From assembly GCF_001693275.1 (NCBI RefSeq), contig NZ_CP016477.1:62001-126000 (forward strand): a stretch of DNA of 64,000 bases, in the 5' to 3' direction. Origin of the DNA: Picosynechococcus sp. PCC 7117 (GTDB lineage: Bacteria; Cyanobacteriota; Cyanobacteriia; Cyanobacteriales; MRBY01). The stretch's first letter is position 1. Each line of letters begins with the position of its first letter. Under the pieces are notes generated by a model. That model made no database searches. It had not been told where the DNA came from and saw nothing but the letters and a program-made list of their open reading frames with translations. The translations under genes were made by a program, and so were the position numbers. This document shows, in pieces, positions 1 to 64,000 of this stretch.

Positions 1-552
1 TACACCGTTACGGTTGAGGTTGCGACGAATGCCTTCTTCCCGGATACGTTCAATTTCGCTGTTGAGATATTCGCTGGCGTAGAAAGCCGGTTCAAAGCGG
101 GGGGCAGTGGGCCGAACGCCAAGATAAGCCAACATTGGTGCGTCGTGAACCCAATAGAGCGCACTATCTTCATCGGCATAGTGGGTAACGCCTGCATTCA
201 TTGGCAGGGTAAAGGAGTCGCCTTTTTTCCATTCGAGTACGCCATATTCAGTTTCGGTACGCCCGGCACCGCGCATCACATAAAAAACTTCAGAACTGGA
301 AGCGGCGATCGCCGGAATCTGGTCCCCAGCATTAATCCGAATATAGTTAGCGAGAAGATTCGGAGTCGTGGCGGGGTATTTTGTCCCCAGTTCCACCGCA
401 AGGTCGAGGGGAATGACCCGTGTTTCACCGGATTCATGGAGGCTGGCCGGAAATGCGCGAATGGGTACATCTGCTAAACGCGGATTGGCTGCCTTGTGAT
501 ATTCCCAGCTGAGTGCTGTCTTCTGCCAAGTCTGATTCATGACATTTTCCAT
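1..552 (-). CDS. Cupin-domain protein (3' end outside window)
   Basis: About 184 codons are visible and the reading frame is still open at base 1, so the C-terminus is missing. The middle contains a cupin barrel stretch (around EVFYVMRGAGRTETEYG, then a Gly-Asp-Ser turn and PMNAGVTHY), resembling gentisate 1,2-dioxygenase-type or general cupin proteins. I chose the ATG at 552 because a GGGAG lies seven bases upstream; an in-frame ATG at 540 is the alternative. Substrate and reaction cannot be assigned. It lies downstream of accD on the same strand but is now separated from it by an IS element. The cupin fold is fairly sure; the enzymatic role is unknown. Confidence 0.75.
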   Translation of the reverse strand, partial: MENVMNQTWQKTALSWEYHKAANPRLADVPIRAFPASLHESGETRVIPLDLAVELGTKYPATTPNLLANYIRINAGDQIPAIAASSSEVFYVMRGAGRTETEYGVLEWKKGDSFTLPMNAGVTHYADEDSALYWVHDAPMLAYLGVRPTAPRFEPAFYASEYLNSEIERIREEGIRRNLNRNGV

Positions 553-750
553 ATCCCGACTCCCGCTCAACCTAAATTAATACCTAAAGAAAAATGTCTC
601 TCCGCGACGCCCTATCAAGACATTGTTTGGGTCGATGCAAAGAGATGTTTAATCAAAGTTAACATGAATGCCAGTAATAACAGTACATTTAGCAACAAAA
701 TCCCTAAAGGGTGCCATTGTTTATGCTAATCACGGCAATGTTTTTTACTT
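553..750. other. Spacer between cupin gene and IS
   Basis: About 200 AT-rich bases with no convincing ORF. It should hold the promoter of the minus-strand cupin gene. A small palindrome, CCCTAAAGGG (701-710), is followed on the minus strand by ATTTTGTT and could be the remains of the accD terminator now cut off from accD by the IS. That is inference. Confidence 0.35.
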
Positions 751-758
751 ACTTTGTC
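751..758. repeat. Target-site duplication, left copy
   Basis: ACTTTGTC, identical to 1539-1546. The right copy overlaps the first plus-strand base (1546) of the accD stop codon, which fixes the insertion point just outside accD. Confidence 0.93.
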
Positions 759-821
759 GGTGGTACTAAAAGGGTAATGACGGTTTTGTTAAGGTAGAAC
801 GGAAGTCATTGACTCCGACCC

Positions 822-1121
822 ATGCCTCAATGTCCCAGCTGTCAATCCCAACATACAGTCAAAAATGGGCACATCCACAACGGTAAACAGCGCTTTCTCT
901 GCAAGCAATGCGGTCGTCAATTCGTGGAACATCCCACCAATAAACTCATTGATGCTGAAACCCGCGCTCTGATTGACCGTCTGCTTTTCGAACGTATTTC
1001 GATGGCCGGCATCGCCAGAGCTGTTCAAGTTTCTGAACAATGGCTGCAAAATTACGTCAATATGAAAGCAGCACAAGTACCAAGAAGGGCCAAGGTTGTC
1101 CCCAAAAAAAGGGGTCTTTAA
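822..1121 (+). CDS. IS1-family InsA-like protein (zinc-finger DNA binding)
   Basis: 99 residues. A zinc-finger region lies at the N-terminus (CPSC near residues 4-7, then CKQC near residue 30), followed by a helix-turn-helix-like segment (SMAGIARAVQVSEQWLQNY). In IS1 this protein binds the inverted repeats and represses transposition. The frame runs into a run of seven A (1104-1110), where a -1 shift would fuse it to the next frame; without a shift it ends in TAA at 1119-1121. Made alone, it is expected to act as the repressor form. Confidence 0.85.
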   Translation: MPQCPSCQSQHTVKNGHIHNGKQRFLCKQCGRQFVEHPTNKLIDAETRALIDRLLFERISMAGIARAVQVSEQWLQNYVNMKAAQVPRRAKVVPKKRGL

Positions 1122-1531
1122 AGGTGCAGTGTGACGAACTCTGGTCTTTTGTTGACCACAAAGGCAATAAACAGTGGGTCTGGCTGGCCCTTGACGTTCA
1201 AACCCGGGAAATTATTGGTCTGCACGTTGGTTGCCGTGGTCGAGAGAGTGCAAAAGCACTGTGGGCGTCATTGCCTGGGGTATATCGGCAATGTGGAGTC
1301 TTCTACACGGATGAGTGGGAAGCCTACCGTGGCGTATTCCCTTCAAAGCGTCATCGGGTGGTTAGCAAACAGAGTGGTAAAACCAGTTATATTGAGCGCT
1401 TTAATTGTACTGTGAGGCAAAGGATGTCACGGTTTGTGAGACGCAGTCTAGCCTTCTCCAAGTGTGTATTTAATCACATTGGACTATTGTGGAATTTCAT
1501 CCATCACTACAATTCCTCATTACCCCTTTAG
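822..1531 (+). CDS. IS1-family transposase InsAB', via -1 frameshift
   Basis: The second frame (visible from 1040, ends 1531) carries the DDE transposase domain. Catalytic candidates are the Asp in CDELWSFVD, the Asp in FYTDEWEAY and the Glu in YIERFNCTVRQR. It lies in the -1 frame relative to the zinc-finger frame. The joint coding sequence is expected to slip at the A7 run (1104-1110), giving about 236 residues. Such A-rich -1 slippage is established for IS1. Here the run is bracketed by CCCC and GGGG. No internal stop or deletion is seen, so the element may be active. Confidence 0.85.
1104..1110 (+). other. Slippery A7 frameshift site
   Basis: Seven consecutive A between CCCC (1100-1103) and GGGG (1111-1114). 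A -1 slip here moves the ribosome from the zinc-finger frame into the transposase frame just before the first frame's stop at 1119. The position and frame relation match programmed frameshifting in IS1. Confidence 0.75.
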
Positions 1532-1538
1532 TACTACC

Positions 1539-1546
1539 ACTTTGTC
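1539..1546. repeat. Target-site duplication, right copy
   Basis: ACTTTGTC directly after the right inverted repeat. Its last base is the final G of the accD TAG stop codon read on the minus strand, so duplication of the target preserved the stop. Confidence 0.93.
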
Positions 1547-2505
1547 TACTTGTAAAAGTCGTTGGTCGAAGTAGAGGCAATGGGTTCGTAAACTTTTTCT
1601 TTTTCTACATGGGGAGCCAATTGTAGCTCTGGCAGAATCGGGTGAAAGGGCTGATGGAGGCTAATCATTTGGGCGAGGGTTTTTTTCAATTCAGTGCGGG
1701 GCACAATCGCATCCACAAACCCATGTTGGAGTAAATATTCAGACGTCTGGAAATCGTCAGGAAGTTTTTCGCGCAATGTTTGTTCAATGACGCGGCGTCC
1801 AGCAAAACCGATGGTTGCTTTGGGTTCGGCAAGAATCAAATCTCCCAACATCGCAAAGCTAGCGGTGACGCCCCCGGTGGTGGGATTAGTCAAAACAGGG
1901 ATGTAGAGTAATTTTTTGGTGCGATGGCGTTCGAGGGCACCAGAGATTTTCGCCATCTGCATCAGACTGAGCATGCCCTCTTGCATTCTTGCTCCACCAG
2001 AAGCACAAACAACCACCACGGGTAAACCTTCGGCGGTGCCATGTTCTACGAGGCGACAAATTTTTTCGCCGACAACGGATCCCATACTGCCGCCCATAAA
2101 GCCAAAGTCCATTACAGCGAGGGCCAGAGGCAAGCCGTCAATCAGTCCTGTGCCAGTGATCACGGCATCGGTGAGGCTTGTTTTTTCTTGGTAATCTTTG
2201 AGGCGATCGCTATAGGCTTTTTTGTCGCGGAATTTGAGGGGGTCGGTCGGCGCGACATTCTGACCAATTTCTGTCCAGGTGCCTTCGTCAATCAATTGGC
2301 GTACCCGTTCCCGACTGCCGACCCGGTTATGGAAGCCACACTCTTTACAGACCATTTGATTGTTGCGGAGGTCTTTGGTGTAAGTGAGGGCATCGCAGGA
2401 TTTGCATTTCGTCCAGAGGCCATCGGCAATCTCGCGCTCCTGTTGGGGCTGGAGCTGGGTTTCAGAATTTTGGCGATTTGCGGCAAACCAATCAAAAAGA
2501 GACAT
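1546..2505 (-). CDS. accD: Acetyl-CoA carboxylase carboxyltransferase subunit beta
   Basis: 319 residues, normal length. AccD pairs with AccA to transfer CO2 from carboxybiotin to acetyl-CoA, making malonyl-CoA for fatty acid synthesis in the cytoplasm. The N-terminal zinc ribbon has Cys34, Cys37, Cys53 and Cys56. The crotonase-like carboxyltransferase core follows, with the glycine-rich [17 protein letters not shown] and [11 protein letters not shown] segments. The stop codon TAG (1548-1546) shares its last base with the IS target duplication, so the IS lies seven bases past the gene and has replaced its natural 3' region. The start ATG at 2505 gives the conserved MSLFDWFAA opening. Confidence 0.97.
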
Positions 2506-2531
2506 AGGCGGTTAGGGCGAAACACAAGGGT

Positions 2532-2741
2532 TTAGGGGTCATCTTCTGGGGGACTGAGCAGGAGTAAGGCGGTCCATTGATCAGGCGATCGCACCTGGAG
2601 GGCAGCTTGGCTTCCTTGCCCAAAATAAATGCCCAGTCCAATATCTAAAACGCGGTTGGGGATACTGTGGGCGGTGAGAATTTCTCCCATCATCTCAGCT
2701 TCCCAACGGGCTTTTGTGGTTTTAATTGTAATCCAAGTCAC
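2532..2741 (-). CDS. Small DUF2007-like conserved protein
   Basis: 69 residues, ending 26 bases upstream of accD on the same strand, so probably cotranscribed with it. The sequence (WITIKTTKARWEAEMMGEILTA, then a VRSPDQWTALLLL segment near the end) resembles the DUF2007/putative signal-transducing small-protein group, which has a characteristic 'inherit-or-move' E-x2-x-A helix and a V-x-x-x-D end. The molecular role is unknown. The family call rests on recognition only; the gene itself is well supported by frame, spacing and codon use. Confidence 0.65.
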   Translation of the reverse strand: MTWITIKTTKARWEAEMMGEILTAHSIPNRVLDIGLGIYFGQGSQAALQVRSPDQWTALLLLSPPEDDP

Positions 2742-2892
2742 AGTTTAGAAAAAGACAAAAGGTAGAGGTGCCCAAAGCACAAGGACAATTCTAAATGGTT
2801 TATTTCAACAAAAACCTCAATTGATCTGGGCAAATGCGGCGGGAACCATCTCCTATAATGATCGGGTTTATCTTGTGTGCGGAGTTAAAAAA

Positions 2893-3291
2893 ATGTCGCC
2901 TTTGCCCCATAAGCAGATCGGTGTCGCCGTTATTCGCGATCGCCAGGGAAAAATTTTAATTGATCGCCGTTTAGACCAAGGGGAAATGGCGGGCCTGTGG
3001 GAGTTTCCTGGGGGGAAGATCGAACCAGGGGAAACAGTAGAAGCCTGTATTGCGCGGGAAATCCAAGAAGAAATTAATCTCCAGGTCGAGGTGGGCGATC
3101 GCCTTATGCTAATTGAATATGATTACCCGAAATTCAAAGTTTCACTCCATGTGCATTGGTGCAGTGTCCTGGCCGGAGAGGCCAAACCCCTTGAATGTGC
3201 AGAGATTTTGTGGGTCAATCCCGGCGAATTGGGGCAATACCAGTTCCCAGAAGCCAATCAAGCGATCATCGAGGCAATTCAGGAAAGCTAA
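2893..3291 (+). CDS. mutT: Nudix hydrolase (MutT-like)
   Basis: 132 residues from the ATG at 2893, which has GGAG eight bases upstream; an upstream in-frame ATG at 2821 lacks such support. The Nudix box spans residues 40-61 (GGKIEPGETVE, then ACIAREIQEEI), with the REXXEE metal-binding glutamates intact. The Gly that normally follows EE-hydrophobic is Asn here. The opening (KQIGVAVIRDRQGKILIDRR) and the LWEFPGGK segment are typical of 8-oxo-dGTP diphosphatases that cleanse the nucleotide pool. The exact substrate cannot be proven from sequence. It stands alone on the plus strand. Confidence 0.88.
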   Translation: MSPLPHKQIGVAVIRDRQGKILIDRRLDQGEMAGLWEFPGGKIEPGETVEACIAREIQEEINLQVEVGDRLMLIEYDYPKFKVSLHVHWCSVLAGEAKPLECAEILWVNPGELGQYQFPEANQAIIEAIQES

Positions 3292-3397
3292 ATGGAACCC
3301 TAAATCTGGGCCAATCGTCTAGGACAGTAGTTTGGGTGTGAGGACAATAGAAGGGCGTCGGGGGATCGTAACTCAGGCCAGATCTCCGGGCGCTTTT

Positions 3398-4117
3398 CTA
3401 TGGCTGGGGCGTGAAATTTTCGAGGGGGGCGATCGCCTCAAAGGCCATGCGGGCGGCAGCTTGTTCAGCGGCTTTTTTAGAACGACCAACCCCTTTACCG
3501 AGCAAGGTGTCCCCCAGCTTCACTTCCGCCAAAAACCGTTCTTCTTCGTGGCGAAATTCTGGATTTTCAGTCACTTGGTAGGTGGGGAGTTTTTGGTATT
3601 CCCCTTGGCTCCAGGTTTGCAGGGCATCTTTATAGTTTTCCCGGGCTGGATCTTGTTTAATCTCAGCGGCTTTGTGGCGGAGATGTTCGTCGAGCCAAGG
3701 ATGCACAAGGCTTAAATCGTTGGTGGTGAGGAATAAAGCCCCCAACATTGCTTCAAAGGCATCGGCCAACAGGGAAATTTCCCCAGCACCGTGGTAATGG
3801 CCGTGGTAGGACAAATATTTTTTGAGATTGTAGCGGTGGGCAAATTCTGCCAGGGTGCGATCGCTCACGAGGATCGACCGGATGGCGGCAAATTCTCCCA
3901 CGGGTTCAGCGGGATATTCGGCGTAGAGCACTTCAGACGCGGCCAGACGCACCACCGCATCGCCGATAAATTCTAACTGTTCATAATTTTTGTCGGGGGA
4001 AATGCTGGGGTGAGTGAGGGCCAGATCCAGTAAATCCCAGCGCATACCATGGTAATCGGGGAGGCCGAGGCGATCGATGAGGCGACGGAGGCTTTTTTGA
4101 CGTTGGGGAGGAACCAT
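3398..4117 (-). CDS. rnc: Ribonuclease III
   Basis: 239 residues, usual bacterial length. Cleaves double-stranded RNA in rRNA precursors and regulatory duplexes. The catalytic domain carries the signature EQLEFIGDAVVRL, with Glu46, Glu49 and Asp53, and a second acidic pair, Asp119 and Glu122, in ADAFEAMLGAL. A double-stranded-RNA-binding domain occupies roughly residues 155-230 (NYKDALQTWSQ to KKAAEQAAARMAFEAI). Many cyanobacteria also carry mini-III forms; the dsRBD makes this the full-length type. The ATG at 4117 is used. The plus-strand ORF opposite it is a shadow. Confidence 0.95.
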   Translation of the reverse strand: MVPPQRQKSLRRLIDRLGLPDYHGMRWDLLDLALTHPSISPDKNYEQLEFIGDAVVRLAASEVLYAEYPAEPVGEFAAIRSILVSDRTLAEFAHRYNLKKYLSYHGHYHGAGEISLLADAFEAMLGALFLTTNDLSLVHPWLDEHLRHKAAEIKQDPARENYKDALQTWSQGEYQKLPTYQVTENPEFRHEEERFLAEVKLGDTLLGKGVGRSKKAAEQAAARMAFEAIAPLENFTPQP

Positions 4118-4212
4118 GGAAATACTAAGATGGCAAAAGCAGGGAACTTTGCTTGGTGATTTTCGTCTACTCTCTACACCATAGCAATTTGAGGCAACAT
4201 CAGCGGAGAATT

Positions 4213-4713
4213 ATGGGCTTTTTTGGGCAACGGATCACACGGCTCACTCAGTTAACCCTAGGCTCTGCCTTGGTCGCGGCGGGCTTATTTCCCAGCTCCG
4301 GGGCGATCGCCAAACCGGATCGCAAACCCGAACCGACAATCGTGCAGCAATCTTCGGGGTCTAGTCAGGGGCTTCCTGGCCGCCAAACGTGGCAAGGCAT
4401 CCTGGCCGATATTCGTAGTCAATATCAAACCATTCCAGACAGCCGCTTTACCCAGTTACAGGGGGATGATTTTTTTCGGAATCAGCTTTTTTCTCTGTTC
4501 TGGGGCCAAACGGGTGATCGCCGCACCATCCAAGAAATCCTTGTCGATCTGCTGCTGAATGGTTCCCGTTCCCAAACTTCCCAAGGCTATTACTTTTACG
4601 ACGTGGATCGCCGCTGTCTCCCTCCGGGCCAACAACAACGCCTCGCCAGCGGGAAACCGATTCCCCCAGGCATCCTACAAAAATGCGGGCGGCCAATTTT
4701 CCGGAATTATTGA
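4213..4713 (+). CDS. Secreted protein of unknown function
   Basis: 166 residues from the ATG at 4213, preceded by GGAGA. Upstream TTG/GTG codons would place charged residues before the signal peptide and are less likely. The N-terminus has a basic start, a hydrophobic stretch and a plausible cleavage after SSGAIA, so export is expected. The mature part has a conserved-looking centre (RSQYQTIPDSRF, DDFFRNQLFSLFWG) and a Cys near each of YDVDRRC and LQKCGRP that could form a disulfide. I recognise no family. It runs directly into the UPF0182 gene (43 bases apart) and may be cotranscribed. Confidence 0.7.
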   Translation: MGFFGQRITRLTQLTLGSALVAAGLFPSSGAIAKPDRKPEPTIVQQSSGSSQGLPGRQTWQGILADIRSQYQTIPDSRFTQLQGDDFFRNQLFSLFWGQTGDRRTIQEILVDLLLNGSRSQTSQGYYFYDVDRRCLPPGQQQRLASGKPIPPGILQKCGRPIFRNY

Positions 4714-4756
4714 TCGAGCGTGATTTTTAGGCCAGCAAGTCGATACAATCGGCACC

Positions 4757-7700
4757 ATGGATAAAAAATGGTCACTAATTATCTATCTATGCTGTGCGAT
4801 CGCCGCCGGCTGGGGTCTATTTGAATTAGTCTCCCGTTTCCTCGTTGAACAATTTTGGTTCGCTGAGCTAGGATATCGTTCTGTCTTTTTGAAGCAGGTT
4901 TCCCTACGCATCGGCCTGTGGAGCCTTGGTTTTTGTGGCTCCTTTGTGTTCCTCTGGATAAATTACCGGGTGGTTGACCGCCAGGAATGGCAAATAATCC
5001 CGGATCAGTCGGGGGGCGATCGCCAAACCAATGTACCCCGCCCTCCGTTGCAATGGTGGCAAAAATTTTTCCTCGAACCCATCCCCTATCACAAGAAAAT
5101 TCCCGAATCACCGGCGATTAATTTTCGGGGGTTACTGCTGTTAATGGCTGGGTTTAGCCTGTTGATTGTCTTGATTTTGTTCCACTACGGCTCGGTGGTC
5201 TGGGAGATGGGACAACGGGACATGAGCCTGCCGCTAATTACCCCTGCTTTACCGGATCCCCTGGCATTCAAATCATTGCGCAGTTTGTGGCAATTTACCC
5301 AACAGCAAATCTGGCGTTTGGGGTTAGCTGCGGTGGTGTTGGGAGGCATCCTTTGGCAACGGTGGTTTTCTTTGCGGGCGATCGCCGTGGTTCTAAGTCT
5401 CTGTTTCGGGACGATCCTGGCGAATAATTGGGTGCGGATATTCCAGGGTTGGTTTGGAGTGCCCTTCAGTCAAATCGATCCGATTTATAACCATGATGCT
5501 GGTTTCTATGTTTTTACCCTGCCCCTGTGGCAAATCCTCGACTTTTGGTTTGAGGGTTTATTTCTCTATGGCTTGGTAAGTGTGACCCTGTACTATCTGC
5601 TGTCTGGCGATAGTTTTTCCCAGGGACAGTTTCCGGGCTTTAGTCCAGCCCAGTTACGGCATCTCAATCTCTTGGCGGGCCTCCTCTTCCTTGCCGTGGC
5701 CGGACGCCATTGGTTAGTACGTTATGAGCTGCTCTACTCCAAGCTTGGGGTGGTTTATGGGGTGAGCTATACCAATCTCAACGTCGATCAACACGTGGAA
5801 ATTCTCCTCACAGTTTTGGCCTTGGCGATCGCCGCTTGGTGTTTAGGGCAATTCTGGCGCTATCCCCACCGCCGCACCGTTTCTATCCGTCGCCAACAGC
5901 CCCAGGTGTTAAAGGGCATTATTTTGTATATCGGCGTTATGGCCATCGGTGCCATTCTCTCTGCCGGGACCCAACGCCTCATCGTGCAACCGAATGAATT
6001 AGCCCGGGAGCGTCCCTATCTGGAATACAGCATCGCCTCCACCCGCAAGGCCTTTGGGCTAGATGCCATCGAGTCACGGGTGTTTAACCCAGAAGGAGAA
6101 CTCACCGCCTCCGACATTGACAGCAATCCCCTAACCATCAACAACATCCGCCTATGGGACAGTCGCCCCATCCTGCAAACTAACCGCCAATTGCAGCAAA
6201 TCCGGCTGTATTATCGCTTTTCGGATGCTGACATTGATCGCTATACCCTACGCCTAAACCCAGACCAAAATCCCAGCCAACAACAGGTGATCATTGCCCC
6301 CAGGGAGCTAGATTATGAAGCGGTGCCAGAACAAGCAAAGACTTGGGTGAACAAGCATCTCATTTATACCCATGGCTATGGCTTTACGGTGAGTCCAGTC
6401 AACCGGGCTGAGGAGACTGGCTTACCCCAATATTATGTACAGGATATTGGGGCTGGGGCGACGGCAGATAATGGCAATTTGACGACCTTAACCCCAGCGG
6501 TACGGGAGGCAATTCCCATTGGTCAACCGCGCATTTACTACGGTGAGCTGACCAATAACTACGTGATGACCGATACCAAGGTGCAGGAGTTGGACTATCC
6601 CAGTGGGGAAGATAACCGCTACAACACCTACGACGGGACGGGGGGCATTGCCTTTGGGAATCCCTTAAAGCGCTTGTTTTTCGCGCAATATCTCCGGGAT
6701 TGGCGGATTTTGTTATCCAATGATCTCACCGGTGATACTCGCTTGTTGATGCGACGCAATATTAATCAACGGGTGCGGGCGATCGCCCCATTTTTGCGGT
6801 TTGACCGTGATCCCTACCTCGTGTCAGCCGACATTGGCGAGACCAATCGCCTCGGCGAAAAAAATTACCTCTATTGGATTTTGGATGCCTACACCACCAG
6901 TGACCATTATCCCTATGCCGATCCGGGGGAACATCCCTTCAACTACATCCGCAACTCCGTTAAGGTGGTGATCAATGCCTACAATGGCACAGTGCGTTTT
7001 TATATCGCCGATGCTGCCGATCCGATGATCCAAACTTGGGCAAGGGCCTTTCCAGAATTGTTTCGTTCCTTTGCCGAATTGCCCGATGGTTTAAAAGAAC
7101 ACCTGCGCTATCCAACTGACTTGTTCAATGTGCAGTCCGAACGCCTCCTGAGCTATCACATGCAGGATCCCCAGGTTTTTTATAACCGCGAAGACCAGTG
7201 GGAAATTCCCCAGGAAGTTTATGGAAATGAACCCCAGGAGATCGCCCCCTACTATCTGATCATGCGGCTACCCACGGCCACTTCAGAGGAATTTATTTTG
7301 CTCCACCCCTATACCCCCACCAGTCGCCCTAATTTAATTGCCTGGTTAGCGGGCCGCGCCGATGGAGAACATTATGGCAAGCTGTTACTTTACCAATTCC
7401 CGAAACAGAAGTTGATTTATGGGCCGGATCAAATTGAAGCCCTCATTAAACAAGACCCGGTTATTTCTCAGCAAATTTCCCTCTGGAATCGAGAAGGTTC
7501 CCGGGCAGTGCAGGGCAAGTTATTGGTAATTCCCATTGAACAGTCGCTCCTCTATGTGGAACCCCTTTACCTAGAGGCCGAAGAAAATAGCGTCCCGACC
7601 TTGGCACGGGTGATCGTGGTTTATAACAACCAAATTGTGATGTCCCGCACCTTGGAAACAGCCCTCAACACGATTTTTCGTCCGGAGCAAGTAACGCCCC

Positions 7701-7759
7701 AGGAGGAGACGATTTTTCGAGATCTAGAAACAGATGTGGTCGTTCCACCACCTGTCTAG
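4757..7759 (+). CDS. UPF0182 (COG1615) large membrane protein
   Basis: 1000 residues, within the family's usual range. The first about 415 residues contain some eight or nine hydrophobic segments, beginning with WSLIIYLCCAIAAGWGLFEL. The rest is a large hydrophilic domain with the conserved family look (YGELTNNYVMTDT, FAQYLRDWRILLS, NAYNGTVRFYIADAADPM, YLIMRLP). The family is widespread in actinobacteria and cyanobacteria and its function is unknown. Start ATG at 4757. The C-terminus ends in VVVPPPV. Confidence 0.9.
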   Translation: MDKKWSLIIYLCCAIAAGWGLFELVSRFLVEQFWFAELGYRSVFLKQVSLRIGLWSLGFCGSFVFLWINYRVVDRQEWQIIPDQSGGDRQTNVPRPPLQWWQKFFLEPIPYHKKIPESPAINFRGLLLLMAGFSLLIVLILFHYGSVVWEMGQRDMSLPLITPALPDPLAFKSLRSLWQFTQQQIWRLGLAAVVLGGILWQRWFSLRAIAVVLSLCFGTILANNWVRIFQGWFGVPFSQIDPIYNHDAGFYVFTLPLWQILDFWFEGLFLYGLVSVTLYYLLSGDSFSQGQFPGFSPAQLRHLNLLAGLLFLAVAGRHWLVRYELLYSKLGVVYGVSYTNLNVDQHVEILLTVLALAIAAWCLGQFWRYPHRRTVSIRRQQPQVLKGIILYIGVMAIGAILSAGTQRLIVQPNELARERPYLEYSIASTRKAFGLDAIESRVFNPEGELTASDIDSNPLTINNIRLWDSRPILQTNRQLQQIRLYYRFSDADIDRYTLRLNPDQNPSQQQVIIAPRELDYEAVPEQAKTWVNKHLIYTHGYGFTVSPVNRAEETGLPQYYVQDIGAGATADNGNLTTLTPAVREAIPIGQPRIYYGELTNNYVMTDTKVQELDYPSGEDNRYNTYDGTGGIAFGNPLKRLFFAQYLRDWRILLSNDLTGDTRLLMRRNINQRVRAIAPFLRFDRDPYLVSADIGETNRLGEKNYLYWILDAYTTSDHYPYADPGEHPFNYIRNSVKVVINAYNGTVRFYIADAADPMIQTWARAFPELFRSFAELPDGLKEHLRYPTDLFNVQSERLLSYHMQDPQVFYNREDQWEIPQEVYGNEPQEIAPYYLIMRLPTATSEEFILLHPYTPTSRPNLIAWLAGRADGEHYGKLLLYQFPKQKLIYGPDQIEALIKQDPVISQQISLWNREGSRAVQGKLLVIPIEQSLLYVEPLYLEAEENSVPTLARVIVVYNNQIVMSRTLETALNTIFRPEQVTPQEETIFRDLETDVVVPPPV

Positions 7760-7864
7760 GGAAATTGCCCTTCAGCGTAAATATCACAATTTATGAGCGA
7801 TCGCCTTTTGCGGCGTTGACCTGAACCATCATGAAGGGATTAGTGATGGATTTGGTAATAACCC

Positions 7865-9373
7865 ATGTTTTTTGATTGCTTTGGGAAGGTCGTTCGTTCT
7901 ACGGTGCTGGTATCTGGGGCCATGGTCAGTTTGGCGATCGCCCCCCTATCTCTCTGGGCTGAAACGGTAGAATTGCAACTGCTTCACCTCAATGATGTCT
8001 ATGAAATTACGCCCCTGGGTGGTGGGGCAACGGGGGGGCTGGCGCGGTTGGCGACCCTACGCAAGGAACTGCTCGCCGAAAATCCCCATACCTTCACCGT
8101 TTTAGCGGGGGATTTATTTAGTCCGTCGGCCTTGGGGACTGCGGTGGTGGATGGCGATCGCCTCGCAGGAAAACAAATTGTGGCGGTGATGAACCAAGTG
8201 GGCTTGGATCTTGCCACCTTCGGTAACCACGAATTTGACATCAGCGAATCCCAGTTCAAGCAACGCCTAGCAGAATCAGACTTCCAGTGGTTTTCGGGGA
8301 ATGTCCTGACGGCGGCGGGGGAACCCTGGGATAATGTACCTCCCTACGTGATTGAAACCATTTATGGTGAGGCGGGAACTCCGGTGCGGGTTGGTTTTGT
8401 GGGGGTGGTAATTCCGAGCAATCCCGTAGATTACGTCACCTACCTCGACCCCCTAGAACAGATGGAAACCCTCGTCGCAGAATTAGAGACACAAACGGAT
8501 ATTATTGTGGCGGTCACTCACCTGGCGATGCAGGATGACCATTACCTCGCTGAAAATATCCCGGAAATTGACCTGATCCTGGGGGGCCACGACCATGAAA
8601 ATATTCAACAGTGGCGTGGTGCGGATTTTACGCCGATTTTCAAGGCCGATGCCAATGCTCGCACGGTTTATCTCCACAATCTCAGCTACGACACAGAAAC
8701 GGAGCAGTTTACAATTCAATCACATTTGCAACCGATTACCGGGGCGATCGCCGCAGATCCAGAAACAGAACAGGAGGTTAATTATTGGCAGCAACTGGCC
8801 TTTGATGGTTTTCGGGCTGATGGTTTTGAACCAGAGCAAATCATTACCGAAAGTCCAATCGCCCTAGATGGTTTGGAAAGTTCCGTGCGCAACCAACCGA
8901 CGGCGTTAACGGACATCATTGCCCAGTCAATGTTAACGGCGACACCCGCTGCCGAATTAGCCATTTTTAATGGCGGCTCGATCCGTGTTGATGATGTGCT
9001 GCCTCCCGGCCCGTTGTCCCAGTATGATGTGATTCGGATTTTGCCCTTCGGGGGAAATTTAGCCACCGTTAAGATTAAGGGGGTAACTCTGGAACGAATT
9101 CTCAATCAGGGCGTGGCCAATCGCGGCACGGGGGGATATTTGCAAACGGCGGGGGTGACCTTTGTTCCGGAAAGTCAAACCTGGCAAATTGGCGATCGCC
9201 CTTTAGATCCCGAACGCATTTATCGGGTCGCAGCGACGGAATTTCTCATCTCCGGGCGGGAAACGGGCCTCGATTTCTTGACGCCTGAACATCCCGATGT
9301 GACTTTGCTCGAAACGGGAGAAGATGTGCGCTTTGCCTTCATTCAACAACTCCAGCAGCAATGGGCCGATTAG
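7865..9373 (+). CDS. Secreted 5'-nucleotidase/metallophosphatase (UshA-like)
   Basis: 502 residues. A signal peptide ends near residue 32 (LSLWAE), so it acts outside the cytoplasmic membrane. The N-terminal calcineurin-like domain shows HLNDVYE (Asp44), GDLFSP (Asp82), GNHEFD (Asn120-His121) and GGHDHE. The C-terminal 5'-nucleotidase domain shows NQPTALTDIIAQ, FNGGSIRVD and ILPFGGNLATVKIKG. Family members hydrolyse nucleotides to scavenge phosphate and nucleosides; specificity cannot be read here. The usual NGGGIR is NGGSIR. ATG at 7865; no strong ribosome-binding site is seen, and an internal ATG at residue 20 is an alternative but would shorten the signal. Confidence 0.88.
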   Translation: MFFDCFGKVVRSTVLVSGAMVSLAIAPLSLWAETVELQLLHLNDVYEITPLGGGATGGLARLATLRKELLAENPHTFTVLAGDLFSPSALGTAVVDGDRLAGKQIVAVMNQVGLDLATFGNHEFDISESQFKQRLAESDFQWFSGNVLTAAGEPWDNVPPYVIETIYGEAGTPVRVGFVGVVIPSNPVDYVTYLDPLEQMETLVAELETQTDIIVAVTHLAMQDDHYLAENIPEIDLILGGHDHENIQQWRGADFTPIFKADANARTVYLHNLSYDTETEQFTIQSHLQPITGAIAADPETEQEVNYWQQLAFDGFRADGFEPEQIITESPIALDGLESSVRNQPTALTDIIAQSMLTATPAAELAIFNGGSIRVDDVLPPGPLSQYDVIRILPFGGNLATVKIKGVTLERILNQGVANRGTGGYLQTAGVTFVPESQTWQIGDRPLDPERIYRVAATEFLISGRETGLDFLTPEHPDVTLLETGEDVRFAFIQQLQQQWAD

Positions 9374-9412
9374 AACTTTCCCTTAGCCCCTCCAGCGGTG
9401 GGGAACAAGAAG

Positions 9413-9431
9413 TCTCCCTTCATAAGGGAGA
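9413..9431. terminator. Hairpin between convergent genes
   Basis: Perfect 8-bp stem TCTCCCTT (9413-9420) and AAGGGAGA (9424-9431) with a CAT loop, between the convergent nucleotidase and CRR7-like genes. No long T run follows on either strand. It could be a bidirectional terminator or a copy of a small dispersed repeat of the kind common in cyanobacteria. Confidence 0.4.
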
Positions 9432-9459
9432 TTTAGAGGGATGTGGGGATGTGGATACC

Positions 9460-9714
9460 CTATTTTTCAAAGCGCACCGCATACCACTGCAAAAAACCCT
9501 CCTCGATTTCCAGTTCGCAATAATCTGCGAGGAGTTGATCAATTTGCTCAGCTTGGGAGGGGAGTTTGGCCAAATCGGCGGGCAATAGATCCGGCTGGGT
9601 ACTGAGGAGCGTTTCAAAAAAGGTGCGGATCTCGTCGGGCTCCATCAATTGTTCTGGGTGGTCGTGGCGCAACACCACATAACCATCCACTTGGTACATA
9701 ATCGGATCTGCCAT
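9460..9714 (-). CDS. CRR7-like protein (NDH-1 assembly family)
   Basis: 84 residues from the ATG at 9714, with AAGG about six bases upstream; a longer start at 9774 would overlap selO on the other strand. The pattern [13 protein letters not shown], a central [10 protein letters not shown] and the ending [19 protein letters not shown] resembles the Chlororespiratory Reduction 7 family (DUF3571), needed in plants for the chloroplast NDH complex. In cyanobacteria a role in NDH-1 assembly or stability is plausible but inferred. The assignment is from memory of the family pattern. Confidence 0.68.
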
Positions 9715-9751
9715 AATATGCCTTAATGCTTTTTGGTTTAATTGTACGCCC

Positions 9752-11182
9752 ATGGCCCCCATCAGTGAGCTCACCCAAAATCCCCTCGTTTGTCTGCCCT
9801 ATGAACAGGTCTTTGCAAGCCTAGGCGATCGCTTTTCTGATGAAGTAACAGCGGCAGATTTTCCCCACCATGAGCTACGCTTCCGCAATGACGCCGTTTT
9901 AGAAAAATTGGGCCTCGAACCGAAACAAGTAGACGATCAAGATTTTCTCGAAGCGTTCGGTCAGTTCCAAGCGCCCCATCCCTTGCGGGCCATGTGTTAC
10001 CACGGCTATCAATTCGGTCAGTACAATCCCCAGTTAGGGGACGGACGGGGTTTTCTCTACGGGCAGGTGCGCGCCCAGGATGGCTTACTCTACGATCTCG
10101 GTACGAAAGGTTCTGGTCAAACTCCCTATTCCCGCAATGGTGATGGTCGCCTAACCCTCAAAGGTGGTGTTCGGGAAGTTTTGGCGGCAGAGGCATTACA
10201 CCAACTAGGCGTGAATACTTCCCGCTGTCTAAGCCTGATCGAAACAGGGGAATCCCTCTGGCGGGGGGACGAGCCTTCTCCCACTCGGTCTTCGGTGATG
10301 GTCAGGTTCCAGCGATCGCATATTCGGTTTGGCACCTTTGAGCGGCTCTATTATCTACAACGGCGGGACTTATTACAGCGACTCCTCGACCATGTGGTGG
10401 AACATTACTACGGCGAGTATGTTGGGGATGAGGATGCCTACGCCCTGTTCTACGCTGATTTGGTGAAGCGGGTGGCACGATTAGCGGCTCAGTGGATGGC
10501 GGCGGGCTTTTGCCACGGGGTTTTGAATACGGACAATATGGCAATTACGGGGGAAAGCTTTGATTATGGCCCCTATGCGTTTATTCCCAGCTATGACCGC
10601 AAGTTTACGGCGGCTTACTTCGACTACAGTGGTCGCTATAGCTACGGCAACCAACCAATGATCTGCCGCCTGAATTTAGAAATGTTGCAAATGCCCCTGG
10701 CGCTGGTGATGGATAAGCGGGATTTGGCGACGGGCCTCGTGAATTATGAAATCGAATATGAGCAAACCTATCGCCAGTTAATGCTCGAAAAATTGGGGCT
10801 GCAAGATTTGCCGGAAGATCTAGGGGCCGATCTGTTTGCCGCAACCCTGGCACTGTTGGAGGAAACCCAAACGGGCTACCACGACTTTTTCTATCAATTA
10901 GCGACCCAGTTTAATTACGCTTGGCGATCGCATTCCAGCACCATTTTGGAAAATAGTGATTTGTCAGGGCCGCTCTTTGAACAATGGCAAGGACTTTACC
11001 AGCGGGCTTTACAAGAAATCCCTGAACCTGAGTTGGCACAAATTGGCGATCGCCTGACCTCCCAAAACCCCAAAACAGCTTTGCTGCGTCCGGTGATTGA
11101 ATCTATTTGGGAACCGATCACCACAGAAAATAACTGGCAACCCTTTTATGATCTGCTTACTGCAATTCAGCAACGTCAATAA
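9752..11182 (+). CDS. selO: SelO protein adenylyltransferase (YdiU/UPF0061)
   Basis: 476 residues, normal length. SelO is a pseudokinase-fold enzyme that transfers AMP to protein hydroxyls and takes part in redox control. Typical blocks are present: GDGRGFLYG near residue 97, the ATP-site segment [15 protein letters not shown] (119-133), [11 protein letters not shown], and the metal-binding [14 protein letters not shown] with FDYGPYAF further on. The ATG at 9752 gives the full N-terminus ([15 protein letters not shown]). No selenocysteine is expected, as in most bacterial members. It is divergent from the CRR7-like gene, with only 37 bases between the two starts. Confidence 0.93.
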
Positions 11183-11188
11183 AATTCC

Positions 11189-11431
11189 TCAAGTAAAGCG
11201 ACGTTGGAAGCGGCGATCGCGACGGGTACCTTTTTTTTGATTGCAGTTTAAACATAGCGTTTGCAGATTGCTAATGTCGTTACTGCCACCTTTGGCTAGG
11301 GGAATAATGTGGTCAATGCTGAGTTGGGTTTCGTGATGTCGTGAACCGCAACATTGACATTGATAATTATCCCGTTGGTAAACGTATTTTCGGACAGAAT
11401 CGGGAATTGGAAGACGCGGTGTTTTAGCCAT
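11189..11431 (-). CDS. HNH endonuclease-like protein
   Basis: 80 residues: an HNH/beta-beta-alpha metal fold with a paired-Cys zinc site (Cys25/Cys28 and Cys60/Cys63) and the motif Asp40-His41, Asn55, Asn64 ([12 protein letters not shown], then [14 protein letters not shown]). It is the last gene of the GTPase-KGK operon: its ATG overlaps the TAA of the preceding KGK gene by one base (TAATG), which implies translational coupling. Free-standing small HNH proteins of this type are common in cyanobacteria and their targets are unknown. It could nick or cut DNA; activity is inferred from motif only. A HIP1 site lies in its 3' part, unlike the KGK genes. Confidence 0.87.
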
Positions 11432-11826
11432 TAAATTGATTCTTCCTCTGATTTTTTTGTGATTTCCTGACGAATGTCATCCAGAGGAGATTCAGGAATA
11501 AAATTTTTGCTGTCTTCTGAAGCTTCGACAATTAAGCGAAACCGGATTTTTTTGTTTTTCCAAACTAATTCACTATGTTCTGCGATTAAGCTTTTGATTT
11601 CATAAACAATTGAATTGTCCGTAGAATTTTTGATTTTCTGTAATTCAATAGATTCATTACTAAAAACATTATCGATCTCGTTTTCAATAGCAGATAATGA
11701 TTCCGTGCAAATTTCATCAATAATATTCAAAAAAGTGCTGCTCTTCATGATGTCAGCTTCGGAGTTAATCTCAAAGACTGTGTTCTCTCCAAAGACATTT
11801 TCAATTGCATCAAAATTTTCAGACAT
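11431..11826 (-). CDS. KGK-type small protein, copy 4 (degenerate motif)
   Basis: 131 residues, acidic, AT-rich coding. It shares with the three genes upstream the C-terminal block: a basic strand ([14 protein letters not shown]), then an acidic linker and [10 protein letters not shown]. The motif that gives the KGK family its name is KNK here. The N-terminal half is an isoleucine/glutamate-rich predicted helix region. Its stop overlaps the HNH start, and its start lies eight bases after the previous copy. Function unknown; the KGK family (PF08872, from memory) is described mainly from cyanobacteria. Confidence 0.75.
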
Positions 11827-11834
11827 AGTGAGTT

Positions 11835-12191
11835 TTACGGTTCGGATATAGATTGACGAATATCATCTAAGGGAGATTCTGCATTCCCCCTTTCCGTGGC
11901 ATTGGGAATAAATTCAAGAGAAATTTTAATTTTAACTTTTCCCTTTTTCCAACCAGAGCCAGCCACATCTAATATTTCAGCTTCGTAGCCATCAGTAAAC
12001 CATTGCTGATAAGGGATATAATGTTCTTTTTCCCAGTCATTTGGAGAAAATCCCAACAGTTTAGATTTGAGTGCTTTGAGAAAGTCGCCAACTTTAGCCA
12101 TCGGCTGATTCATAAAAGATACTTTTACTGGTTCGAGAAAATGAATAACCGATGATTCTTGTGTGAGTAACTTTTTTTGAGTAGGTGACAT
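11835..12191 (-). CDS. KGK-domain small protein, copy 3
   Basis: 118 residues. This is the only one of the four copies with a literal KGK (GSGWKKGKVKIKISLEF), followed by the shared tail [10 protein letters not shown]. Its N-terminal half differs from the others (QPMAKVGDFLKALKSKLLGF). The start ATG lies three bases after the preceding stop; an internal ATG at residue 27 is possible. It is translated as part of the minus-strand operon. Molecular role unknown. Confidence 0.78.
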   Translation of the reverse strand: MSPTQKKLLTQESSVIHFLEPVKVSFMNQPMAKVGDFLKALKSKLLGFSPNDWEKEHYIPYQQWFTDGYEAEILDVAGSGWKKGKVKIKISLEFIPNATERGNAESPLDDIRQSISEP

Positions 12192-12194
12192 AGT

Positions 12195-12563
12195 TTAATC
12201 TTCGGTTTTTTCTTGAATTGACTGGCGGATATCATCGAGTGGTGACTCTGGTTCTTGAATTTCAGGCTGGATCAGACAGGCTTCAAGAGAGGTTTTGAAT
12301 TTTATCTGCATTTTTTGCCATCCTTCAGTTTTTCCAGGTTGAAGAATGTCAACTTCAAAAATCACACCTTCTTGCAATGAGTCTCTTAGATATTTAATGG
12401 ATTTATTACAAGCTTGGTCTTTGATTTTTTGATGACTCTGGTGTGAGCAAATCCGAAGGATTTCCATAAATTCGGAAGCTCTTCTGAGAAAACTATTGGA
12501 GCCAAAATCAATTACGTCTTCTGAGTCAAGAATATCGTGAATAGGCTGAAAATTACTTTCCAT
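12195..12563 (-). CDS. KGK-type small protein, copy 2 (degenerate motif)
   Basis: 122 residues from the ATG at 12563, one base after the stop of the preceding gene; GAGGA inside the end of that gene serves as its ribosome-binding site. A longer frame from 12605 would overlap the neighbour and is unlikely. N-terminus ESNFQPIHDILDSEDVIDFG aligns with copy 1 (NKFQPIEKVLQADAVIDC). The motif region is GWQKMQIKFKTSLEA, so KGK is replaced by KMQ, followed by [11 protein letters not shown]. Function unknown. Confidence 0.77.
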   Translation of the reverse strand: MESNFQPIHDILDSEDVIDFGSNSFLRRASEFMEILRICSHQSHQKIKDQACNKSIKYLRDSLQEGVIFEVDILQPGKTEGWQKMQIKFKTSLEACLIQPEIQEPESPLDDIRQSIQEKTED

Positions 12564-12564
12564 T

Positions 12565-12966
12565 TTAGAATTCCTCAGAATTATTGATTGATTGCCGAAT
12601 GTCATCTAGTGGTGAAGCTTCTGCAAAATCAGAGTTTTGAGATGAATCTTCCAATTCGATTTCCATGACGACTCGAAAACGAAGTTTTGCTTTCTGCCAT
12701 CCACCACCGGAAGGGTCTAGTGTCTTACACTTTATACCCTCTTCAATAAACTCTTTGATAAACTGGTCATTAGAAGTATCTTTTGAGAAGACAACACCTT
12801 TATGCTGAAAGTATAAGATCAACTTAGAAGCCAAAACTTCTCTGAGAATTTGATCGATGTATTGAGTCAACTTTTGTAGAGTATAAACATTTCCTTCGTG
12901 ATTACAATCAATTACTGCGTCCGCTTGAAGAACTTTTTCTATTGGTTGAAATTTATTGTTTTTCAT
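12565..12966 (-). CDS. KGK-type small protein, copy 1 (degenerate motif)
   Basis: 133 residues, first of the four tandem copies, 83 bases downstream of the dynamin-like gene. It has the full family layout: FQPIEKVLQADAVIDC start, a helical middle (QKLTQYIDQILREVLASK), an EEGIKCKTLDPSGGGWQKAKLRFRV-type motif strand, an acidic spacer and [14 protein letters not shown] reads KAK. The ATG at 12966 has no strong Shine-Dalgarno. The spacing to the GTPase allows either read-through or a separate promoter. Confidence 0.78.
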   Translation of the reverse strand: MKNNKFQPIEKVLQADAVIDCNHEGNVYTLQKLTQYIDQILREVLASKLILYFQHKGVVFSKDTSNDQFIKEFIEEGIKCKTLDPSGGGWQKAKLRFRVVMEIELEDSSQNSDFAEASPLDDIRQSINNSEEF

Positions 12967-13049
12967 GTCAACTATTTGCCAAAGGTTATCGAAATTTATG
13001 TTTTATATCGTTTCTCAATAATAGTGTTTTGCCTTGACTTAAAGAGAAA

Positions 13050-15476
13050 TTATTCATTGTCTAAATTTTTATTGATGATTCCTTGAGAAATGTTCAAGTC
13101 TGATTCAAGGATGATCGGCAATTGTCGCTCATAGACCTGCATTTCCTGAAGGCATTGATTAATTGTTGTCGCAGCTTGATTATAGACCTCAATTTTATGT
13201 TTATATTCTTGTCGTAACTGAAGATTTCGAGCAATTTTTTCACGGGCTTCCTCTTCTAGAGTTTGTTCCAAATAACGCCGAGCTAGATTATATTGCTCTA
13301 AAATAAACTCTGATTGTTGTGCTGCCATTGGTGACAACTGAGTTTTTAGAGTTTGGTTGATCGTCTGTCGAAAGTTTTGACGAATGGTAGCGTTAACCTT
13401 GGGTTCAAAATCTAGCTTTAAAAGTTGACGAATCGCGGGTTCTGCTTCCACCATACTTTCACAATCATAGGCCTGAGAAGTCTGCTGGAGAGTTTGTCGA
13501 AATTGATAAATCGAAAAAGTTCCTTCATCATAAAATCTTGGACTTTCTCGCACATAGCGATCGCATTCTGTTCTCGCTTCACTTTGGAGTGCATAAATCA
13601 GTTGACCTTCGAGAGTTGAAATGGATTGTTCAAGACCTCCATCGTTTCCTAATAAACGATATAGTTTTCGATAATAATCAGATTGTTGAATGCGCTTCAC
13701 TAAGCGTTGACAAAAATTGTGGATGAGAATGTCTGAAAATTCGATCAAAACATCTTCTAACTCATTTGCCAAATAATACAAAGCCTCTACTAAAATTGCA
13801 ATTAGAGGTGCGGTTGCGTTGCGGGGATGTGAAAAAGTGGCTTGACTGTAAGCATTTTTGACAGAAAAAGTTTGCAGCAATTCATCTAAACGACTGACCA
13901 TTTTTGCTTTAAGGGCCTGAAAATCCTCTTCAAAGGAAAAATCTTGGTTGATGATGATATTGTTGACTTCTTCAGTAATATGTTTTTGAAATTGAATACC
14001 GACCTCTTGTAATTCTTGGTTGAGGCGAGTTAACTCTTGAGCTTTCATCGCTTCGATCTCGTGGGGCTGGCTTTCTAACTCTCGATATTCAGAAAGTAAA
14101 TGTTTCCGTAAAGCAATACATAAAGGCTGAAGATCATCTGCTAACGCAGCGAATAATTGTGGCCGTTTTTCTTCTTTAAGGTAGCAGGTAATACCTTGGC
14201 GAAATTCTTCGATACCACTGTCTTTAACAAGTTGTTCAATTAACGGTCTACCCCATTCACTTAAAATGCGGACGTAGTTTTCATTAGGAGTTTCATAACT
14301 GTTGACAGAAACTTTAAACGGCGTCCGTGTTAATTTGCCAGAGTTGGCACAATAATTGTTGAATTCACTTACGAATTGAGGCGTTTCTTCTTCGCCACCA
14401 AGATTTTTAACACTGTCCGCAAAAATACTATCAATACCAAAGCGATCGCCGCTGGCACTATCTTTAACTTGACTACCAAAAAAACCTAACAAACCACTTG
14501 TTTTGTAAATTCTTTCATCCCTTTGAAACTGACTTTGGATCAAACTATCAAGCCGTTGCCGTAGTTGCGTATTGTACCAAGTTTGATCGATACGATTAAA
14601 AACATAAAAAACACGGTCGCGAATGCCTAAGTTTGTACGCATTTTTTCCAGTAATTCTGTTTCTTCACTGGTCATATCCCCTTCCGAAGCGGGTTTGAGG
14701 ACGCAGATTACCGCTGAAGTATCTGGATGAATAATTTTGTCATAGGTTAACTGGGCATCCCGTTTAACTGGAGCATCGATCCCTGGCATATCGACCAAAA
14801 CATTACCATCCTCTAGCAATGGATGATGGCAATAATATTGCAATTTTTTCAAAACAGCGCTGTTACTACCCCGTCGTGCAAAATTTGCTGCTTCCGTTAG
14901 ATTGGCAAAATTAAACTGCTCCATGGAATAAGTAGAATTTTGGCTAGGATGAATCCGCTCTTGATTGTGAAGATAGCCTTCGAGTAAAAGAAAAAGAGCT
15001 TTGGCTGTTTTGGCTTTGTCGGACTTGTTTTCACCCCCTTCCTCTTGCAAAATTTGTTGGCAATTATCTTGAAGGACAACAAGTTGTTGCTGGTCATCTA
15101 AAGTCTCAATTTTTAATGCGAGTCGTTGACAAAGTTGGTAGAGCTGCCCCTGAATTTCTTCGGTACTTAAAAAAGTCAGTACTACTCGCTCCTGATCTGG
15201 GGCCGCATATTCGATGTAACATTGGGTGCCTGTGGCATGGCCTTCGGCGCTGTAAAGTAGCTCCCGTTCGAGTAAGGCATTGATCAACATAGACTTACCC
15301 GCACTAAAAGCCCCAGCAAAGACAATTTCAAACTTTGGAGAGGTGGCCTTTTCGAGGGATGTGGCGATCGCTGTTGTATCCTGCTGGAAATGAAGTGTTG
15401 GTTCTTGCTGCCATAAATCGAGGAGTGCATTGACATTGGTGGTCAGGGATTGACAGGCAGGGATTAACTCGGACAT
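13050..15476 (-). CDS. Dynamin-like large GTPase
   Basis: 808 residues. The N-terminal GTPase domain has G1 GAFSAGKS (55-62), a G2 Thr in GHATGT (79-84), G3 DMPG (229-232) and G4 NRID (294-297). This is the bacterial dynamin pattern, with a large insert between G2 and G3. The rest is long and helical (for example the Glu/Gln-rich 455-500 region and the C-terminal 730-790 region), fitting a stalk/trunk. A hydrophobic patch near residues 560-580 (APLIAILVEALYYLANEL) may contact membrane. Bacterial dynamins remodel or protect membranes, and some act in phage defence. Its operon partners (four KGK proteins and HNH) are unusual. Confidence 0.9.
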   Translation of the reverse strand: MSELIPACQSLTTNVNALLDLWQQEPTLHFQQDTTAIATSLEKATSPKFEIVFAGAFSAGKSMLINALLERELLYSAEGHATGTQCYIEYAAPDQERVVLTFLSTEEIQGQLYQLCQRLALKIETLDDQQQLVVLQDNCQQILQEEGGENKSDKAKTAKALFLLLEGYLHNQERIHPSQNSTYSMEQFNFANLTEAANFARRGSNSAVLKKLQYYCHHPLLEDGNVLVDMPGIDAPVKRDAQLTYDKIIHPDTSAVICVLKPASEGDMTSEETELLEKMRTNLGIRDRVFYVFNRIDQTWYNTQLRQRLDSLIQSQFQRDERIYKTSGLLGFFGSQVKDSASGDRFGIDSIFADSVKNLGGEEETPQFVSEFNNYCANSGKLTRTPFKVSVNSYETPNENYVRILSEWGRPLIEQLVKDSGIEEFRQGITCYLKEEKRPQLFAALADDLQPLCIALRKHLLSEYRELESQPHEIEAMKAQELTRLNQELQEVGIQFQKHITEEVNNIIINQDFSFEEDFQALKAKMVSRLDELLQTFSVKNAYSQATFSHPRNATAPLIAILVEALYYLANELEDVLIEFSDILIHNFCQRLVKRIQQSDYYRKLYRLLGNDGGLEQSISTLEGQLIYALQSEARTECDRYVRESPRFYDEGTFSIYQFRQTLQQTSQAYDCESMVEAEPAIRQLLKLDFEPKVNATIRQNFRQTINQTLKTQLSPMAAQQSEFILEQYNLARRYLEQTLEEEAREKIARNLQLRQEYKHKIEVYNQAATTINQCLQEMQVYERQLPIILESDLNISQGIINKNLDNE

Positions 15477-15487
15477 TGATAACTGAG

Positions 15488-15516
15488 TTTGATAGGATAT
15501 CTCTCAATCTATCAAA
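15488..15516. promoter_or_regulatory. Inverted repeat upstream of the GTPase operon
   Basis: Perfect 8-bp arms TTTGATAG (15488-15495) and CTATCAAA (15509-15516), 13 bases apart, ending 12 bases before the GTPase start. It could be an operator or an RNA hairpin in the leader. No known regulator is recognised. Confidence 0.4.
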
Positions 15517-15759
15517 AGAATTTAAAAAAATGCCGATGCACTCGAAAATATATGACAAAATGAATTTCTGCTTGGTACCCGGAGCATAAATATCAGGCGA
15601 TCGCTTCGAAAAAGATAGGAAAATTAATTTTTTTGAACCAATGCAACTATTATTTAGCTGACATAAAACTGGTAATTGCTTGAGGACTTGCTGATAGTGA
15701 TTTGTCGGATAATAGTATTAAAGTACGAAGTCAAACAATTGATCACAGGAGAAATTCCG
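15517..15759. other. AT-rich divergent intergenic region
   Basis: Lies between the divergent GTPase operon and the small PCP-reductase-like gene. It contains one HIP1 site (about 15597) and no convincing ORF; it should hold promoters for both sides. Confidence 0.4.
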
Positions 15760-15939
15760 ATGGAATGGACAGATGAAGCTAAAGAACTCTTTAAAAAAAT
15801 CCCCTTTTTTGTGCGGCCCTTTGCTAAAAAGAAAATTGAAAAACTTGCCGAAGAAATGGGGGCAAAAATCATCGATAAGGAGATTTATATCCAGGCTAAA
15901 GCTCAATTTAATGACCCCAAAAAATCGGGGGAAACCTAA
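15760..15939 (+). CDS. PCP-reductase-domain small protein
   Basis: 59 residues from the ATG at 15760, with AGGAGA eight bases upstream; an upstream ATG at 15676 is not supported. The sequence WTDEAKELFKKIPFF, VRPFAKKKIEKLAEE, GAKIIDKEIYIQAKA matches the PCP_red domain (PF08369), otherwise the C-terminal piece of the ChlB/BchB subunit of light-independent protochlorophyllide reductase. Free-standing copies occur in cyanobacteria, with unknown role. It converges on lpxB with only two bases between them. Confidence 0.82.
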   Translation: MEWTDEAKELFKKIPFFVRPFAKKKIEKLAEEMGAKIIDKEIYIQAKAQFNDPKKSGET

Positions 15940-15941
15940 TT

Positions 15942-17114
15942 TTATCGCCCGTGACTGGGAAAGGTAAGAATATCAACAGCCGCCACATCACAGGCTTTGC
16001 CATCGCCCATCACTGCCCGCATTTCTTGATAATCCTGCTGGAGTTGGGCTTGGCGATCGCCATCCTGGAGTAATGCCAAAGATTCCTGGACAATGCGGGG
16101 AGCGGTCGCTTCTGTTTGTAATAGTTCGGGAACAATGCGCCGCATCAGGGTCAAATTCACTGGACACATGAACGGAATCGAAAATTTCAGCAGATGTTTC
16201 GCAATCCAAGCAGTGACGGGATGTACTTTGTACAGCACCACCTGGGGGACGTCCAACAGGGCTATTTCGAGGTTTACGGTGCCCGATTTTGTGATCGCTA
16301 GATCCGCAGCGGCGATCGCCAAGGGAGTTTGGGCCGGATTATCAATCAAAATTGCATTTAAACCCGCCTCATTGACCGCTGTTTCTAGAATGTTGCGGTA
16401 GTGGGGCAAGGCGACGGGAATTAAAAATTTCACCTCTGGCACCTGACGCTGGAGAATTTTGGCCGCTTCCACCATCACAGGTAAGAGATATTTCAGCTCC
16501 TGGCGGCGGGAGGCTGGCAACAAGGTGATCAGGGGGCGGTCTTGGTTGAGACCCAGTTTTTCCCTAGCGGTGGCACGACGGGGACAGGTGGCCATTTTTG
16601 CTACGAGGGGATGGCCCACAAATTTTACGTCTATGCCGTATTCTGCAAAGTAACGGGCTTCTTCCGGGAAAATGGCAAGAATCCGGTCGGTGATGCGGGC
16701 GATCGCCTTTGTATTGTTGTCATTAAACGACCAAACCCAGGCCTGGGGCGCAATGTAGTAAATAATCGGCACCTGGGGCAACTGACGGCGAACAAAGTTA
16801 CCGATACCAATATTCGGGCCAATGTAATCGATCAGCACCACCAGATCCGGCGGATTTTCTTTGAGATAGCGTTTCGCCTGCCGTTGAATGCGGAGGGTCG
16901 GAATGATGTAGGGCAGGGATTCGATCAGACCAATGGAGCCAATTTTTGTGGTGTTACCCAGGAGGGTTGCTCCCGCTGCGGCCATGCGATCGCCACCGAG
17001 GGCAGTAATTTTTAGGTCAATATTGAGCGCCTCGGCCTGACGAAAGAGCGCTTCCACCAAGAGACTCCCCTGGAGATCGCCGGATACTTCCCCCGTACTG
17101 ATGAAAATATGCAT
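15942..17114 (-). CDS. lpxB: Lipid-A-disaccharide synthase
   Basis: 390 residues, full length. A GT19 glycosyltransferase joining UDP-diacylglucosamine and lipid X into the lipid A disaccharide. Family blocks seen: HIFISTGEVSGDLQG at the N-terminus, VLIDYIGPNIGIG, IIYYIAPQAWVW, VGHPLV, LLPASRRQEL, and TKSGTVNLE in the C-terminal half. Last gene of the fabZ-lpxA-lpxB cluster, six bases after lpxA. lpxC and lpxD are not in this window. Confidence 0.96.
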   Translation of the reverse strand: MHIFISTGEVSGDLQGSLLVEALFRQAEALNIDLKITALGGDRMAAAGATLLGNTTKIGSIGLIESLPYIIPTLRIQRQAKRYLKENPPDLVVLIDYIGPNIGIGNFVRRQLPQVPIIYYIAPQAWVWSFNDNNTKAIARITDRILAIFPEEARYFAEYGIDVKFVGHPLVAKMATCPRRATAREKLGLNQDRPLITLLPASRRQELKYLLPVMVEAAKILQRQVPEVKFLIPVALPHYRNILETAVNEAGLNAILIDNPAQTPLAIAAADLAITKSGTVNLEIALLDVPQVVLYKVHPVTAWIAKHLLKFSIPFMCPVNLTLMRRIVPELLQTEATAPRIVQESLALLQDGDRQAQLQQDYQEMRAVMGDGKACDVAAVDILTFPSHGR

Positions 17115-17120
17115 TATCGC

Positions 17121-17918
17121 CTAGCTCCGTTTCCCCGGAATTAAACCCCGACGGCTGGGATCGAGGGCTTTTTCGAGAAACTGTTGGAGATGTTGGAGAT
17201 GTTCATGGTCGCCGATAGTCGCAAGTTGGGCGATCGCCTCGGAGGTTTTGAGATCCGAGCGGTACAGTAAACGAAATGCTTGTTTGAGCAGACCCATTTC
17301 CGCCGGGGTTAAACCACTGCGCTTGAGGCCCACCAAATTCAAAGAACGCACCTTCGACGGGTTGCCTTCGACCAGCATAAAAGGTGGCACATCCCGATCA
17401 ATGCGACTCATGCCCCCCAACATTGCCATCTTGCCGATATGTACAAACTGGTGAATGCCCAACATCCCACCAATCACCGCTCGCGATTCGATTTCCACAT
17501 GGCCGGCGATCGCCACATTATTCGCAATGATGATGTTGTTTTCCAGAATGCAATTGTGGGCCACATGCACATAGGCCATCAGGAGATTGTCATTCCCAAT
17601 GATCGTTTTTTCTCCCGCCGCCGTCGCCCGATTCACCGTCACATATTCGCGAATCGTATTGCGATCGCCAATTTCAACTAAACTGGCCGCCCCCTGATAC
17701 TTGAGATCCTGTGGTTCTAAGCCAATGGCCGCCCCTGGGTAAATCCGATTCCCCTGACCAATGCGCGTATAACCATCCAAAATTGCATGGGCACCAATAA
17801 CCGTACCTTCCCCAACCGTGACATATTCACCAATCACTGCATAGGGGCCAACCTGAACCGTTGGATGAATTTGAGCGTTGGGGTGAACCACCGCCGTCGG
17901 ATGAATCAGAGTACTCAA
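17121..17918 (-). CDS. lpxA: UDP-N-acetylglucosamine acyltransferase
   Basis: 265 residues, a left-handed beta-helix of hexapeptide repeats from residue 4 (IHPTAVVHPNAQIHPTVQVG) to about 185, then a helical C-terminal domain. It attaches the first 3-hydroxyacyl chain to UDP-GlcNAc, the first lipid A step. The catalytic-His region is HVAHNCILENNI and the following stretch is GHVEIESRAVIGG. It lies between fabZ (49 bases) and lpxB (six bases) on the same strand. Confidence 0.96.
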   Translation of the reverse strand: MSTLIHPTAVVHPNAQIHPTVQVGPYAVIGEYVTVGEGTVIGAHAILDGYTRIGQGNRIYPGAAIGLEPQDLKYQGAASLVEIGDRNTIREYVTVNRATAAGEKTIIGNDNLLMAYVHVAHNCILENNIIIANNVAIAGHVEIESRAVIGGMLGIHQFVHIGKMAMLGGMSRIDRDVPPFMLVEGNPSKVRSLNLVGLKRSGLTPAEMGLLKQAFRLLYRSDLKTSEAIAQLATIGDHEHLQHLQQFLEKALDPSRRGLIPGKRS

Positions 17919-17967
17919 AAGAATTCTCCAGTGTGCTCCATAGTAGTGTAGTGGGCCTCAGGGCCAA

Positions 17968-18435
17968 TTATTCAAAATTCAGACGGGAAAAGAGCATCTC
18001 CCCTTCCACCGCCACTTGACCATCCACGGTGCCACAGCCCTTCATTTTCGCAATGCGCTTGGCCTTTACCGTGATCACTTCCACCGTCATAATTAGCTGA
18101 TCACCAGGGACTACCGGTCGCCGAAACCGAACTTTATCAATCCCAGCAAACGCAAAAAAGCTATCTTCCATCCCCGGCATTTGGGTCAAAATAAACCCGC
18201 CCACCTGGGCCATCGCTTCCACCATCAGTACCCCCGGCATGATCGGGTGATTTGGGATGTGACCTTGGAAATGGGGTTCATTAAAGGTGATATTTTTCAG
18301 GCCCACAGCCTTTTCACCGGGAATATATTCGAGGATGCGGTCTACCAGCGAAAAAGGATAGCGGTGGGGTAATAATTTTTGAATCTCTTCGACGGGGATC
18401 GGCTGGGCCAAAGTTCCGGGATGTTCTGTGGTCAT
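17968..18435 (-). CDS. fabZ: 3-hydroxyacyl-ACP dehydratase
   Basis: 155 residues. It dehydrates beta-hydroxyacyl-ACP in fatty acid elongation, drawing on the same hydroxyacyl-ACP pool as LpxA. The hot-dog fold active site is [20 protein letters not shown], with His59 and Glu73. The opening [17 protein letters not shown] is diagnostic. First gene of the lipid A cluster. The accessory island begins just upstream, so its promoter must lie within about 75 bases (18436-18510) or beyond the recombinase terminator. Confidence 0.97.
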
Positions 18436-18512
18436 AGACGGTGATCAATTAATAACAGTCTGTGCGGCTAGTTTAGATTACCTTGTAAAGGAGTTATAAG
18501 CCAGCATTAAAA

Positions 18513-18548
18513 CCCAGCAAAATGATTAGGTCAATCTTGCTGGGTTAT
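18513..18548 (-). terminator. Terminator of the DEDD recombinase gene
   Basis: Arms AACCCAGCAA and TTGCTGGGTT (10 bp, loop about 16) just downstream of the recombinase stop; on the minus strand they are followed by TTTTAATG. It separates the island from fabZ. Confidence 0.6.
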
Positions 18549-18553
18549 TTTCC

Positions 18554-19894
18554 CTATTTAAGGGCGTTTTCTGCTGCTTTCCATGACGATAAGAGCCTAG
18601 CCCGGATGGATTCGCAGTGAGAACATTCCCCATCGGTTAGAGGCCCGCCACATAGGGAGCAGTTCCCTAATTCATTGGCGTGGTAATGAACTAAATCCAC
18701 ATACTCACCGCGCTGGACATAGCCGACTAGAGCTTTGAATAGTAATCGTGTGGCATGGGCGGCGGTTTTGGTTCTGAGAAGTCGGATCGGGATACCTTGT
18801 CGCTTGGGGGCATTCATCCAAAGATAGATCAGTTGAGCTACTGCGTTAGAGTCTCGCTGTTTGGCAATGGAAACGCGGGTAAAAACCCATAGCCAAAGCA
18901 TTGATCGAGATATGTCAGACCCCCCTACGATTTGACGGTTATCTTTTTTCCCAGAAGCCTCACGACTAGGGGCAACGCCTAAACACTTCTCAAAGCGGCG
19001 GCGTGATATCTCGCGTTTCGTCTGTTTTTTGGAGTAGCGACCCCGCTTATAAATCACAATGCGATCGCCATTTTCATCTAAAAACCCTGTGATGGGGAAA
19101 ATATGGGTAAGGATAACGGATTGAAGGCGATCGCCCATACCGAAAACATCAAAGACCACCAAGTAAGGCTTAAACCGTTCATCCTGTTTAAACCTCTCGG
19201 TTTCAATTTCTATCTGAATTTCTTCTTCAATAATCCTGACTAAGCGGCGGGCGTGGCTTCTGGCATCGTCGGTTAAGCCTAGGCCGCAAGTTTTGGCATA
19301 TTTGCGATCAAAGGCAGATGATTTGTATTCCCCGGCAATCCATCTGATCCAGCGTGGGACGGACTTGCTACGGCGGGCTAACAGGTCTTTGTTGGCTATC
19401 TCTGGGAATTGCCATTCCAGATCCTGTTTTAAGCGGTTGATGATGGGGGATTGTACGCGGTTAAGGTGAGCCAGTCTTAAAACTTTCTCCCTGAGTTTGA
19501 CGATAGTTTGATCTCTCATCTGTAGGAACCATTGGGGGTCATTTAAGTGAGTCCATCCATAATGAGCCAGCGCAAAGCTATCAAATTCATCATCTTTATC
19601 GGGAAAGCGCAAGAACTCACGATGTTTTTTAAGGCTATGGTGAGCAACTAGCCTCACTTCAACGCCATTTCGGGCTAAGTGAGTGCCCCAAAGCTTGCTG
19701 TAATTTGTGCCTGTGGGTTCCAAAATGGCGATGTCTGCTCCATAGGCCAATATCTCTTTAATGCCTTTTGGATCGGCGGTAAATTGGCGGTATTGTGCCC
19801 CATCTAGGGCATATTGCCGTGGGTTCTCTGGAAAGTGATCCAATAGGCAACAAGTGGCTAAACCACGTCCGATATCAATTCCTAAAATTTTCAT
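18554..19894 (-). CDS. DEDD recombinase, IS110/IS1111/Piv-related
   Basis: 446 residues, longer than typical IS110 proteins. The N-terminal RuvC-like part has Asp7 in GIDIGRG, Glu59 in ILEPTGTNY and the Asp102/Asp105 pair in KDDEFDSFALA, the DEDD set. The C-terminal IS116-type part has GVAPSREASGKKDN and GGSDISRSMLW, where the serine of SREASG is the likely nucleophile. A Cys4 zinc ribbon (CSLCGG to CSHC) ends the protein. IS110 enzymes act with a structured bridge RNA encoded beside the gene, while Piv homologues invert DNA. Here a structured 290-base leader precedes the start. No terminal inverted repeats are seen, as expected for this family. It could be a transposase or an island-specific recombinase. 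Confidence 0.82.
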   Translation of the reverse strand: MKILGIDIGRGLATCCLLDHFPENPRQYALDGAQYRQFTADPKGIKEILAYGADIAILEPTGTNYSKLWGTHLARNGVEVRLVAHHSLKKHREFLRFPDKDDEFDSFALAHYGWTHLNDPQWFLQMRDQTIVKLREKVLRLAHLNRVQSPIINRLKQDLEWQFPEIANKDLLARRSKSVPRWIRWIAGEYKSSAFDRKYAKTCGLGLTDDARSHARRLVRIIEEEIQIEIETERFKQDERFKPYLVVFDVFGMGDRLQSVILTHIFPITGFLDENGDRIVIYKRGRYSKKQTKREISRRRFEKCLGVAPSREASGKKDNRQIVGGSDISRSMLWLWVFTRVSIAKQRDSNAVAQLIYLWMNAPKRQGIPIRLLRTKTAAHATRLLFKALVGYVQRGEYVDLVHYHANELGNCSLCGGPLTDGECSHCESIRARLLSSWKAAENALK

Positions 19895-20185
19895 GGTGCT
19901 TTAAAAAGGTGAACTTCCAAAAAATCCATAGAAAAGCCGACGTATCACCCGATAGCCCGAACAATGTGAGCCATATACCTTGTCACAGCAGTAAACGGCT
20001 CAAAGGCCGTCTATGGATTAAACCCTTATTGAGATGGGATGAGCCGACGTAATCTAGAAAGCCCTTAAGAGCCTGTTACTACAACACAGCCCGAAACCTC
20101 ATCAAAGATAAGGGGTGAAAAGCTTTGGACACTTCCCACGACCGGGATAAGTTACCCGGTTTCGATTGGTAGTGAGTCAATCTCA
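19895..20185 (-). ncRNA. Structured non-coding leader, candidate guide-type RNA
   Basis: About 290 bases upstream of the recombinase with no supported ORF but clear secondary structure. ATCCATAG (19924-19931) pairs with CTATGGAT (20011-20018), enclosing ACGGC/GCCGT. ACCGGG/CCCGGT (20141-20160) forms a strong hairpin. The 10-mer AGCCGACGTA is repeated directly at 19935 and 20042. In IS110 elements the non-coding end beside the recombinase encodes a bridge RNA with two guide loops; position and structure fit but do not prove it here. It may also be a plain 5' leader. Confidence 0.4.
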
Positions 20186-20473
20186 TCAGGTGGGGGTTGA
20201 ACTGCGTTTCTTGATGTGGGGGCGATCGCCTTTTGTGTGGCGGGCCATCTCAAGCCGTTTAAATTCAGCAAAAATCATCTTTGCCCATAGGTTTGGGATT
20301 TCCTTGGAATGCCCGCTGGATAGGAAAATCACGTATTGCCCGCTGGCTTTACTACGGGTGATTTCTTCTATCAGGGCAAGGTTTAACCAACGAGCTGGAA
20401 TGCGATCGCGTTCGATGTCATGGGCAACCGAATAGATCCATATCTTGACGAGGTTTTGCTTGGGTTGGAGCGG
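20186..20473 (-). pseudogene. Start-less ORF fragment upstream of the recombinase
   Basis: An open frame of 95 codons ends in TGA at 20186-20188 and is bounded upstream by TAA (20474-20476). Its translation looks like real protein (IPARWLNLALIEEI, SGQYVIFLSSGHSKEIP, NLWAKMIFAEF), but no ATG, GTG or TTG occurs before residue about 40. It is therefore either a 5'-truncated gene or uses a non-standard start. Its broken end lies within ten bases of the start of the opposite-strand cassette, suggesting a recombination joint. Function not recognised. An ORF on the plus strand over the same bases is less protein-like. Confidence 0.5.
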
Positions 20474-20483
20474 TTATCAAATC

Positions 20484-20924
20484 ATGGTTAACCCGGTTTA
20501 TCAGTTAAACCAAAATAACTGGGAGTTGTTTTACTCCGAAACAAAAGCAAGGGTTGTCAATGGGGAAGTGGCTTTTCCTATTGAAGATTGGGAAGCCGGA
20601 TTATTAGCGGATGCTGAATTGTTGGCGGTCTACTGTGAGACAACGGAAGGTAGAGATTCATGGCGGTTTGGGGGATGGATTCGGATCGGATTTTCCACCG
20701 GGTTAACCGTTGGGGGCATTCCCGACGCGGAATCTTCCCAGGCCCGCCGGATGCAGCTCAATGCGGTAAAGCTTTTCCCCGTACAAAAATATGGCTCTGA
20801 ATATTCGATAGGCTTTTCTGTCCCTTACTGGTTACCAGACATCACCATAAGAGTTTGGCAGTATATCGGCCCCATTGTTTACCCAGATTATGCGTTGCTG
20901 CAATCCATTGATTCTCGCGTGTAA
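20484..20924 (+). CDS. Unknown protein, first gene of phage-like cassette
   Basis: 146 residues from the ATG at 20484; a TTG 39 bases upstream is possible but less likely. The sequence is rich in aromatic residues (WELFYSETKARVVNGEVAF, WRFGGWIRIGF, WQYIGPIVYPDY) and looks like a beta-rich structural or virion-accessory protein. No family recognised. It is followed 26 bases later by the coiled-coil gene and heads the five-gene plus-strand unit that ends with endolysin and holin-like genes. Confidence 0.6.
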   Translation: MVNPVYQLNQNNWELFYSETKARVVNGEVAFPIEDWEAGLLADAELLAVYCETTEGRDSWRFGGWIRIGFSTGLTVGGIPDAESSQARRMQLNAVKLFPVQKYGSEYSIGFSVPYWLPDITIRVWQYIGPIVYPDYALLQSIDSRV

Positions 20925-20950
20925 CCCTCATCCACTTATCAGGAAAAATC

Positions 20951-21229
20951 ATGGATTTTGGCATATTGATTACGGTGGCGATCGCCTCTGGTTCGACGGT
21001 GGCGGCTCTGTTTCAGCAGATAGGGGCAATGGAGCGGCGGTTAGATCAGCGGCTCGACAAAATCGAATTGGCGATCGCCACGAAGATGCCAGCCCTAGAA
21101 AGCAGAATCCAACGGATTGAAAACAATCAAAATCAAGAGGCCCGGTCGGTGCGGGCGATGGTTTCCCAGTTGGAAAAATTCGCGGCGGCGGTGGCTAGAC
21201 CCGTTCCGGTCAGCCTTGAGGAGTCATAA
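20951..21229 (+). CDS. Small membrane-anchored coiled-coil protein
   Basis: 92 residues. One transmembrane segment at about residues 4-22 (FGILITVAIASGSTVAALF) is followed by a heptad-like charged helix (MERRLDQRLDKIELAI, then ALESRIQRIENNQNQ). AGGAAAAATC precedes the ATG. Proteins with this layout are common next to phage lysis genes. It is placed two bases before the next gene and is surely cotranscribed with it. The exact role is not known. Confidence 0.65.
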   Translation: MDFGILITVAIASGSTVAALFQQIGAMERRLDQRLDKIELAIATKMPALESRIQRIENNQNQEARSVRAMVSQLEKFAAAVARPVPVSLEES

Positions 21230-21231
21230 CC

Positions 21232-22122
21232 ATGGGGCAAGTGGTGGTTTGGGGCAATGGCGATACGGTGACGGGGCAGTTTAAGGTTCCCGCCGGGAAA
21301 ACTGCTGTCAGTGCTGAGGCCGTCTCACAATCTGGGGGCGTTCGCGTTGATTGGGGCGGCGGTGATGTAGTGATCTTGCCTGGGGAAAGCTGGACAGAAA
21401 CCCCAAGCCAAGCAACTTGCTGGGGGGTACGGCTGAGAACTGGGGGGTATCCCGCCCCAGGGACTGCGGCCCCATCTGGGGGCTATGGGGCGTTGATTAT
21501 TGCGGATGGATATGGTCAAGCACTTTGGTATGGGGGGAGTTCCGCTACTTGTCCTTACAATTCAGCCCTGATTACTCCTCCAGAACCTACAGACTCTTTC
21601 CTAAATGGGCAAGCGTTATCAAGAGCCAATGGACATCAAAATTATTCTTTTGCCCTTATTAATCAGACTCCAGCTAACTATAGTTGCAATACAAATACAA
21701 ATCCGCCGGAACCTTTTTCAGGGACGATTCTCAACTATGGGCTAGGGATTTATAGAAACGGATCGTTTGTTTATGAACGTCGGGCAGCTAGTGGATCATC
21801 AAGATTTTTCACAGAGATAGTTTCTGTAAAAAGATATGCCCTAAGAAGTGGCAATGTTTGGACTGTTACGACAAATACAGGGGCAACGGCTCAAAAAGCG
21901 CAAAGGACTTCTCCTGTAGTTTCTTCAGATAGCACACCCTGTAAGGTAACGATCACCTATTCAGATGCCAGCAATCAAGACATTGTTTTAACAAACTGCG
22001 CCGATTGGTCACGCATTGAAGATGCTAGCCAATGCCCGCCGGGGTCTTGCTCTTGTGACCATCGGGACTATCGATGCTGCATTGGCAGTAATGGACAAGT
22101 AATTAAAAAAATTAGGTTGTAA
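21232..22122 (+). CDS. Probable tail-tip/adhesin-like protein with Cys-rich end
   Basis: 296 residues, Gly/Ser/Thr-rich and beta-type (VTGQFKVPAGKTAVS, GGGDVVILPGESW), without signal peptide. The last about 50 residues hold many cysteines (CADWSRIEDASQC, PPGSCSCDHRDYRCC), unlike a cytoplasmic enzyme. GAGGAG lies nine bases before the ATG. Context before an endolysin and holin-like gene suggests a virion fibre or tip. No family is recognised, so this is inference from composition and position. Confidence 0.5.
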   Translation: MGQVVVWGNGDTVTGQFKVPAGKTAVSAEAVSQSGGVRVDWGGGDVVILPGESWTETPSQATCWGVRLRTGGYPAPGTAAPSGGYGALIIADGYGQALWYGGSSATCPYNSALITPPEPTDSFLNGQALSRANGHQNYSFALINQTPANYSCNTNTNPPEPFSGTILNYGLGIYRNGSFVYERRAASGSSRFFTEIVSVKRYALRSGNVWTVTTNTGATAQKAQRTSPVVSSDSTPCKVTITYSDASNQDIVLTNCADWSRIEDASQCPPGSCSCDHRDYRCCIGSNGQVIKKIRL

Positions 22123-22130
22123 TAAAAATC

Positions 22131-22841
22131 ATGTTTCCAACGACAGCTACAAAGCTTACTGACTTAAACCCTGAGCAGGTTTTAGCATTACAAAAAAGCC
22201 TTTTTCTAGCAGGCTATCATTTGACAGTTGACGGCATTTTAGGCCCGGAAACTAAACAGATATTTGCTCAGTTTAAAAAGGATGCAAAGTTAACCCGACC
22301 ATCTGAGATGGGGCCAACAACTTTAGACGCTCTGGTAGAGGCGATCGCCGAAAATCTCAGAACACCAACAGACTCGACAAAATCACCCGCCAAAGTAGAT
22401 TTACAGCTTATTAAAAAGTGGGAGGGCATGAGGCTTAATGCTTACCTGTGTCCCGCCGGGGTCTGGACGATTGGGTATGGATGCACTTATCTCGCCAATG
22501 GGCGGCGGGTTAAAAAAGGCGATCGCCTAAATTCCAAGGCAGAGGCCGAACAACTTTTAGATCAGGTGTTTACCCGTGATTTTCTGCCTAAGCTGCAAAA
22601 AATCCCCCACTGGCAACAGATGAGCGGTGGTCAGCAAGCGGCCTTGGCTTCTTTCGCGTGGAACCTTGGCGCTCACTTCTATGGCAACGGAAATTTTAAT
22701 TCAATCACGCGGGCTTTACGCGATAAAGATTGGGCGGACGTGCCTAGAGCATTGAGGCTTTATAACCGGGCGGGAAACAAGGTGCTTAAAGGCTTGGTGG
22801 ATCGTCGTGAAGATGAGGTGAGAAGCTGGAATGCCCGATAA
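22131..22841 (+). CDS. Phage-type endolysin: PG-binding plus GH24 lysozyme
   Basis: 236 residues. An N-terminal peptidoglycan-binding domain (about 10-75; LFLAGYHLTVDGILGPETK) and a C-terminal GH24 lysozyme (about 88-236). The catalytic layout E-x8-C-x5-T is seen as Glu98, Cys107 and Thr113 in WEGM to CPAGVWTIGYG; Cys replaces the T4-type Asp, as in many phage lysozymes. LASFAWNLG follows in the core. It cleaves the glycan backbone of the cell wall. No signal peptide, so release would need the holin-like neighbour whose start overlaps this gene's end by 11 bases. Confidence 0.9.
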   Translation: MFPTTATKLTDLNPEQVLALQKSLFLAGYHLTVDGILGPETKQIFAQFKKDAKLTRPSEMGPTTLDALVEAIAENLRTPTDSTKSPAKVDLQLIKKWEGMRLNAYLCPAGVWTIGYGCTYLANGRRVKKGDRLNSKAEAEQLLDQVFTRDFLPKLQKIPHWQQMSGGQQAALASFAWNLGAHFYGNGNFNSITRALRDKDWADVPRALRLYNRAGNKVLKGLVDRREDEVRSWNAR

Positions 22842-23049
22842 ATTGCTGGAATTGGCCCATGGTGACGGGAAAATCAATCTTTATGATTGGATTTATTTCT
22901 TACAGGCGATCGCCCCTGTAGCAATCAGTGGTGTGTGTATCTGGGCCTTGATATGGGGCGATGTGAGTAGAGAAGTAGCCAGCGATATTAAATTCCTATT
23001 GGGCGGGTCTACCATTGCCACTACGCAGGTATTGAAGCGGAAACCATAG
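22831..23049 (+). CDS. Holin-like small membrane protein
   Basis: 72 residues, starting inside the endolysin gene. One clear membrane segment (FLQAIAPVAISGVCIWALIW, about 28-47) and a weaker second one (FLLGGSTIATTQVL) are followed by a basic end. Size, overlap with the endolysin and topology suggest a holin or pinholin that controls lysis timing. No sequence family recognised; function is inferred from context. Confidence 0.55.
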   Translation: MPDKLLELAHGDGKINLYDWIYFLQAIAPVAISGVCIWALIWGDVSREVASDIKFLLGGSTIATTQVLKRKP

Positions 23050-23157
23050 CGGAACGGATAGGGGATACTACAAAATGTTAATTCTGCAGCGCTTCTCCAC
23101 GGCGGATCTGTATTAGTGCCCCATTTAGATGAAAATCAGGTCAGTCCATGGCTTCGA

Positions 23158-23415
23158 TTAAGAACCCTTTTGGTTTGCGGAACGAAATCGCCCTTCTATG
23201 AAATCCCGCTTTTGGAGATGTTTTGTGTTCCGCCCGGTCACCCGCTTGCGCCACATCTTAAAACTAGAGTGTTTCATATAGCGCCGCATGATTTGAATCA
23301 CTTCCTTTTCCTGAAGCCCAAATTGCATCTCAATGGCCTCAAAGGTGGTGCGGTCTTCCCAGGCCATTTCGATCACCCGGTCAATGGTGGCCTCATCTAG
23401 CGCCTCAAAATTCAT
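23158..23415 (-). CDS. TIGR03643-family conserved protein
   Basis: 85 residues. The pattern IDRVIEMAWEDRTTFEAIE, FGLQEKEVIQIMRR and SSFKMWRKRVTGRNTKH matches the TIGR03643 family, a small helix-turn-helix-like protein spread through cyanobacteria and other aquatic bacteria. Function unknown; the layout suggests nucleic acid binding. It marks the return to conserved chromosome on the right of the accessory island. Confidence 0.85.
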   Translation of the reverse strand: MNFEALDEATIDRVIEMAWEDRTTFEAIEMQFGLQEKEVIQIMRRYMKHSSFKMWRKRVTGRNTKHLQKRDFIEGRFRSANQKGS

Positions 23416-23476
23416 TGTTGTCTTTTAATAAAAGTTCTATCTAAATCAGTTCCACGCTGTACTGTAGCGCAAATCT

Positions 23477-24313
23477 TTAATTTGGCAATTCGAGGGGGAT
23501 TTGTCCCAAAATGCCCTTACGAAATTCATTGAGCAACGTAACTGCACTACGTTCCCTGTCGCCTTGGAAGCGATGGTCTCCGAGGGCAATGACATAATCT
23601 TCGCCAGACATATCGAGGGGGTCGAGGTCATAGCGCTCAGTCAGATGCTGTTCTAAATTCAGTTCCACGAGCAAATCCACCATGGCCGCTGCGACCAGTT
23701 GGTTGTCATAGGAGGCTGCGCCAATGTCCTCACAAATGGCTAGTTTCACCGCATTATGTTGATCATCGAGCTTCCAGGGAATTACCCCTGGGGCATCAAG
23801 CATTTCAATTTGGTCAGAGATTCTCACCCAGCGCAATTGTTTCGTCACCCCAGCTTTGCGGGCACTTTCGACGACTTTTTTACCGACTAAACGGTTAATC
23901 AGGGCCGATTTCCCAACGTTAGGTAAACCCATAACCACTGCCCGCACTGGACGGGGCCGCATCCCCCGGGAAATGCGGCGATCATTCATTGCTTTTCCAG
24001 CTAATTGGGCGGCTTTAATCACACCTTTAACCCCGGTTCCTTTTTTGGCATCGGTAAAGACAGGCTGAATTTTTTGGGCTTGGTACCAATCACGCCATTG
24101 ACTGAGGGTTTCGCTGGGGATCATATCCCGCCGATTGACCACGACGACCCGAGGTTTTTCACCAATCCATTCATCGACTTGGGGGTGGTGGGATGCGAAG
24201 GGGATGCGGGCATCGAGGACTTCTAGCACCACATCAACGCGGTTGAGCTGTTCTTTGAGTTGGCGTTCAGCTTTGGCAATGTGGCCGGGATACCATTGGA
24301 TCGGTTGGGGCAT
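23477..24313 (-). CDS. rbgA: Ribosome biogenesis GTPase (YlqF/RbgA)
   Basis: 278 residues from the ATG at 24313, which gives the family opening MPQPIQWYPGHIAKAER; an upstream ATG (24382) adds 23 atypical residues. It is a circularly permuted GTPase: the G4 motif VVNRRD comes first, then G1 GLPNVGKS and G3 DAPGV. RbgA helps late maturation of the 50S subunit. The G4 NKxD reads NRRD, which is common in this family. It lies downstream of eno on the same strand but after a terminator, so is probably transcribed separately. Confidence 0.92.
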   Translation of the reverse strand: MPQPIQWYPGHIAKAERQLKEQLNRVDVVLEVLDARIPFASHHPQVDEWIGEKPRVVVVNRRDMIPSETLSQWRDWYQAQKIQPVFTDAKKGTGVKGVIKAAQLAGKAMNDRRISRGMRPRPVRAVVMGLPNVGKSALINRLVGKKVVESARKAGVTKQLRWVRISDQIEMLDAPGVIPWKLDDQHNAVKLAICEDIGAASYDNQLVAAAMVDLLVELNLEQHLTERYDLDPLDMSGEDYVIALGDHRFQGDRERSAVTLLNEFRKGILGQIPLELPN

Positions 24314-24410
24314 GGGAACGAAGTCAAAACGGTGTTTTTTATCATACTGCCTTGGGTTGGGTCGAAAATTGCTTAGGGGCAAATTAGCGGCGCTTTTGGC
24401 GACTCACCAC

Positions 24411-24442
24411 AAAAAAGACCACAGCGATAGAACACTGTGATC
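24411..24442 (-). terminator. eno terminator
   Basis: GACCACAG (24417-24424) pairs with CTGTGATC (24435-24442), eight pairs including one wobble. On the minus strand it is followed by six T (24416-24411). It lies about 50 bases past the eno stop. Confidence 0.75.
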
Positions 24443-24493
24443 CGGATGGGAGTATGAAAAAGTTAAGGCTGAATGTCTGTTCAGCGAGAAAGC

Positions 24494-26166
<1,673 letters not shown>

Positions 26167-26562
26167 ATGGCAAATAGTCGACGGGTATCAAAAGTGTCTT
26201 CGCTAATCAAGCGGGAAGTGAGTTTGATGCTCATGCAAGATATTAAAGATGACCGAGTTGGGGCGGGCATGGTGAGCATTACTGAAGTGGAAGTGTCTGG
26301 GGACTTGCAGCACGCCAAGATTTTTGTGAGCATCTACGGTTCCGAGGAAGCCCGGGCCGAAACGATGGAAGGACTGCGGGCCAGCCAAGGATTTGTGCGT
26401 CGTACCCTAGGTCAACGGATTCGCCTGCGGCGATCGCCAGAGGTTTTATTCATTGAAGACCGTTCCCTTGAAGAGGGAGACCGGATGATCCATCTCATTA
26501 ACCAACTAGAAATTAAGGATCCAGAGGAACTAGAAGCCCAAGAATCCGAGGAAATGGTGTAG
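26167..26562 (+). CDS. rbfA: 30S ribosome-binding factor A
   Basis: 131 residues, KH-like fold. Needed for 16S rRNA 5'-end maturation and growth in the cold. Typical segments: [47 protein letters not shown] and [19 protein letters not shown]. The acidic tail ([14 protein letters not shown]-type) is common in cyanobacterial members. The GH3 gene starts 11 bases after its stop, so the pair is probably one transcript. Confidence 0.96.
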
Positions 26563-26573
26563 CGCCCTTGGTG

Positions 26574-28166
26574 ATGGCTCCCCTCCCCCCGGTTGAATCC
26601 TTGTCTCTCCGACAGGCGATCGCCCAGATGATCGTTGTGCGGGGGGCTGGCTATTTATTTGACCACGAACGCCCCTACCCCCAGTGGGAAGCCGATCAAA
26701 CGACCCTACAACGCTGGATCGAAGCGGGGATCGGTGGCGTAATCCTTTTGGGGGGGAGTGCCGCCGAGGTAGCCCAGAAAACCAAGCAATTGCAGAGTTG
26801 GGCCGAAATTCCCCTCCTGATTGCCGCAGATATCGAAGAAGGGGTCGGCCAACGGTTTCGCGGTGCGACGGAATTCCCGCCTCCCATGGCTTTCGGTGAG
26901 ATTTGGCGTACGGATCCCCACCAGGCGATCGCCCTTGCAGAAACCATGGGCGCAACTACGGCCCAGGAAGCCCTCAGCCTTGGCATCAATTGGGTTTTGG
27001 CCCCGGTGCTGGATGTGAATAACAATCCCCACAACCCGGTGATCAACATCCGTGCCTTCGGAGAAACGCCGGATCAGGTGAGTGCCTTGGGTACTGCGTT
27101 TATCCGGGGAGCGCAACAATATGCTGTTTTAACGACGGCGAAACATTTTCCGGGCCATGGGGACACGGCAACGGATTCCCACCTCGCGCTCCCCACCATT
27201 TCCCACGGTGACACGCGCTTAAATACCGTCGAATTGCCTCCCTTCAAGGCCGCTATCCAAGGGGGCGTAGATGCGGTGATGAGTGCCCACCTCATGATCC
27301 CCGCTTGGGATCAACAATATCCAGCAACCCTTTCGCCAGCAATTCTTACGGGCCAACTGCGGCACAAGCTAGGATTTGCAGGGTTAATTGTCACCGATGC
27401 GTTGGTCATGGGGGGAATTACCCAATTTGCGGCTCCTGATACCGTCGTTGTCCAGGCGATCGCCGCTGGGGCCGATATTCTCCTGATGCCTCCCGATGTG
27501 GACGGAGCGATTATTGCCATCGAAACGGCGATCAAAACAGGTCAACTTTCAGAAAGTCGCATCTATGAATCCGTAGAACGAATTTGGCAGGCCAAGCAAA
27601 AAATCCTTACGGCAACACCATCAACTTTTCCCCAGGGGATCAGCGGGGATCGCCCGGAAACGAGAAAAACCGTTGCCATGGTGCTGGAAAGAGCGACTAA
27701 ACATCAAAAATCCCCCGTAAAAATATCAAGTTTTCCTGACAATTTTGCGCGCAACTTAATTGTGGTGGATTCAGTTTTAAAAAGCCCTTTTTTGCGTCCC
27801 AATTGTCCGGTGATCGCCATTCCCCAACGCCACGGCTATGCCGCTGAAATTGTCGAATTAAAAACGCTCCCTCGCCTGCAGTTAGAAGCGATCCCTACCC
27901 TTATCCAGTGTTTTCTTCGGGGTAATCCGTTTACAGAAAAACTGGCAGATCCCATCGATGTTCTCCAAAAAATTGCCGCCCAAATACCGTTACAGGGCGT
28001 TATCTTTTACGGCAGTCCCTACTTCCTCGAAGCTTTACAAACGACTTTGCCAGAAATTCCCTGGTGGTTTAGCTATGGTCAAATGGCGATCGCCCAAGCC
28101 GAAATCTGCACATCCCTCTGGGAAGAAGCGCCCCAAGCGGATCCCAGCGCCGCCGAATTCATTTAA
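26574..28166 (+). CDS. GH3 glycoside hydrolase (NagZ-like N-acetylhexosaminidase)
   Basis: 530 residues from ATG 26574 (GTG 26571 and TTG 26568 also possible). The N-terminal TIM barrel (about 1-345) has LLIAADIEEGVGQRF, the AKHFPGHGDT loop with the catalytic His/Asp typical of NagZ, and VTDALVMGGI with the nucleophile Asp. A C-terminal alpha/beta domain of about 180 residues follows. NagZ enzymes remove GlcNAc in peptidoglycan recycling. No signal peptide, so it is probably cytoplasmic. Substrate is by family inference. Confidence 0.87.
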   Translation: MAPLPPVESLSLRQAIAQMIVVRGAGYLFDHERPYPQWEADQTTLQRWIEAGIGGVILLGGSAAEVAQKTKQLQSWAEIPLLIAADIEEGVGQRFRGATEFPPPMAFGEIWRTDPHQAIALAETMGATTAQEALSLGINWVLAPVLDVNNNPHNPVINIRAFGETPDQVSALGTAFIRGAQQYAVLTTAKHFPGHGDTATDSHLALPTISHGDTRLNTVELPPFKAAIQGGVDAVMSAHLMIPAWDQQYPATLSPAILTGQLRHKLGFAGLIVTDALVMGGITQFAAPDTVVVQAIAAGADILLMPPDVDGAIIAIETAIKTGQLSESRIYESVERIWQAKQKILTATPSTFPQGISGDRPETRKTVAMVLERATKHQKSPVKISSFPDNFARNLIVVDSVLKSPFLRPNCPVIAIPQRHGYAAEIVELKTLPRLQLEAIPTLIQCFLRGNPFTEKLADPIDVLQKIAAQIPLQGVIFYGSPYFLEALQTTLPEIPWWFSYGQMAIAQAEICTSLWEEAPQADPSAAEFI

Positions 28167-28352
28167 AAAGTTCGTCGGACGTTGGACAACAGATAATCAA
28201 ACCTTAATGATCTTTGATTACATTACTTAAAGTTTCGCTAAAAACGTTATTGATAAGTATTGAAATATACAGCGTTTTCTGTATAGCAATGCCTTGCATA
28301 ATCCAATAGAATAGGCATGGAACAAACATCAGCCACCCAAGAGGTAAATCCT

Positions 28353-28601
28353 ATGACCACCACGACAATGCCTCCGGCGTCTCCTATCCCAAAACATTTT
28401 TCTATTGAAATGCTCAAGGACGAAGCCCGTCAGTTGGTCGAATCAGGAACAGTAGACTGCTGCCAGCCCATTTATGTCCTCTGTCAGTTCATTCCAGCCC
28501 GGGAATGGGTTTGCGTAGAATGTGAACTTGAACGAAATGGTTTTCTTCTCCGGGATCAAATTGCGGATCTAAATCCAGCCCAATGCTGGTCTGATGACTA
28601 A
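28353..28601 (+). CDS. DUF4327-family protein, first tandem copy
   Basis: 82 residues from the ATG at 28353, preceded by AGAGG; an ATG at 28317 lacks a ribosome-binding site. Core pattern: SIEMLKDEARQLVESG, QPIYVLCQFIPAREW, VCVECELERNGFLLRD. This matches the cyanobacterial DUF4327 family of unknown function. A Thr/Pro-rich leader of about 20 residues precedes the core. The second copy follows 67 bases later. Confidence 0.83.
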   Translation: MTTTTMPPASPIPKHFSIEMLKDEARQLVESGTVDCCQPIYVLCQFIPAREWVCVECELERNGFLLRDQIADLNPAQCWSDD

Positions 28602-28668
28602 ATAAATTCACTGTTGTCGGTATCTGGGTGCGCTGCCCAACGCCGACCATTTCCTTGGATGACTTTCC

Positions 28669-28911
28669 ATGACTCAATCTGTCTTTGCATTGCGATCGCC
28701 TTTCTTTTTTTCATTGGGACAAATTCGCGATGAAGTAAAACAATTAGTCGAGCAAAATCGCATCAGTCGTCAACAGCCCCTCTATAGCCTTTGTGAATAT
28801 ATTCCTCCCCGCGAGTGGCACTGCATCGAAGTCGAGCTAGAACGCTGTGGCTTTCTTCTCCGGGACTGCATCGGGGATTTGTTAGGGGCAGAGCGATGGG
28901 AGAACGATTAA
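28669..28911 (+). CDS. DUF4327-family protein, second tandem copy
   Basis: 80 residues, clearly paralogous to the preceding gene: QIRDEVKQLVEQN, QPLYSLCEYIPPREWHC, ELERCGFLLRDCIGDL. Conserved Cys and Trp positions are kept between the copies, while the N-terminal 20 residues differ. Tandem duplication is evident; the role of the family is unknown. Same strand, probable cotranscription. Confidence 0.84.
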   Translation: MTQSVFALRSPFFFSLGQIRDEVKQLVEQNRISRQQPLYSLCEYIPPREWHCIEVELERCGFLLRDCIGDLLGAERWEND

Positions 28912-28954
28912 ACGATTAATTGCTCTCGTCATTCTTGCTCTAGGAAATAGACAA

Positions 28955-28982
28955 AAAAATAGGGCAGAAATTTTAACTGCCC
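28955..28982 (-). terminator. Terminator of the phasin-like gene
   Basis: GGGCAG (28962-28967) and CTGCCC (28977-28982) form a six-pair stem. On the minus strand it is followed by TATTTTTTTG, about 50 bases past the stop of the gene at 29032. Confidence 0.7.
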
Positions 28983-29031
28983 CAAGCGGTTGGACTCACA
29001 TAAGATTTACCGACAGCTCCGCACTCGATGC

Positions 29032-29421
29032 CTAGTTTGGTTCGTTTTCTTGTTTGTCCTGACGGAGCGCCGCAAGCTCGCTTTTGAGGGTGACAATTTG
29101 ATCTGTTAGGTTCTTTAGTTCGTTTTGCAGATCGCTATCTTTTACTTCCGTTGCCGTGGTCACGATTTCTTGGGTACCGGGTTCCCTGGCGGCTTTGTCT
29201 TGCTGGAAGATTTTTTCGAGGAATTTACGGGCTTCTTGCTCGGTCATTTCACCTTTTTCTGACCATTCTTCGGCGCGATTTTGAAGCTCTGTACGAAATT
29301 CAGAAATTGTCACTTCCCGTTTGGTGGGATCTTGGATCGTTTCGACTAAGGTGGCAGCGGCCCCAACGGTGACATGGAAGCCCTTTTGAAACAGTTCAAA
29401 GAAGTTTGTGGATGTACTCAT
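29032..29421 (-). CDS. Phasin-like/coiled-coil protein
   Basis: 129 residues. The N-terminal half (FFELFQKGFHVTVGAAATLVE, then an EFRTELQNRAEEWSEKGE region) resembles the phasin-like or 'gas-vesicle-like' helical proteins seen in many cyanobacteria. The C-terminal 40 residues form a clear heptad coiled coil (LQNELKNLTDQIVTLKSELA). Could bind polymer or membrane surfaces; no polyhydroxyalkanoate genes are near, so the function is open. Confidence 0.65.
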   Translation of the reverse strand: MSTSTNFFELFQKGFHVTVGAAATLVETIQDPTKREVTISEFRTELQNRAEEWSEKGEMTEQEARKFLEKIFQQDKAAREPGTQEIVTTATEVKDSDLQNELKNLTDQIVTLKSELAALRQDKQENEPN

Positions 29422-29523
29422 GGCAACAGTTTTCTCGCTTGAGGGATTGAGATGGGACTAGAAAATTGCATTATTTATGTTTAGCCTAGCGCACCGCCAC
29501 AAAAATCGCTGTTATCTTTCACA

Positions 29524-29871
29524 CTAATCGGCCTGGGCCAGATAATTCTCTAAATCTTCGATTAAACGGGGTAATTCTGCTTCGCTGGTGAGCCGAATCC
29601 GATCATCCCGGAGGGTGATCAATACCTTGGCAGCGAAGGGACTGGGGTAAATATTCGGATTGCAAAAAATCTCTAAAAAAATGTCCCCAGTGTACTGATA
29701 ATTCATGGATTCTTGGGGCTGGGGACGGCTTTTGGGGTTACTATTGCCGGCGATCGCCTTCATGCTGTGCATCAGTTGATCGATTTCTGCTTTGAGGGTT
29801 TGGGCGGCAGTGCTGGTGAACCGAAAGGTGACAGAACCTTGTAATAAATTGAGGGTGAGGGGCGTTGACAT
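29524..29871 (-). CDS. Conserved hypothetical protein
   Basis: 115 residues, no signal peptide. A predicted mixed alpha/beta protein (LTLNLLQGSVTFRF, YTGDIFLEIFCNPNI, FAAKVLITLRDDRIRLTSE) with a central Ser/Pro/Gln linker. I do not recognise a family. Codon use is like its neighbours and the gene stands alone between two minus-strand genes. Confidence 0.6.
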   Translation of the reverse strand: MSTPLTLNLLQGSVTFRFTSTAAQTLKAEIDQLMHSMKAIAGNSNPKSRPQPQESMNYQYTGDIFLEIFCNPNIYPSPFAAKVLITLRDDRIRLTSEAELPRLIEDLENYLAQAD

Positions 29872-29974
29872 TCTGTTAGTTTAAACTCGAAAAAATAACG
29901 ATGGTTTCATCATAGGAATTCCTGGGGCGATCGCCAATTGTTTGTGATCTTTTATTGAGCAATGTCGCTGAATG

Positions 29975-30775
29975 CTAATTTAATTGATTTTGCCGGAGGG
30001 CTGTGCCACATCGCTTACAAAATTGAGCATCTTGATCATGAAAAGCTAGACCACATTTAACGCAATCGATTTCCTGTTGATTCGCACTTTTGAGAAACTG
30101 GCGTACTAAATCCCCTAACTGCCAAGGAATCACCGCAATCCCCGTGAGAATCATCGTTAAAGTCACGACTTTGCCAATGTCTGAAATGGGCGTTTTATCG
30201 CCGAAACCCACCGTGGTCATCGTCACCACGGCAAAATACAAAGCATCTAAAAAATTGCCAAAAACAGCGGGGTTAATGTCATGTTCAACTTGATAAATTA
30301 GGCCAGAATAAACAAAGATAATTGTAAATAAGGTCAGGAGAATTCGGCTAAGAATAATGCTGTCTTCGGCCTTGATCTTGAAAATCGAGATTTCTAGGCG
30401 AAAAAATCGGATCAAGCGTAGTAATCGAAACCAGCGGAACAGCCGCACAAAACGAATATCAAGGAAGCCGAAAAATAACGGGGCGATCGCCAACAGATCA
30501 AGGTAGGAAAAAAAGCTAAAAATAAACTTCCGAGGTTCAGCGGCGCCCACACAGCGACAGCAATATTCCACGGCAAATAAAATCAAAATGCCTGTATCTA
30601 AATAATCCAAATATTGTGCCCAAACCGTTGGCAAAGGATAGGTTTGCGCCACAAAAATCCCCGACGAAATGAAAATCAGTCCACACAAAGCCAAATTGAG
30701 GAGGCGGCCTGTGCCACTGTCAAAATCATCGAGGTAACGGCCTAGTCTTAATCGCCAAGGCAATTGGCTTTCCAT
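29975..30775 (-). CDS. Voltage-gated-type K+ channel with C-terminal zinc ribbon
   Basis: 266 residues. Six-helix Kv layout: S1 about 26-46, S2-S3 about 60-105, and an arginine-repeat S4 (RFVRLFRWFRLLRLIRFFRLE region, 108-128). The pore has filter TVGFGD at 188-193 between S5 and S6. A Cys4 zinc ribbon ends the protein (Cys238, Cys241, Cys253, Cys256) and should lie in the cytoplasm. The zinc ribbon fused to a Kv core is unusual and might sense metal or redox state. Upstream by 13 bases is a heavy-metal-binding domain protein on the same strand. Confidence 0.9.
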   Translation of the reverse strand: MESQLPWRLRLGRYLDDFDSGTGRLLNLALCGLIFISSGIFVAQTYPLPTVWAQYLDYLDTGILILFAVEYCCRCVGAAEPRKFIFSFFSYLDLLAIAPLFFGFLDIRFVRLFRWFRLLRLIRFFRLEISIFKIKAEDSIILSRILLTLFTIIFVYSGLIYQVEHDINPAVFGNFLDALYFAVVTMTTVGFGDKTPISDIGKVVTLTMILTGIAVIPWQLGDLVRQFLKSANQQEIDCVKCGLAFHDQDAQFCKRCGTALRQNQLN

Positions 30776-30788
30776 CGAAATTTCTTTC

Positions 30789-30983
30789 CTAGGCGGGAGT
30801 ATGGCCTGCTTCGGTAATAATATTTTTTAAGGCCGTTTCAGAAAGCGTCGTCTGAATCGAAACTACTTTACTAGGAATATCGACGGCAACTTGGGCCTTT
30901 TGATCATGATTTTGGATGGCTTTTGTAATGGTTTGACCGCAGACTTCACAGGCGATTGTCGGCACAGTAATTGTAAATTCCAT
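30789..30983 (-). CDS. Heavy-metal-associated (HMA) domain protein
   Basis: 64 residues, a single ferredoxin-like HMA fold as in Atx1/CopZ metallochaperones. The binding loop is TIACEVC, so the two cysteines are separated by two residues as expected. It ends in a typical EAGHTP. It would carry Cu(I) or a similar soft metal to a P-type ATPase or other partner. It is 13 bases upstream of the K+ channel gene with the zinc ribbon. Metal specificity is not readable. Confidence 0.85.
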   Translation of the reverse strand: MEFTITVPTIACEVCGQTITKAIQNHDQKAQVAVDIPSKVVSIQTTLSETALKNIITEAGHTPA

Positions 30984-31058
30984 AAATATTAAAAAATAAC
31001 GGTTTACGGTAAGTATTTAGTCAGTTTTAAAGCCTTTCGTTTGAAATTGATTTCAATG

Positions 31059-31751
31059 TTAGTTTAGTAACTTGCGCCAGGTTTGAGCACCAACAATGCC
31101 ATCTCCATCTAATTTCAAGGCAGTTTGGGCCGCAATGACAGCGATGCGAGTATTCGGGCCAAAAATACCATCGATACGGCCTGTGTAATAGCCCAATGCT
31201 TGCAGGCGAGTTTGCAAAAGTTTCACCGAATCCCCTTCCATGCCTTCCTTTAACAGGGGCAGCGTATCTGGATCTGTACTGGTGGCCGTTTGATTTGTGC
31301 TGGAGCTGGGAGCTGCCTCGGCATCAGTTGCTTCCTGGACTGGGGTTGCGGGGGTTTCGTTCTGGGCTGTTGTTGGGCTACTGGCTGTTGGAGTTGGGGC
31401 TTGTTCCTCAGCAACGGGTAAATTCGGCGCCGAAATCGGAAATAATGTCTCCCAAGTGGTGCGATCCATGACTCCGGTCTGGGGGATTTGGGCCGCCTTT
31501 TGAAATTGGTAGACTGCGATCACAGTCGCTTCGTCATAGGTACCCGTGGTTTCGCCGCTGTAGTAGCCTAGCAATCGGAGGGTGGTTTGTAGCTCCTGAA
31601 CTACAGTCCCCGTACTACCAATGCGCAATTCTGGCCGGGGGGATTGGGCGCTTACCAGGGGGCTAAGGCCGAGGCTACTTGCTAAAATCAGGGCCGTCGA
31701 TAGACCTAAATTTAAAACGGTTTGACGCGCAGACATGACGATTTTCTTCAT
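31059..31751 (-). CDS. Exported protein with two peptidoglycan-binding domains
   Basis: 230 residues. Signal peptide to about residue 35 (cleavage near LVSAQS). Two PG_binding_1 repeats, at about 40-105 (LRIGSTGTVVQELQTTLRLLG) and 165-230 (MEGDSVKLLQTRLQALG). Between them lies a 60-residue Pro/Thr/Ser/Glu linker. No catalytic domain, so it probably anchors or organises something at the wall. It follows the M16 gene by 23 bases on the same strand. Confidence 0.85.
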   Translation of the reverse strand: MKKIVMSARQTVLNLGLSTALILASSLGLSPLVSAQSPRPELRIGSTGTVVQELQTTLRLLGYYSGETTGTYDEATVIAVYQFQKAAQIPQTGVMDRTTWETLFPISAPNLPVAEEQAPTPTASSPTTAQNETPATPVQEATDAEAAPSSSTNQTATSTDPDTLPLLKEGMEGDSVKLLQTRLQALGYYTGRIDGIFGPNTRIAVIAAQTALKLDGDGIVGAQTWRKLLN

Positions 31752-31774
31752 GATGTTTAGGGGGCGATCGCCTT

Positions 31775-33064
31775 TTACGATAGCTGAAGATCTTCGATCA
31801 GGGAAAGAGCCGTTTGGGAGCCCACCACCGACACATAGGGATGGCGGAAATGACGTTGGGCCGCTTGATGGGTTTCCGCCGTTGTGATCTTTTCGACGTG
31901 GTGCTGGAAAGCTTGATCAAAGTCGATGCCGAGGCCAATGCTCTCATACCATCCAAAAATTTGTGCCAATTCAGCATTGGTCTGTTTCCCCAGAGCATAC
32001 TGGCCGAGGAGTTTATTCTTCGCAATTTGCAAATCCGCTTCCGATAGGGGGGCCGCCACCAGCCGTTGGATTTCTTGGTGTAATCCATTCAAGGCGATCG
32101 CCGTATTTTGGGGGGCCGTACCGATGTAAGTAATAAATTGAGATTGACTCAAGCGCGTGGGAAAAAACGCCGACACGTCATAGGCAAGCCCTTGTTTTTC
32201 TCGCAACTCCACAAATAGCCGACTCGATAAACCATTGCCCAGATAGGTGCTGAGGAGTTTCAACGCAAAAAAATCATCATCGGCCACCGTTCCCGTCAGA
32301 TAACCCAAGATAATGATCGCCTGTTGACTTTCTTTTTCCTTTGTCCACACCCCTCCCTGGGGCTGTAGGGGCGCAATTTCTAAGCTTGGTAGCGGCGTTG
32401 TCGGGTTTTGCCAATCTCCTAAAGTCTGTTCCACGATTGCCTCTGCCTGTTCGAGGGTCAGCCGACCGGAGAGGCTAATCACCAAATTGTCTGGCCGGAA
32501 ATGGGTTTGGTGGGCCTGTTGTAAATCTGCAGCCGTGAATCGCGCCACCGTTTCTGCCGTCCCTAAAATAGATTGGCCGTAGGGATGCCGGGGATACATC
32601 TGGCTCCGGAGGAGGTCATAGGCCACATTAAAGGGCTGCTCCATTTGGGAACGGATATTTTGTAGGGTAATTTTGCGCTCTAACTCCACCTCTTCGGGGG
32701 GGAAAGTCGGTTCCCGGAGGATTTCTGCTGCTAGCTTGAAAATTGTATAAAAATCCTTTGTGACTGTCTTGAGACTCAGGGCCACATAATCGTTGGACGC
32801 ACTCGCGCCGAGGCTCGCGCCGATGGATTCGATTTGTTCGGCAATTTCGACAGCACTGTAACGGCTTGTTCCCTTCGTAATTACTGCTGCCAAGAGATGA
32901 AATAAACCCGCTTGGTCGAGGGATTCCCACCGTCCGCCCGCCTGGGGAAAAAATAAGCGCGCTGCCACCAAGTCTGCCACAGGATTTTCCGTCACAATTA
33001 GGATAATGCCATTTTTGAGGACGGTGCGGTGGGTCATTTGGGGAGACGTGGGGCTAGCAACCAT
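31775..33064 (-). CDS. M16 peptidase-family protein lacking the zinc motif
   Basis: 429 residues with the normal two-domain M16 layout (LKNGIILIVTENP start; second-domain GLAYDVSAFF). The HxxEH zinc site is degraded: where active members read HFLEH, this protein reads His56-Leu-Leu-Ala59-Ala60. It should therefore not bind catalytic zinc. Cyanobacteria and mitochondria often pair an active and an inactive M16 subunit, and this is likely the inactive partner. An active partner gene is not in the window. The gene is otherwise intact. Confidence 0.88.
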   Translation of the reverse strand: MVASPTSPQMTHRTVLKNGIILIVTENPVADLVAARLFFPQAGGRWESLDQAGLFHLLAAVITKGTSRYSAVEIAEQIESIGASLGASASNDYVALSLKTVTKDFYTIFKLAAEILREPTFPPEEVELERKITLQNIRSQMEQPFNVAYDLLRSQMYPRHPYGQSILGTAETVARFTAADLQQAHQTHFRPDNLVISLSGRLTLEQAEAIVEQTLGDWQNPTTPLPSLEIAPLQPQGGVWTKEKESQQAIIILGYLTGTVADDDFFALKLLSTYLGNGLSSRLFVELREKQGLAYDVSAFFPTRLSQSQFITYIGTAPQNTAIALNGLHQEIQRLVAAPLSEADLQIAKNKLLGQYALGKQTNAELAQIFGWYESIGLGIDFDQAFQHHVEKITTAETHQAAQRHFRHPYVSVVGSQTALSLIEDLQLS

Positions 33065-33179
33065 GGGCAGATGAAACTTTCCGAAAAAGAACGCTGGCGT
33101 TTCACTTTAGCAAATTCCTGGGGTGAGGAACGCTGCAAGGTACGCTATTTGAGAAAAGCGATAAAAATATTTACTGACT

Positions 33180-33953
33180 GTGTTCCATCCTGACGCGATT
33201 CAAGGGGCCTTAAGCGATCTTCTCGCCTGTGAAACGACACTTCCCATCGAAGTTTTCCTGGAGCTTGACTCGACCAACGTGCTCCTGTGGCAACGGTATC
33301 AAGTACAATGCACAATGCCTAGGGTGGCGATCGCCTTAGCCCAGACAGCGGGGCGGGGCCAGTGGGGACGCACCTGGATTTCTGCACCAGGGGGATTATA
33401 TTTGTCGGTTTTGTTGCCCATAAAATTAGACCCTCAATTCGCCTATGGCTTAACCCTGGCCAGCGTTTGGGGAATTGTTGAAATGTTCCAACAGCAAGGG
33501 CTTCCCGTACAAATTAAATGGCCCAATGATCTTCTCCTGCAAGGCAAGAAACTGGGGGGCATTAAAACCGAAACAAAAGTCTCCCAGGGGAAAATTAGCG
33601 CGGCCGTGGTCGGGGTCGGCATTAACTACCAAAATCCGGTTCCCCCGACGGGCATTAACCTCGAACAATTCTGGCAAGGGGAGCTAAAAATTAAAGGCGA
33701 TCGCCTTGCTGCGTTGGTTATTGCCGGAATTCTGCAGGGGACGAAAAAACTAGCTCACAGTTCCATTGAAAATATATTGCCGGGCTATTTAAAACATCTC
33801 AAAAACCTAGGCGAGACAATCACCTACGAAAGCCATCAAGGAATCATTACCGGAGTCAATCAAAAGGGCGAACTCCTGGTTAAACTGACTGCTCCAGGGG
33901 CCAGTAGCATTGTAAAAATTCCCCCAGGGCAAATCTCCCTTGGTTATGAATAA
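33180..33953 (+). CDS. birA: Biotin--[acetyl-CoA carboxylase] ligase
   Basis: 257 residues, without the N-terminal DNA-binding domain of the E. coli type. Activates biotin with ATP and attaches it to AccB. Motifs: GRGQWGRTW (AMP loop), KWPND and KLGGI in the biotin-binding core, and a C-terminal SH3-like domain (GETITYESHQGIITGVNQ). The start is GTG at 33180. AccD, a subunit of the same pathway, is encoded 31 kb away in this window. Confidence 0.93.
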   Translation: MFHPDAIQGALSDLLACETTLPIEVFLELDSTNVLLWQRYQVQCTMPRVAIALAQTAGRGQWGRTWISAPGGLYLSVLLPIKLDPQFAYGLTLASVWGIVEMFQQQGLPVQIKWPNDLLLQGKKLGGIKTETKVSQGKISAAVVGVGINYQNPVPPTGINLEQFWQGELKIKGDRLAALVIAGILQGTKKLAHSSIENILPGYLKHLKNLGETITYESHQGIITGVNQKGELLVKLTAPGASSIVKIPPGQISLGYE

Positions 33954-34031
33954 TGCCGTTTTAGATTTGACTTTCCCAGTGGAGCTTGCCACACTGCGAA
34001 TCATGGCCTTGAAATAAGCATAAAGAGAAAG

Positions 34032-34697
34032 ATGAAAACCTATCTGATTACCGGAGCAAACCGGGGCATCGGCCTGGAATATTGCCGTCAACTCAACGCC
34101 CAAGGCGATCGCGTGATTGCTGTTTGTCGGACGCCTTCTGAGGAATTGTTGCAACTGGGTGTAACGGTAAAAGCGGATGTGGATCTGACGAATCCCGATG
34201 CCGTCAAACAGCTTGCCCAAGATCTCCAGGGAGAAACTATTGATGTCTTGATTAATAACGCCGGGATTTTAGAACGGGTCGATTTGGATCAGTTAGATGT
34301 TGACAGTATTCGCCGTCAATTTGAAGTAAATGCGATCGCCCCGCTGCGTTTCACCCAAGCCCTTTTAGCGAATCTTAAATCTGGTTCAAAAATTATCCTG
34401 ATGACCAGTCGCATGGGTTCCATCGAAGACAATACCTCCGGCGGCTCCTATGGCTATCGAATGTCAAAAGTCGCCCTTTCCATGGCCGGAAAATCCCTGG
34501 CGATCGATCTCAAACCCAGGGGAATTGCGGTGGGTATTTTACACCCTGGCCTCGTCAAAACGCGGATGATTAATTTCCGGGAAGATGGCATTAGCCCCGC
34601 TGTGGCAGTCAAAGGATTGTTGGCCCGCATTGAAGCACTAAATCTCGATAATACAGGCACGTTTTGGCACGCCAATGGGGAGATTTTGCCCTGGTAA
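34032..34697 (+). CDS. Short-chain dehydrogenase/reductase
   Basis: 221 residues. Classical SDR: TGANRGIG dinucleotide motif at the N-terminus, NNAG in DVLINNAGIL, active-site Ser in MTSRMGS and Tyr/Lys in YGYRMSK. Resembles C-factor-like SDRs without a clear substrate. A ribosome-binding AGAAAG precedes the ATG. Plus strand, downstream of birA. Confidence 0.88.
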   Translation: MKTYLITGANRGIGLEYCRQLNAQGDRVIAVCRTPSEELLQLGVTVKADVDLTNPDAVKQLAQDLQGETIDVLINNAGILERVDLDQLDVDSIRRQFEVNAIAPLRFTQALLANLKSGSKIILMTSRMGSIEDNTSGGSYGYRMSKVALSMAGKSLAIDLKPRGIAVGILHPGLVKTRMINFREDGISPAVAVKGLLARIEALNLDNTGTFWHANGEILPW

Positions 34698-34714
34698 GTG
34701 GTGCGTCATTTTTT

Positions 34715-35692
34715 CTAACTGTAGAGGCTGGCGACGTATTCCCCGTAGCCATTGTAGGGTAGAGTTTCCTTCATTTCCCAGCTAAATTCTGGGGTATTGC
34801 CAATAAATTTTTCGGTGGCCTGGGACCAGCGGGGATGGGGCACATTTGGCTCGACGTTGGCTTCAAATTTGTACTCGTGGCCATCGATGGTATTCCAATA
34901 GGTGGCGGGCTGTTCGGCAAGGAATTCGATTTTGACGATAGATTTTGCCCCCTTAAAGCCGTATTTCCAGGGAATGACCATGCGCAGAGGCGCGCCATGC
35001 TGTTTCGGCAAATCGTGGCCATAGATTCCCAGAGCAAAGAAAGCGAGTTCGTTATTCATCTCTTCAATGCGCAATCCCTCGGTGTAGGGCCAGGGCAAAT
35101 TCCCCAAGTGAAAACTAGGGCCATAGGTAACATTTTCGTCGTAATAGCTGGTGAAGCGGACAAACTTGGCTTGGGTCTTGGGTTCGACAGCTTTGATTAA
35201 TTCGCGCATGGGAAAGCCAATCCAGGGCAGCACCATCGACCAGGCTTCGACACAACGGAAGCGGTAGATGCGTTCTTCGAGGGGGAATTTTGTTTTCAGA
35301 TCGTCGATATCGTAGGTTTGGGGGTTGTTCACGAGGCCGCCCACTTCTACTTGCCAGGGCTTAGTGGGGAGGTTTTGGGCGTTTTGCCAGATGCCTTTGG
35401 TACCGCCAAATTCATAGAAATTATTGTACTGACCGGCGAAGAGTTCTTTGGTGATGGGGCGATCGCCAATTTTCCGGAAGTCGGGATTTTTAATCGCGTC
35501 TAGTTTGGGCAAATCTAAAGTTTCACGGAGGGCACTGTACTGCTGATCCTGGGACTGACAACTCGCCAAGCCAATGCCCACCCCGGCCCCCAGGAGAGTT
35601 TTGATAAATTTGCGGCGGTTCCAATAGACGCTTTCGGTGGTGACGAGATTTTCGGAAAGGGTATAGCTGGGGGGGACTTTAAACAGCACCAT
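34715..35692 (-). CDS. msrP: MsrP-type molybdopterin methionine-sulfoxide reductase subunit
   Basis: 325 residues. A twin-arginine-like signal (WNRRKFIKTLLGAGVGIGL) ends in a cysteine box (ASCQ), so the protein is exported folded and may be a lipoprotein. The catalytic domain has the molybdenum-ligand Cys in YRFRCVEAW and conserved YGPSFHLGNLPWPY and GAPLRMVIPWKYGFKGAKS. MsrP repairs oxidised methionines in periplasmic proteins. Its usual membrane partner MsrQ is not adjacent. Convergent with the SDR gene (17 bases). Confidence 0.92.
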   Translation of the reverse strand: MVLFKVPPSYTLSENLVTTESVYWNRRKFIKTLLGAGVGIGLASCQSQDQQYSALRETLDLPKLDAIKNPDFRKIGDRPITKELFAGQYNNFYEFGGTKGIWQNAQNLPTKPWQVEVGGLVNNPQTYDIDDLKTKFPLEERIYRFRCVEAWSMVLPWIGFPMRELIKAVEPKTQAKFVRFTSYYDENVTYGPSFHLGNLPWPYTEGLRIEEMNNELAFFALGIYGHDLPKQHGAPLRMVIPWKYGFKGAKSIVKIEFLAEQPATYWNTIDGHEYKFEANVEPNVPHPRWSQATEKFIGNTPEFSWEMKETLPYNGYGEYVASLYS

Positions 35693-35838
35693 GGCGGGTT
35701 TTGCAGAGGACGAGTAGGGTTATACGTTTTAAAAATCTAACGCATTTTGCCAAGGGTCTCCGGCCCCAACTTCGTTAACATCCCTTTACAATTTGAAAAG
35801 ATATGTCATGTGTTCAAGCAATTGTTAGGGAAATTTAG

Positions 35839-37092
35839 GTGAAGGTTTTTTTGCAGCTCCAGTCGGAAATGCGCTGGAATTTGGGCTTGTTATTTTTAGC
35901 GGCCCTGGGATTTTGGTTGAGTATGACCAGTTTATTACCGGTGCTCCCGGCCTATATCCAAGATTTGGGGGCAACGGATCAGCAGGTGGGCTTTGTGATG
36001 GGTTGCTTTGCCATCGGTCTGCTTTTGGCCCGCACCCGCCTCGGCAAAATGGTCGATGAGCAGGGTCGCAAACGGGTGATTCTCATTGGTGCTGTGGTGG
36101 TGGCGATCGCCCCTTGGGGATATATTTTTTTAAATTCGATTCCCCAGATGATGGTGTGGCGAGCATTCCATGGGATCAGTATCGCCGCCTTTACGACGGG
36201 TTATAGTGCCCTGGTGGTGGATTTGGCCCCAGAACGAAACCGGGGTGAGGTGATCAGTTACATGAGTTTGGCGATTCCGGTGGGGATGTCCATTGGGCCA
36301 GTCTTGGGGGGCTATCTCTTGGGGGTCGTCGATTACCCGTGGATCTTTGCGGCGTCGGGTCTGTGTGGGGTGGGGGCTTTGCTCCTGGCCAGTCAAACTA
36401 AAGAATCTAATCCCCAGGCGATCGCCATTGATAAAAATTCCCTGACGCCCAACCAAGGGGAAACCAACCGTGATTACCCGGAACTGTTTCGCCATAAGGG
36501 ACTCTACATTCCTTCCTTGATTATGCTCTGCATTGGCTTGGTATTCGGCGTGTTAGTGACGTTTCTCCCCCTGTACATTCGGGAACTGGGCTTAAATTTC
36601 AATACCGGACTGTTCTACGGGGCGGCGGCCATTTCCAGTTTTAGCAGTCGTATCCTCGTGGGTCGGGCGTCGGATACCTTGGGGCGGGGTTTGTTTATTA
36701 GCGGTAGTCTGCTCTGTTACGCCGCAACGATGCTGATCCTCACCAACGCCAGCGGGACAAATTGGTTTGTCCTGGCAGGGGCAGTGGAAGGTTTGGGGGC
36801 GGGTACGCTGGTGCCGATGATGATTGCCCTGATGTCGGATCGTTCCTCCAGTGCGGAGCGGGGAAAGGTTTATTCTATTTGTATTGGCGGCTTTGATGTG
36901 GGAATCGCCCTGGCGGGTTTATTGCTCGGCACCGTGACCCAGACCGTCGGTTATCAAGAGATTTTTGCGATCGCCGCCGGGTTGGCCCTGTTTTCTTTCT
37001 TTATTTTTCTCACCCAGGGCAATGCCAAAATTGGTACATCCCTCAAATTTGCCCTGGGGCGCACGGGCGATCGCTATGCCCAAAAATTTTAA
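35839..37092 (+). CDS. Major facilitator superfamily transporter
   Basis: 417 residues, GTG start at 35839. Twelve predicted membrane segments; the loop after helix 2 reads ARTRLGKMVDEQGRKR, the MFS signature, and the second half repeats it (GRASDTLGRG). The central cytoplasmic loop is short. Substrate cannot be told; such transporters in cyanobacteria are often efflux pumps. Confidence 0.87.
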   Translation: MKVFLQLQSEMRWNLGLLFLAALGFWLSMTSLLPVLPAYIQDLGATDQQVGFVMGCFAIGLLLARTRLGKMVDEQGRKRVILIGAVVVAIAPWGYIFLNSIPQMMVWRAFHGISIAAFTTGYSALVVDLAPERNRGEVISYMSLAIPVGMSIGPVLGGYLLGVVDYPWIFAASGLCGVGALLLASQTKESNPQAIAIDKNSLTPNQGETNRDYPELFRHKGLYIPSLIMLCIGLVFGVLVTFLPLYIRELGLNFNTGLFYGAAAISSFSSRILVGRASDTLGRGLFISGSLLCYAATMLILTNASGTNWFVLAGAVEGLGAGTLVPMMIALMSDRSSSAERGKVYSICIGGFDVGIALAGLLLGTVTQTVGYQEIFAIAAGLALFSFFIFLTQGNAKIGTSLKFALGRTGDRYAQKF

Positions 37093-37120
37093 AATCGGCT
37101 AATTATTCGCACAGTTCAAG

Positions 37121-37423
37121 ATGAAACATCCCGAACCTCTTTCCCTACCTCCCCTTGCCCCCTACGAAGACCGTTTGCTCCATGCCCTTGCTTTTTTTCG
37201 GACAGGCCGGGCCGTGGAAACCCAAGCTCACCACTGCCTATCTATGTACCTACGCCAGGGGGAAGCGCGCGTGATAGGAGAAGTGGGCTTCTATGCCAAA
37301 TTGCTCAAGATCAGTCCCGATGAATTATTGGAATTGATCTATTGCAATCCAAGCCAAGCCCAAACGCTGTTAGCCGAATTTGGGGCGATCGCCCCCGTCG
37401 CAGAGGAAAATCATTCGGCATAA
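37121..37423 (+). CDS. Conserved hypothetical protein
   Basis: 100 residues, mostly helical (YEDRLLHALAFFRTGRAVET, HHCLSMYLRQGEARVIGEVGFYAKLLKISPDELLELIYC). No family recognised. Codon use and HIP1 presence match the neighbours; the next gene starts 31 bases downstream, so both are likely cotranscribed after the MFS gene. Confidence 0.65.
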   Translation: MKHPEPLSLPPLAPYEDRLLHALAFFRTGRAVETQAHHCLSMYLRQGEARVIGEVGFYAKLLKISPDELLELIYCNPSQAQTLLAEFGAIAPVAEENHSA

Positions 37424-37454
37424 TGGAAGAAAACCATTCCGTTGCGATGCATCG

Positions 37455-37952
37455 ATGAGCGCACCCCAAGGGCCCGACACCTATCAAGTTGAAGATATCC
37501 AAGCCATTCTCCGATTGGCGATCGCCCGCCGGGATACCGATGGCGAACTGACCCGCAGCCAACTCGAAGAAATTGCTGCTGACCTGGGCATTCCCCAAAC
37601 CGACCTCGTCGCTGCCGAACAGACTTGGCTCGACCTCAAGGTTGAAACCAGCAAAAAGCAAGAATTCAATTTATATCGCCGTCAACGCCTCAAAAACCGC
37701 GCGATCCGTTTTGGTATCGTCAATAGCTTCCTCGTTGGCCTGGATACCCTCGATACCGGACATCCTTCCTGGTCTCTGTATGTGCTACTGCTGTGGGGGC
37801 TGTTTTTTACCCTACGCAGTTGGCGACTGTGGCAAACCAGCGGCACCGATTACGAAACGGAATTTCAGAAATGGGACCGCAAAATGCAACTCAAAGAATC
37901 TGTCCAAACCCTGTGGCAAAAAACCCAGGAATTCCTTAAGGGCATTTCTTAG
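37455..37952 (+). CDS. 2TM-domain membrane protein
   Basis: 165 residues from the ATG at 37455; upstream frame 37380 overlaps the previous gene. N-terminal helical domain (YQVEDIQAILRLAIARRD, SQLEEIAADLGI) resembling a SHOCT/DUF1707-like leader. It is followed by two close membrane segments (about 95-135, IVNSFLVGLDTL and SWSLYVLLLWGLFFTLRSW) of the 2TM type and a basic coiled end. Function unknown. Confidence 0.75.
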   Translation: MSAPQGPDTYQVEDIQAILRLAIARRDTDGELTRSQLEEIAADLGIPQTDLVAAEQTWLDLKVETSKKQEFNLYRRQRLKNRAIRFGIVNSFLVGLDTLDTGHPSWSLYVLLLWGLFFTLRSWRLWQTSGTDYETEFQKWDRKMQLKESVQTLWQKTQEFLKGIS

Positions 37953-37991
37953 GGCCACATTTAATCTAGTCATCATTGCTAACCCAAGCCC

Positions 37992-38531
37992 ATGACCCAG
38001 ATCCCTAAACCCATCGCGACTGAATTAGAGGATTTTTTACGTCAGAAAAATATCGAAGCTTCCCCTGCTTGGGAATTTCTGTTTGGGTCTGCAAAACAAA
38101 AGCCGATGCCGTCTCTGTTCCACTCCCGTCTCCAGCGCAATTTGGTAAACGCCATTAACCAGCAAACCACCCAGTATGAAGCGATTCAGGAGTTGCGTTG
38201 TATTGTGCCGCCCCTGTCGCCTGTGCCGGATATTGTGGTCGCCAAAGCAGAGAGATTAACAGAAGATGGCCCATTACAGGGAGCGCCGGACTGGCTAATT
38301 GAAATTCGCTCCCTCGACCAGAGCACCCTTGATCTTCAAAACAAAATTCTGCATTGTTTGGGGCAAGGAACAGAATTGGCTTGGTTAATTGATATTCAGC
38401 GGGAACGGGTTTGGGTTTGGGAACAGGATGAGCTACCCATTATTTACGCTGGCGATAACGTTTTACCGACTCTAGGGGCAATCAAAAATCTGACGGTTGC
38501 AACAGTGATCGCCATGACCCAGCAGCGTTAA
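37992..38531 (+). CDS. Uma2-family (DUF820) putative nuclease-fold protein
   Basis: 179 residues. A restriction-endonuclease-like PD-(D/E)XK fold: SPVPDIVVAKAERL with the motif Asp, then WLIEIRS in place of the usual VEVLSPS, and LIDIQRERVWVWE near the end. This large family is amplified in cyanobacteria, usually without known function. Here the second motif is EIR rather than ExK, so activity is uncertain. Last gene of the short plus-strand run. Confidence 0.8.
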   Translation: MTQIPKPIATELEDFLRQKNIEASPAWEFLFGSAKQKPMPSLFHSRLQRNLVNAINQQTTQYEAIQELRCIVPPLSPVPDIVVAKAERLTEDGPLQGAPDWLIEIRSLDQSTLDLQNKILHCLGQGTELAWLIDIQRERVWVWEQDELPIIYAGDNVLPTLGAIKNLTVATVIAMTQQR

Positions 38532-38574
38532 ACCTGAATTTTCCCGTTAATTGTCGAGCCTCGCAATCCACTCC

Positions 38575-39492
38575 CTAAAGGATGACCGTGCCCCGTTGGT
38601 CAATGTCTAAAACGTGGGCGATCGCCTTTACACCAATCCCTTCCCAAGCGGTTTGCATCGCCGTTGCGACTTTGGGGGCATTTTCTGGCGCCGCAAGCGC
38701 TAATAAAGTCGGGCCAGCGCCACTGATTACCATGCCATAGGCCCCAGCGGCGATCGCTGCCTGTTGCACTGGGTCATAGCCTTTAATCAGGTTTTTTCGG
38801 TAGGGCTGATGAATTTGATCATCTAGGGCTGCCGTTAAATATTCAGCCTTGTTTTGCGCTAATCCATGGGGCAACAAACCCAACCGCGACGCATTGAAAA
38901 TCGCCTGGGCCCGGGCGTACTGTTGAGGCAAAACGGCGCGAGCTTCTTCCGTGGACAGCTCAAAATCAGGGATCGCCACCACAGGCACCACATTTTTATG
39001 CCAAACCCAAGGGCAAATTACCCAATCCTGCTGATGTTTCACCGACAGTTGACAGCCCCCCAGTAGGGCAGGCACCACATTATCGGGGTGGCCCTCCATT
39101 TCGATGGCGAGGTTCATAATTTTCCGCTGGCTCAGAGGAGATCCGGCCAGGGCATTGGCCCCCACTAAGCCGCCCACAATTGCCGTCGCTGAACTGCCCA
39201 ACCCACGGGACAAAGGCACTTTGAGATCAATGGCAATATTTACATGGGGGACAGGCTGGCCGAGGCTTGCAAACACTTTCGCAAAGGCACGGTAGAGCAG
39301 ATTGTCGGCTGTGGCTTCGAGTTTCTGGGTTTCCACATCCGCACCGACGAGTGCGAGGCTGAAAAATGGCTCCCTTTCCCCCGCAAGGCGAAATTGAAAC
39401 TGGTTATGGAGACTAAGGGCAGCACCTAAGCAGTCAAACCCAGCGCCGATATTGGCAGTGGTAGCAGGGACTTGGACGTGGATAGAGGTCAT
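38575..39492 (-). CDS. thrB: Homoserine kinase
   Basis: 305 residues from the ATG at 39492; an upstream TTG adds four residues. GHMP kinase for threonine synthesis. Motifs: VQVPATTANIGAGFDCLG at the start, PLSRGLGSSATAIVGGL (ATP loop) and MVISGAGPTLLAL at the C-terminus. It closes a four-gene minus-strand run, pdxJ-ycf54-SPOR-like-thrB. Homoserine kinase and pyridoxal-phosphate synthesis (pdxJ) are both amino acid metabolism; the operon link is otherwise not explained. Confidence 0.95.
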   Translation of the reverse strand: MTSIHVQVPATTANIGAGFDCLGAALSLHNQFQFRLAGEREPFFSLALVGADVETQKLEATADNLLYRAFAKVFASLGQPVPHVNIAIDLKVPLSRGLGSSATAIVGGLVGANALAGSPLSQRKIMNLAIEMEGHPDNVVPALLGGCQLSVKHQQDWVICPWVWHKNVVPVVAIPDFELSTEEARAVLPQQYARAQAIFNASRLGLLPHGLAQNKAEYLTAALDDQIHQPYRKNLIKGYDPVQQAAIAAGAYGMVISGAGPTLLALAAPENAPKVATAMQTAWEGIGVKAIAHVLDIDQRGTVIL

Positions 39493-39513
39493 AAACTTTT
39501 TCAAAAAAACAAA

Positions 39514-40317
39514 TCAAAGGCTAATGTCGGCCTTCAGCAGAATGACTTGATCGGCAGGAACGGCGATCGCCCCGAGGCCATTTTGATTAAGACGATTTAA
39601 CAATTCGGTGATCCGGGCGGCGTCTGCGGTGTGGGCCGCCAGTAGATAACCGCGTCCCCCGTAGGCGACCAAACCAATATTTTGACCCATTAAACGCTGC
39701 AACTGATTGGCGATCGCCAAATTCCCGCCGTATTCTACCAGCACCCCGAATCCCCCCCGGAGTCCTTGGGGTCGGAAGTTAGCTGGCCCTTGGGTTGCGG
39801 GGGGAGGCGTCGATTTTGCTTCCGCCTGGGGCTGGGCCGGGGGCAAAGCAACGTTACGGGTTGGTGTCTCGGTCGTTTCGACCACCACATCGGGGGCGAT
39901 CGCCGTTGCCATGGGGGGAATAGTCGGCGCTTGGCTGGTTTCTAGGGCCAAATCACTATCTACTGGGGTGATCACCATCAAGGGCAAACCCACCGCTTCC
40001 CCAAAATATTCGGCCCACTGGGTCGCGTTTTCGAGGCTCGTAAAGCCCCCGACCCGACTGAGAACATTGCCATCGTATTCACAAACCACCGCCTGTTGGT
40101 TTTCCGGGAGGGTTTGACTCACTTGATTGCGCACTTCCGCCTGGAGGGGTTGGGATGGGGTAAATACCAATACCAAAAACTCTGCGCCCTGGGGCGGCTG
40201 ACATTGGGATAAACCCCGCTGGGCAACACTGGGGGGGACAAAGGCGATCGCCGCAATACTCCCGATGCAAGCAGCACGCCCAAGCCTAATCAACGGTTGC
40301 CAGAAATTGCCCATCAT
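39514..40317 (-). CDS. Exported protein with SPOR-like repeats
   Basis: 267 residues. Signal peptide ends near VPPSVAQ. Two segments resemble SPOR folds (FLVLVFTPSQPLQAEVRNQV to SLENATQWAEYFG, and FGVLVEYGGNLAIANQLQ to AARITELLNRL), joined by a Pro/Thr-rich linker. SPOR domains bind denuded peptidoglycan. Small cyanobacterial exported proteins of this kind are not characterised; the SPOR call is a resemblance. It sits 30 bases after ycf54 and nine to 21 before thrB. Confidence 0.7.
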   Translation of the reverse strand: MMGNFWQPLIRLGRAACIGSIAAIAFVPPSVAQRGLSQCQPPQGAEFLVLVFTPSQPLQAEVRNQVSQTLPENQQAVVCEYDGNVLSRVGGFTSLENATQWAEYFGEAVGLPLMVITPVDSDLALETSQAPTIPPMATAIAPDVVVETTETPTRNVALPPAQPQAEAKSTPPPATQGPANFRPQGLRGGFGVLVEYGGNLAIANQLQRLMGQNIGLVAYGGRGYLLAAHTADAARITELLNRLNQNGLGAIAVPADQVILLKADISL

Positions 40318-40347
40318 AAGTTCACACGCCAGAAAGAATAGGGGAGT

Positions 40348-40671
40348 CTAAGCGGCTAGGGACTTGAGGGGCTCTGGAATTTCCTCAGAGGGAGCCTCAA
40401 ATTCGCCGACGTAGATATACTCCAACCGTAATTTTAACCAAGTAATAAATTGCTTCTTCGTGGAGATGATCGCCACACAGGGTTTGGGGGTTTTTTCGCT
40501 GGCTTCTTTGAGGCTGGGAGCGTTGATAAAGGCCGGATTCTCCACTACCCAAAAATCCCGTTCTTTGCCTTGTTCTTCGTAGTGGCGGATGCGTTCTTTG
40601 ATCACTTCCTCAAAGGGTTCTTCTTCAAAGAGAAATTTTTGGCTGGCCAGGGCAAAATGATAGGTCGTCAT
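40348..40671 (-). CDS. ycf54: Ycf54, Mg-protoporphyrin monomethylester cyclase factor
   Basis: 107 residues from the ATG at 40671 (MTTYHFALASQKFLFEEEP); a longer frame to 40842 would overlap pdxJ and is not the start. The pattern KERIRHYEEQGKERDFWVVE, then STKKQFITWLKLRLEYI and GEFEAPSEEIPEPL matches Ycf54. Ycf54 is needed for the oxidative cyclase that forms the chlorophyll E ring. Photosynthesis-specific. It starts 53 bases after the pdxJ stop. Confidence 0.9.
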   Translation of the reverse strand: MTTYHFALASQKFLFEEEPFEEVIKERIRHYEEQGKERDFWVVENPAFINAPSLKEASEKTPKPCVAIISTKKQFITWLKLRLEYIYVGEFEAPSEEIPEPLKSLAA

Positions 40672-40724
40672 CACTTGTTCAATATAGAAAGATTTATAAC
40701 TGTTTTTGTTCCAGTAAAGATACC

Positions 40725-41465
40725 CTACAATTGTCCCCACATGGCAAGCTTCATCTCCCGCACGGCCCGTTCTAAGCCCACCAACACAGCCCGGCTGATG
40801 ATGGTATGCCCGATGTTTAACTCTTCCATGCCTTCGATACAAGCGACGGGGTAAACATTACGATAGGTTAAGCCATGGCCGGCGTTGACCCGTAACCCCA
40901 GGGTGATCGCCTGTTTTGCCCCAGTTTCTAAGGCTGCTAATTCAGTCTGCTGTGCTTCAGGATCGTGGGCCTCGGCATATTTTCCCGTGTGCAGCTCGAT
41001 AAATTGCGCCCCGGTTTTCTGGGCCGCTTCGATTTGCTCTAGCTCAGCATCGATAAACCAACTGACAGGAATCCCGGCCCCCTGGAGCTGTTCAACCACT
41101 TCCTTAAACCGGGCAAAATTACCCACGATGTCGATCCCCCCTTCCGTGGTAATTTCCTCGCGTTTTTCGGGGACGAGGGTCACGTAGTCGGGTTTGATGT
41201 CTAAGGCGATCGCCACCATTTCCGCCGTGGGGGCCATCTCTAAATTCAGGTGGGACTGCACCGTCTGCCGCAGGATTTTGACATCCCGGTCTTGGATATG
41301 CCGCCGGTCTTCCCGGAGGTGTACCGTAATCCCGTCGGCTCCCCCTAGTTCTGCTAAGGTTGCCGCCGCCACTGGATCTGGTTCTACCGTGCGTCGCGCT
41401 TGGCGAATCGTTGCAACATGGTCAATATTCACACCGAGGGTCAGGCGAGGATTTGGGGAAACCAT
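40725..41465 (-). CDS. pdxJ: Pyridoxine 5'-phosphate synthase
   Basis: 246 residues. Condenses 3-amino-2-oxopropyl phosphate with deoxyxylulose phosphate in de novo vitamin B6 synthesis. A TIM barrel with [16 protein letters not shown] at the start, [27 protein letters not shown] and [11 protein letters not shown], containing the catalytic His/Glu residues. First gene of the probable pdxJ-ycf54-SPOR-thrB unit. Confidence 0.96.
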
Positions 41466-41768
41466 TAGGGAAAATAAGCTTAGAAGATAAAAAACTAAAA
41501 GCCCATTTTATCAGGGTTGCCAAAGGAGATGGAAGGGGCATTACGCAGAATTTGCAGGGGATTACCACGATCCCCCACTGGATCTCTGGGGGCGGCGATC
41601 GCCCTTAAATAAACGATTCCCAAATCTTAAAATGACGTCGGTGAAAATCAGACCTATGATGGATTCTGGGGAAAAAATCCCGAAAAAGTTTGAATTGTTA
41701 CTTTTCGAGATCCCCCCTCCAGTCATACACTTGACACAGAGGTCAAAGGCAGTCGTGAGGTCTTTTTT
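41466..41768. promoter_or_regulatory. Divergent pdxJ/glgC intergenic region (303 bp)
   Basis: Contains a six-pair hairpin GGGGAT (41557-41562)/ATCCCC (41570-41575), a HIP1 site at about 41597, and an imperfect dyad TTGACACAGAGGTCAA (41731-41746) just upstream of glgC. The dyad TTGAC/GTCAA could be an operator or include a -35 box. No known regulator is assigned. Confidence 0.45.
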
Positions 41769-43058
41769 GTGAAACGAGTCCTAGGAATCATACTTGGCGG
41801 CGGCGCAGGTACTCGCCTATATCCGCTAACAAAACTCAGAGCTAAGCCCGCAGTACCTCTAGCAGGCAAATATCGTCTCATTGATATTCCTGTTAGCAAT
41901 TGCATTAATTCTGAAATTCATAAAATCTACGTTTTAACCCAATTTAATTCAGCATCTTTAAATCGTCACATTAGTCGAACCTACAACTTTACCGGCTTCA
42001 CCGAAGGCTTTACCGAAGTACTCGCAGCCCAACAAACTAAAGAAAATCCCGATTGGTTCCAAGGCACCGCCGACGCTGTCCGACAGTACAGTTGGCTTCT
42101 AGAAGACTGGGATGTCGATGAATACATCATCCTCTCCGGTGATCACCTCTACCGTATGGATTACCGTGAATTTATCCAGCGCCACCGTGACACTGGGGCA
42201 GACATCACCCTGTCTGTGGTTCCCGTGGGCGAAAAAGTGGCCCCCGCCTTTGGGTTGATGAAAATTGATGCCAATGGTCGTGTCGTGGACTTTAGTGAAA
42301 AGCCCACCGGTGAAGCCCTTAAGGCGATGCAGGTGGATACCCAGTCCTTGGGTCTCGATCCAGAGCAGGCGAAAGAAAAGCCCTACATTGCGTCGATGGG
42401 GATCTACGTCTTTAAGAAACAAGTACTCCTCGATCTACTCAAAGAAGGCAAAGATAAAACCGATTTCGGGAAAGAAATTATTCCTGATGCGGCCAAGGAC
42501 TACAACGTTCAGGCCTATCTCTTTGATGATTATTGGGCTGACATTGGGACCATCGAAGCTTTCTATGAAGCAAACCTTGGCTTGACGAAGCAGCCGATCC
42601 CACCCTTTAGTTTCTATGACGAAAAGGCACCCATCTACACCCGGGCACGCTACTTACCGCCGACGAAGGTGCTCAACGCTGACGTGACAGAATCGATGAT
42701 CAGCGAAGGTTGCATCATTAAAAACTGCCGCATTCACCACTCAGTTCTTGGTATTCGCACCCGTGTCGAAGCGGACTGCACTATCGAAGATACGATGATC
42801 ATGGGTGCAGATTATTATCAGCCCTATGAAAAGCGCCAGGATTGTCTCCGTCGTGGCAAGCCTCCCATTGGGATTGGTGAAGGTACAACGATTCGCCGGG
42901 CGATCGTCGATAAAAATGCACGCATCGGTAAAAACGTGATGATCGTCAATAAGGAAAATGTGGAGGAGTCAAACCGTGAGGAGCTTGGCTACTACATTCG
43001 CAGCGGCATTACAGTGGTGCTAAAGAACGCCGTTATTCCCGACGGTACGGTCATTTAA
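41769..43058 (+). CDS. glgC: Glucose-1-phosphate adenylyltransferase (ADP-glucose pyrophosphorylase)
   Basis: 429 residues, GTG start at 41769. Makes ADP-glucose for glycogen. [20 protein letters not shown] is the nucleotide-binding N-terminus; the catalytic [10 protein letters not shown], the allosteric C-terminal left-handed helix and the [15 protein letters not shown] end are present. In cyanobacteria the enzyme is activated by 3-phosphoglycerate and inhibited by phosphate. The terminator at 43122 closes the transcript. Confidence 0.97.
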
Positions 43059-43121
43059 GATCTGTTGCGGTTCTTGTTTTAAAAATTTTTTTTAAATCAC
43101 ATTTTTTGTCTAGGCAATGTG

Positions 43122-43151
43122 CCCTGTCTCTCGGTGAGATGGGGTTTTTTT
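43122..43151 (+). terminator. glgC terminator
   Basis: Nine-pair stem CCCTGTCTC/GAGATGGGG (two wobble pairs), loop TCGGT, followed by seven T at 43145-43151. Strong rho-independent signal about 60 bases after glgC. Confidence 0.85.
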
Positions 43152-43177
43152 GTGGACAGAGATAACCTTTAGCATTT

Positions 43178-43744
43178 CTAAGCATCGAGAGACCAAGACC
43201 AGTGGTTTTGCTGGAGTCGTTGGGCAATGGTCGCTCCCCAGGCTTCTAATTGGACAGTAAATTCGGGCTGATCTAAACCCTTGCGCCACATGATCAGGGC
43301 GTCTTCTCCGGTGTCTTGGTAGTACCCTTTACGGCGTCCGGCCAGGGTAAAACCAAATTTTTCGTAGAGGGCGATCGCCCGCTGATTGGATTCTTTGACT
43401 TCGAGGGTCGCCCGTTCTAAACCCCGTAACCAAGCATCCCGGAGCAAACCTAACAAAATGAGTTGTCCCAAGCCCTGCCGTTGCACCTCCGGATGAACGG
43501 CCATGAGCGTAATGTGAGCTTCTTCGACAATCGCCCAGAGACAACCCAATCCCAATAATTTATTTGGATCATGGGGAGCCGGCACAATCAGCAAGGTACT
43601 ATTTGGACTTTCTAGTTCCCGTAGATAACCATCCTTAGACCAAAGGCCACCAAAACATAATTGATCTAAAACCAATGCCTGGGGCAGTGTTTGTTCTGTC
43701 AGGGGCTGCACCGATAAAGCAACTGCACTCACAAATCTCACCAC
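43178..43744 (-). CDS. rimI: Ribosomal-protein-alanine N-acetyltransferase (RimI-like)
   Basis: 188 residues, GTG start. GNAT fold with the acetyl-CoA loop VHPEVQRQGLGQLIL and the ALYEKFGFTLAGRRKGYY segment typical of RimI. It acetylates the N-terminal alanine of ribosomal protein S18 or related targets. The N-terminal 20 residues are extended relative to E. coli RimI. The start could be internal. Confidence 0.85.
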   Translation of the reverse strand: MVRFVSAVALSVQPLTEQTLPQALVLDQLCFGGLWSKDGYLRELESPNSTLLIVPAPHDPNKLLGLGCLWAIVEEAHITLMAVHPEVQRQGLGQLILLGLLRDAWLRGLERATLEVKESNQRAIALYEKFGFTLAGRRKGYYQDTGEDALIMWRKGLDQPEFTVQLEAWGATIAQRLQQNHWSWSLDA

Positions 43745-43956
43745 TCACTCATAAAAATACTTGAAAAGTTTATCAAATGCGAACAGCAGAAAAATTGAAA
43801 GACACCAGGTTAAGTAATTAAATTTTTATGTTCATGGTGGTGCCGAAAATAATCATCCATCATCCTCTCTCGGTAGCAAAGACAATTAGTTTATAAAAAT
43901 TGTTAAACAGTTTTTTTATCCATTTGTACAATGACAGCAGATTTCACGCACAAACG

Positions 43957-44283
43957 ATGCAAAAAAAAAGTAGAACTCTCAAAGCAATTACCTTAAAAAG
44001 TATGGCAGTTGTCGCTCTGTGTAGCGGCTCCCTCTTGGGGTTTAGTCACAATGCCATGGCCCAGGAATTTAACGGTGGCTCGATGACTGTATCGGAAGGA
44101 AGAAATGGTACAGAAATTACTATCAAAACTAAGAATGGTAGTACCATTCGAGTCCGTGTCAGTGAAAGTGGAGCTTCGAATGTCAACAATACTTCGAGCA
44201 GCGGTGAAAATACCAATACGACGACGGGGCGGGATGGTGATCAAACGACAACTACCAATGCCAATGAAAATTTAGACAAATAG
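43957..44283 (+). CDS. Small exported Thr/Asn-rich protein
   Basis: 108 residues from the ATG at 43957. Basic start and hydrophobic core, cleavage near AMAQEF, so it is exported. The mature part is Gly/Thr/Asn/Ser-rich with two short charged beta-type segments (GTEITIKTKNGSTIRVRV) and a low-complexity, acidic-tipped end (NTNTTTGRDGDQTTTTNANENLDK-like). No family recognised. The ribosome-binding site is weak. Confidence 0.6.
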   Translation: MQKKSRTLKAITLKSMAVVALCSGSLLGFSHNAMAQEFNGGSMTVSEGRNGTEITIKTKNGSTIRVRVSESGASNVNNTSSSGENTNTTTGRDGDQTTTTNANENLDK

Positions 44284-44380
44284 CTGCCATTTCCATAGCA
44301 AGGGTGATTATTTTTTCGGTATCCTTATTTACCTATGATTCTATTGAATCTAGTAAAAGATAACCACAAAGTAATTGCTT

Positions 44381-45769
44381 ATGTTAACCGCAGCCTCCAC
44401 AGACAATACAGGTCGGCAATATTTGCCCCAAAATCCAGATGGCCTGTCTCCCAACCAAGCGTTAATGCCCCTGACCAGCACCGTAAATGGCCAGGATCAC
44501 TTAGTGGTGGGAGGCTGCGATGTGACTGAATTGGTCAAGCAATATGGTTCTCCGTTATATATCCTCGATGAATACACCCTGAGAACCACCTGCCGTCAAT
44601 ACCGCGACAGTTTCCAAAAATATTACGGTGGTGAATCCCTCGTGATTTATGCATCTAAGGCCTGGAGCTGCATGGCCATCTGCGCCATTGTTGACAGTGA
44701 AGGGTTAGGCTTCGATGTGGTTTCTGGGGGAGAACTCTACACAACCCTCAAAGCTGGAGTCAGCCCGCAAAAAATTTATTTCCATGGCAACAACAAATCC
44801 CGCGAGGAACTGAATTTTGCCCTCGACCAAGGGGTGACGATCATTGTTGATAATTTCTTTGAGTTGGAATTGCTCAAGGCACTCACAGGCGATCGCCAAA
44901 CAACGGCCAAGATTATTTTGCGCCTCACCCCCGGCATCGAGTGCCATACCCACGAATACATCCGGACGGGGCATTTAGATAGCAAATTTGGCTTTGACCC
45001 GAACCAAATTGAAGCGGCCTTTGCCCTGGTGAGCCAGGCTGAATTTTTAAACTGTATTGGTCTCCATGCCCACATTGGGTCGCAAATTTTTGAACAACAA
45101 CCCCACAAAGATCTCGGTGATGTCCTCGCTGGTTGGTATAAAAAAGCCGCTGACTATGGCCTAAACCCAGAAATTCTCAACCTTGGGGGCGGTTTAGGGA
45201 TTCGCTATACCGAATCCGATGATCCCCCCAGCATTGAAGCCTGGTCGCAAAATGTTGCTCAGTCCCTCGAAGCCGCCTGCCGGAGCCATGGGATTGCGCT
45301 ACCGAAATTAATCGTAGAGCCGGGCCGCTCCCTCGTCGGCAGTGCTTGCATTACCGCCTATACCGTCGGGAGCCGTAAGGTTGTGCCAGAAATTCGTACC
45401 TACGTTTCTGTGGATGGCGGCATGTCTGATAATCCCCGTCCGATTACCTACCAATCTCTGTACCGGGCGGTCATTGCTAATCGCCTGTCGGCCCCCTGCG
45501 AGGAAACAGTCACGGTAGCGGGTAAACATTGTGAGTCGGGGGATGTGGTGATCAAGGATGCCCAACTGCCCACGCCCCAACCGGGGGATATCCTTGTGGT
45601 GCTGGCGACGGGAGCCTATAACTACAGTATGGCCTCGAATTACAATCGCATCGGTCGCCCGGCAGCCGTACTGGTGAATGAAGGGGAGGCCCAACTGATT
45701 ATCCGTCGGGAAACCTTGGAGGATTTAGTGCGTCAAGATTGTTTACCGGAGCGGCTACGTCAAGGCTGA
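44381..45769 (+). CDS. lysA: Diaminopimelate decarboxylase
   Basis: 462 residues from ATG 44381; TTG 44375 is an alternative. Makes lysine from meso-diaminopimelate with pyridoxal phosphate. Motifs: VIYASKAWSCMA with the PLP-binding Lys, GLHAHIGSQIF, LNLGGGLGIRY, VEPGRSLVG and GAYNYSMASNYN. About 45 residues of low-similarity leader precede the core. A hairpin with a T run follows the stop. Confidence 0.96.
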   Translation: MLTAASTDNTGRQYLPQNPDGLSPNQALMPLTSTVNGQDHLVVGGCDVTELVKQYGSPLYILDEYTLRTTCRQYRDSFQKYYGGESLVIYASKAWSCMAICAIVDSEGLGFDVVSGGELYTTLKAGVSPQKIYFHGNNKSREELNFALDQGVTIIVDNFFELELLKALTGDRQTTAKIILRLTPGIECHTHEYIRTGHLDSKFGFDPNQIEAAFALVSQAEFLNCIGLHAHIGSQIFEQQPHKDLGDVLAGWYKKAADYGLNPEILNLGGGLGIRYTESDDPPSIEAWSQNVAQSLEAACRSHGIALPKLIVEPGRSLVGSACITAYTVGSRKVVPEIRTYVSVDGGMSDNPRPITYQSLYRAVIANRLSAPCEETVTVAGKHCESGDVVIKDAQLPTPQPGDILVVLATGAYNYSMASNYNRIGRPAAVLVNEGEAQLIIRRETLEDLVRQDCLPERLRQG

Positions 45770-45800
45770 TCTATTTTCATTGGTTAAACATTTTTGGGGT

Positions 45801-45851
45801 AACGGGGTAGATGGGGTAGCCACATTGGGGCGATCGCCAACCCCGTTTTTC
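45801..45851 (+). terminator. Possible lysA terminator
   Basis: AACGGGG (45801-45807) pairs with CCCCGTT (45841-45847); the latter runs into TTTTTC. The loop is long (33 bases) and includes a HIP1 palindrome. Confidence 0.4.
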
Positions 45852-45932
45852 TTTGCCCAAGGTTACCCCCGCCATGACATGATAGAGTCTGATGGCAAGT
45901 TGTTGGTTGTGCTGGAGTAGCGGTAATAGAGG

Positions 45933-46814
45933 ATGCCAGATTGGCTGTTTGACATTGCGGATATTGCGCTGACATTGTTCTTAGTGTATGTGGCGGTTTT
46001 TGCCATTCGAGACCGACGAACCCTCTGGGTGATGCGGGGATTTTTGCTGTTGATGATTGCTGATAAAGCAGCAGAAATATATCAATTTGAATATGCGGCG
46101 GCTCTCCTCGATAAATTACTGTTGATCTCTGCGGTGGCGATCGCCCTAGTCTACCAAACCCAACTGAAGCGCCTATTAGAGAAATTAGGCCAAGGTAAAA
46201 TCATGGAATTGCTCCGGCCCGTCGAGGCGCGGAATACGAACTCCGAAAATACCGTGCTCGACCGGATTGTTGAATCGGTTAAAGAACTCTCCCAATCCCG
46301 TACCGGAGCGCTAATTCTCATTGAAACCACCGCCATTCCCATCGATAAAAAAGGCATTGCCCAGCCCGGAGTCCCCATCGATGCAGAGGTCTCTAAGGAA
46401 CTGCTCCAATCGATTTTCTACGACAAAAATCCCCTCCACGATGGCGCGATCTTGATCCGTGACTCCCGGGTGGTGGCCGCAAAGGTCTTCTTCCATTTGT
46501 CCGAAAAATCCGGCTTCCGTCAGTTAGGCACCCGTCACCTGGCCGCCCGCAGCATCACAGAACAAGCTGAAAACTGTGTCTGTGTGGTGGTTTCCGAAGA
46601 AACGGGTTCTATTTCCCTCGCAGACCGGGGGAACCTGAATCGCCCCCTCACCAGCAATGAACTCAAAGAACTGCTCTCGGAATATTTCACCACCGGCGAT
46701 CGCGAATCTGTAACGCCATCCCTAGGTGACCTGGGTCGTCGGCTAAAATCTCAAGGGGAAGATTTACTCAAGTTTCTTCGGCAACTGAATCTCCCTTTCA
46801 CCCACAAAGATTAA
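45933..46814 (+). CDS. cdaA: Diadenylate cyclase (c-di-AMP synthase, CdaA type)
   Basis: 293 residues. Three predicted N-terminal membrane helices (residues about 8-75) and a DAC domain. The DGA motif is Asp170-Gly-Ala in HDGAILI. The second motif, RHR in Firmicutes, reads RHL here (201-203, GTRHLAARS). It makes cyclic di-AMP, a messenger linked to osmotic and K+ control and night survival in cyanobacteria. The C-terminal 60 residues extend past the core. uppS follows 15 bases later. Confidence 0.93.
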   Translation: MPDWLFDIADIALTLFLVYVAVFAIRDRRTLWVMRGFLLLMIADKAAEIYQFEYAAALLDKLLLISAVAIALVYQTQLKRLLEKLGQGKIMELLRPVEARNTNSENTVLDRIVESVKELSQSRTGALILIETTAIPIDKKGIAQPGVPIDAEVSKELLQSIFYDKNPLHDGAILIRDSRVVAAKVFFHLSEKSGFRQLGTRHLAARSITEQAENCVCVVVSEETGSISLADRGNLNRPLTSNELKELLSEYFTTGDRESVTPSLGDLGRRLKSQGEDLLKFLRQLNLPFTHKD

Positions 46815-46829
46815 CCTTTGACTGTAACT

Positions 46830-47567
46830 ATGGTTCATCCTTTGCCCGCTGACCTCGATCCCCAAAAGCTTCCCAAACACATCGCTGTCATCATGGATGG
46901 GAATGGTCGTTGGGGCCAACAGCGTGGTTTACCTAGAATTATGGGTCACCAAAAAGGGGTAGACACAATCCGCAATATGCTCACCTACTGCCAGGACTGG
47001 GGAATCCATGCCCTCACGGTCTATGCGTTCTCCACCGAAAACTGGCGGCGTCCCCCCACCGAGGTGGAATTTTTGATGACCTTGTTTGAAAAGGTGCTGC
47101 GGCGAGAAATTAAAATTTGGGCGGCCAAAGGGATTCAAATTCGCTTTGTGGGGGATCTGACCTCCTTACCCTATTCCCTCCAGGCGGAAATTCAACGCTC
47201 CGTCATTCAAACCCAGCACAATAACGGCATTCAATTTACCGTTGCCACCAACTACGGCGGCCGCCAAGAATTAGTCCAAGCCTGTCGGGCGATCGCCACC
47301 AAAGTTGCTGCCGGAGAACTGCGACCCAGCGATATCAACGAAACTTTGATCAACGATCACCTTTATACCCACGGCATCCCTGATCCCGATCTCTTGATCC
47401 GCACCAGTGGTGAAATGCGCCTGAGTAATTTTCTGTTGTGGCAAATGGCCTATAGCGAAATTTATGTCACCCCTACCCTCTGGCCCGATTTTGACAAAAC
47501 CGAACTCCACCGCGCCCTCTTGGCTTTCCAACAACGGGAACGTCGCTTCGGCAAAGCCACCGTTTAA
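46830..47567 (+). CDS. uppS: Isoprenyl transferase (undecaprenyl diphosphate synthase)
   Basis: 245 residues from ATG 46830 (TTG 46818 also possible). Cis-prenyltransferase that builds the C55 carrier for cell-wall synthesis. [13 protein letters not shown] holds the catalytic Asp, and [14 protein letters not shown] and the C-terminal arginine segment are the diphosphate site. Translationally close to cdaA. Confidence 0.95.
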
Positions 47568-47651
47568 TCCCCTGAACAATGTCATAAAATCGCCATGCAG
47601 TTATCTAAGGCTGGGCTTCGGGTATTGTTTAAAAAAAATTGCGCCAAGGAG

Positions 47652-47680
47652 TTGACATATACAATTTCTGACTTTATATT
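47652..47680 (+). promoter_or_regulatory. Consensus-like promoter of tRNA-Asp
   Basis: TTGACA (47652-47657), 17-base spacer, TATATT (47675-47680). Perfect -35 and one-mismatch -10 for the primary sigma factor. The tRNA begins 23 bases after the -10. Confidence 0.8.
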
Positions 47681-47703
47681 ATTAAAAGTGACCTAAACCA
47701 CTT

Positions 47704-47777
47704 GGGACTGTAGTTCAGCTGGTTAGAATGCCTGCCTGTCACGCAGGAGGTCGCGGGTTCGAGTCCCGTCAGTCCCG
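47704..47777 (+). tRNA. tRNA-Asp (GTC)
   Basis: 74 bases. Acceptor GGGACTG (47704-47710) pairs with CAGTCCC (47770-47776), followed by a G discriminator. The anticodon arm CCTGC-loop-GCAGG carries GTC (47738-47740), and the T arm GGGTTCGAGTCCC is standard. CCA is not encoded. Confidence 0.97.
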
Positions 47778-47910
47778 TACAGTAAAGAAGAATATAATTC
47801 GCCCCTGGCTGTGGATGCAGATCTTGCAATACAGTGCGGTAAATAGCTCTAGCCAGGAATAGTGATGTACTGGTAGGCTGATATCAGAATTTCAAAGGCA
47901 GTGAACTAGG

Positions 47911-49917
47911 ATGGCATGGCGTCGGCGTGATTTTTTACAAGCTTTGGGGTTGACCTGTGGTGCCCTGGGGTTTTCTTCGTTTTTACGGCCATCTGATCTC
48001 AAACAATCTGCCCAGGCTCTCAGTCAATTTCGGGGTCGCAAGATCGCGTTGCTCATCGGCATCGATCAATATGGTCAAGGGCCTAATTTGGGGGGTTGTC
48101 AGCAGGATCTAAAAATCCAGAAACATTTGCTGGAATCACGTTTTGGTTTTGCGGCGACGGACATCGTCACTCTCCGTAATGATCAAGCCAGCGGCAGCGG
48201 TATTTTTACAACGTTTCAAACAGACCTGAAGACAAAAGTGAAACCGGAGGATCTGGTTTTTGTGCATTTCAGTGGCTATGGTACTCGCTTAGTCACAGAC
48301 CCAGCGGATCCAGAACCGATACCAGCCCTGGTGCTCCCGGGGAAATCTGGCCCTGAGGCGATCGCCCTGAGCACTTTTCAAGCCTTAATCCAAGATCTCA
48401 ATCCAGCCCAAGGAATTCTCGTCTTGGATACCAGTTTTGATCCTACCTCCCGGCCTTCAGCCCCCTATTGGCGACCCCGCACTTATCCCGATGAAACAGC
48501 GATCGCCCCCGTTGTTGCCCCCGAAACCACCACTGTCAAATCAAATTCTAGTTTTGCGTTGGGGCGATCAGCTTTGATTCAACTGTGGGCTGCCACCGAG
48601 GGCATTACCCCAGAAGTGCAAATTAATGGTGTGATGACGGGACTATTTACGGCGGCCCTTGGGCAATATCTCTCCGCCTATGACCCGATGGTCACCGTCA
48701 CTACGGCCCAGACGAACCTTGCTGTGCGTTTACCCAAGGATGAGACGCAACCGGCAACAATGACCTTTTTGGGTACTAAGACCGCGCCCCTCTATGGCAC
48801 CCTCCCCAGCGATACGCTGCCAGCGACGGGTCAGATTTTTAGCCAAAATCCCACGGGGTTAGAAGTTTATTTGGGAGGCTTTGAACCGGAAATTTTGCAG
48901 GCGATCGCCCCCGGTAGTGAATTAACAATTCGTACCGAAACAGCACCGATTCTCCAACTCAGCGGCAAAGCAGGGGTTTTCGGCCAAGGGAAATCTTCTA
49001 CGCAGAATGTCACCGTTGGCACAGCGATCCAAGAAACGAAACGCCATCTGCCCCGCAACCTCGCCTTAAAAATTGCCCTGGCTGAGGATCTCAGTCGCAT
49101 CGAACGGGTGGATGCCACCAGTGCTTTTGCGAGTTTGACCAACATCGCCAGCGTCAGTAACCCCCAAGATTGGGTAGATTATGTTTTTGATGAAGCCTAT
49201 CAATTGACCACCGTCCCTGGCAAAATTGTCCCCGGTGTAGTGCCAGCCAGCGATACCAACGAAGCGATCAAATCTTCAGTCAATCGACTCCTACCCCGCC
49301 TGGAACAATTATTAGCCTTAAAATGGCTCCGGTTGTTGGTGAATGAAACCAGCACCCAACTGCCTTTGAAAGTAACGGTCCAGCGTTTGGATCGTTTTTC
49401 GACCCTGCTGACGGCAAAAACAACACCCTTTAGCCTGGGGCAGTCGAAGAGCAATCCTAATCCTCAACCGACGTTTACGGTGGGAGAAAAGGGGCAATAT
49501 CAATTGGAAAATACGGGGACGCAACCTCTATTTTGTCTAGGTTTTGCCCAAAGCCCGAAACAAGAATTACTGCTCCTGACCGCCAAAGAAGGTCTCAAGA
49601 TCCCCCCAGAAACCGCAACCAGCCCCCTAGAATTAACGGCGCTACGTCCCTTGGGAGTGTGGACAATTTATTGGATCATTGGCGATCGCCCCTTTGAAAA
49701 TTTCCAAGACCAGGCCACCCAACTTTTTGGGGATTTAGAGACCATTCCCCAGAAGCTAGAAAAATCCCTGCCCCTTATCCAAGGCCTCCTCAGTGATTTA
49801 CAAGCGGTTCCCCCAGAAGGCACAGAACCCAATAAAGAAAATTATGTTTTCTCCACGACTCAGTGGGCGGGTTTGCGCTTTACCTACACCGTTGTGGAAA
49901 CGGAAACTTCATCTTAA
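47911..49917 (+). CDS. Caspase-family protein, catalytically altered (pseudo-orthocaspase)
   Basis: 668 residues. A twin-arginine-like N-terminus (MAWRRRDFLQALGL) suggests export. The p20-like caspase domain is about 43-265, with LLIGIDQYGQGPNLGGC matching the caspase start. The catalytic His of SGHGT is Tyr123 here (HFSGYGT), and the catalytic Cys is Ser175 (VLDTSFD). Such Y/S pseudo-orthocaspases are known in cyanobacteria. The C-terminal 400 residues are of unknown type. Proteolysis is not expected. Confidence 0.86.
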   Translation: MAWRRRDFLQALGLTCGALGFSSFLRPSDLKQSAQALSQFRGRKIALLIGIDQYGQGPNLGGCQQDLKIQKHLLESRFGFAATDIVTLRNDQASGSGIFTTFQTDLKTKVKPEDLVFVHFSGYGTRLVTDPADPEPIPALVLPGKSGPEAIALSTFQALIQDLNPAQGILVLDTSFDPTSRPSAPYWRPRTYPDETAIAPVVAPETTTVKSNSSFALGRSALIQLWAATEGITPEVQINGVMTGLFTAALGQYLSAYDPMVTVTTAQTNLAVRLPKDETQPATMTFLGTKTAPLYGTLPSDTLPATGQIFSQNPTGLEVYLGGFEPEILQAIAPGSELTIRTETAPILQLSGKAGVFGQGKSSTQNVTVGTAIQETKRHLPRNLALKIALAEDLSRIERVDATSAFASLTNIASVSNPQDWVDYVFDEAYQLTTVPGKIVPGVVPASDTNEAIKSSVNRLLPRLEQLLALKWLRLLVNETSTQLPLKVTVQRLDRFSTLLTAKTTPFSLGQSKSNPNPQPTFTVGEKGQYQLENTGTQPLFCLGFAQSPKQELLLLTAKEGLKIPPETATSPLELTALRPLGVWTIYWIIGDRPFENFQDQATQLFGDLETIPQKLEKSLPLIQGLLSDLQAVPPEGTEPNKENYVFSTTQWAGLRFTYTVVETETSS

Positions 49918-49959
49918 ATTTTGGCGCTTGGCATGATTAAAAAAAATCAAATCAAACAA

Positions 49960-49988
49960 TAAAAAACCCCAAGACAAAACCCTGGGGT
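49960..49988 (-). terminator. Terminator of the YbaB/EbfC gene
   Basis: ACCCCA/TGGGGT arms (49966-49971, 49983-49988) with an 11-base loop. On the minus strand they are followed by six T (49965-49960). Placed about 95 bases after the ebfC stop. Confidence 0.65.
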
Positions 49989-50082
49989 CAAAAATTATTG
50001 TTTTTTTAAGTTGAAGGATTGGGTCTTGGTGTGGGTATTTTCCGCAGCCCAAACTTACCAGATGAATGATTTTTATTTTGAA

Positions 50083-50415
50083 TTAAAGGCCGGGGAGGTT
50101 GAGACCACTGGTTAGCTCTTCCATCCGGGTGCGCATGGTTTCGGTGGATTTGGTATAGGCATCGGTCAGGGCTTCGGAAACGGCAGCCGAAAGTTCCTCT
50201 GCACCCTTGGCGATCGCCTCTGGGGAAATTTCTACGCCCCGTGGTTCCTGGTTACCGCTGAGGATTACCTTCACAGAACCGTCGGCATTGGTACCTTCAA
50301 CGTCCATCGCTTCGAGCTCTTCTTGGAGTTTTTTCGCCCCTTCCTGTACCTTTTGGGCTTGCTGGAATGCGGCGGCCAGCTCTTTCATTTTCCCGAGTCC
50401 AAATCCTTGTGGCAT
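50083..50415 (-). CDS. YbaB/EbfC nucleoid-associated protein
   Basis: 110 residues. Small dimeric DNA-binding tweezer protein of the YbaB family: QKVQEGAKKLQEELEAMDVEG, VKVILSGNQEPRGVEISPEA, then a helical end. It associates with the nucleoid. A start at 50415 gives the usual MPQGFGLGKM. The terminator follows 95 bases downstream. Confidence 0.93.
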   Translation of the reverse strand: MPQGFGLGKMKELAAAFQQAQKVQEGAKKLQEELEAMDVEGTNADGSVKVILSGNQEPRGVEISPEAIAKGAEELSAAVSEALTDAYTKSTETMRTRMEELTSGLNLPGL

Positions 50416-50542
50416 AGTCTTTACAAAATAATAATGTTCGTGATTGTCTCGTCTAGATTAGACCCCTAGGGCATCTAATCCGTAACCTATCTTAATATCT
50501 CCCGGCACCATTTGACGTTTTCAGGGGAGTTTCTGCCGGGGC

Positions 50543-51487
50543 CTAGGAAAAATCCCCCAGAATTTTCACTTCGGGTTTCAGTAAAACCTGCCAGCTCTGC
50601 TCCACCTGGGCTTGGACGTGTTGAATGAGCTGAAAAATATCCATGGCCTTCGCCCCACCACAATTGACAATAAAATTAGCATGGCGTTCGGCCACCTGGG
50701 CTCCGCCAATTTGATACCCTTTCAATCCTGTTTGTTCAATTAAATGGCCCGCCGCCTGGGGATAGGGATTGCGGAAAACACTGCCACAACTGGGCAAATG
50801 GTAGGGCTGGGTGGATTTGCGCATCCGGAGATTCCGATTGGTTTCCGCCCGTACCGTTGCTTTATCAAAACCGGGTTCCAGTTGAAAGGCGGCTTCGAGC
50901 ACAAGGCGATCGCTCCCTTGGAGATTAGACGTGCGGTAACGGTAATCGAGATCCGTCGGTTGGAGTTGATGGATTGTCCCGTCGGGATTGAGTACCTTGA
51001 GCCACAACAACTGATCGGCAACACAACCTTGGTGAGCGCCGGCATTCATCACTACACTCCCGCCAACACTCCCCGGAATGCCCACGGCCCACTCCAAACC
51101 TTTCCAACCCCGTTTCGCCGCATTCCAAGCAAGGCGAGCAATGGGTTCCCCCGCACTGGCTACGAGAATGCCGTCGTCTTCTTGGGCATGGTAATAGCGC
51201 AATTTTTTGGTGTTGATAGTAAGGCCAGGAATGCCTTTGTCACTAATCAAAAGGTTAGAACCGGCCCCCAGAATAGTGAGGGGAAATCCCGATAAATGCT
51301 TGAGATACCATTCAAAACAAGCTTCTGTTTCCGCCAGATTGCTGGGTTCTGCATAAAATTCTGCCTGTCCCCCAACCCGAAAGGAGGTGTAGTGAGCCAA
51401 GGGAACTTGGGCTTGAATCAGGCTAGTGCCGTCGCCTAGGGTTGTCGCAGGAGCAGCAATCTGGGAACGGGAGGGGGAGCAAACCAT
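50543..51487 (-). CDS. murB: UDP-N-acetylenolpyruvoylglucosamine reductase
   Basis: 314 residues. FAD-dependent second step of UDP-MurNAc synthesis. VGGQAEFYAEP (FAD site), GAGSNLLISD, GIPGSVGGSVVMNAGAHQG and SCGSVFRNPYPQAAGHLIEQTG with the catalytic Ser are present. The N-terminal about 25 residues are extra. It follows murC by 39 bases on the same strand and is probably one operon. Confidence 0.96.
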   Translation of the reverse strand: MVCSPSRSQIAAPATTLGDGTSLIQAQVPLAHYTSFRVGGQAEFYAEPSNLAETEACFEWYLKHLSGFPLTILGAGSNLLISDKGIPGLTINTKKLRYYHAQEDDGILVASAGEPIARLAWNAAKRGWKGLEWAVGIPGSVGGSVVMNAGAHQGCVADQLLWLKVLNPDGTIHQLQPTDLDYRYRTSNLQGSDRLVLEAAFQLEPGFDKATVRAETNRNLRMRKSTQPYHLPSCGSVFRNPYPQAAGHLIEQTGLKGYQIGGAQVAERHANFIVNCGGAKAMDIFQLIQHVQAQVEQSWQVLLKPEVKILGDFS

Positions 51488-51526
51488 GGCGTATTTCCGG
51501 GTCTAGGGGGCAAAGGTCAAAAGCGC

Positions 51527-52993
51527 TTAGTCTGGGGCAGAACATTGGGTCAACGGCGCTTGGGGCAGCGCAGGGTCGCCATTGGCAGACAGTTGAGCCA
51601 AGAGGCTTGGGATAGTTTGGTTGAGATTCCCGGCTCCCAGAAACAGTACCAGATCCCCCGTTTGCAGTTGCGGTGCTAACCATGTGGGTAGGCTTTGGAG
51701 ATCTGGGTAATAGGCAACGTCACCATCTTGTTGATGGGCGATCGCCTGCTGTAGGGCTTCACCTGTAAGGTTATCTACATTTTTCTCCCCTGCGCTATAA
51801 ATATCAGTAATTATGGTCACATCTGCGTTTTTGAAAGCTTTTGCAAATTCATCGAAGAAAGCTTGGGTACGGCTGTACCGATGGGGTTGAAAGATTGCCA
51901 CAACGCGCCGCCCTTGACCAGCCCGGAGCCGAGCGGCCTGGAGAGTCACTTCAATTTCACTGGGGTGGTGGGCGTAGTCATCAATGAGAGTAATGCCCTG
52001 GTATTGACCGCGAATTTCAAACCGTCGCTTTGCCCCTTGGAAAGAAGCTAAAGCTTCGGCAATGGGCTCAAAGGGCACACCACAGCACCGGGCGGCGGCG
52101 ATCGCCCCCAGGGCATTGCTCAGGTTGTGGGCACCCAGTAGGGCTAGATTAATTTCTCCGAGGCGATCGCCCCGTTCCCAAATGGTTGCCCGGGTTGACG
52201 TTGCCCCATAGTGAATATCCGTCGCCCAATAATCAGCTTGTTCAAGATTCTGTAACCCATAGCCCACCTGATAGGGCACGACCCCCGTGGCGATGGTGGG
52301 ACAGTCCACGCAGGCAATCAGGCGATCGCACTGCTGGGCAAAGGTTTGAAAAATTTCTACTACCTGATCCAGCGATTGGTAATGATCCGGGTGATCCAAT
52401 TCAATGTTTGTGACAACCCCCAACTGGGGACGGAGTTTTACCAAGGTGCCGTCCGATTCATCGGCCTCAGCTACCAAATAATTACCCTGGCCGAGGCGAG
52501 CATTGCCATCCCAAGCATCCACTTCGCCCCCGACAATGATAGTCGGGTCAACGCCGGCCACCAGGAAAATATAGCCGATTAAACTACTGGTCGTCGTTTT
52601 GCCGTGGGTTCCCCCTACCGCCACACTGTCATATTCGGCGACGAGGGCAGACAAAACATCAGACCGATGAAAAATGTGACAGCCTAGGGATTGGGCCGCT
52701 TGAAATTCTGGATTTTCTTGACCAATGGCTGTTGAGCAAATGACCTGGGGTAAACCATTGTGATGTTCAATGGCATCGGACTCCCCCCCAAAGGCCTGTA
52801 AATTTTCTTTGACTTGCTGACTGAAAATATGGGCACCCACTGCCGCCAAGCGTTCTGTAATGTGACTGGTGCGTTGGTCAGAGCCAGAGACGGGTAATTT
52901 TTTTTGGGCCAAGACATAGGCAAGGGCAGACATCCCAATCCCGCCAATGCCAATGAAATGGAATGGCTTTCCGTTTAGATCTACTGCTTTCAA
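51527..52993 (-). CDS. murC: UDP-N-acetylmuramate--L-alanine ligase
   Basis: 488 residues. ATP-dependent ligase adding the first peptide amino acid. Motifs: IGIGGIGMSALA at the N-terminus, VGGTHGKTTTSSLIG (ATP loop), EADESDGT and DDYAHHPSEI. The start ATG 52993 follows a leader with an inverted repeat. murB follows 39 bases downstream. Confidence 0.97.
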   Translation of the reverse strand: MKAVDLNGKPFHFIGIGGIGMSALAYVLAQKKLPVSGSDQRTSHITERLAAVGAHIFSQQVKENLQAFGGESDAIEHHNGLPQVICSTAIGQENPEFQAAQSLGCHIFHRSDVLSALVAEYDSVAVGGTHGKTTTSSLIGYIFLVAGVDPTIIVGGEVDAWDGNARLGQGNYLVAEADESDGTLVKLRPQLGVVTNIELDHPDHYQSLDQVVEIFQTFAQQCDRLIACVDCPTIATGVVPYQVGYGLQNLEQADYWATDIHYGATSTRATIWERGDRLGEINLALLGAHNLSNALGAIAAARCCGVPFEPIAEALASFQGAKRRFEIRGQYQGITLIDDYAHHPSEIEVTLQAARLRAGQGRRVVAIFQPHRYSRTQAFFDEFAKAFKNADVTIITDIYSAGEKNVDNLTGEALQQAIAHQQDGDVAYYPDLQSLPTWLAPQLQTGDLVLFLGAGNLNQTIPSLLAQLSANGDPALPQAPLTQCSAPD

Positions 52994-53013
52994 AGATCCC
53001 TCCCCTCACACGT

Positions 53014-53040
53014 TCTATCGCTGGTATGGGTAACGATAGA
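53014..53040. promoter_or_regulatory. Inverted repeat upstream of murC
   Basis: Perfect 7-bp arms TCTATCG (53014-53020) and CGATAGA (53034-53040), 13 bases apart and about 20-47 bases before the murC start. Possible operator or leader hairpin; no known regulator recognised. Confidence 0.35.
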
Positions 53041-53194
53041 TAACAGAACACATTTAAGTATGCAATATTACCGGACATTTACAAGTAAATCATTCCGCAG
53101 AAACATCCCTTGGGGCGATCGCCTTTTGGGGTCTAGCCAATCGATCTAGAGGCGTAGCACCGAAGTCTTAATTCCCAAATCAATTCGGCAGTTT

Positions 53195-53207
53195 CCCGAA
53201 ATTCGGG
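53195..53207. promoter_or_regulatory. Palindrome upstream of gap2
   Basis: CCCGAAATTCGGG, a perfect 13-bp inverted repeat centred 94 bases before the gap2 start, in the 301-bp divergent murC/gap2 region that otherwise holds only a HIP1 site and AT-rich spacer. A regulatory role is inferred from symmetry and position only. Confidence 0.4.
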
Positions 53208-53294
53208 GATCGAATTGTGCAGTCTTTGATATGATTGGGGTCATCAAATGAAAACTTTTATTGCAATTTAATCTTTAATAGAGGGCAAGACGCG

Positions 53295-54311
53295 GTGATT
53301 AGAGTAGCGATTAATGGATTTGGACGTATTGGACGCAACTTCTTGAGATGTTGGGCTGGTCGCGAAAACAGCCAACTCCAAGTCGTTGGGATCAATGCGA
53401 CCACCGATACCAAAAGTAATGCCCACATGCTTCGTTATGACACGATGCTGGGTAAATTTGATGGCGAAATCGATTATGACGCCAACTCTCTGACTGTCAA
53501 CGGCAACGTAATCAAATGCTGTTCCGACAGAAACCCCCTCAACCTCCCTTGGAAAGAGTGGGGCGTCGATTTGGTGATCGAATCTACCGGTGTATTCAAC
53601 ACCGAAGAAGGATCTTCTAAGCACATTACAGCTGGTGCACAAAAAGTATTGATCACAGCCCCTGGTAAAGGCGGCCATATCGGCACCTATGTAGTTGGTG
53701 TAAACGCCGATCAGTATGGCCACGACAAACAAAATGTCATCAGTAATGCCAGCTGTACCACCAACTGCCTCGCCCCCATTGTTAAAGTACTCAATGATCG
53801 TTTTGGGATCGTCAAAGGGACGATGACCACCGTCCACAGTTACACTGGCGACCAACGTATCCTCGACAACAGCCACCGGGATCTGCGTCGAGCGCGGGCA
53901 GCCGCAGAAAATATTGTGCCGACTTCTACTGGCGCAGCTAAAGCCGTTGCCTTAGTTATTCCCGAAATGAAGGGTAAGCTCAACGGCATCGCCATGCGGG
54001 TACCGACTCCCAATGTCTCCGTAGTTGACCTGGTTGCCCAAGTAGCGAAGCCCACCATTGCTGAGGAAGTTAACCAAGTTCTGAAAGAAGCTTCTGAAAC
54101 CTACATGAAAGGGATTTTGGCTTACACCGAAGAACCCCTCGTCTCCTGTGACTTCCGGGGAACTGATGTTTCTTCCACCATTGACGGTAGCCTCACCCTC
54201 GCCATGGATGGTGACTTGATTAAAGTTGTGGCTTGGTACGACAACGAGTGGGGTTATTCTCAACGGGTTGTTGACCTCGCAGAAATCGTTGCTCAAAACT
54301 GGCAAGGGTAA
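53295..54311 (+). CDS. gap2: NADP-type glyceraldehyde-3-phosphate dehydrogenase (Gap2)
   Basis: 338 residues from the GTG at 53295, preceded by GAGGGCAAG; a longer open frame upstream is not used because [12 protein letters not shown] should be near the N-terminus. The catalytic Cys is in [19 protein letters not shown] after the second strand and the overall GapB/Gap2 pattern ([18 protein letters not shown]) point to the Calvin-cycle, NADP-using type. It is probably the partner of CP12 in dark inactivation. Terminator at 54412. Confidence 0.96.
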
Positions 54312-54411
54312 TTTTTCAAAACGATATGCGCCATGTCTGATCTGACATTGATGTTGAACTAAGATTTGATATTTAGTCAGGTAGGGCAAGTTACAAATCA
54401 ATAGTAAAAAA

Positions 54412-54438
54412 AGGTGGTACGCAGCCACCTCTTTTTTT
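54412..54438. terminator. Terminator between gap2 and the opposing gene
   Basis: AGGTGG (54412-54417) and CCACCT (54425-54430), then CTTTTTTT; an A run precedes it, so it can work in both directions for gap2 and for the minus-strand gene ending at 54444. Confidence 0.85.
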
Positions 54439-54443
54439 GCTAA

Positions 54444-54788
54444 CTAAACTTCGAATAAGTTTTCAAATTCATGGCGTAGGGCCTGAAGATTGGCAATGCG
54501 GGCCACCACCAAATAGGGTTCTTGGGGAGTATCGGGTAATTCCTGTTCACAACGGCGTACCACCGCTTCTTGTTTGAGCCAAAAGTGAACCATGGTTTCG
54601 ACGACCTCGTCCCAATTCCAATGGGGCTTTTTGGGAATGGTGTCTAGGGCCTGGATAAAGCTATCTAAAGTACAACGATGGGCAGCGAGATAGGCTTTGG
54701 GACGCTGGGGGTCTAGTTCGTATTGCTGTTGGTAGTTAAAAAAAGTAAGCAGGGGGGCCACCCCAAGCAGATCGAAAGCGTAAGTCAT
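54444..54788 (-). CDS. Hypothetical protein downstream of a CIRCE-like site
   Basis: 114 residues from the ATG at 54788, with GGAGTG about ten bases upstream; a longer frame to 54881 lacks a ribosome-binding site. Mostly helical, no signal peptide (FDLLGVAPLLTFFNYQQQYE, DEVVETMVHFWLKQEAVV, VVARIANLQALRHEFENLF). No family recognised. The 250-base leader has a CIRCE-like operator and two strong hairpins, so regulation by HrcA or heat is possible. Confidence 0.65.
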   Translation of the reverse strand: MTYAFDLLGVAPLLTFFNYQQQYELDPQRPKAYLAAHRCTLDSFIQALDTIPKKPHWNWDEVVETMVHFWLKQEAVVRRCEQELPDTPQEPYLVVARIANLQALRHEFENLFEV

Positions 54789-54848
54789 TTTTTTGCACAC
54801 TCCAAACGCATAACCAGGGGAAAAGTCAGTCCACAACATCCTCAGGCT

Positions 54849-54859
54849 GGGACTGTCCC
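54849..54859. repeat. Palindrome in the leader of the 54444 gene
   Basis: GGGACTGTCCC, a perfect 11-base palindrome about 60 bases before the start. The same GGGAC/GTCCC words recur in the next hairpin. Confidence 0.4.
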
Positions 54860-54910
54860 GTACATTAGAGGCGATCGCCACAGGATAGGACAGTGGGAGG
54901 GAGAGCGCTC

Positions 54911-54935
54911 GTCCCTATGGTTGAGGTATAGGGAC
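54911..54935. repeat. Hairpin in the same leader
   Basis: GTCCCTAT (54911-54918) and ATAGGGAC (54928-54935), perfect 8-bp stem, 9-base loop. It may form in the RNA leader of the minus-strand gene or end read-through from mtnP. Confidence 0.45.
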
Positions 54936-54999
54936 TGTTACTGATCTAGTTTAAGGAAAATCCCCCCTAAAAGGGTTATCTGCAAACTTTTTGCAATAT

Positions 55000-55026
55000 T
55001 TAGCAGTTTCTAGAGGAGAGTGCTAA
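55000..55026 (-). promoter_or_regulatory. CIRCE-like operator
   Basis: On the minus strand it reads TTAGCACTC, nine bases, AACTGCTAA. The first half is identical to the CIRCE consensus, the spacer is exactly nine, and the second half differs at two positions from GAGTGCTAA. CIRCE is the binding site of the heat-shock repressor HrcA, normally before groESL or hrcA. Here it lies 13 bases past mtnP and about 210 bases before the next minus-strand gene. Confidence 0.55.
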
Positions 55027-55038
55027 TTTTGGACTGAT

Positions 55039-55911
55039 TTACAAGTATTTGTTGAGCAATAAAGCCAGTTTCTCCTTGGTGCTAGCTGGGACTTGGTCGA
55101 GGGGAGTGAGAATCGCATATTTAAGGGCATCATGGGCAGCGGACTGGGGAGGATTTGCCGCTAGTTTTTCGACGACAGCCCGGATCACTTTTTGGGCATT
55201 GGTGGCATTTTTGTGGAGATTGCCAATGACCATTTCAACGGTGACACTGTCATGGTCGGGGTGCCAACAGTCGTAATCGGTCACGAGGGCGAGGGTTGCA
55301 TAGGCGATTTCTGCTTCCCGGGCCAGTTTTGCTTCCTGGAGGTTGGTCATGCCAATGATGCTGGCGTCCCAACTGCGGTAGAGATTGGATTCGGCTTTGG
55401 TAGAAAAGGCCGGGCCTTCCATGCAAACATAGGTGCCGCCCTGATGGAGATCAACGCCTTCTAAGTTTAAGGATGCCACTGCATCACCGAGGATCTTCGC
55501 CAACTGAGGACAAATAGGATCACCAAAGGCAATATGGGCGACGATCCCGTCTCCAAAAAATGTGTCAGTGCGGTGACGGGTGCGGTCAATAAATTGATCG
55601 GGAATGACCATGTCTACAGGTTTGATATGACCCTGGAGAGAACCCACAGCCGAGGCAGAAATAATGTATTCAACGCCGAGGGATTTGAGGGCGTAGATAT
55701 TCGCTTGAAACGGAAGCTCTGTGGGGAGGAGATGGTGATGGCGGCCATGGCGGGGGAGGAAGACAACGGGGGTGCCGTCGAGGGTGCCGCTGATGAGGCG
55801 ATCGCTAGGGGCACCAAAGGGGGTTTCAACGGTAATTTCTTCGATGTCTTGGAGGGCGTCCATTTTGTAGAGACCGCTACCGCCGATGATGCCAATTTTA
55901 ATGTCTGCCAT
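55039..55911 (-). CDS. mtnP: S-methyl-5'-thioadenosine phosphorylase
   Basis: 290 residues. Splits methylthioadenosine with phosphate in methionine salvage and polyamine by-product recycling. [15 protein letters not shown] at the start, [37 protein letters not shown] and [17 protein letters not shown] are the phosphate- and purine-site blocks. The DYDCWHPDH segment is typical. The start ATG 55911 is divergent from the peroxiredoxin gene. Confidence 0.96.
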
Positions 55912-55981
55912 GGTGACTCGCTGTTAGATTTGCCTTGATTTGCTACAACATTATCTTGTATCAAAACCAGCTTGAAATTCC

Positions 55982-56560
55982 ATGTTGCAATTTTTTCGGA
56001 CGATTCTCATTACTGTGGTGGCGATCGCCTTTATGTGGTTCCCCGGTGAGGCGGCGATCGCCCTGGGTGGCCCCCAACCCGAACTTAACCAGCTCGCCCC
56101 AGAATTCACGCTTTTGGGCAATGACGGCGAGGGGGAAATTCAAGAATTCTCCCTCCAAGACTACCGGGGCCAATGGGTCGTACTTTACTTCTATCCTCAG
56201 GATTTCACTCCTGGCTGTACCCTCGAAGCTCGCCGTTTCCAACAGGATCTCCCTAAATACCTAGAACGTAATGTGCAGGTGCTAGGGGTCAGTGTTGACG
56301 ATGTCGATTCCCACGAAGCTTTTTGTGATGCCGAAGGCTTAAAGTTTCCCCTCCTGGCCGATAGTACCGGGGATGTGAGTAAACAGTACGGTTCCTACTT
56401 GACAGGCTATTCCCTGCGCCATACCTACCTCATTGATCCAGAAGGGATTTTGCGCAAAATTTATCTAGGAGTAAATCCCGCGATCCATAGCCAAGAAGTC
56501 CTCACAGACCTTGATTCCTTGATGGCAAATTCCTCAGCCCAGCTTCCCCCAATGGGTTAA
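55982..56560 (+). CDS. Exported peroxiredoxin (PrxQ/Bcp type)
   Basis: 192 residues. A hydrophobic N-terminal stretch (residues about 5-28) suggests export or lumenal targeting. The thioredoxin fold has the peroxidatic Cys79 in FTPGCTLEARRF. The PrxQ resolving Cys, normally five residues later, is Arg here; another cysteine is at 115. It may be 1-Cys or use the second cysteine. Reduces peroxides. Confidence 0.85.
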   Translation: MLQFFRTILITVVAIAFMWFPGEAAIALGGPQPELNQLAPEFTLLGNDGEGEIQEFSLQDYRGQWVVLYFYPQDFTPGCTLEARRFQQDLPKYLERNVQVLGVSVDDVDSHEAFCDAEGLKFPLLADSTGDVSKQYGSYLTGYSLRHTYLIDPEGILRKIYLGVNPAIHSQEVLTDLDSLMANSSAQLPPMG

Positions 56561-56616
56561 AATCGACAACGATTGTAAAGTTTGTCCACACCGTTGTTTT
56601 AAAAGAAGATTCCTCC

Positions 56617-57927
56617 ATGATTCACGATATTTTCATGCCCGCCCTCAGTTCTACGATGACCGAAGGTAAAATCGTCTCTTGGACTAAGTCCCCGGGGGAT
56701 AAAGTCGCTAAAGGTGAAACCGTTGTCGTGGTGGAATCTGACAAAGCCGATATGGACGTTGAGTCTTTTAATGAAGGGTTTCTCGCAGCGATTATCGTTG
56801 ATGCGGGGGAAGAAGCACCAGTGGGTTCGGCGATCGCCCTTATTGCTGAAACCGAAGCAGAAATTCCAGAAGCCAAACAAAAAGCCACGACTCTGAAAGG
56901 GGGGAGTAGTGCTCCTGCCGCTAATCCTGCGCCTGCACCCGCCCCTGCTGCACCTAGTCCAGAACCGGCTCCCGTTGTGGCAGCCCCTGTGCCTACACCT
57001 GCAACCCCGACCCCCGCACCAGTGGTCAACGATGGCAGAATTATTGCTTCTCCGAGGGCGAAAAAACTCGCCAAAGAATTTGGCGTTGATCTTAAAACAG
57101 TGCCTGGTTCTGGCCCCCACGGTCGAATTGTCGCCGAAGATGTCGAAAAAGCCGCTGGGAAAGCACCTACTATTGCCCCTGCTGCCGTATCAACTCCAGC
57201 GCCGACAACCAGTAAGCCTGCCGCCCCAGCGCCAGCTCCCGTCGCCGTTACTCCTGGTGAAGTTGTCCCGCTGAATACGTTGCAACAGGCGGTTGTGCGG
57301 AATATGAATGCCAGCCTGAATGTACCCACCTTCCATGTGTCCTATGACATCACGACCGACGCCCTAGATGCCCTCTACAAGCAAATTAAGAGTAAGGGCG
57401 TCACCATGACAGGTCTATTGGCGAAGGCCGTGGCTGTGACTCTCCAGAAACATCCAGTGGTTAATGCCAGCTTTGGGGATAATGCGATCCAATACAGCAG
57501 TGGTATTAATGTGGCGGTGGCCGTTGCGATGCCCGATGGCGGCCTGATTACCCCTGTGCTGCAAAATGCCGATCAAATGGATATCTATTCCCTTTCCCGC
57601 AAGTGGAAAGATTTGGTAGACCGGGCGCGCCTCAAGCAACTGCAGCCCGATGAGTACAGCACTGGCACCTTTACCCTCTCTAACCTAGGCATGTTTGGGG
57701 TCAGCAGTTTTGATGCGATTTTACCCCCCGGCCAAGGTTCAATCCTCGCGATTGGGGGGGCTCAGCCTAAAGTCGTTGCGACGCCCGACGGTTTATTTGG
57801 TGTGAAAAAGCAAATGACCGTCAATATCACTTGCGACCACCGCATTATTTATGGTGCCGATGCGGCAGCATTCCTTAAGGATCTAGCTGACTTGATTGAA
57901 AATAACACGCACAGTCTGACCCTTTAG
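56617..57927 (+). CDS. pdhC: Pyruvate dehydrogenase E2, dihydrolipoamide acetyltransferase
   Basis: 436 residues. Lipoyl domain with lipoyl-Lys43 in VVVESDKADMDVES; an Ala/Pro-rich linker (about 90-130); E3-binding domain (about 140-175, ASPRAKKLAKEFGVDL); second Ala/Pro linker; C-terminal catalytic domain with DHRIIYGADAAAFL, the Tyr form common to cyanobacterial and plastid E2. It transfers acetyl to CoA. Terminator at 57986. Confidence 0.95.
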   Translation: MIHDIFMPALSSTMTEGKIVSWTKSPGDKVAKGETVVVVESDKADMDVESFNEGFLAAIIVDAGEEAPVGSAIALIAETEAEIPEAKQKATTLKGGSSAPAANPAPAPAPAAPSPEPAPVVAAPVPTPATPTPAPVVNDGRIIASPRAKKLAKEFGVDLKTVPGSGPHGRIVAEDVEKAAGKAPTIAPAAVSTPAPTTSKPAAPAPAPVAVTPGEVVPLNTLQQAVVRNMNASLNVPTFHVSYDITTDALDALYKQIKSKGVTMTGLLAKAVAVTLQKHPVVNASFGDNAIQYSSGINVAVAVAMPDGGLITPVLQNADQMDIYSLSRKWKDLVDRARLKQLQPDEYSTGTFTLSNLGMFGVSSFDAILPPGQGSILAIGGAQPKVVATPDGLFGVKKQMTVNITCDHRIIYGADAAAFLKDLADLIENNTHSLTL

Positions 57928-57985
57928 GTTCATCTCGTTGCTCCTTGGGATTTTCCTCAAATACGCAATAAAACATGATCTATGG

Positions 57986-58008
57986 CTCCCCGGTCTGGGG
58001 AGTTTTTT
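57986..58008 (+). terminator. E2 terminator
   Basis: CTCCCC (57986-57991), loop GGTCT, GGGGAG (57997-58002), then six T. Strong. Confidence 0.88.
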
Positions 58009-58040
58009 ATTGCAAAAGTCAATGAACACTTTTAGAGACA

Positions 58041-58071
58041 ATAAAAAAGACAACCTCATTATGGTTGTCTT
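58041..58071 (-). terminator. psbV terminator
   Basis: AAGACAACC (58047-58055) and GGTTGTCTT (58063-58071), perfect nine pairs, loop of seven; on the minus strand it runs into TTTTTTAT. About 65 bases past psbV. Confidence 0.88.
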
Positions 58072-58135
58072 CGGTACTTCATTTTGCGAATTTTAGATAA
58101 AAAAGACGATTTAAATAAAGTCGATCAATCGTGTT

Positions 58136-58648
58136 TTAGTTAACGGTTTTACCACCACCCCAAGCAACACCACGCACCTGGGCTTGAACGAGGACATAAC
58201 CGGAAACATTTTGCAGATCCTCTTCGTTGAGGTTACGCATGCTACTCCAGATGTCGGCACGGACGGTATTGGGGTGTAACTGAGATAGGTCTAATTCACC
58301 ATCGTAGGAGGTGGGATTTTTGAGATAGTCCACCATGGCCAGGATATTATCGCGGCGGGGTTCTGCCCCTTCTAGATCCACTAGAGAAAGGGTTACGTTG
58401 GGGTTGCTCTTTGTCCGGCCGCTGTTGTGGCAGGTGGAACAGGTGTTGATAAAGATCCGCTCTCCTTTGGCAACCTGCTGGTCACTGAGGACGACCGTTT
58501 CGGTTTCATTGAGGTTGACGGTGCGGTCTACTTCCCGGAGGGCGGTGGCATTGGCAGCGCCGACATTGAGTTGCCAAAATAGTAAAACGAATGCGCTAAT
58601 CCCGAAAATAAATTTTTTGAGTGGGTCGATCCCCAGAATTTTATTCAT
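58136..58648 (-). CDS. psbV: Photosystem II cytochrome c-550
   Basis: 170 residues from the ATG at 58648, with GAGGA six bases upstream; an ATG 12 bases earlier is less well placed. The signal peptide ends near ANATA, directing it to the thylakoid lumen. Heme motif CSTCH at 70-74 (Cys70, Cys73, His74); the second axial His is in QLHPNTVRADIW. C-terminal WGGGK is typical. It stabilises the oxygen-evolving Mn cluster. An own terminator and no near neighbours suggest a single-gene transcript. Confidence 0.95.
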   Translation of the reverse strand: MNKILGIDPLKKFIFGISAFVLLFWQLNVGAANATALREVDRTVNLNETETVVLSDQQVAKGERIFINTCSTCHNSGRTKSNPNVTLSLVDLEGAEPRRDNILAMVDYLKNPTSYDGELDLSQLHPNTVRADIWSSMRNLNEEDLQNVSGYVLVQAQVRGVAWGGGKTVN

Positions 58649-58660
58649 GTTTTTCCTCAA

Positions 58661-58895
58661 TACAGCAATAACGTAAATAAATCTATCTCCACCTATTTAA
58701 CTGTGAAGGCAGACCTACAGGCAAGAATTTATCAAGGCTGTAAGTAAATGTGCTTATCTTTGTTTATTTAAATTTGCGTTGCCAACGGCACCAGTCAGCC
58801 AGGGCAACTAACCATACATATCATGCCATTGGCGTGAATTTTTCTTATAAATCCGTAAAGAACAGCAATATTTCACCCTGCATTTCACTATTTTT
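58661..58895. other. Upstream region of psbV
   Basis: About 235 AT-rich bases between psbV and the chelatase gene, both on the minus strand. It carries the psbV promoter and the 3' end of the upstream unit. No ORF or clear hairpin. Confidence 0.4.
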
Positions 58896-59600
58896 TTAGG
58901 GGTCGCCCCGGAGAATCTGGGCGATCGCCACTGCACATTGGGGATCAGTGCCAAAGGGTTGACCAAGCTGAATTGTCATGGTGGGATTGGCCTGAGCGAA
59001 GGTTTTCATCTGGGCGGCGATCGCCTTTGGGATTTTGCCAGAAAAAAGAAAATAGGGAACCAAGTGAATCGTTGTTGCGGTCGTCTCTTGGAGCTGTGCA
59101 AGTTTTTGGTCTAAAGAGGGTTCTGTGGCCCAGTAGGCGGTACTGGCGTTGAGGGCCTGGGCGAGCTTTTCGATTTCGGGATTCGCGCCAGTGCGACGGC
59201 TACCATGGGCGATCAAAATACGTTCGGCCGTAGAATTTTCGGCAAACTGTCGCTCTAGGAACGGGGCAAGGCGGGCATCTTTACCGAGGTAATCGAGTTG
59301 TTGAAACTTTACTTGGGGAAATTGGGACTGCAGTTGGGCGATCGCCTCTGGGAGATCTTCCCGGACATGGACACCGGGCAAGAGGAATAGAGGCAGAATT
59401 TGTACTTCAGCGGGTTCTGGGGCGTGATCCCGGAGGAACTGGGCGATCGCCGTCGTTAGGGGCACCTCGCTACATTCTAAATAGGCCCCAAGCACCGGAT
59501 GATCTACCTGGGCTTTCACCTGGGTCATCAGAGTTTGAAATTCCTGCTGGTAACTGTCACTAAAACTGCCATGGACGACCACCACCGATAACCGCTGCAT
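58896..59600 (-). CDS. CbiX/SirB-like sirohydrochlorin chelatase, two-domain
   Basis: 234 residues. Two CbiX-type halves: VVVVHGSFSDSYQQEF with the metal-site His, LPLFLLPGVHVREDLP, then ILIAHGSRRTGANPEIEKLA and IHLVPYFLFSGKIPKAI. Inserts Fe, Co or Ni into sirohydrochlorin for siroheme or cobalamin. Metal cannot be told from sequence. The two-half arrangement is like full-length CbiX/CbiK relatives. Confidence 0.88.
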   Translation of the reverse strand: MQRLSVVVVHGSFSDSYQQEFQTLMTQVKAQVDHPVLGAYLECSEVPLTTAIAQFLRDHAPEPAEVQILPLFLLPGVHVREDLPEAIAQLQSQFPQVKFQQLDYLGKDARLAPFLERQFAENSTAERILIAHGSRRTGANPEIEKLAQALNASTAYWATEPSLDQKLAQLQETTATTIHLVPYFLFSGKIPKAIAAQMKTFAQANPTMTIQLGQPFGTDPQCAVAIAQILRGDP

Positions 59601-59733
59601 GAATTTTTGTCCCGTCTATTGTTTCTGTTTGGTGATTATAGAAAAGTTAGCGCCAAATTTCTGGGCCGTAGTTGTGGCGGGATTGGCTTCGGCGTAGGAT
59701 AAAACGAGGAAAAACTGTGGGAGTCATTAAACT

Positions 59734-60315
59734 GTGCAATGTCCTAAATGTCGCGATGTTGAGCTTGGGGATCAGCTTCTATCTGGGGAGCTGACCAGTT
59801 GTCATTGTGAAAAATGTGAAGGAGATTGGCTCCCTGGCGATCGCTACCAAACCTGGCAAAATAGCCAACGAAAACCACAGCGCCTCAATACCCAACTGTC
59901 CCTCCCAGAAACCGTGATCCCCGGTGAAACAGACAATAAAGCGGCCCTCTGTCCCGAATGCCGCCGCTATTTATCGCGGGTAAAAATCCCCGTTGACCAA
60001 CCTTTTTACTTGGAGCGTTGCCCCGAATGTAATGGCTTCTGGTGCGATCGCCAAGAATGGGAAATTTTAGAAAAACTCCAACTCCACACTAGCCTCGAAT
60101 ATATTTTTACCGCCGAATGGCAGCACAAAGTCCGGGAACAACAGCACAACATCAGCGAACGACAGGCCTTGATCCAGAAACTTGGGCCGACCCTCGCCAC
60201 CGACGTTTTCGACCTAGGGGAAAAACTAGCGGCCCACAACAATGGCGATTTTGCCGTGGCTTACCTGGCCCGTCAAGTCACTGAAAATCAGACTAATCAA
60301 AGTCAATCACGCTAA
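59734..60315 (+). CDS. Double zinc-ribbon (zf-TFIIB) protein
   Basis: 193 residues, GTG start. Two Cys4 ribbons: the first at 3-28 (QCPKCRD to HCEKCEGDW), the second at about 73-105 (LCPECRRYL to RCPECNGFWCDRQEWE). The latter matches the zf-TFIIB signature CPxCxGxWxD. C-terminal half helical. Role unknown, presumably nucleic acid or protein binding. Confidence 0.84.
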   Translation: MQCPKCRDVELGDQLLSGELTSCHCEKCEGDWLPGDRYQTWQNSQRKPQRLNTQLSLPETVIPGETDNKAALCPECRRYLSRVKIPVDQPFYLERCPECNGFWCDRQEWEILEKLQLHTSLEYIFTAEWQHKVREQQHNISERQALIQKLGPTLATDVFDLGEKLAAHNNGDFAVAYLARQVTENQTNQSQSR

Positions 60316-60461
60316 TTGCTAAATGTCACAGCCCCATCGCATCCTTGCAATTCGTTAAGGCTGCCCGGAAGAACGGAAAGGCGATCGCTATGATTTAAAG
60401 AGAAAGCCAAGCTTACCCAAGGCTTTTGGAGACTCCACAGCGGCAAAATATTTCCATTTAT

Positions 60462-62690
60462 ATGTCTTATCCCCTCTACATCGCGTTTATTTGGCATCAG
60501 CATCAACCCCTCTACAAAGCACCGGACGGTCAATATCATCTCCCCTGGGTGCGGCTCCACGGCACTAAAGATTACCTAGATTTGATTTTGCTGCTCGAAA
60601 AATATCCGCGCCTCCACCAAACTGTGAATTTGGTACCTTCCTTGATGATGCAGTTGGAAGATTATGCCGAAGGCAAGGCCCTTGACCCCTATCTAAAGCT
60701 GGCCCTCACCCCCGTCACCGACCTCAATAGTGACCAAAAATGGTACATCCTGGAGCATTTCTTTGATGGCAACCACCGCACCTTAGTCGATCCCCATCCC
60801 CGCTACCGGGAGCTGTACACCGAGCGCCAGGACAAAGGCAAAGCCTGGTGTCTGGAAAATTGGGACGAACAAAAATTTAGTGATCTCTTGGCTTGGCATA
60901 ATTTAGCCTGGATTGATCCCCTCTTCTGGGATGACCCGGAGATCGCTGCCTGGCTCGAAAAAGATCGCGGCTTTACTTTAGGCGATCGCCAACGCATTTA
61001 TTCCAAACAACGGGAAATTATTAAGCGGATTATCCCCAAACACAAACAGATGCAGGACAATGGGCAACTGGAAGTGACCACCACCCCCTACACCCACCCG
61101 ATTTTGCCCCTGCTCGCAGATACCAATTCTGGCCGCGTCGCCGTCCCCAAGATGGAACTTCCCCAGGAACGCTTCCAGTGGTCAGAAGATATTCCCCGCC
61201 ACCTCAACCGCGCCAAGGAAATGTACCGGGAACGTTTTGGCCGAGAAGTACGGGGTCTGTGGCCATCGGAGCAATCTGTCAGCCCGGAAGTGCTTAACCC
61301 CATCGCCGCCGCTGGCTTTAAGTGGATCTGTTCCGATGAAGCAGTGTTGGGTTGGAGCCTGAAACATTTCTTCCATCGGGACGAAGTGGGCAATGTCTAC
61401 GAACCGGAAAAAATGTATCGCCCCTATCGCCTCGAAACAGACCATGGGGATCTCGCCATTGTCTTCCGGGATCACCGTTTGTCGGATCTGGTGGGCTTTA
61501 CCTACAGTGGTATGGACTCAGAACAGGCCGCCTGCGATCTGGTTGGTCACCTAGAGGCGATCGCCCGCAGTTTGCGACACCACCAAAAAGAAGGCCAAAC
61601 TGCCCTCCAAGAACCACACCTCGTAACCATCGCCCTCGATGGTGAAAACTGCTGGGAATTCTACGAAAAAGACGGCATCCCTTTCCTGACCTCCCTCTAC
61701 GAAAAACTGAGCGCCAATCGCCAACTCGAACTCGTCACAGTCTCCGAATTTATCGAGCAATTTCCCCCCACCGAAACCATTCCTAGCCACAAACTCCATA
61801 GTGGTTCCTGGGTTGATGGGAGTTTTACCACCTGGATTGGGGACCCCGCCAAAAATCGCGCCTGGGATATGCTCACCAAAGCCCGCCACCTGCTGGCCAC
61901 CCATCCTGAAGCGACAGAAATTACCAACCCCGAAGCCTGGGAATCCCTCTATGCGGCCGAAGGCTCAGACTGGTTCTGGTGGTTTGGGGAAGGTCACTCC
62001 TCTAACCAAGACGCCATGTTTGACCAACTCTTTCGGGAACACGTCGCTGGGATCTACAAAGCCCTAAACGAACCGATTCCGCCGGAAGTGCTCCAACCCA
62101 TTGAAGACCACACCCGCCACCGGGAGCACCTCCCCGAAAGCTTTATTCACCCGATCATTGATGGTATCGGCGACGAACAGGATTGGGATAAAGCCGGTTG
62201 CATCGAAATTGGCGGTGCCCGGGGAACTATGCACCAAAGCAGCGCTCTACAACGACTCTTTTACGGTTGGGATCATCTTAATTTTTATTTGCGCTTTGAC
62301 CTCAAGCGGGGCATCAAATGGGGCGAGGAACTCCCGGCAGAACTCCATCTCCTTTGGTTCTATCCAGGGGTAAACTGCGCCATTAGCCCGGCTCCCATCG
62401 CCAGTATGCCCGACCAGGCTCCCCTAAATTATCTCTTCCGGCACCACATCGGCATTAATCTCTTAACCCAATCTATCTGGTTTGAAGAAGCCAGTGATTA
62501 TGGCCAGTGGCGGCCCCGGGGTGCCCATGCCAAAATGGCTTACCGAGAATGTTTAGAATTGTCTGTGCCGTGGGATGTACTGCAGATTAAACCGGACTAT
62601 ACGCTCAATTTAGTGGCAATTTTGGCCGATGATGGTGAGTACCATAGTTTTGTGCCGGAAAATCGCTTTGTTACCCTACAGGTGCCTTAA
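60462..62690 (+). CDS. GH57 glycoside hydrolase (alpha-amylase/branching-type)
   Basis: 742 residues from the ATG at 60462; an upstream TTG frame adds 12 residues. The GH57 start YIAFIWHQHQPLYK is typical, the nucleophile Glu is in GLWPSEQSVS, and the acid Asp is in IALDGENCWEFY. The last about 170 residues form a second beta domain (NFYLRFDLKRGIK, NLVAILADDGEY). Acts on alpha-glucans, probably glycogen, made by the GlgC pathway. No signal peptide. Confidence 0.91.
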   Translation: MSYPLYIAFIWHQHQPLYKAPDGQYHLPWVRLHGTKDYLDLILLLEKYPRLHQTVNLVPSLMMQLEDYAEGKALDPYLKLALTPVTDLNSDQKWYILEHFFDGNHRTLVDPHPRYRELYTERQDKGKAWCLENWDEQKFSDLLAWHNLAWIDPLFWDDPEIAAWLEKDRGFTLGDRQRIYSKQREIIKRIIPKHKQMQDNGQLEVTTTPYTHPILPLLADTNSGRVAVPKMELPQERFQWSEDIPRHLNRAKEMYRERFGREVRGLWPSEQSVSPEVLNPIAAAGFKWICSDEAVLGWSLKHFFHRDEVGNVYEPEKMYRPYRLETDHGDLAIVFRDHRLSDLVGFTYSGMDSEQAACDLVGHLEAIARSLRHHQKEGQTALQEPHLVTIALDGENCWEFYEKDGIPFLTSLYEKLSANRQLELVTVSEFIEQFPPTETIPSHKLHSGSWVDGSFTTWIGDPAKNRAWDMLTKARHLLATHPEATEITNPEAWESLYAAEGSDWFWWFGEGHSSNQDAMFDQLFREHVAGIYKALNEPIPPEVLQPIEDHTRHREHLPESFIHPIIDGIGDEQDWDKAGCIEIGGARGTMHQSSALQRLFYGWDHLNFYLRFDLKRGIKWGEELPAELHLLWFYPGVNCAISPAPIASMPDQAPLNYLFRHHIGINLLTQSIWFEEASDYGQWRPRGAHAKMAYRECLELSVPWDVLQIKPDYTLNLVAILADDGEYHSFVPENRFVTLQVP

Positions 62691-62711
62691 GCCATTTTCT
62701 CAGGATAAAAC

Positions 62712-63890
62712 TTAGCTCGTCGATAACCGTTGCACCGCTGCTCCTCCCAATAAATTATCGGCTTCCTGGAGGTACTGGAGAATGTGTTTGCGGTGGGGAC
62801 TAAGGCGTAATACGTTGCGTAGATCTACCTCCGTTAAGCGGTCGGCTTTTTGGCCAGGAAACCAGTGGCCGCCGTTGCCCATCAGGTTGTAGCGGGCTTT
62901 GCCGTATTCAATCATGTCGTAGGCGATCGCCAAATTTCTGAGCCAGAGAATGACGGGGATATTAATCTGGTGCGGGGTTTGGTCGTAGGTCGGCAGGCCC
63001 ACTTGCCAGGTCTTGGCCCAATCTTCTCCCAGGGAGGCGATCGCCTGATTTTCCAGTCGCGCGAGAATATCTGGCAAAATTTCATCGGCCCGCCCCAGCA
63101 GAGGGAGGGTTTCTAGGTGCTGATCAAAATCTGACGGACGCGCCGCCCCCACACTCAAAGTATGGATCTGGGGATGGGACAAACAAAATAAATCGTTAAA
63201 CACCATTGGATGCAACGGCCTGCAGAGATCGACTAGCTTTTGGGGTGGATTGTAAAGATGTCCCCCCTTATCTGATGGGCTAATGATAAATACCCCCATA
63301 TCCTGCTGCGTTGCTGCTTCGATGGCCCGCCAATTGTCCTGATTAATCCAATACCAGTGCAGATTCACATAATCCATCGCCCCCGTTTCGATGGTTTTCA
63401 CAATCAAATCCGTCGAACCATGGGTCGAAAAACCAATGTGACGAATCCGTCCCGCCCGCTGCAATTCCTGGGCGACTTCTAAACAACCCCGTTCAAAGGT
63501 GAACTTAAATATTTCCTCGTTATTAATGCCGTGGATACCAAATAAATCCACATAATCCAGTTGCAAATAATTGAGGGATTTTTCAATTTCGCGCCGAAAT
63601 GCCTGGGGATCAGCCTTTGGGGAAACCTTTGTTTGGATAATGAGATCTTCTCGTTTAAATTGCGATAAGACCCACCCAAGTTGCATTTCTGACGTGCCGT
63701 ACCCACGCGCCGTTTCGATGTGGTTAATGCCCAGCTCAAGCGATCGCCGAATCGTTGCCGCTAGATTTTTTTGGTTGTCAGCAGGAATTTTCGCGGGGTC
63801 TTGATCCTGCCACTTAAACTGATAGCGCATCCCGCCACAGGAAAAAACAGGCATTTGCAGTTCGGTGCGACCAAAGCGACGATATTGCAT
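62712..63890 (-). CDS. Aldo/keto reductase family protein (COG1453-like)
   Basis: 392 residues from the ATG at 63890 (an ATG nine bases upstream is possible). The NADPH-dependent TIM barrel has IETARGYGTSE with the catalytic Tyr, LDYVDLFGIHGI and RIRHIGFSTHGS. The C-terminal about 130 residues extend beyond standard AKRs, as in COG1453 proteins, but no 4Fe-4S cysteine cluster is seen. Converges on the GH57 gene. Substrate unknown. Confidence 0.86.
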   Translation of the reverse strand: MQYRRFGRTELQMPVFSCGGMRYQFKWQDQDPAKIPADNQKNLAATIRRSLELGINHIETARGYGTSEMQLGWVLSQFKREDLIIQTKVSPKADPQAFRREIEKSLNYLQLDYVDLFGIHGINNEEIFKFTFERGCLEVAQELQRAGRIRHIGFSTHGSTDLIVKTIETGAMDYVNLHWYWINQDNWRAIEAATQQDMGVFIISPSDKGGHLYNPPQKLVDLCRPLHPMVFNDLFCLSHPQIHTLSVGAARPSDFDQHLETLPLLGRADEILPDILARLENQAIASLGEDWAKTWQVGLPTYDQTPHQINIPVILWLRNLAIAYDMIEYGKARYNLMGNGGHWFPGQKADRLTEVDLRNVLRLSPHRKHILQYLQEADNLLGGAAVQRLSTS

Positions 63891-64000
63891 AGATCTCAAG
63901 CGTATTTCTTAACTTCTATTGGGAGGTATTCAGAAAAAACATTATAACGAAGAAAAAATCTCGTCCCTAAGCGGCAAAGGCTGTTCTGCCTCTGACAAAA

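Follow-up and report, generated by a model that had tools for sequence, protein, structure and literature searches.

Six adjacent genes on the minus strand of a 64,000-nucleotide stretch of DNA (analysed as a whole and called the window here) raise the question of whether a dynamin-like protein (DLP), four KGK proteins and a short HNH protein (sHNH) form one conserved unit, and what such a unit would do in the cell.

Organization of the operon

The array begins with the DLP gene (13050..15476), which encodes a SynDLP-type dynamin-like GTPase of 808 aa. It continues with KGK1 (12565..12966, 133 aa, PF08872 67.8 bits), KGK2 (12195..12563, 50.6 bits), KGK3 (11835..12191, 118 aa, 69.9 bits), KGK4 (11431..11826, 131 aa, 29.8 bits, the weakest score among the four) and the sHNH gene (11189..11431, 80 aa), all read from the minus strand. 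All four KGK proteins clear the curated Pfam cut-off of PF08872 (25.6 bits). The longest ORF of KGK2 begins at 12605, within KGK1; the ATG at 12563 was picked from the sequence and leaves a 1-base gap. From the DLP gene to KGK4 the intergenic gaps are 83, 1, 3 and 8 bases, and the KGK4 and sHNH genes overlap by one base at the junction TAATG. The order and spacing of six genes on a single strand, as given in the preliminary description, were reproduced by ORF calls, coordinates and Pfam matches. The operon is probably co-transcribed; promoter-like sites occur at chance level, and terminator-like sites are rarer than chance.

The DLP scores 58.6 bits against Dynamin_N in Pfam (cut-off 27), and phmmer matched its residues 1-797 to PDB entry 7zw6 (Slr0869, SynDLP; E = 0, 1159.9 bits). 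Judged by this similarity, it is a full-length relative of SynDLP. Its P-loop, GAFSAGKSMLINALL, fits the extended motif GxxxxGKS/TxL/INALL/I, which is defined for KGK-clade cyanobacterial DLPs in the main text of PMC5827413, and the HPRN motif is also present. Cys8 and Cys775 occupy the positions of the SynDLP disulfide (BSE, C8-C777), and both residues are invariant across 12 aligned DLPs. According to the main text of PMC10104851, which describes a cryo-EM structure of SynDLP, the protein forms ordered oligomers in vitro, binds anionic lipids and is active on membranes, while its cellular role is left open. The DLP resembles the KGK-clade DLPs (SynDLP, Slr0869) over its full length, in its extended P-loop and HPRN motif, in the two cysteines of the disulfide and in the KGK genes downstream of it; the operon differs in having four KGK genes, where the 2018 main text mentions a KGK protein downstream (PMC5827413).

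KGK proteins and their C-terminal tail

KGK copy number varies from 0 to 5 per DLP locus. The faster evolution that had been proposed for the KGK genes is supported by their mean column identity, which is 21% (78 sequences) against 54% for sHNH (38 sequences) and 68% for the DLP (12 sequences), in samples that differ. The AF2 model of KGK1 has a pLDDT of 86. Foldseek found no match of the KGK model fold at E <= 0.001 in PDB and BFVD, and the KGK profile retrieved nothing at E <= 1 from PDB sequences; VIA-align over 333 chains returned two rows, with Z of 2.4 and 2.1.

All four KGK genes carry the DNA pattern of an SPLDDIR tail on the minus strand, at 12596..12615 in KGK1, where it begins the C-terminal helix of the model (residues 119-132), at 12226..12245 in KGK2, at 11857..11876 in KGK3 and at 11471..11490 in KGK4. 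These are the sole matches of the strict DNA pattern in the 3.43-Mb genome, in which a further, tail-less KGK is part of a long acidic protein. With a loose pattern, adopted only after a stricter version had been scored, the tail was found in 86/101 and 69/77 KGK proteins at DLP loci in two sets, in 10/11 KGK proteins of KGK–sHNH pairs, in 5/13 from genomes without a DLP and in 11/1,594 other ORFs. The stricter version gave 62/101 and 61/76 at DLP loci, 3/11 in KGK–sHNH pairs and 3/13 in DLP-less genomes. The KGK proteins are divergent, yet the SPLDD[IL]R-like C-terminal helix is mostly kept.

The tail is not confined to KGK proteins. Among non-KGK ORFs of at least 60 aa near the loci, S.LDD[ILVM]R occurred in the last 30 residues of 2/3,605 and 5/1,932. 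Six of these seven ORFs are DLPs from two lineages (four from Okeania; L105 and L107 from another genus), and the seventh (L251) resembles a KGK fragment. The tail is rare in DLPs (7/164 matched, in two overlapping sets), and the DLP of this operon has none. Local copying of the tail is possible in L105, because the C-termini of the adjoining KGK and DLP are nearly identical strings. A degenerate DNA pattern gave 51 matches in 36 genomes and the reversed pattern 19, so some of the 51 are due to chance. At the 30 loci extracted from these matches, 33 ORFs carried the motif, namely 32 KGK and one 80-aa non-KGK ORF (L303); four of the loci (L284, L288, L300 and L307) had no motif-bearing ORF.

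The short HNH protein

sHNH scores 73.1 bits against HNH_5 (cut-off 27.5). Residues C25, C28, D40, H41, N55, C60, C63 and N64 are invariant in all 38 aligned members, so that on residue conservation the nuclease signature is intact, with its zinc-type cysteines and HNH residues kept. The protein shares the CxxC pairs and HNH residues with HNH_5/HNH endonucleases and differs from them as a single-domain family of about 80 aa with its own conserved N-terminus, KTPRI.IP. Its structure model is of middling quality (pLDDT 72).

HNH domains also occur in IscB, Cas9 and phage HNH enzymes. The best NCBIfam match of sHNH is IscB, at 69.2 bits against an equivalog cut-off of 175 and over the HNH domain only, and its assignment as an IscB RNA-guided nuclease was rejected on these grounds. 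Relatives are encoded on 50 viral contigs at 34-74% identity over part of the domain; none of the 50 matches is full-length, the longest covering residues 2-70 at 41%. sHNH also matches weakly to DotN/IcmJ, which is HNH-like and not known to be enzymatic, and by analogy its HNH could be a structural domain.

Linkage across genomes

Downstream of 90 DLP loci on the same strand, sHNH was found at 56, KGK at 58, both at 45 and neither at 21; KGK without sHNH occurred at 13 loci and sHNH without KGK at 11, five of the latter in genomes without any KGK match. In mechanically called ORFs within 7 kb of the 90 loci, KGK (57 loci) and sHNH (56 loci) were the only recurring families to exceed 13 loci. 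All KGK (102/102) and sHNH (57/57) members lay on the DLP strand, one of each counted upstream. A second locus set, which consists of the best 80 of 311 and partly overlaps the first, contained 70 loci whose downstream sequence extends for 2.5 kb or more; among these, both partners were found at 31, KGK only at 7, sHNH only at 6 and neither at 26. Where KGK and sHNH genes lie within 3 kb, their spacing is 0 bases or less in 15/44 cases and exactly -4 in 9/44 (longest-ORF starts).

Across 386 genomes, DLP and KGK were both present in 77, with DLP only in 13, KGK only in 15 and neither in 281; for DLP and sHNH (at least 85 bits) the corresponding numbers were 76, 14, 4 and 292. Co-occurrence of sHNH with the DLP is at least as strong as that of KGK. 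Furthermore, KGK–sHNH pairs far from any DLP were detected in 10 genomes. Since such pairs exist and sHNH adjoins the DLP at loci without KGK, each of the pairs holds together even where the third member is not beside it. Neither partner is obligatory, because 21 of the 90 loci have none and, of the 90 DLP genomes, a strong sHNH is missing from 14 and KGK from 13; in turn, 14 of 80 strong sHNH genes have neither DLP nor KGK within about 5 kb. The preliminary description had allowed for KGK genes being placed at random relative to DLP and HNH genes; their placement is non-random, linkage and co-occurrence hold across genomes, and the data support DLP, KGK and sHNH as a real, conserved and tightly coupled unit.

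Acquisition of the block

By blastn of window positions 7001-20000 against two congeners (L195 and L197), the block 11183..15756 is missing from both, and at the empty site the PCP_red gene comes next after SelO, at distances of about 60 and 95 bases. In the locus from G209, the genes past PCP_red sit on a separate contig. The GC content of the block is 0.38, a value equalled or undercut by 0.5% of same-length stretches of the window, and the GC3 deficit of the DLP gene is the largest among 89 loci. With the site empty in both congeners, the operon in the window was probably gained by transfer, all in one piece; the pattern may instead reflect loss in both congeners rather than gain in the window's strain. 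No word of 8 or more bases is shared between the two block-end stretches compared, no mobile vector was identified at the block, and the DLP tree contains no near donor.

Transfer had earlier been argued from an AT-rich, HIP1-less KGK stretch. The KGK stretch has a GC content of 35% (49% for the whole window) and no GCGATCGC site, which is also absent from 3.7% of 1,536-base stretches in the window. At the KGK-bearing loci among the 89, KGK genes are likewise AT-rich compared with their flanks (median GC3 difference -0.10), and the difference in the window ranks at 10.5%. Their AT-richness is therefore largely a family trait. Transfer is supported by the empty site and the GC3 deficit of the DLP.

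Relation to known systems

The system as a whole is not an undescribed one, as the preliminary description had proposed, because a 2018 paper already reported that DLP and KGK genes are linked (PMC5827413) and a cryo-EM structure exists for SynDLP, a member of this clade. Neither the HNH partner nor the shared tail turned up in the main texts of the literature searched, and the nuclease partner and the tail common to KGK and some DLPs appear to be new. KGK, a domain without an assigned function, is termed enigmatic in the main text of PMC5827413; a putative docking-type, conserved C-terminal helix and the link to sHNH are added here to the family PF08872, and the two give concrete handles on the roles of KGK and SynDLP.

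LeoABC and DynA of Bacillus subtilis have a dynamin-fold GTPase in common with the DLP. The DLP scores 16.2 bits against the NCBIfam LeoA/HP0731 subfamily (cut-off 325) and 41.6 bits against the DynA model (cut-off 1600), below both thresholds. We know of no KGK or HNH partner in the DynA system or in the LeoABC dynamin defence, which presumably is the one also named Eleos.

Possible functions of the operon

In RNA-seq of a Synechocystis delta-lexA strain, slr0868 to slr0871, with KGK tags presumably among them, were up 6- to 16-fold at both densities and are listed alongside salt- and heat-stress genes in the main text of PMC4759255. This expression speaks for a link to stress no less than for one to phage. 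We favour, with a probability of about 0.4, an accessory stress-linked membrane module made of the DLP, tail-docking KGK adaptors and a controlled sHNH. By its full-length homology to SynDLP, the dynamin would self-assemble and remodel or repair negatively charged membranes, and the one to five KGK proteins per operon would serve as soluble adaptors whose cores diverge but whose conserved C-terminal helix would let all of them dock on the same partner. Given that the C-terminal motif is also found on some DLPs, the tail most likely unites KGK and DLP; it would bring them into one assembly via the KGK core or a third partner such as sHNH. The sHNH protein, often encoded by a gene overlapping the last KGK gene, would be recruited and held or controlled by this assembly. 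The operon is probably induced by stress, whereupon the dynamin would handle a membrane lesion and the nuclease might act on DNA there, whether incoming or exposed. It is doubtful whether all three form a single membrane-coupled nuclease complex; this would be a dynamin system of a new type, in which interchangeable, tail-addressed KGK proteins would couple dynamin filaments that sense lesions to a controlled cutting of DNA, for immunity or for a membrane-damage response in cyanobacteria.

A pure membrane-maintenance operon, with KGK proteins as regulators of the DLP and sHNH as an incidental, tolerated neighbour, would fit the pairing already published, the 13/90 loci with KGK and no sHNH, and the 14/80 strong sHNH genes apart from both. 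We consider it unlikely, as the co-occurrence of sHNH with the DLP equals or exceeds that of KGK, and as sHNH adjoins the DLP where KGK is missing and adjoins KGK where the DLP is distant. Far less probable is a toxin–antitoxin-like KGK–HNH pair riding beside the DLP, in which the upstream KGK would inhibit the nuclease: the KGK-then-sHNH order, the frequent 4-base overlap and the pairs away from the DLP are in line with it, but sHNH lacks an adjoining KGK at 11/90 DLP loci, stands apart from both in 14 genomes, and the KGK tail on some DLPs is left unexplained.

It is tentatively conceivable that the operon is instead an anti-phage system, in which the dynamin senses or seals phage membrane damage, KGK proteins are diversifying infection sensors and the HNH protein cuts phage or host DNA. 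The sHNH nuclease signature, the probable en-bloc gain, the diverging KGK copies (0 to 5 per locus) and the mixed presence and absence of the operon in at least seven genera among those listed, to which assembly gaps may contribute, speak for this, and the main text of PMC10104851 also suggests that SynDLP has a role involving phage. However, conservation is strong in both the DLP (68% mean column identity) and sHNH (54%), and no DLP match was found on the plasmid (E <= 1e-20) or phage (E <= 1e-5) records searched. Full-length PADLOC matches are also absent, with LeoA at 1.1e-6 (residues 35-70) and LeoBC at 0.0015 (30-317). Among neighbouring genes (99 of 110 drawn from 393, after exclusion of 11 clipped by locus ends), at most 10/99 matched PADLOC at E <= 1e-10, a count that has no matched control: PDC-S03 in five, mad2 in two, and PDC-S70, PD-T4-6 and mad3 in one each. 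In Pfam, the same 99 neighbours include Uma2 in five and are otherwise mixed, belonging largely to metabolic families.

Organization and distribution of the dynamin operon

The six-gene operon occupies positions 11189-15476 of the window on the minus strand and encodes, in 5' to 3' order, a dynamin-like protein (DLP, 808 aa), four KGK proteins (PF08872) and an HNH protein of 80 aa, with intergenic gaps of 83, 1, 3 and 8 bases and a TAATG overlap at the last junction. All family assignments of these proteins exceed the curated Pfam cut-offs, and the DLP matches SynDLP of Synechocystis (Slr0869, PDB 7zw6) over residues 1 to 797 with 1,159.9 bits, with Cys8, Cys775 and HPRN retained. The arrangement given in the preliminary description is thus confirmed. 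Elsewhere in the window, a 446-aa ORF (18554-19894, minus strand) resembles IS110-family transposases, its DEDD_Tnp_IS110 score (28.9) being just under the Pfam cut-off of 29.

In a survey of 386 genomes of the phylum, DLP was present in 90 (E<=1e-50) and KGK in 92 (E<=0.001; 90 exceed the cut-off). The 80-aa HNH query matched 227 genomes at E<=1e-10, and the short HNH family (sHNH) was defined by matches of at least 85 bits, one in each of 80 genomes and well over the general HNH background. DLP and KGK occurred together in 77 genomes (DLP only 13, KGK only 15, neither 281), DLP and sHNH in 76 (DLP only 14, sHNH only 4, neither 292), and KGK and sHNH in 70 (KGK only 22, sHNH only 10, neither 284), with tiny Fisher P-values that ignore kinship. 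A lower sHNH threshold (86 genomes) gave 79 with DLP and sHNH, 11 with DLP only, 7 with sHNH only and 289 with neither; among the 104 order-level genomes listed, an incomplete denominator, DLP and sHNH still gave 69, 11, 4 and 20 (P-value = 4e-10). At least seven of the sampled genera include both genomes with the module and genomes without it, and the module is dispensable, since DLP genes are broken or fragmentary in several genomes (e.g., G383, G101 and G005).

Gene neighborhoods were analyzed at 90 DLP loci, one being that of the window and the other 89 coming from 88 further genomes, using KGK and sHNH profiles grown from the window proteins. G153 was omitted because its contig stops at the DLP gene. 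Downstream of DLP and on the same strand, KGK was found at 58 loci and sHNH at 56 (both at 45, sHNH without KGK at 11, KGK without sHNH at 13, neither at 21), so the linkage noted in the preliminary description does recur across cyanobacterial genomes. KGK copies range from 0 to 5 per locus, and sHNH follows all KGK genes in 44 of the 45 loci having both, the exception being L055, where a protein of 498 aa gives a KGK match after sHNH. No other family recurred in more than 13 of the 90 loci. A second set, for which organism names are given, consists of the 80 best of 311; contigs of equal length show that it overlaps the first. It spans Nostoc, Microcystis, Okeania, Trichodesmium, Crocosphaera, Spirulina and others; among its 70 loci with enough downstream sequence, 31 have both partners, 7 KGK only, 6 sHNH only and 26 neither, many of the last from Nostoc. 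Of the 80 strong sHNH genes, 56 adjoin DLP, 10 adjoin KGK only, and for the other 14 there is no DLP or KGK gene within about 5 kb. KGK-sHNH pairs without nearby DLP occur in ten genomes, six from one genus, and sHNH still adjoins DLP in five genomes without any KGK match.

The module is real and conserved, but it extends one already known and is not, as a whole, the candidate undescribed system first proposed: a KGK protein is described as typically encoded downstream of the DLPs of a cyanobacterial KGK clade (PMC5827413), to which SynDLP, with its solved structure, belongs (PMC10104851). No word beginning with HNH was found in the main texts of these two papers, and a literature search combining dynamin, HNH and cyanobacteria returned no paper with all three. 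The KGK domain was named in three papers, PMC3141437 among them.

Conserved features of sHNH and KGK proteins

Alignment of 38 sHNH sequences revealed invariant C25, C28, D40, H41, N55, C60, C63 and N64, which we take to be zinc and catalytic positions as in HNH enzymes generally. KGK proteins are divergent (mean column identity 21%, 78 sequences), residues conserved in at least 90% being G77, L83, W90 and G93 and, in the C-terminal SPLDD[IL]R-like tail, S118, L120, D121, D122 and R124. In the AF2 model (pLDDT 86, pTM 0.60) the tail begins a C-terminal helix (119-132), preceded by a less confident linker. A stricter tail pattern, applied first, matched 62/101 and 61/76 KGK proteins at DLP loci in the two sets, 3/11 in KGK-sHNH pairs and 3/13 in genomes without DLP; with a loose pattern the values were 86/101, 69/77, 10/11 and 5/13, and 11/1,594 for other ORFs. 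The strict pattern at the DNA level occurs four times in the PCC 7117 genome, precisely in the four operon KGK genes.

Several KGK proteins depart from this form. Those of L070, L053, L228 and L251 (247-264 aa) carry a single tail at the end, and in L053 and L070 (G318 and G261) one frame holds two KGK matches. A fifth KGK domain of PCC 7117 (~2.029 Mb; L006, 5300-7063) lies N-terminally in a 587-aa ORF that is otherwise a long stretch rich in Asp/Glu and lacks the SPLDD tail, and a similar long KGK ORF exists in both congeners lacking DLP (L184, L185). Genome G027, without DLP or strong sHNH, has three tandem tail-less KGK-like ORFs of ~90 aa each (L186, L193).

Possible function of the module

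SynDLP fuses liposomes and binds negatively charged lipids in vitro, and is apparently not essential under standard growth; its authors left the cellular role open (PMC10104851). In a Synechocystis lexA mutant at two densities, slr0868 was raised 16.1/14.6 fold, slr0869 8.0/6.7 fold, slr0870 6.3/7.5 fold and slr0871 8.0/11.5 fold, and salt-stress genes were also raised according to the authors (PMC4759255), which is compatible with slr0868-slr0871 being one stress-controlled transcription unit. We tentatively favor, at a probability of about 0.4, a mechanism in which KGK proteins would be adaptors docking through the tail, and the nuclease would be a controlled partner at membrane lesions. A role in phage defence, as the preliminary description considered, is possible, but neither neighbor genes nor models of known systems favor it.

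The strongest hint for a docking partner common to KGK and DLP comes from tails on DLPs themselves. Among non-KGK ORFs of at least 60 aa in the same neighborhoods, 2/3,605 and 5/1,932 in the two sets have S.LDD[ILVM]R within the last 30 residues. DLPs account for six of the seven: SPLDDLR occurs in four from Okeania, and SILDDLR, as the last residues of the protein, in two from another genus. The seventh (65 aa, L251) looks like a KGK fragment. The tail was matched in 7 of 164 DLP sequences, most DLPs being without it; a fifth Okeania DLP has K in place of R, and a Trichodesmium DLP of the same clade ends just short of the tail position. The two tail-bearing groups are separate in the DLP tree. 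A flexible DLP C-terminus is plausible, because the last 19 residues of SynDLP are unresolved in the cryo-EM map (PMC10104851). The main alternative to a common docking partner is local copying of the tail from an adjacent KGK gene.

Origin of the operon at this site

In congeners G081 (87-91% identical to the window in this region) and G209, ~60 and ~95 bases separate SelO from the PCP_red gene that comes next, and the block 11183-15756 is absent from both. The block has a GC content of 38%, near the window minimum, and of the DLPs at 89 loci, that of the window is the poorest in GC3 when compared with its flanks. AT-rich KGK genes had been read as pointing to faster evolution or transfer; their AT-richness is largely a family trait, as KGK genes are AT-rich at other loci too, but gain of the whole operon here is likely because of its absence from the congeners, the low GC and the DLP GC3. 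Loss of the block in both congeners is a possible alternative. The small stand-alone PCP_red ORF adjoining the block (15676-15939, plus strand), which encodes a domain of protochlorophyllide reductase subunit B, is kept in both congeners.
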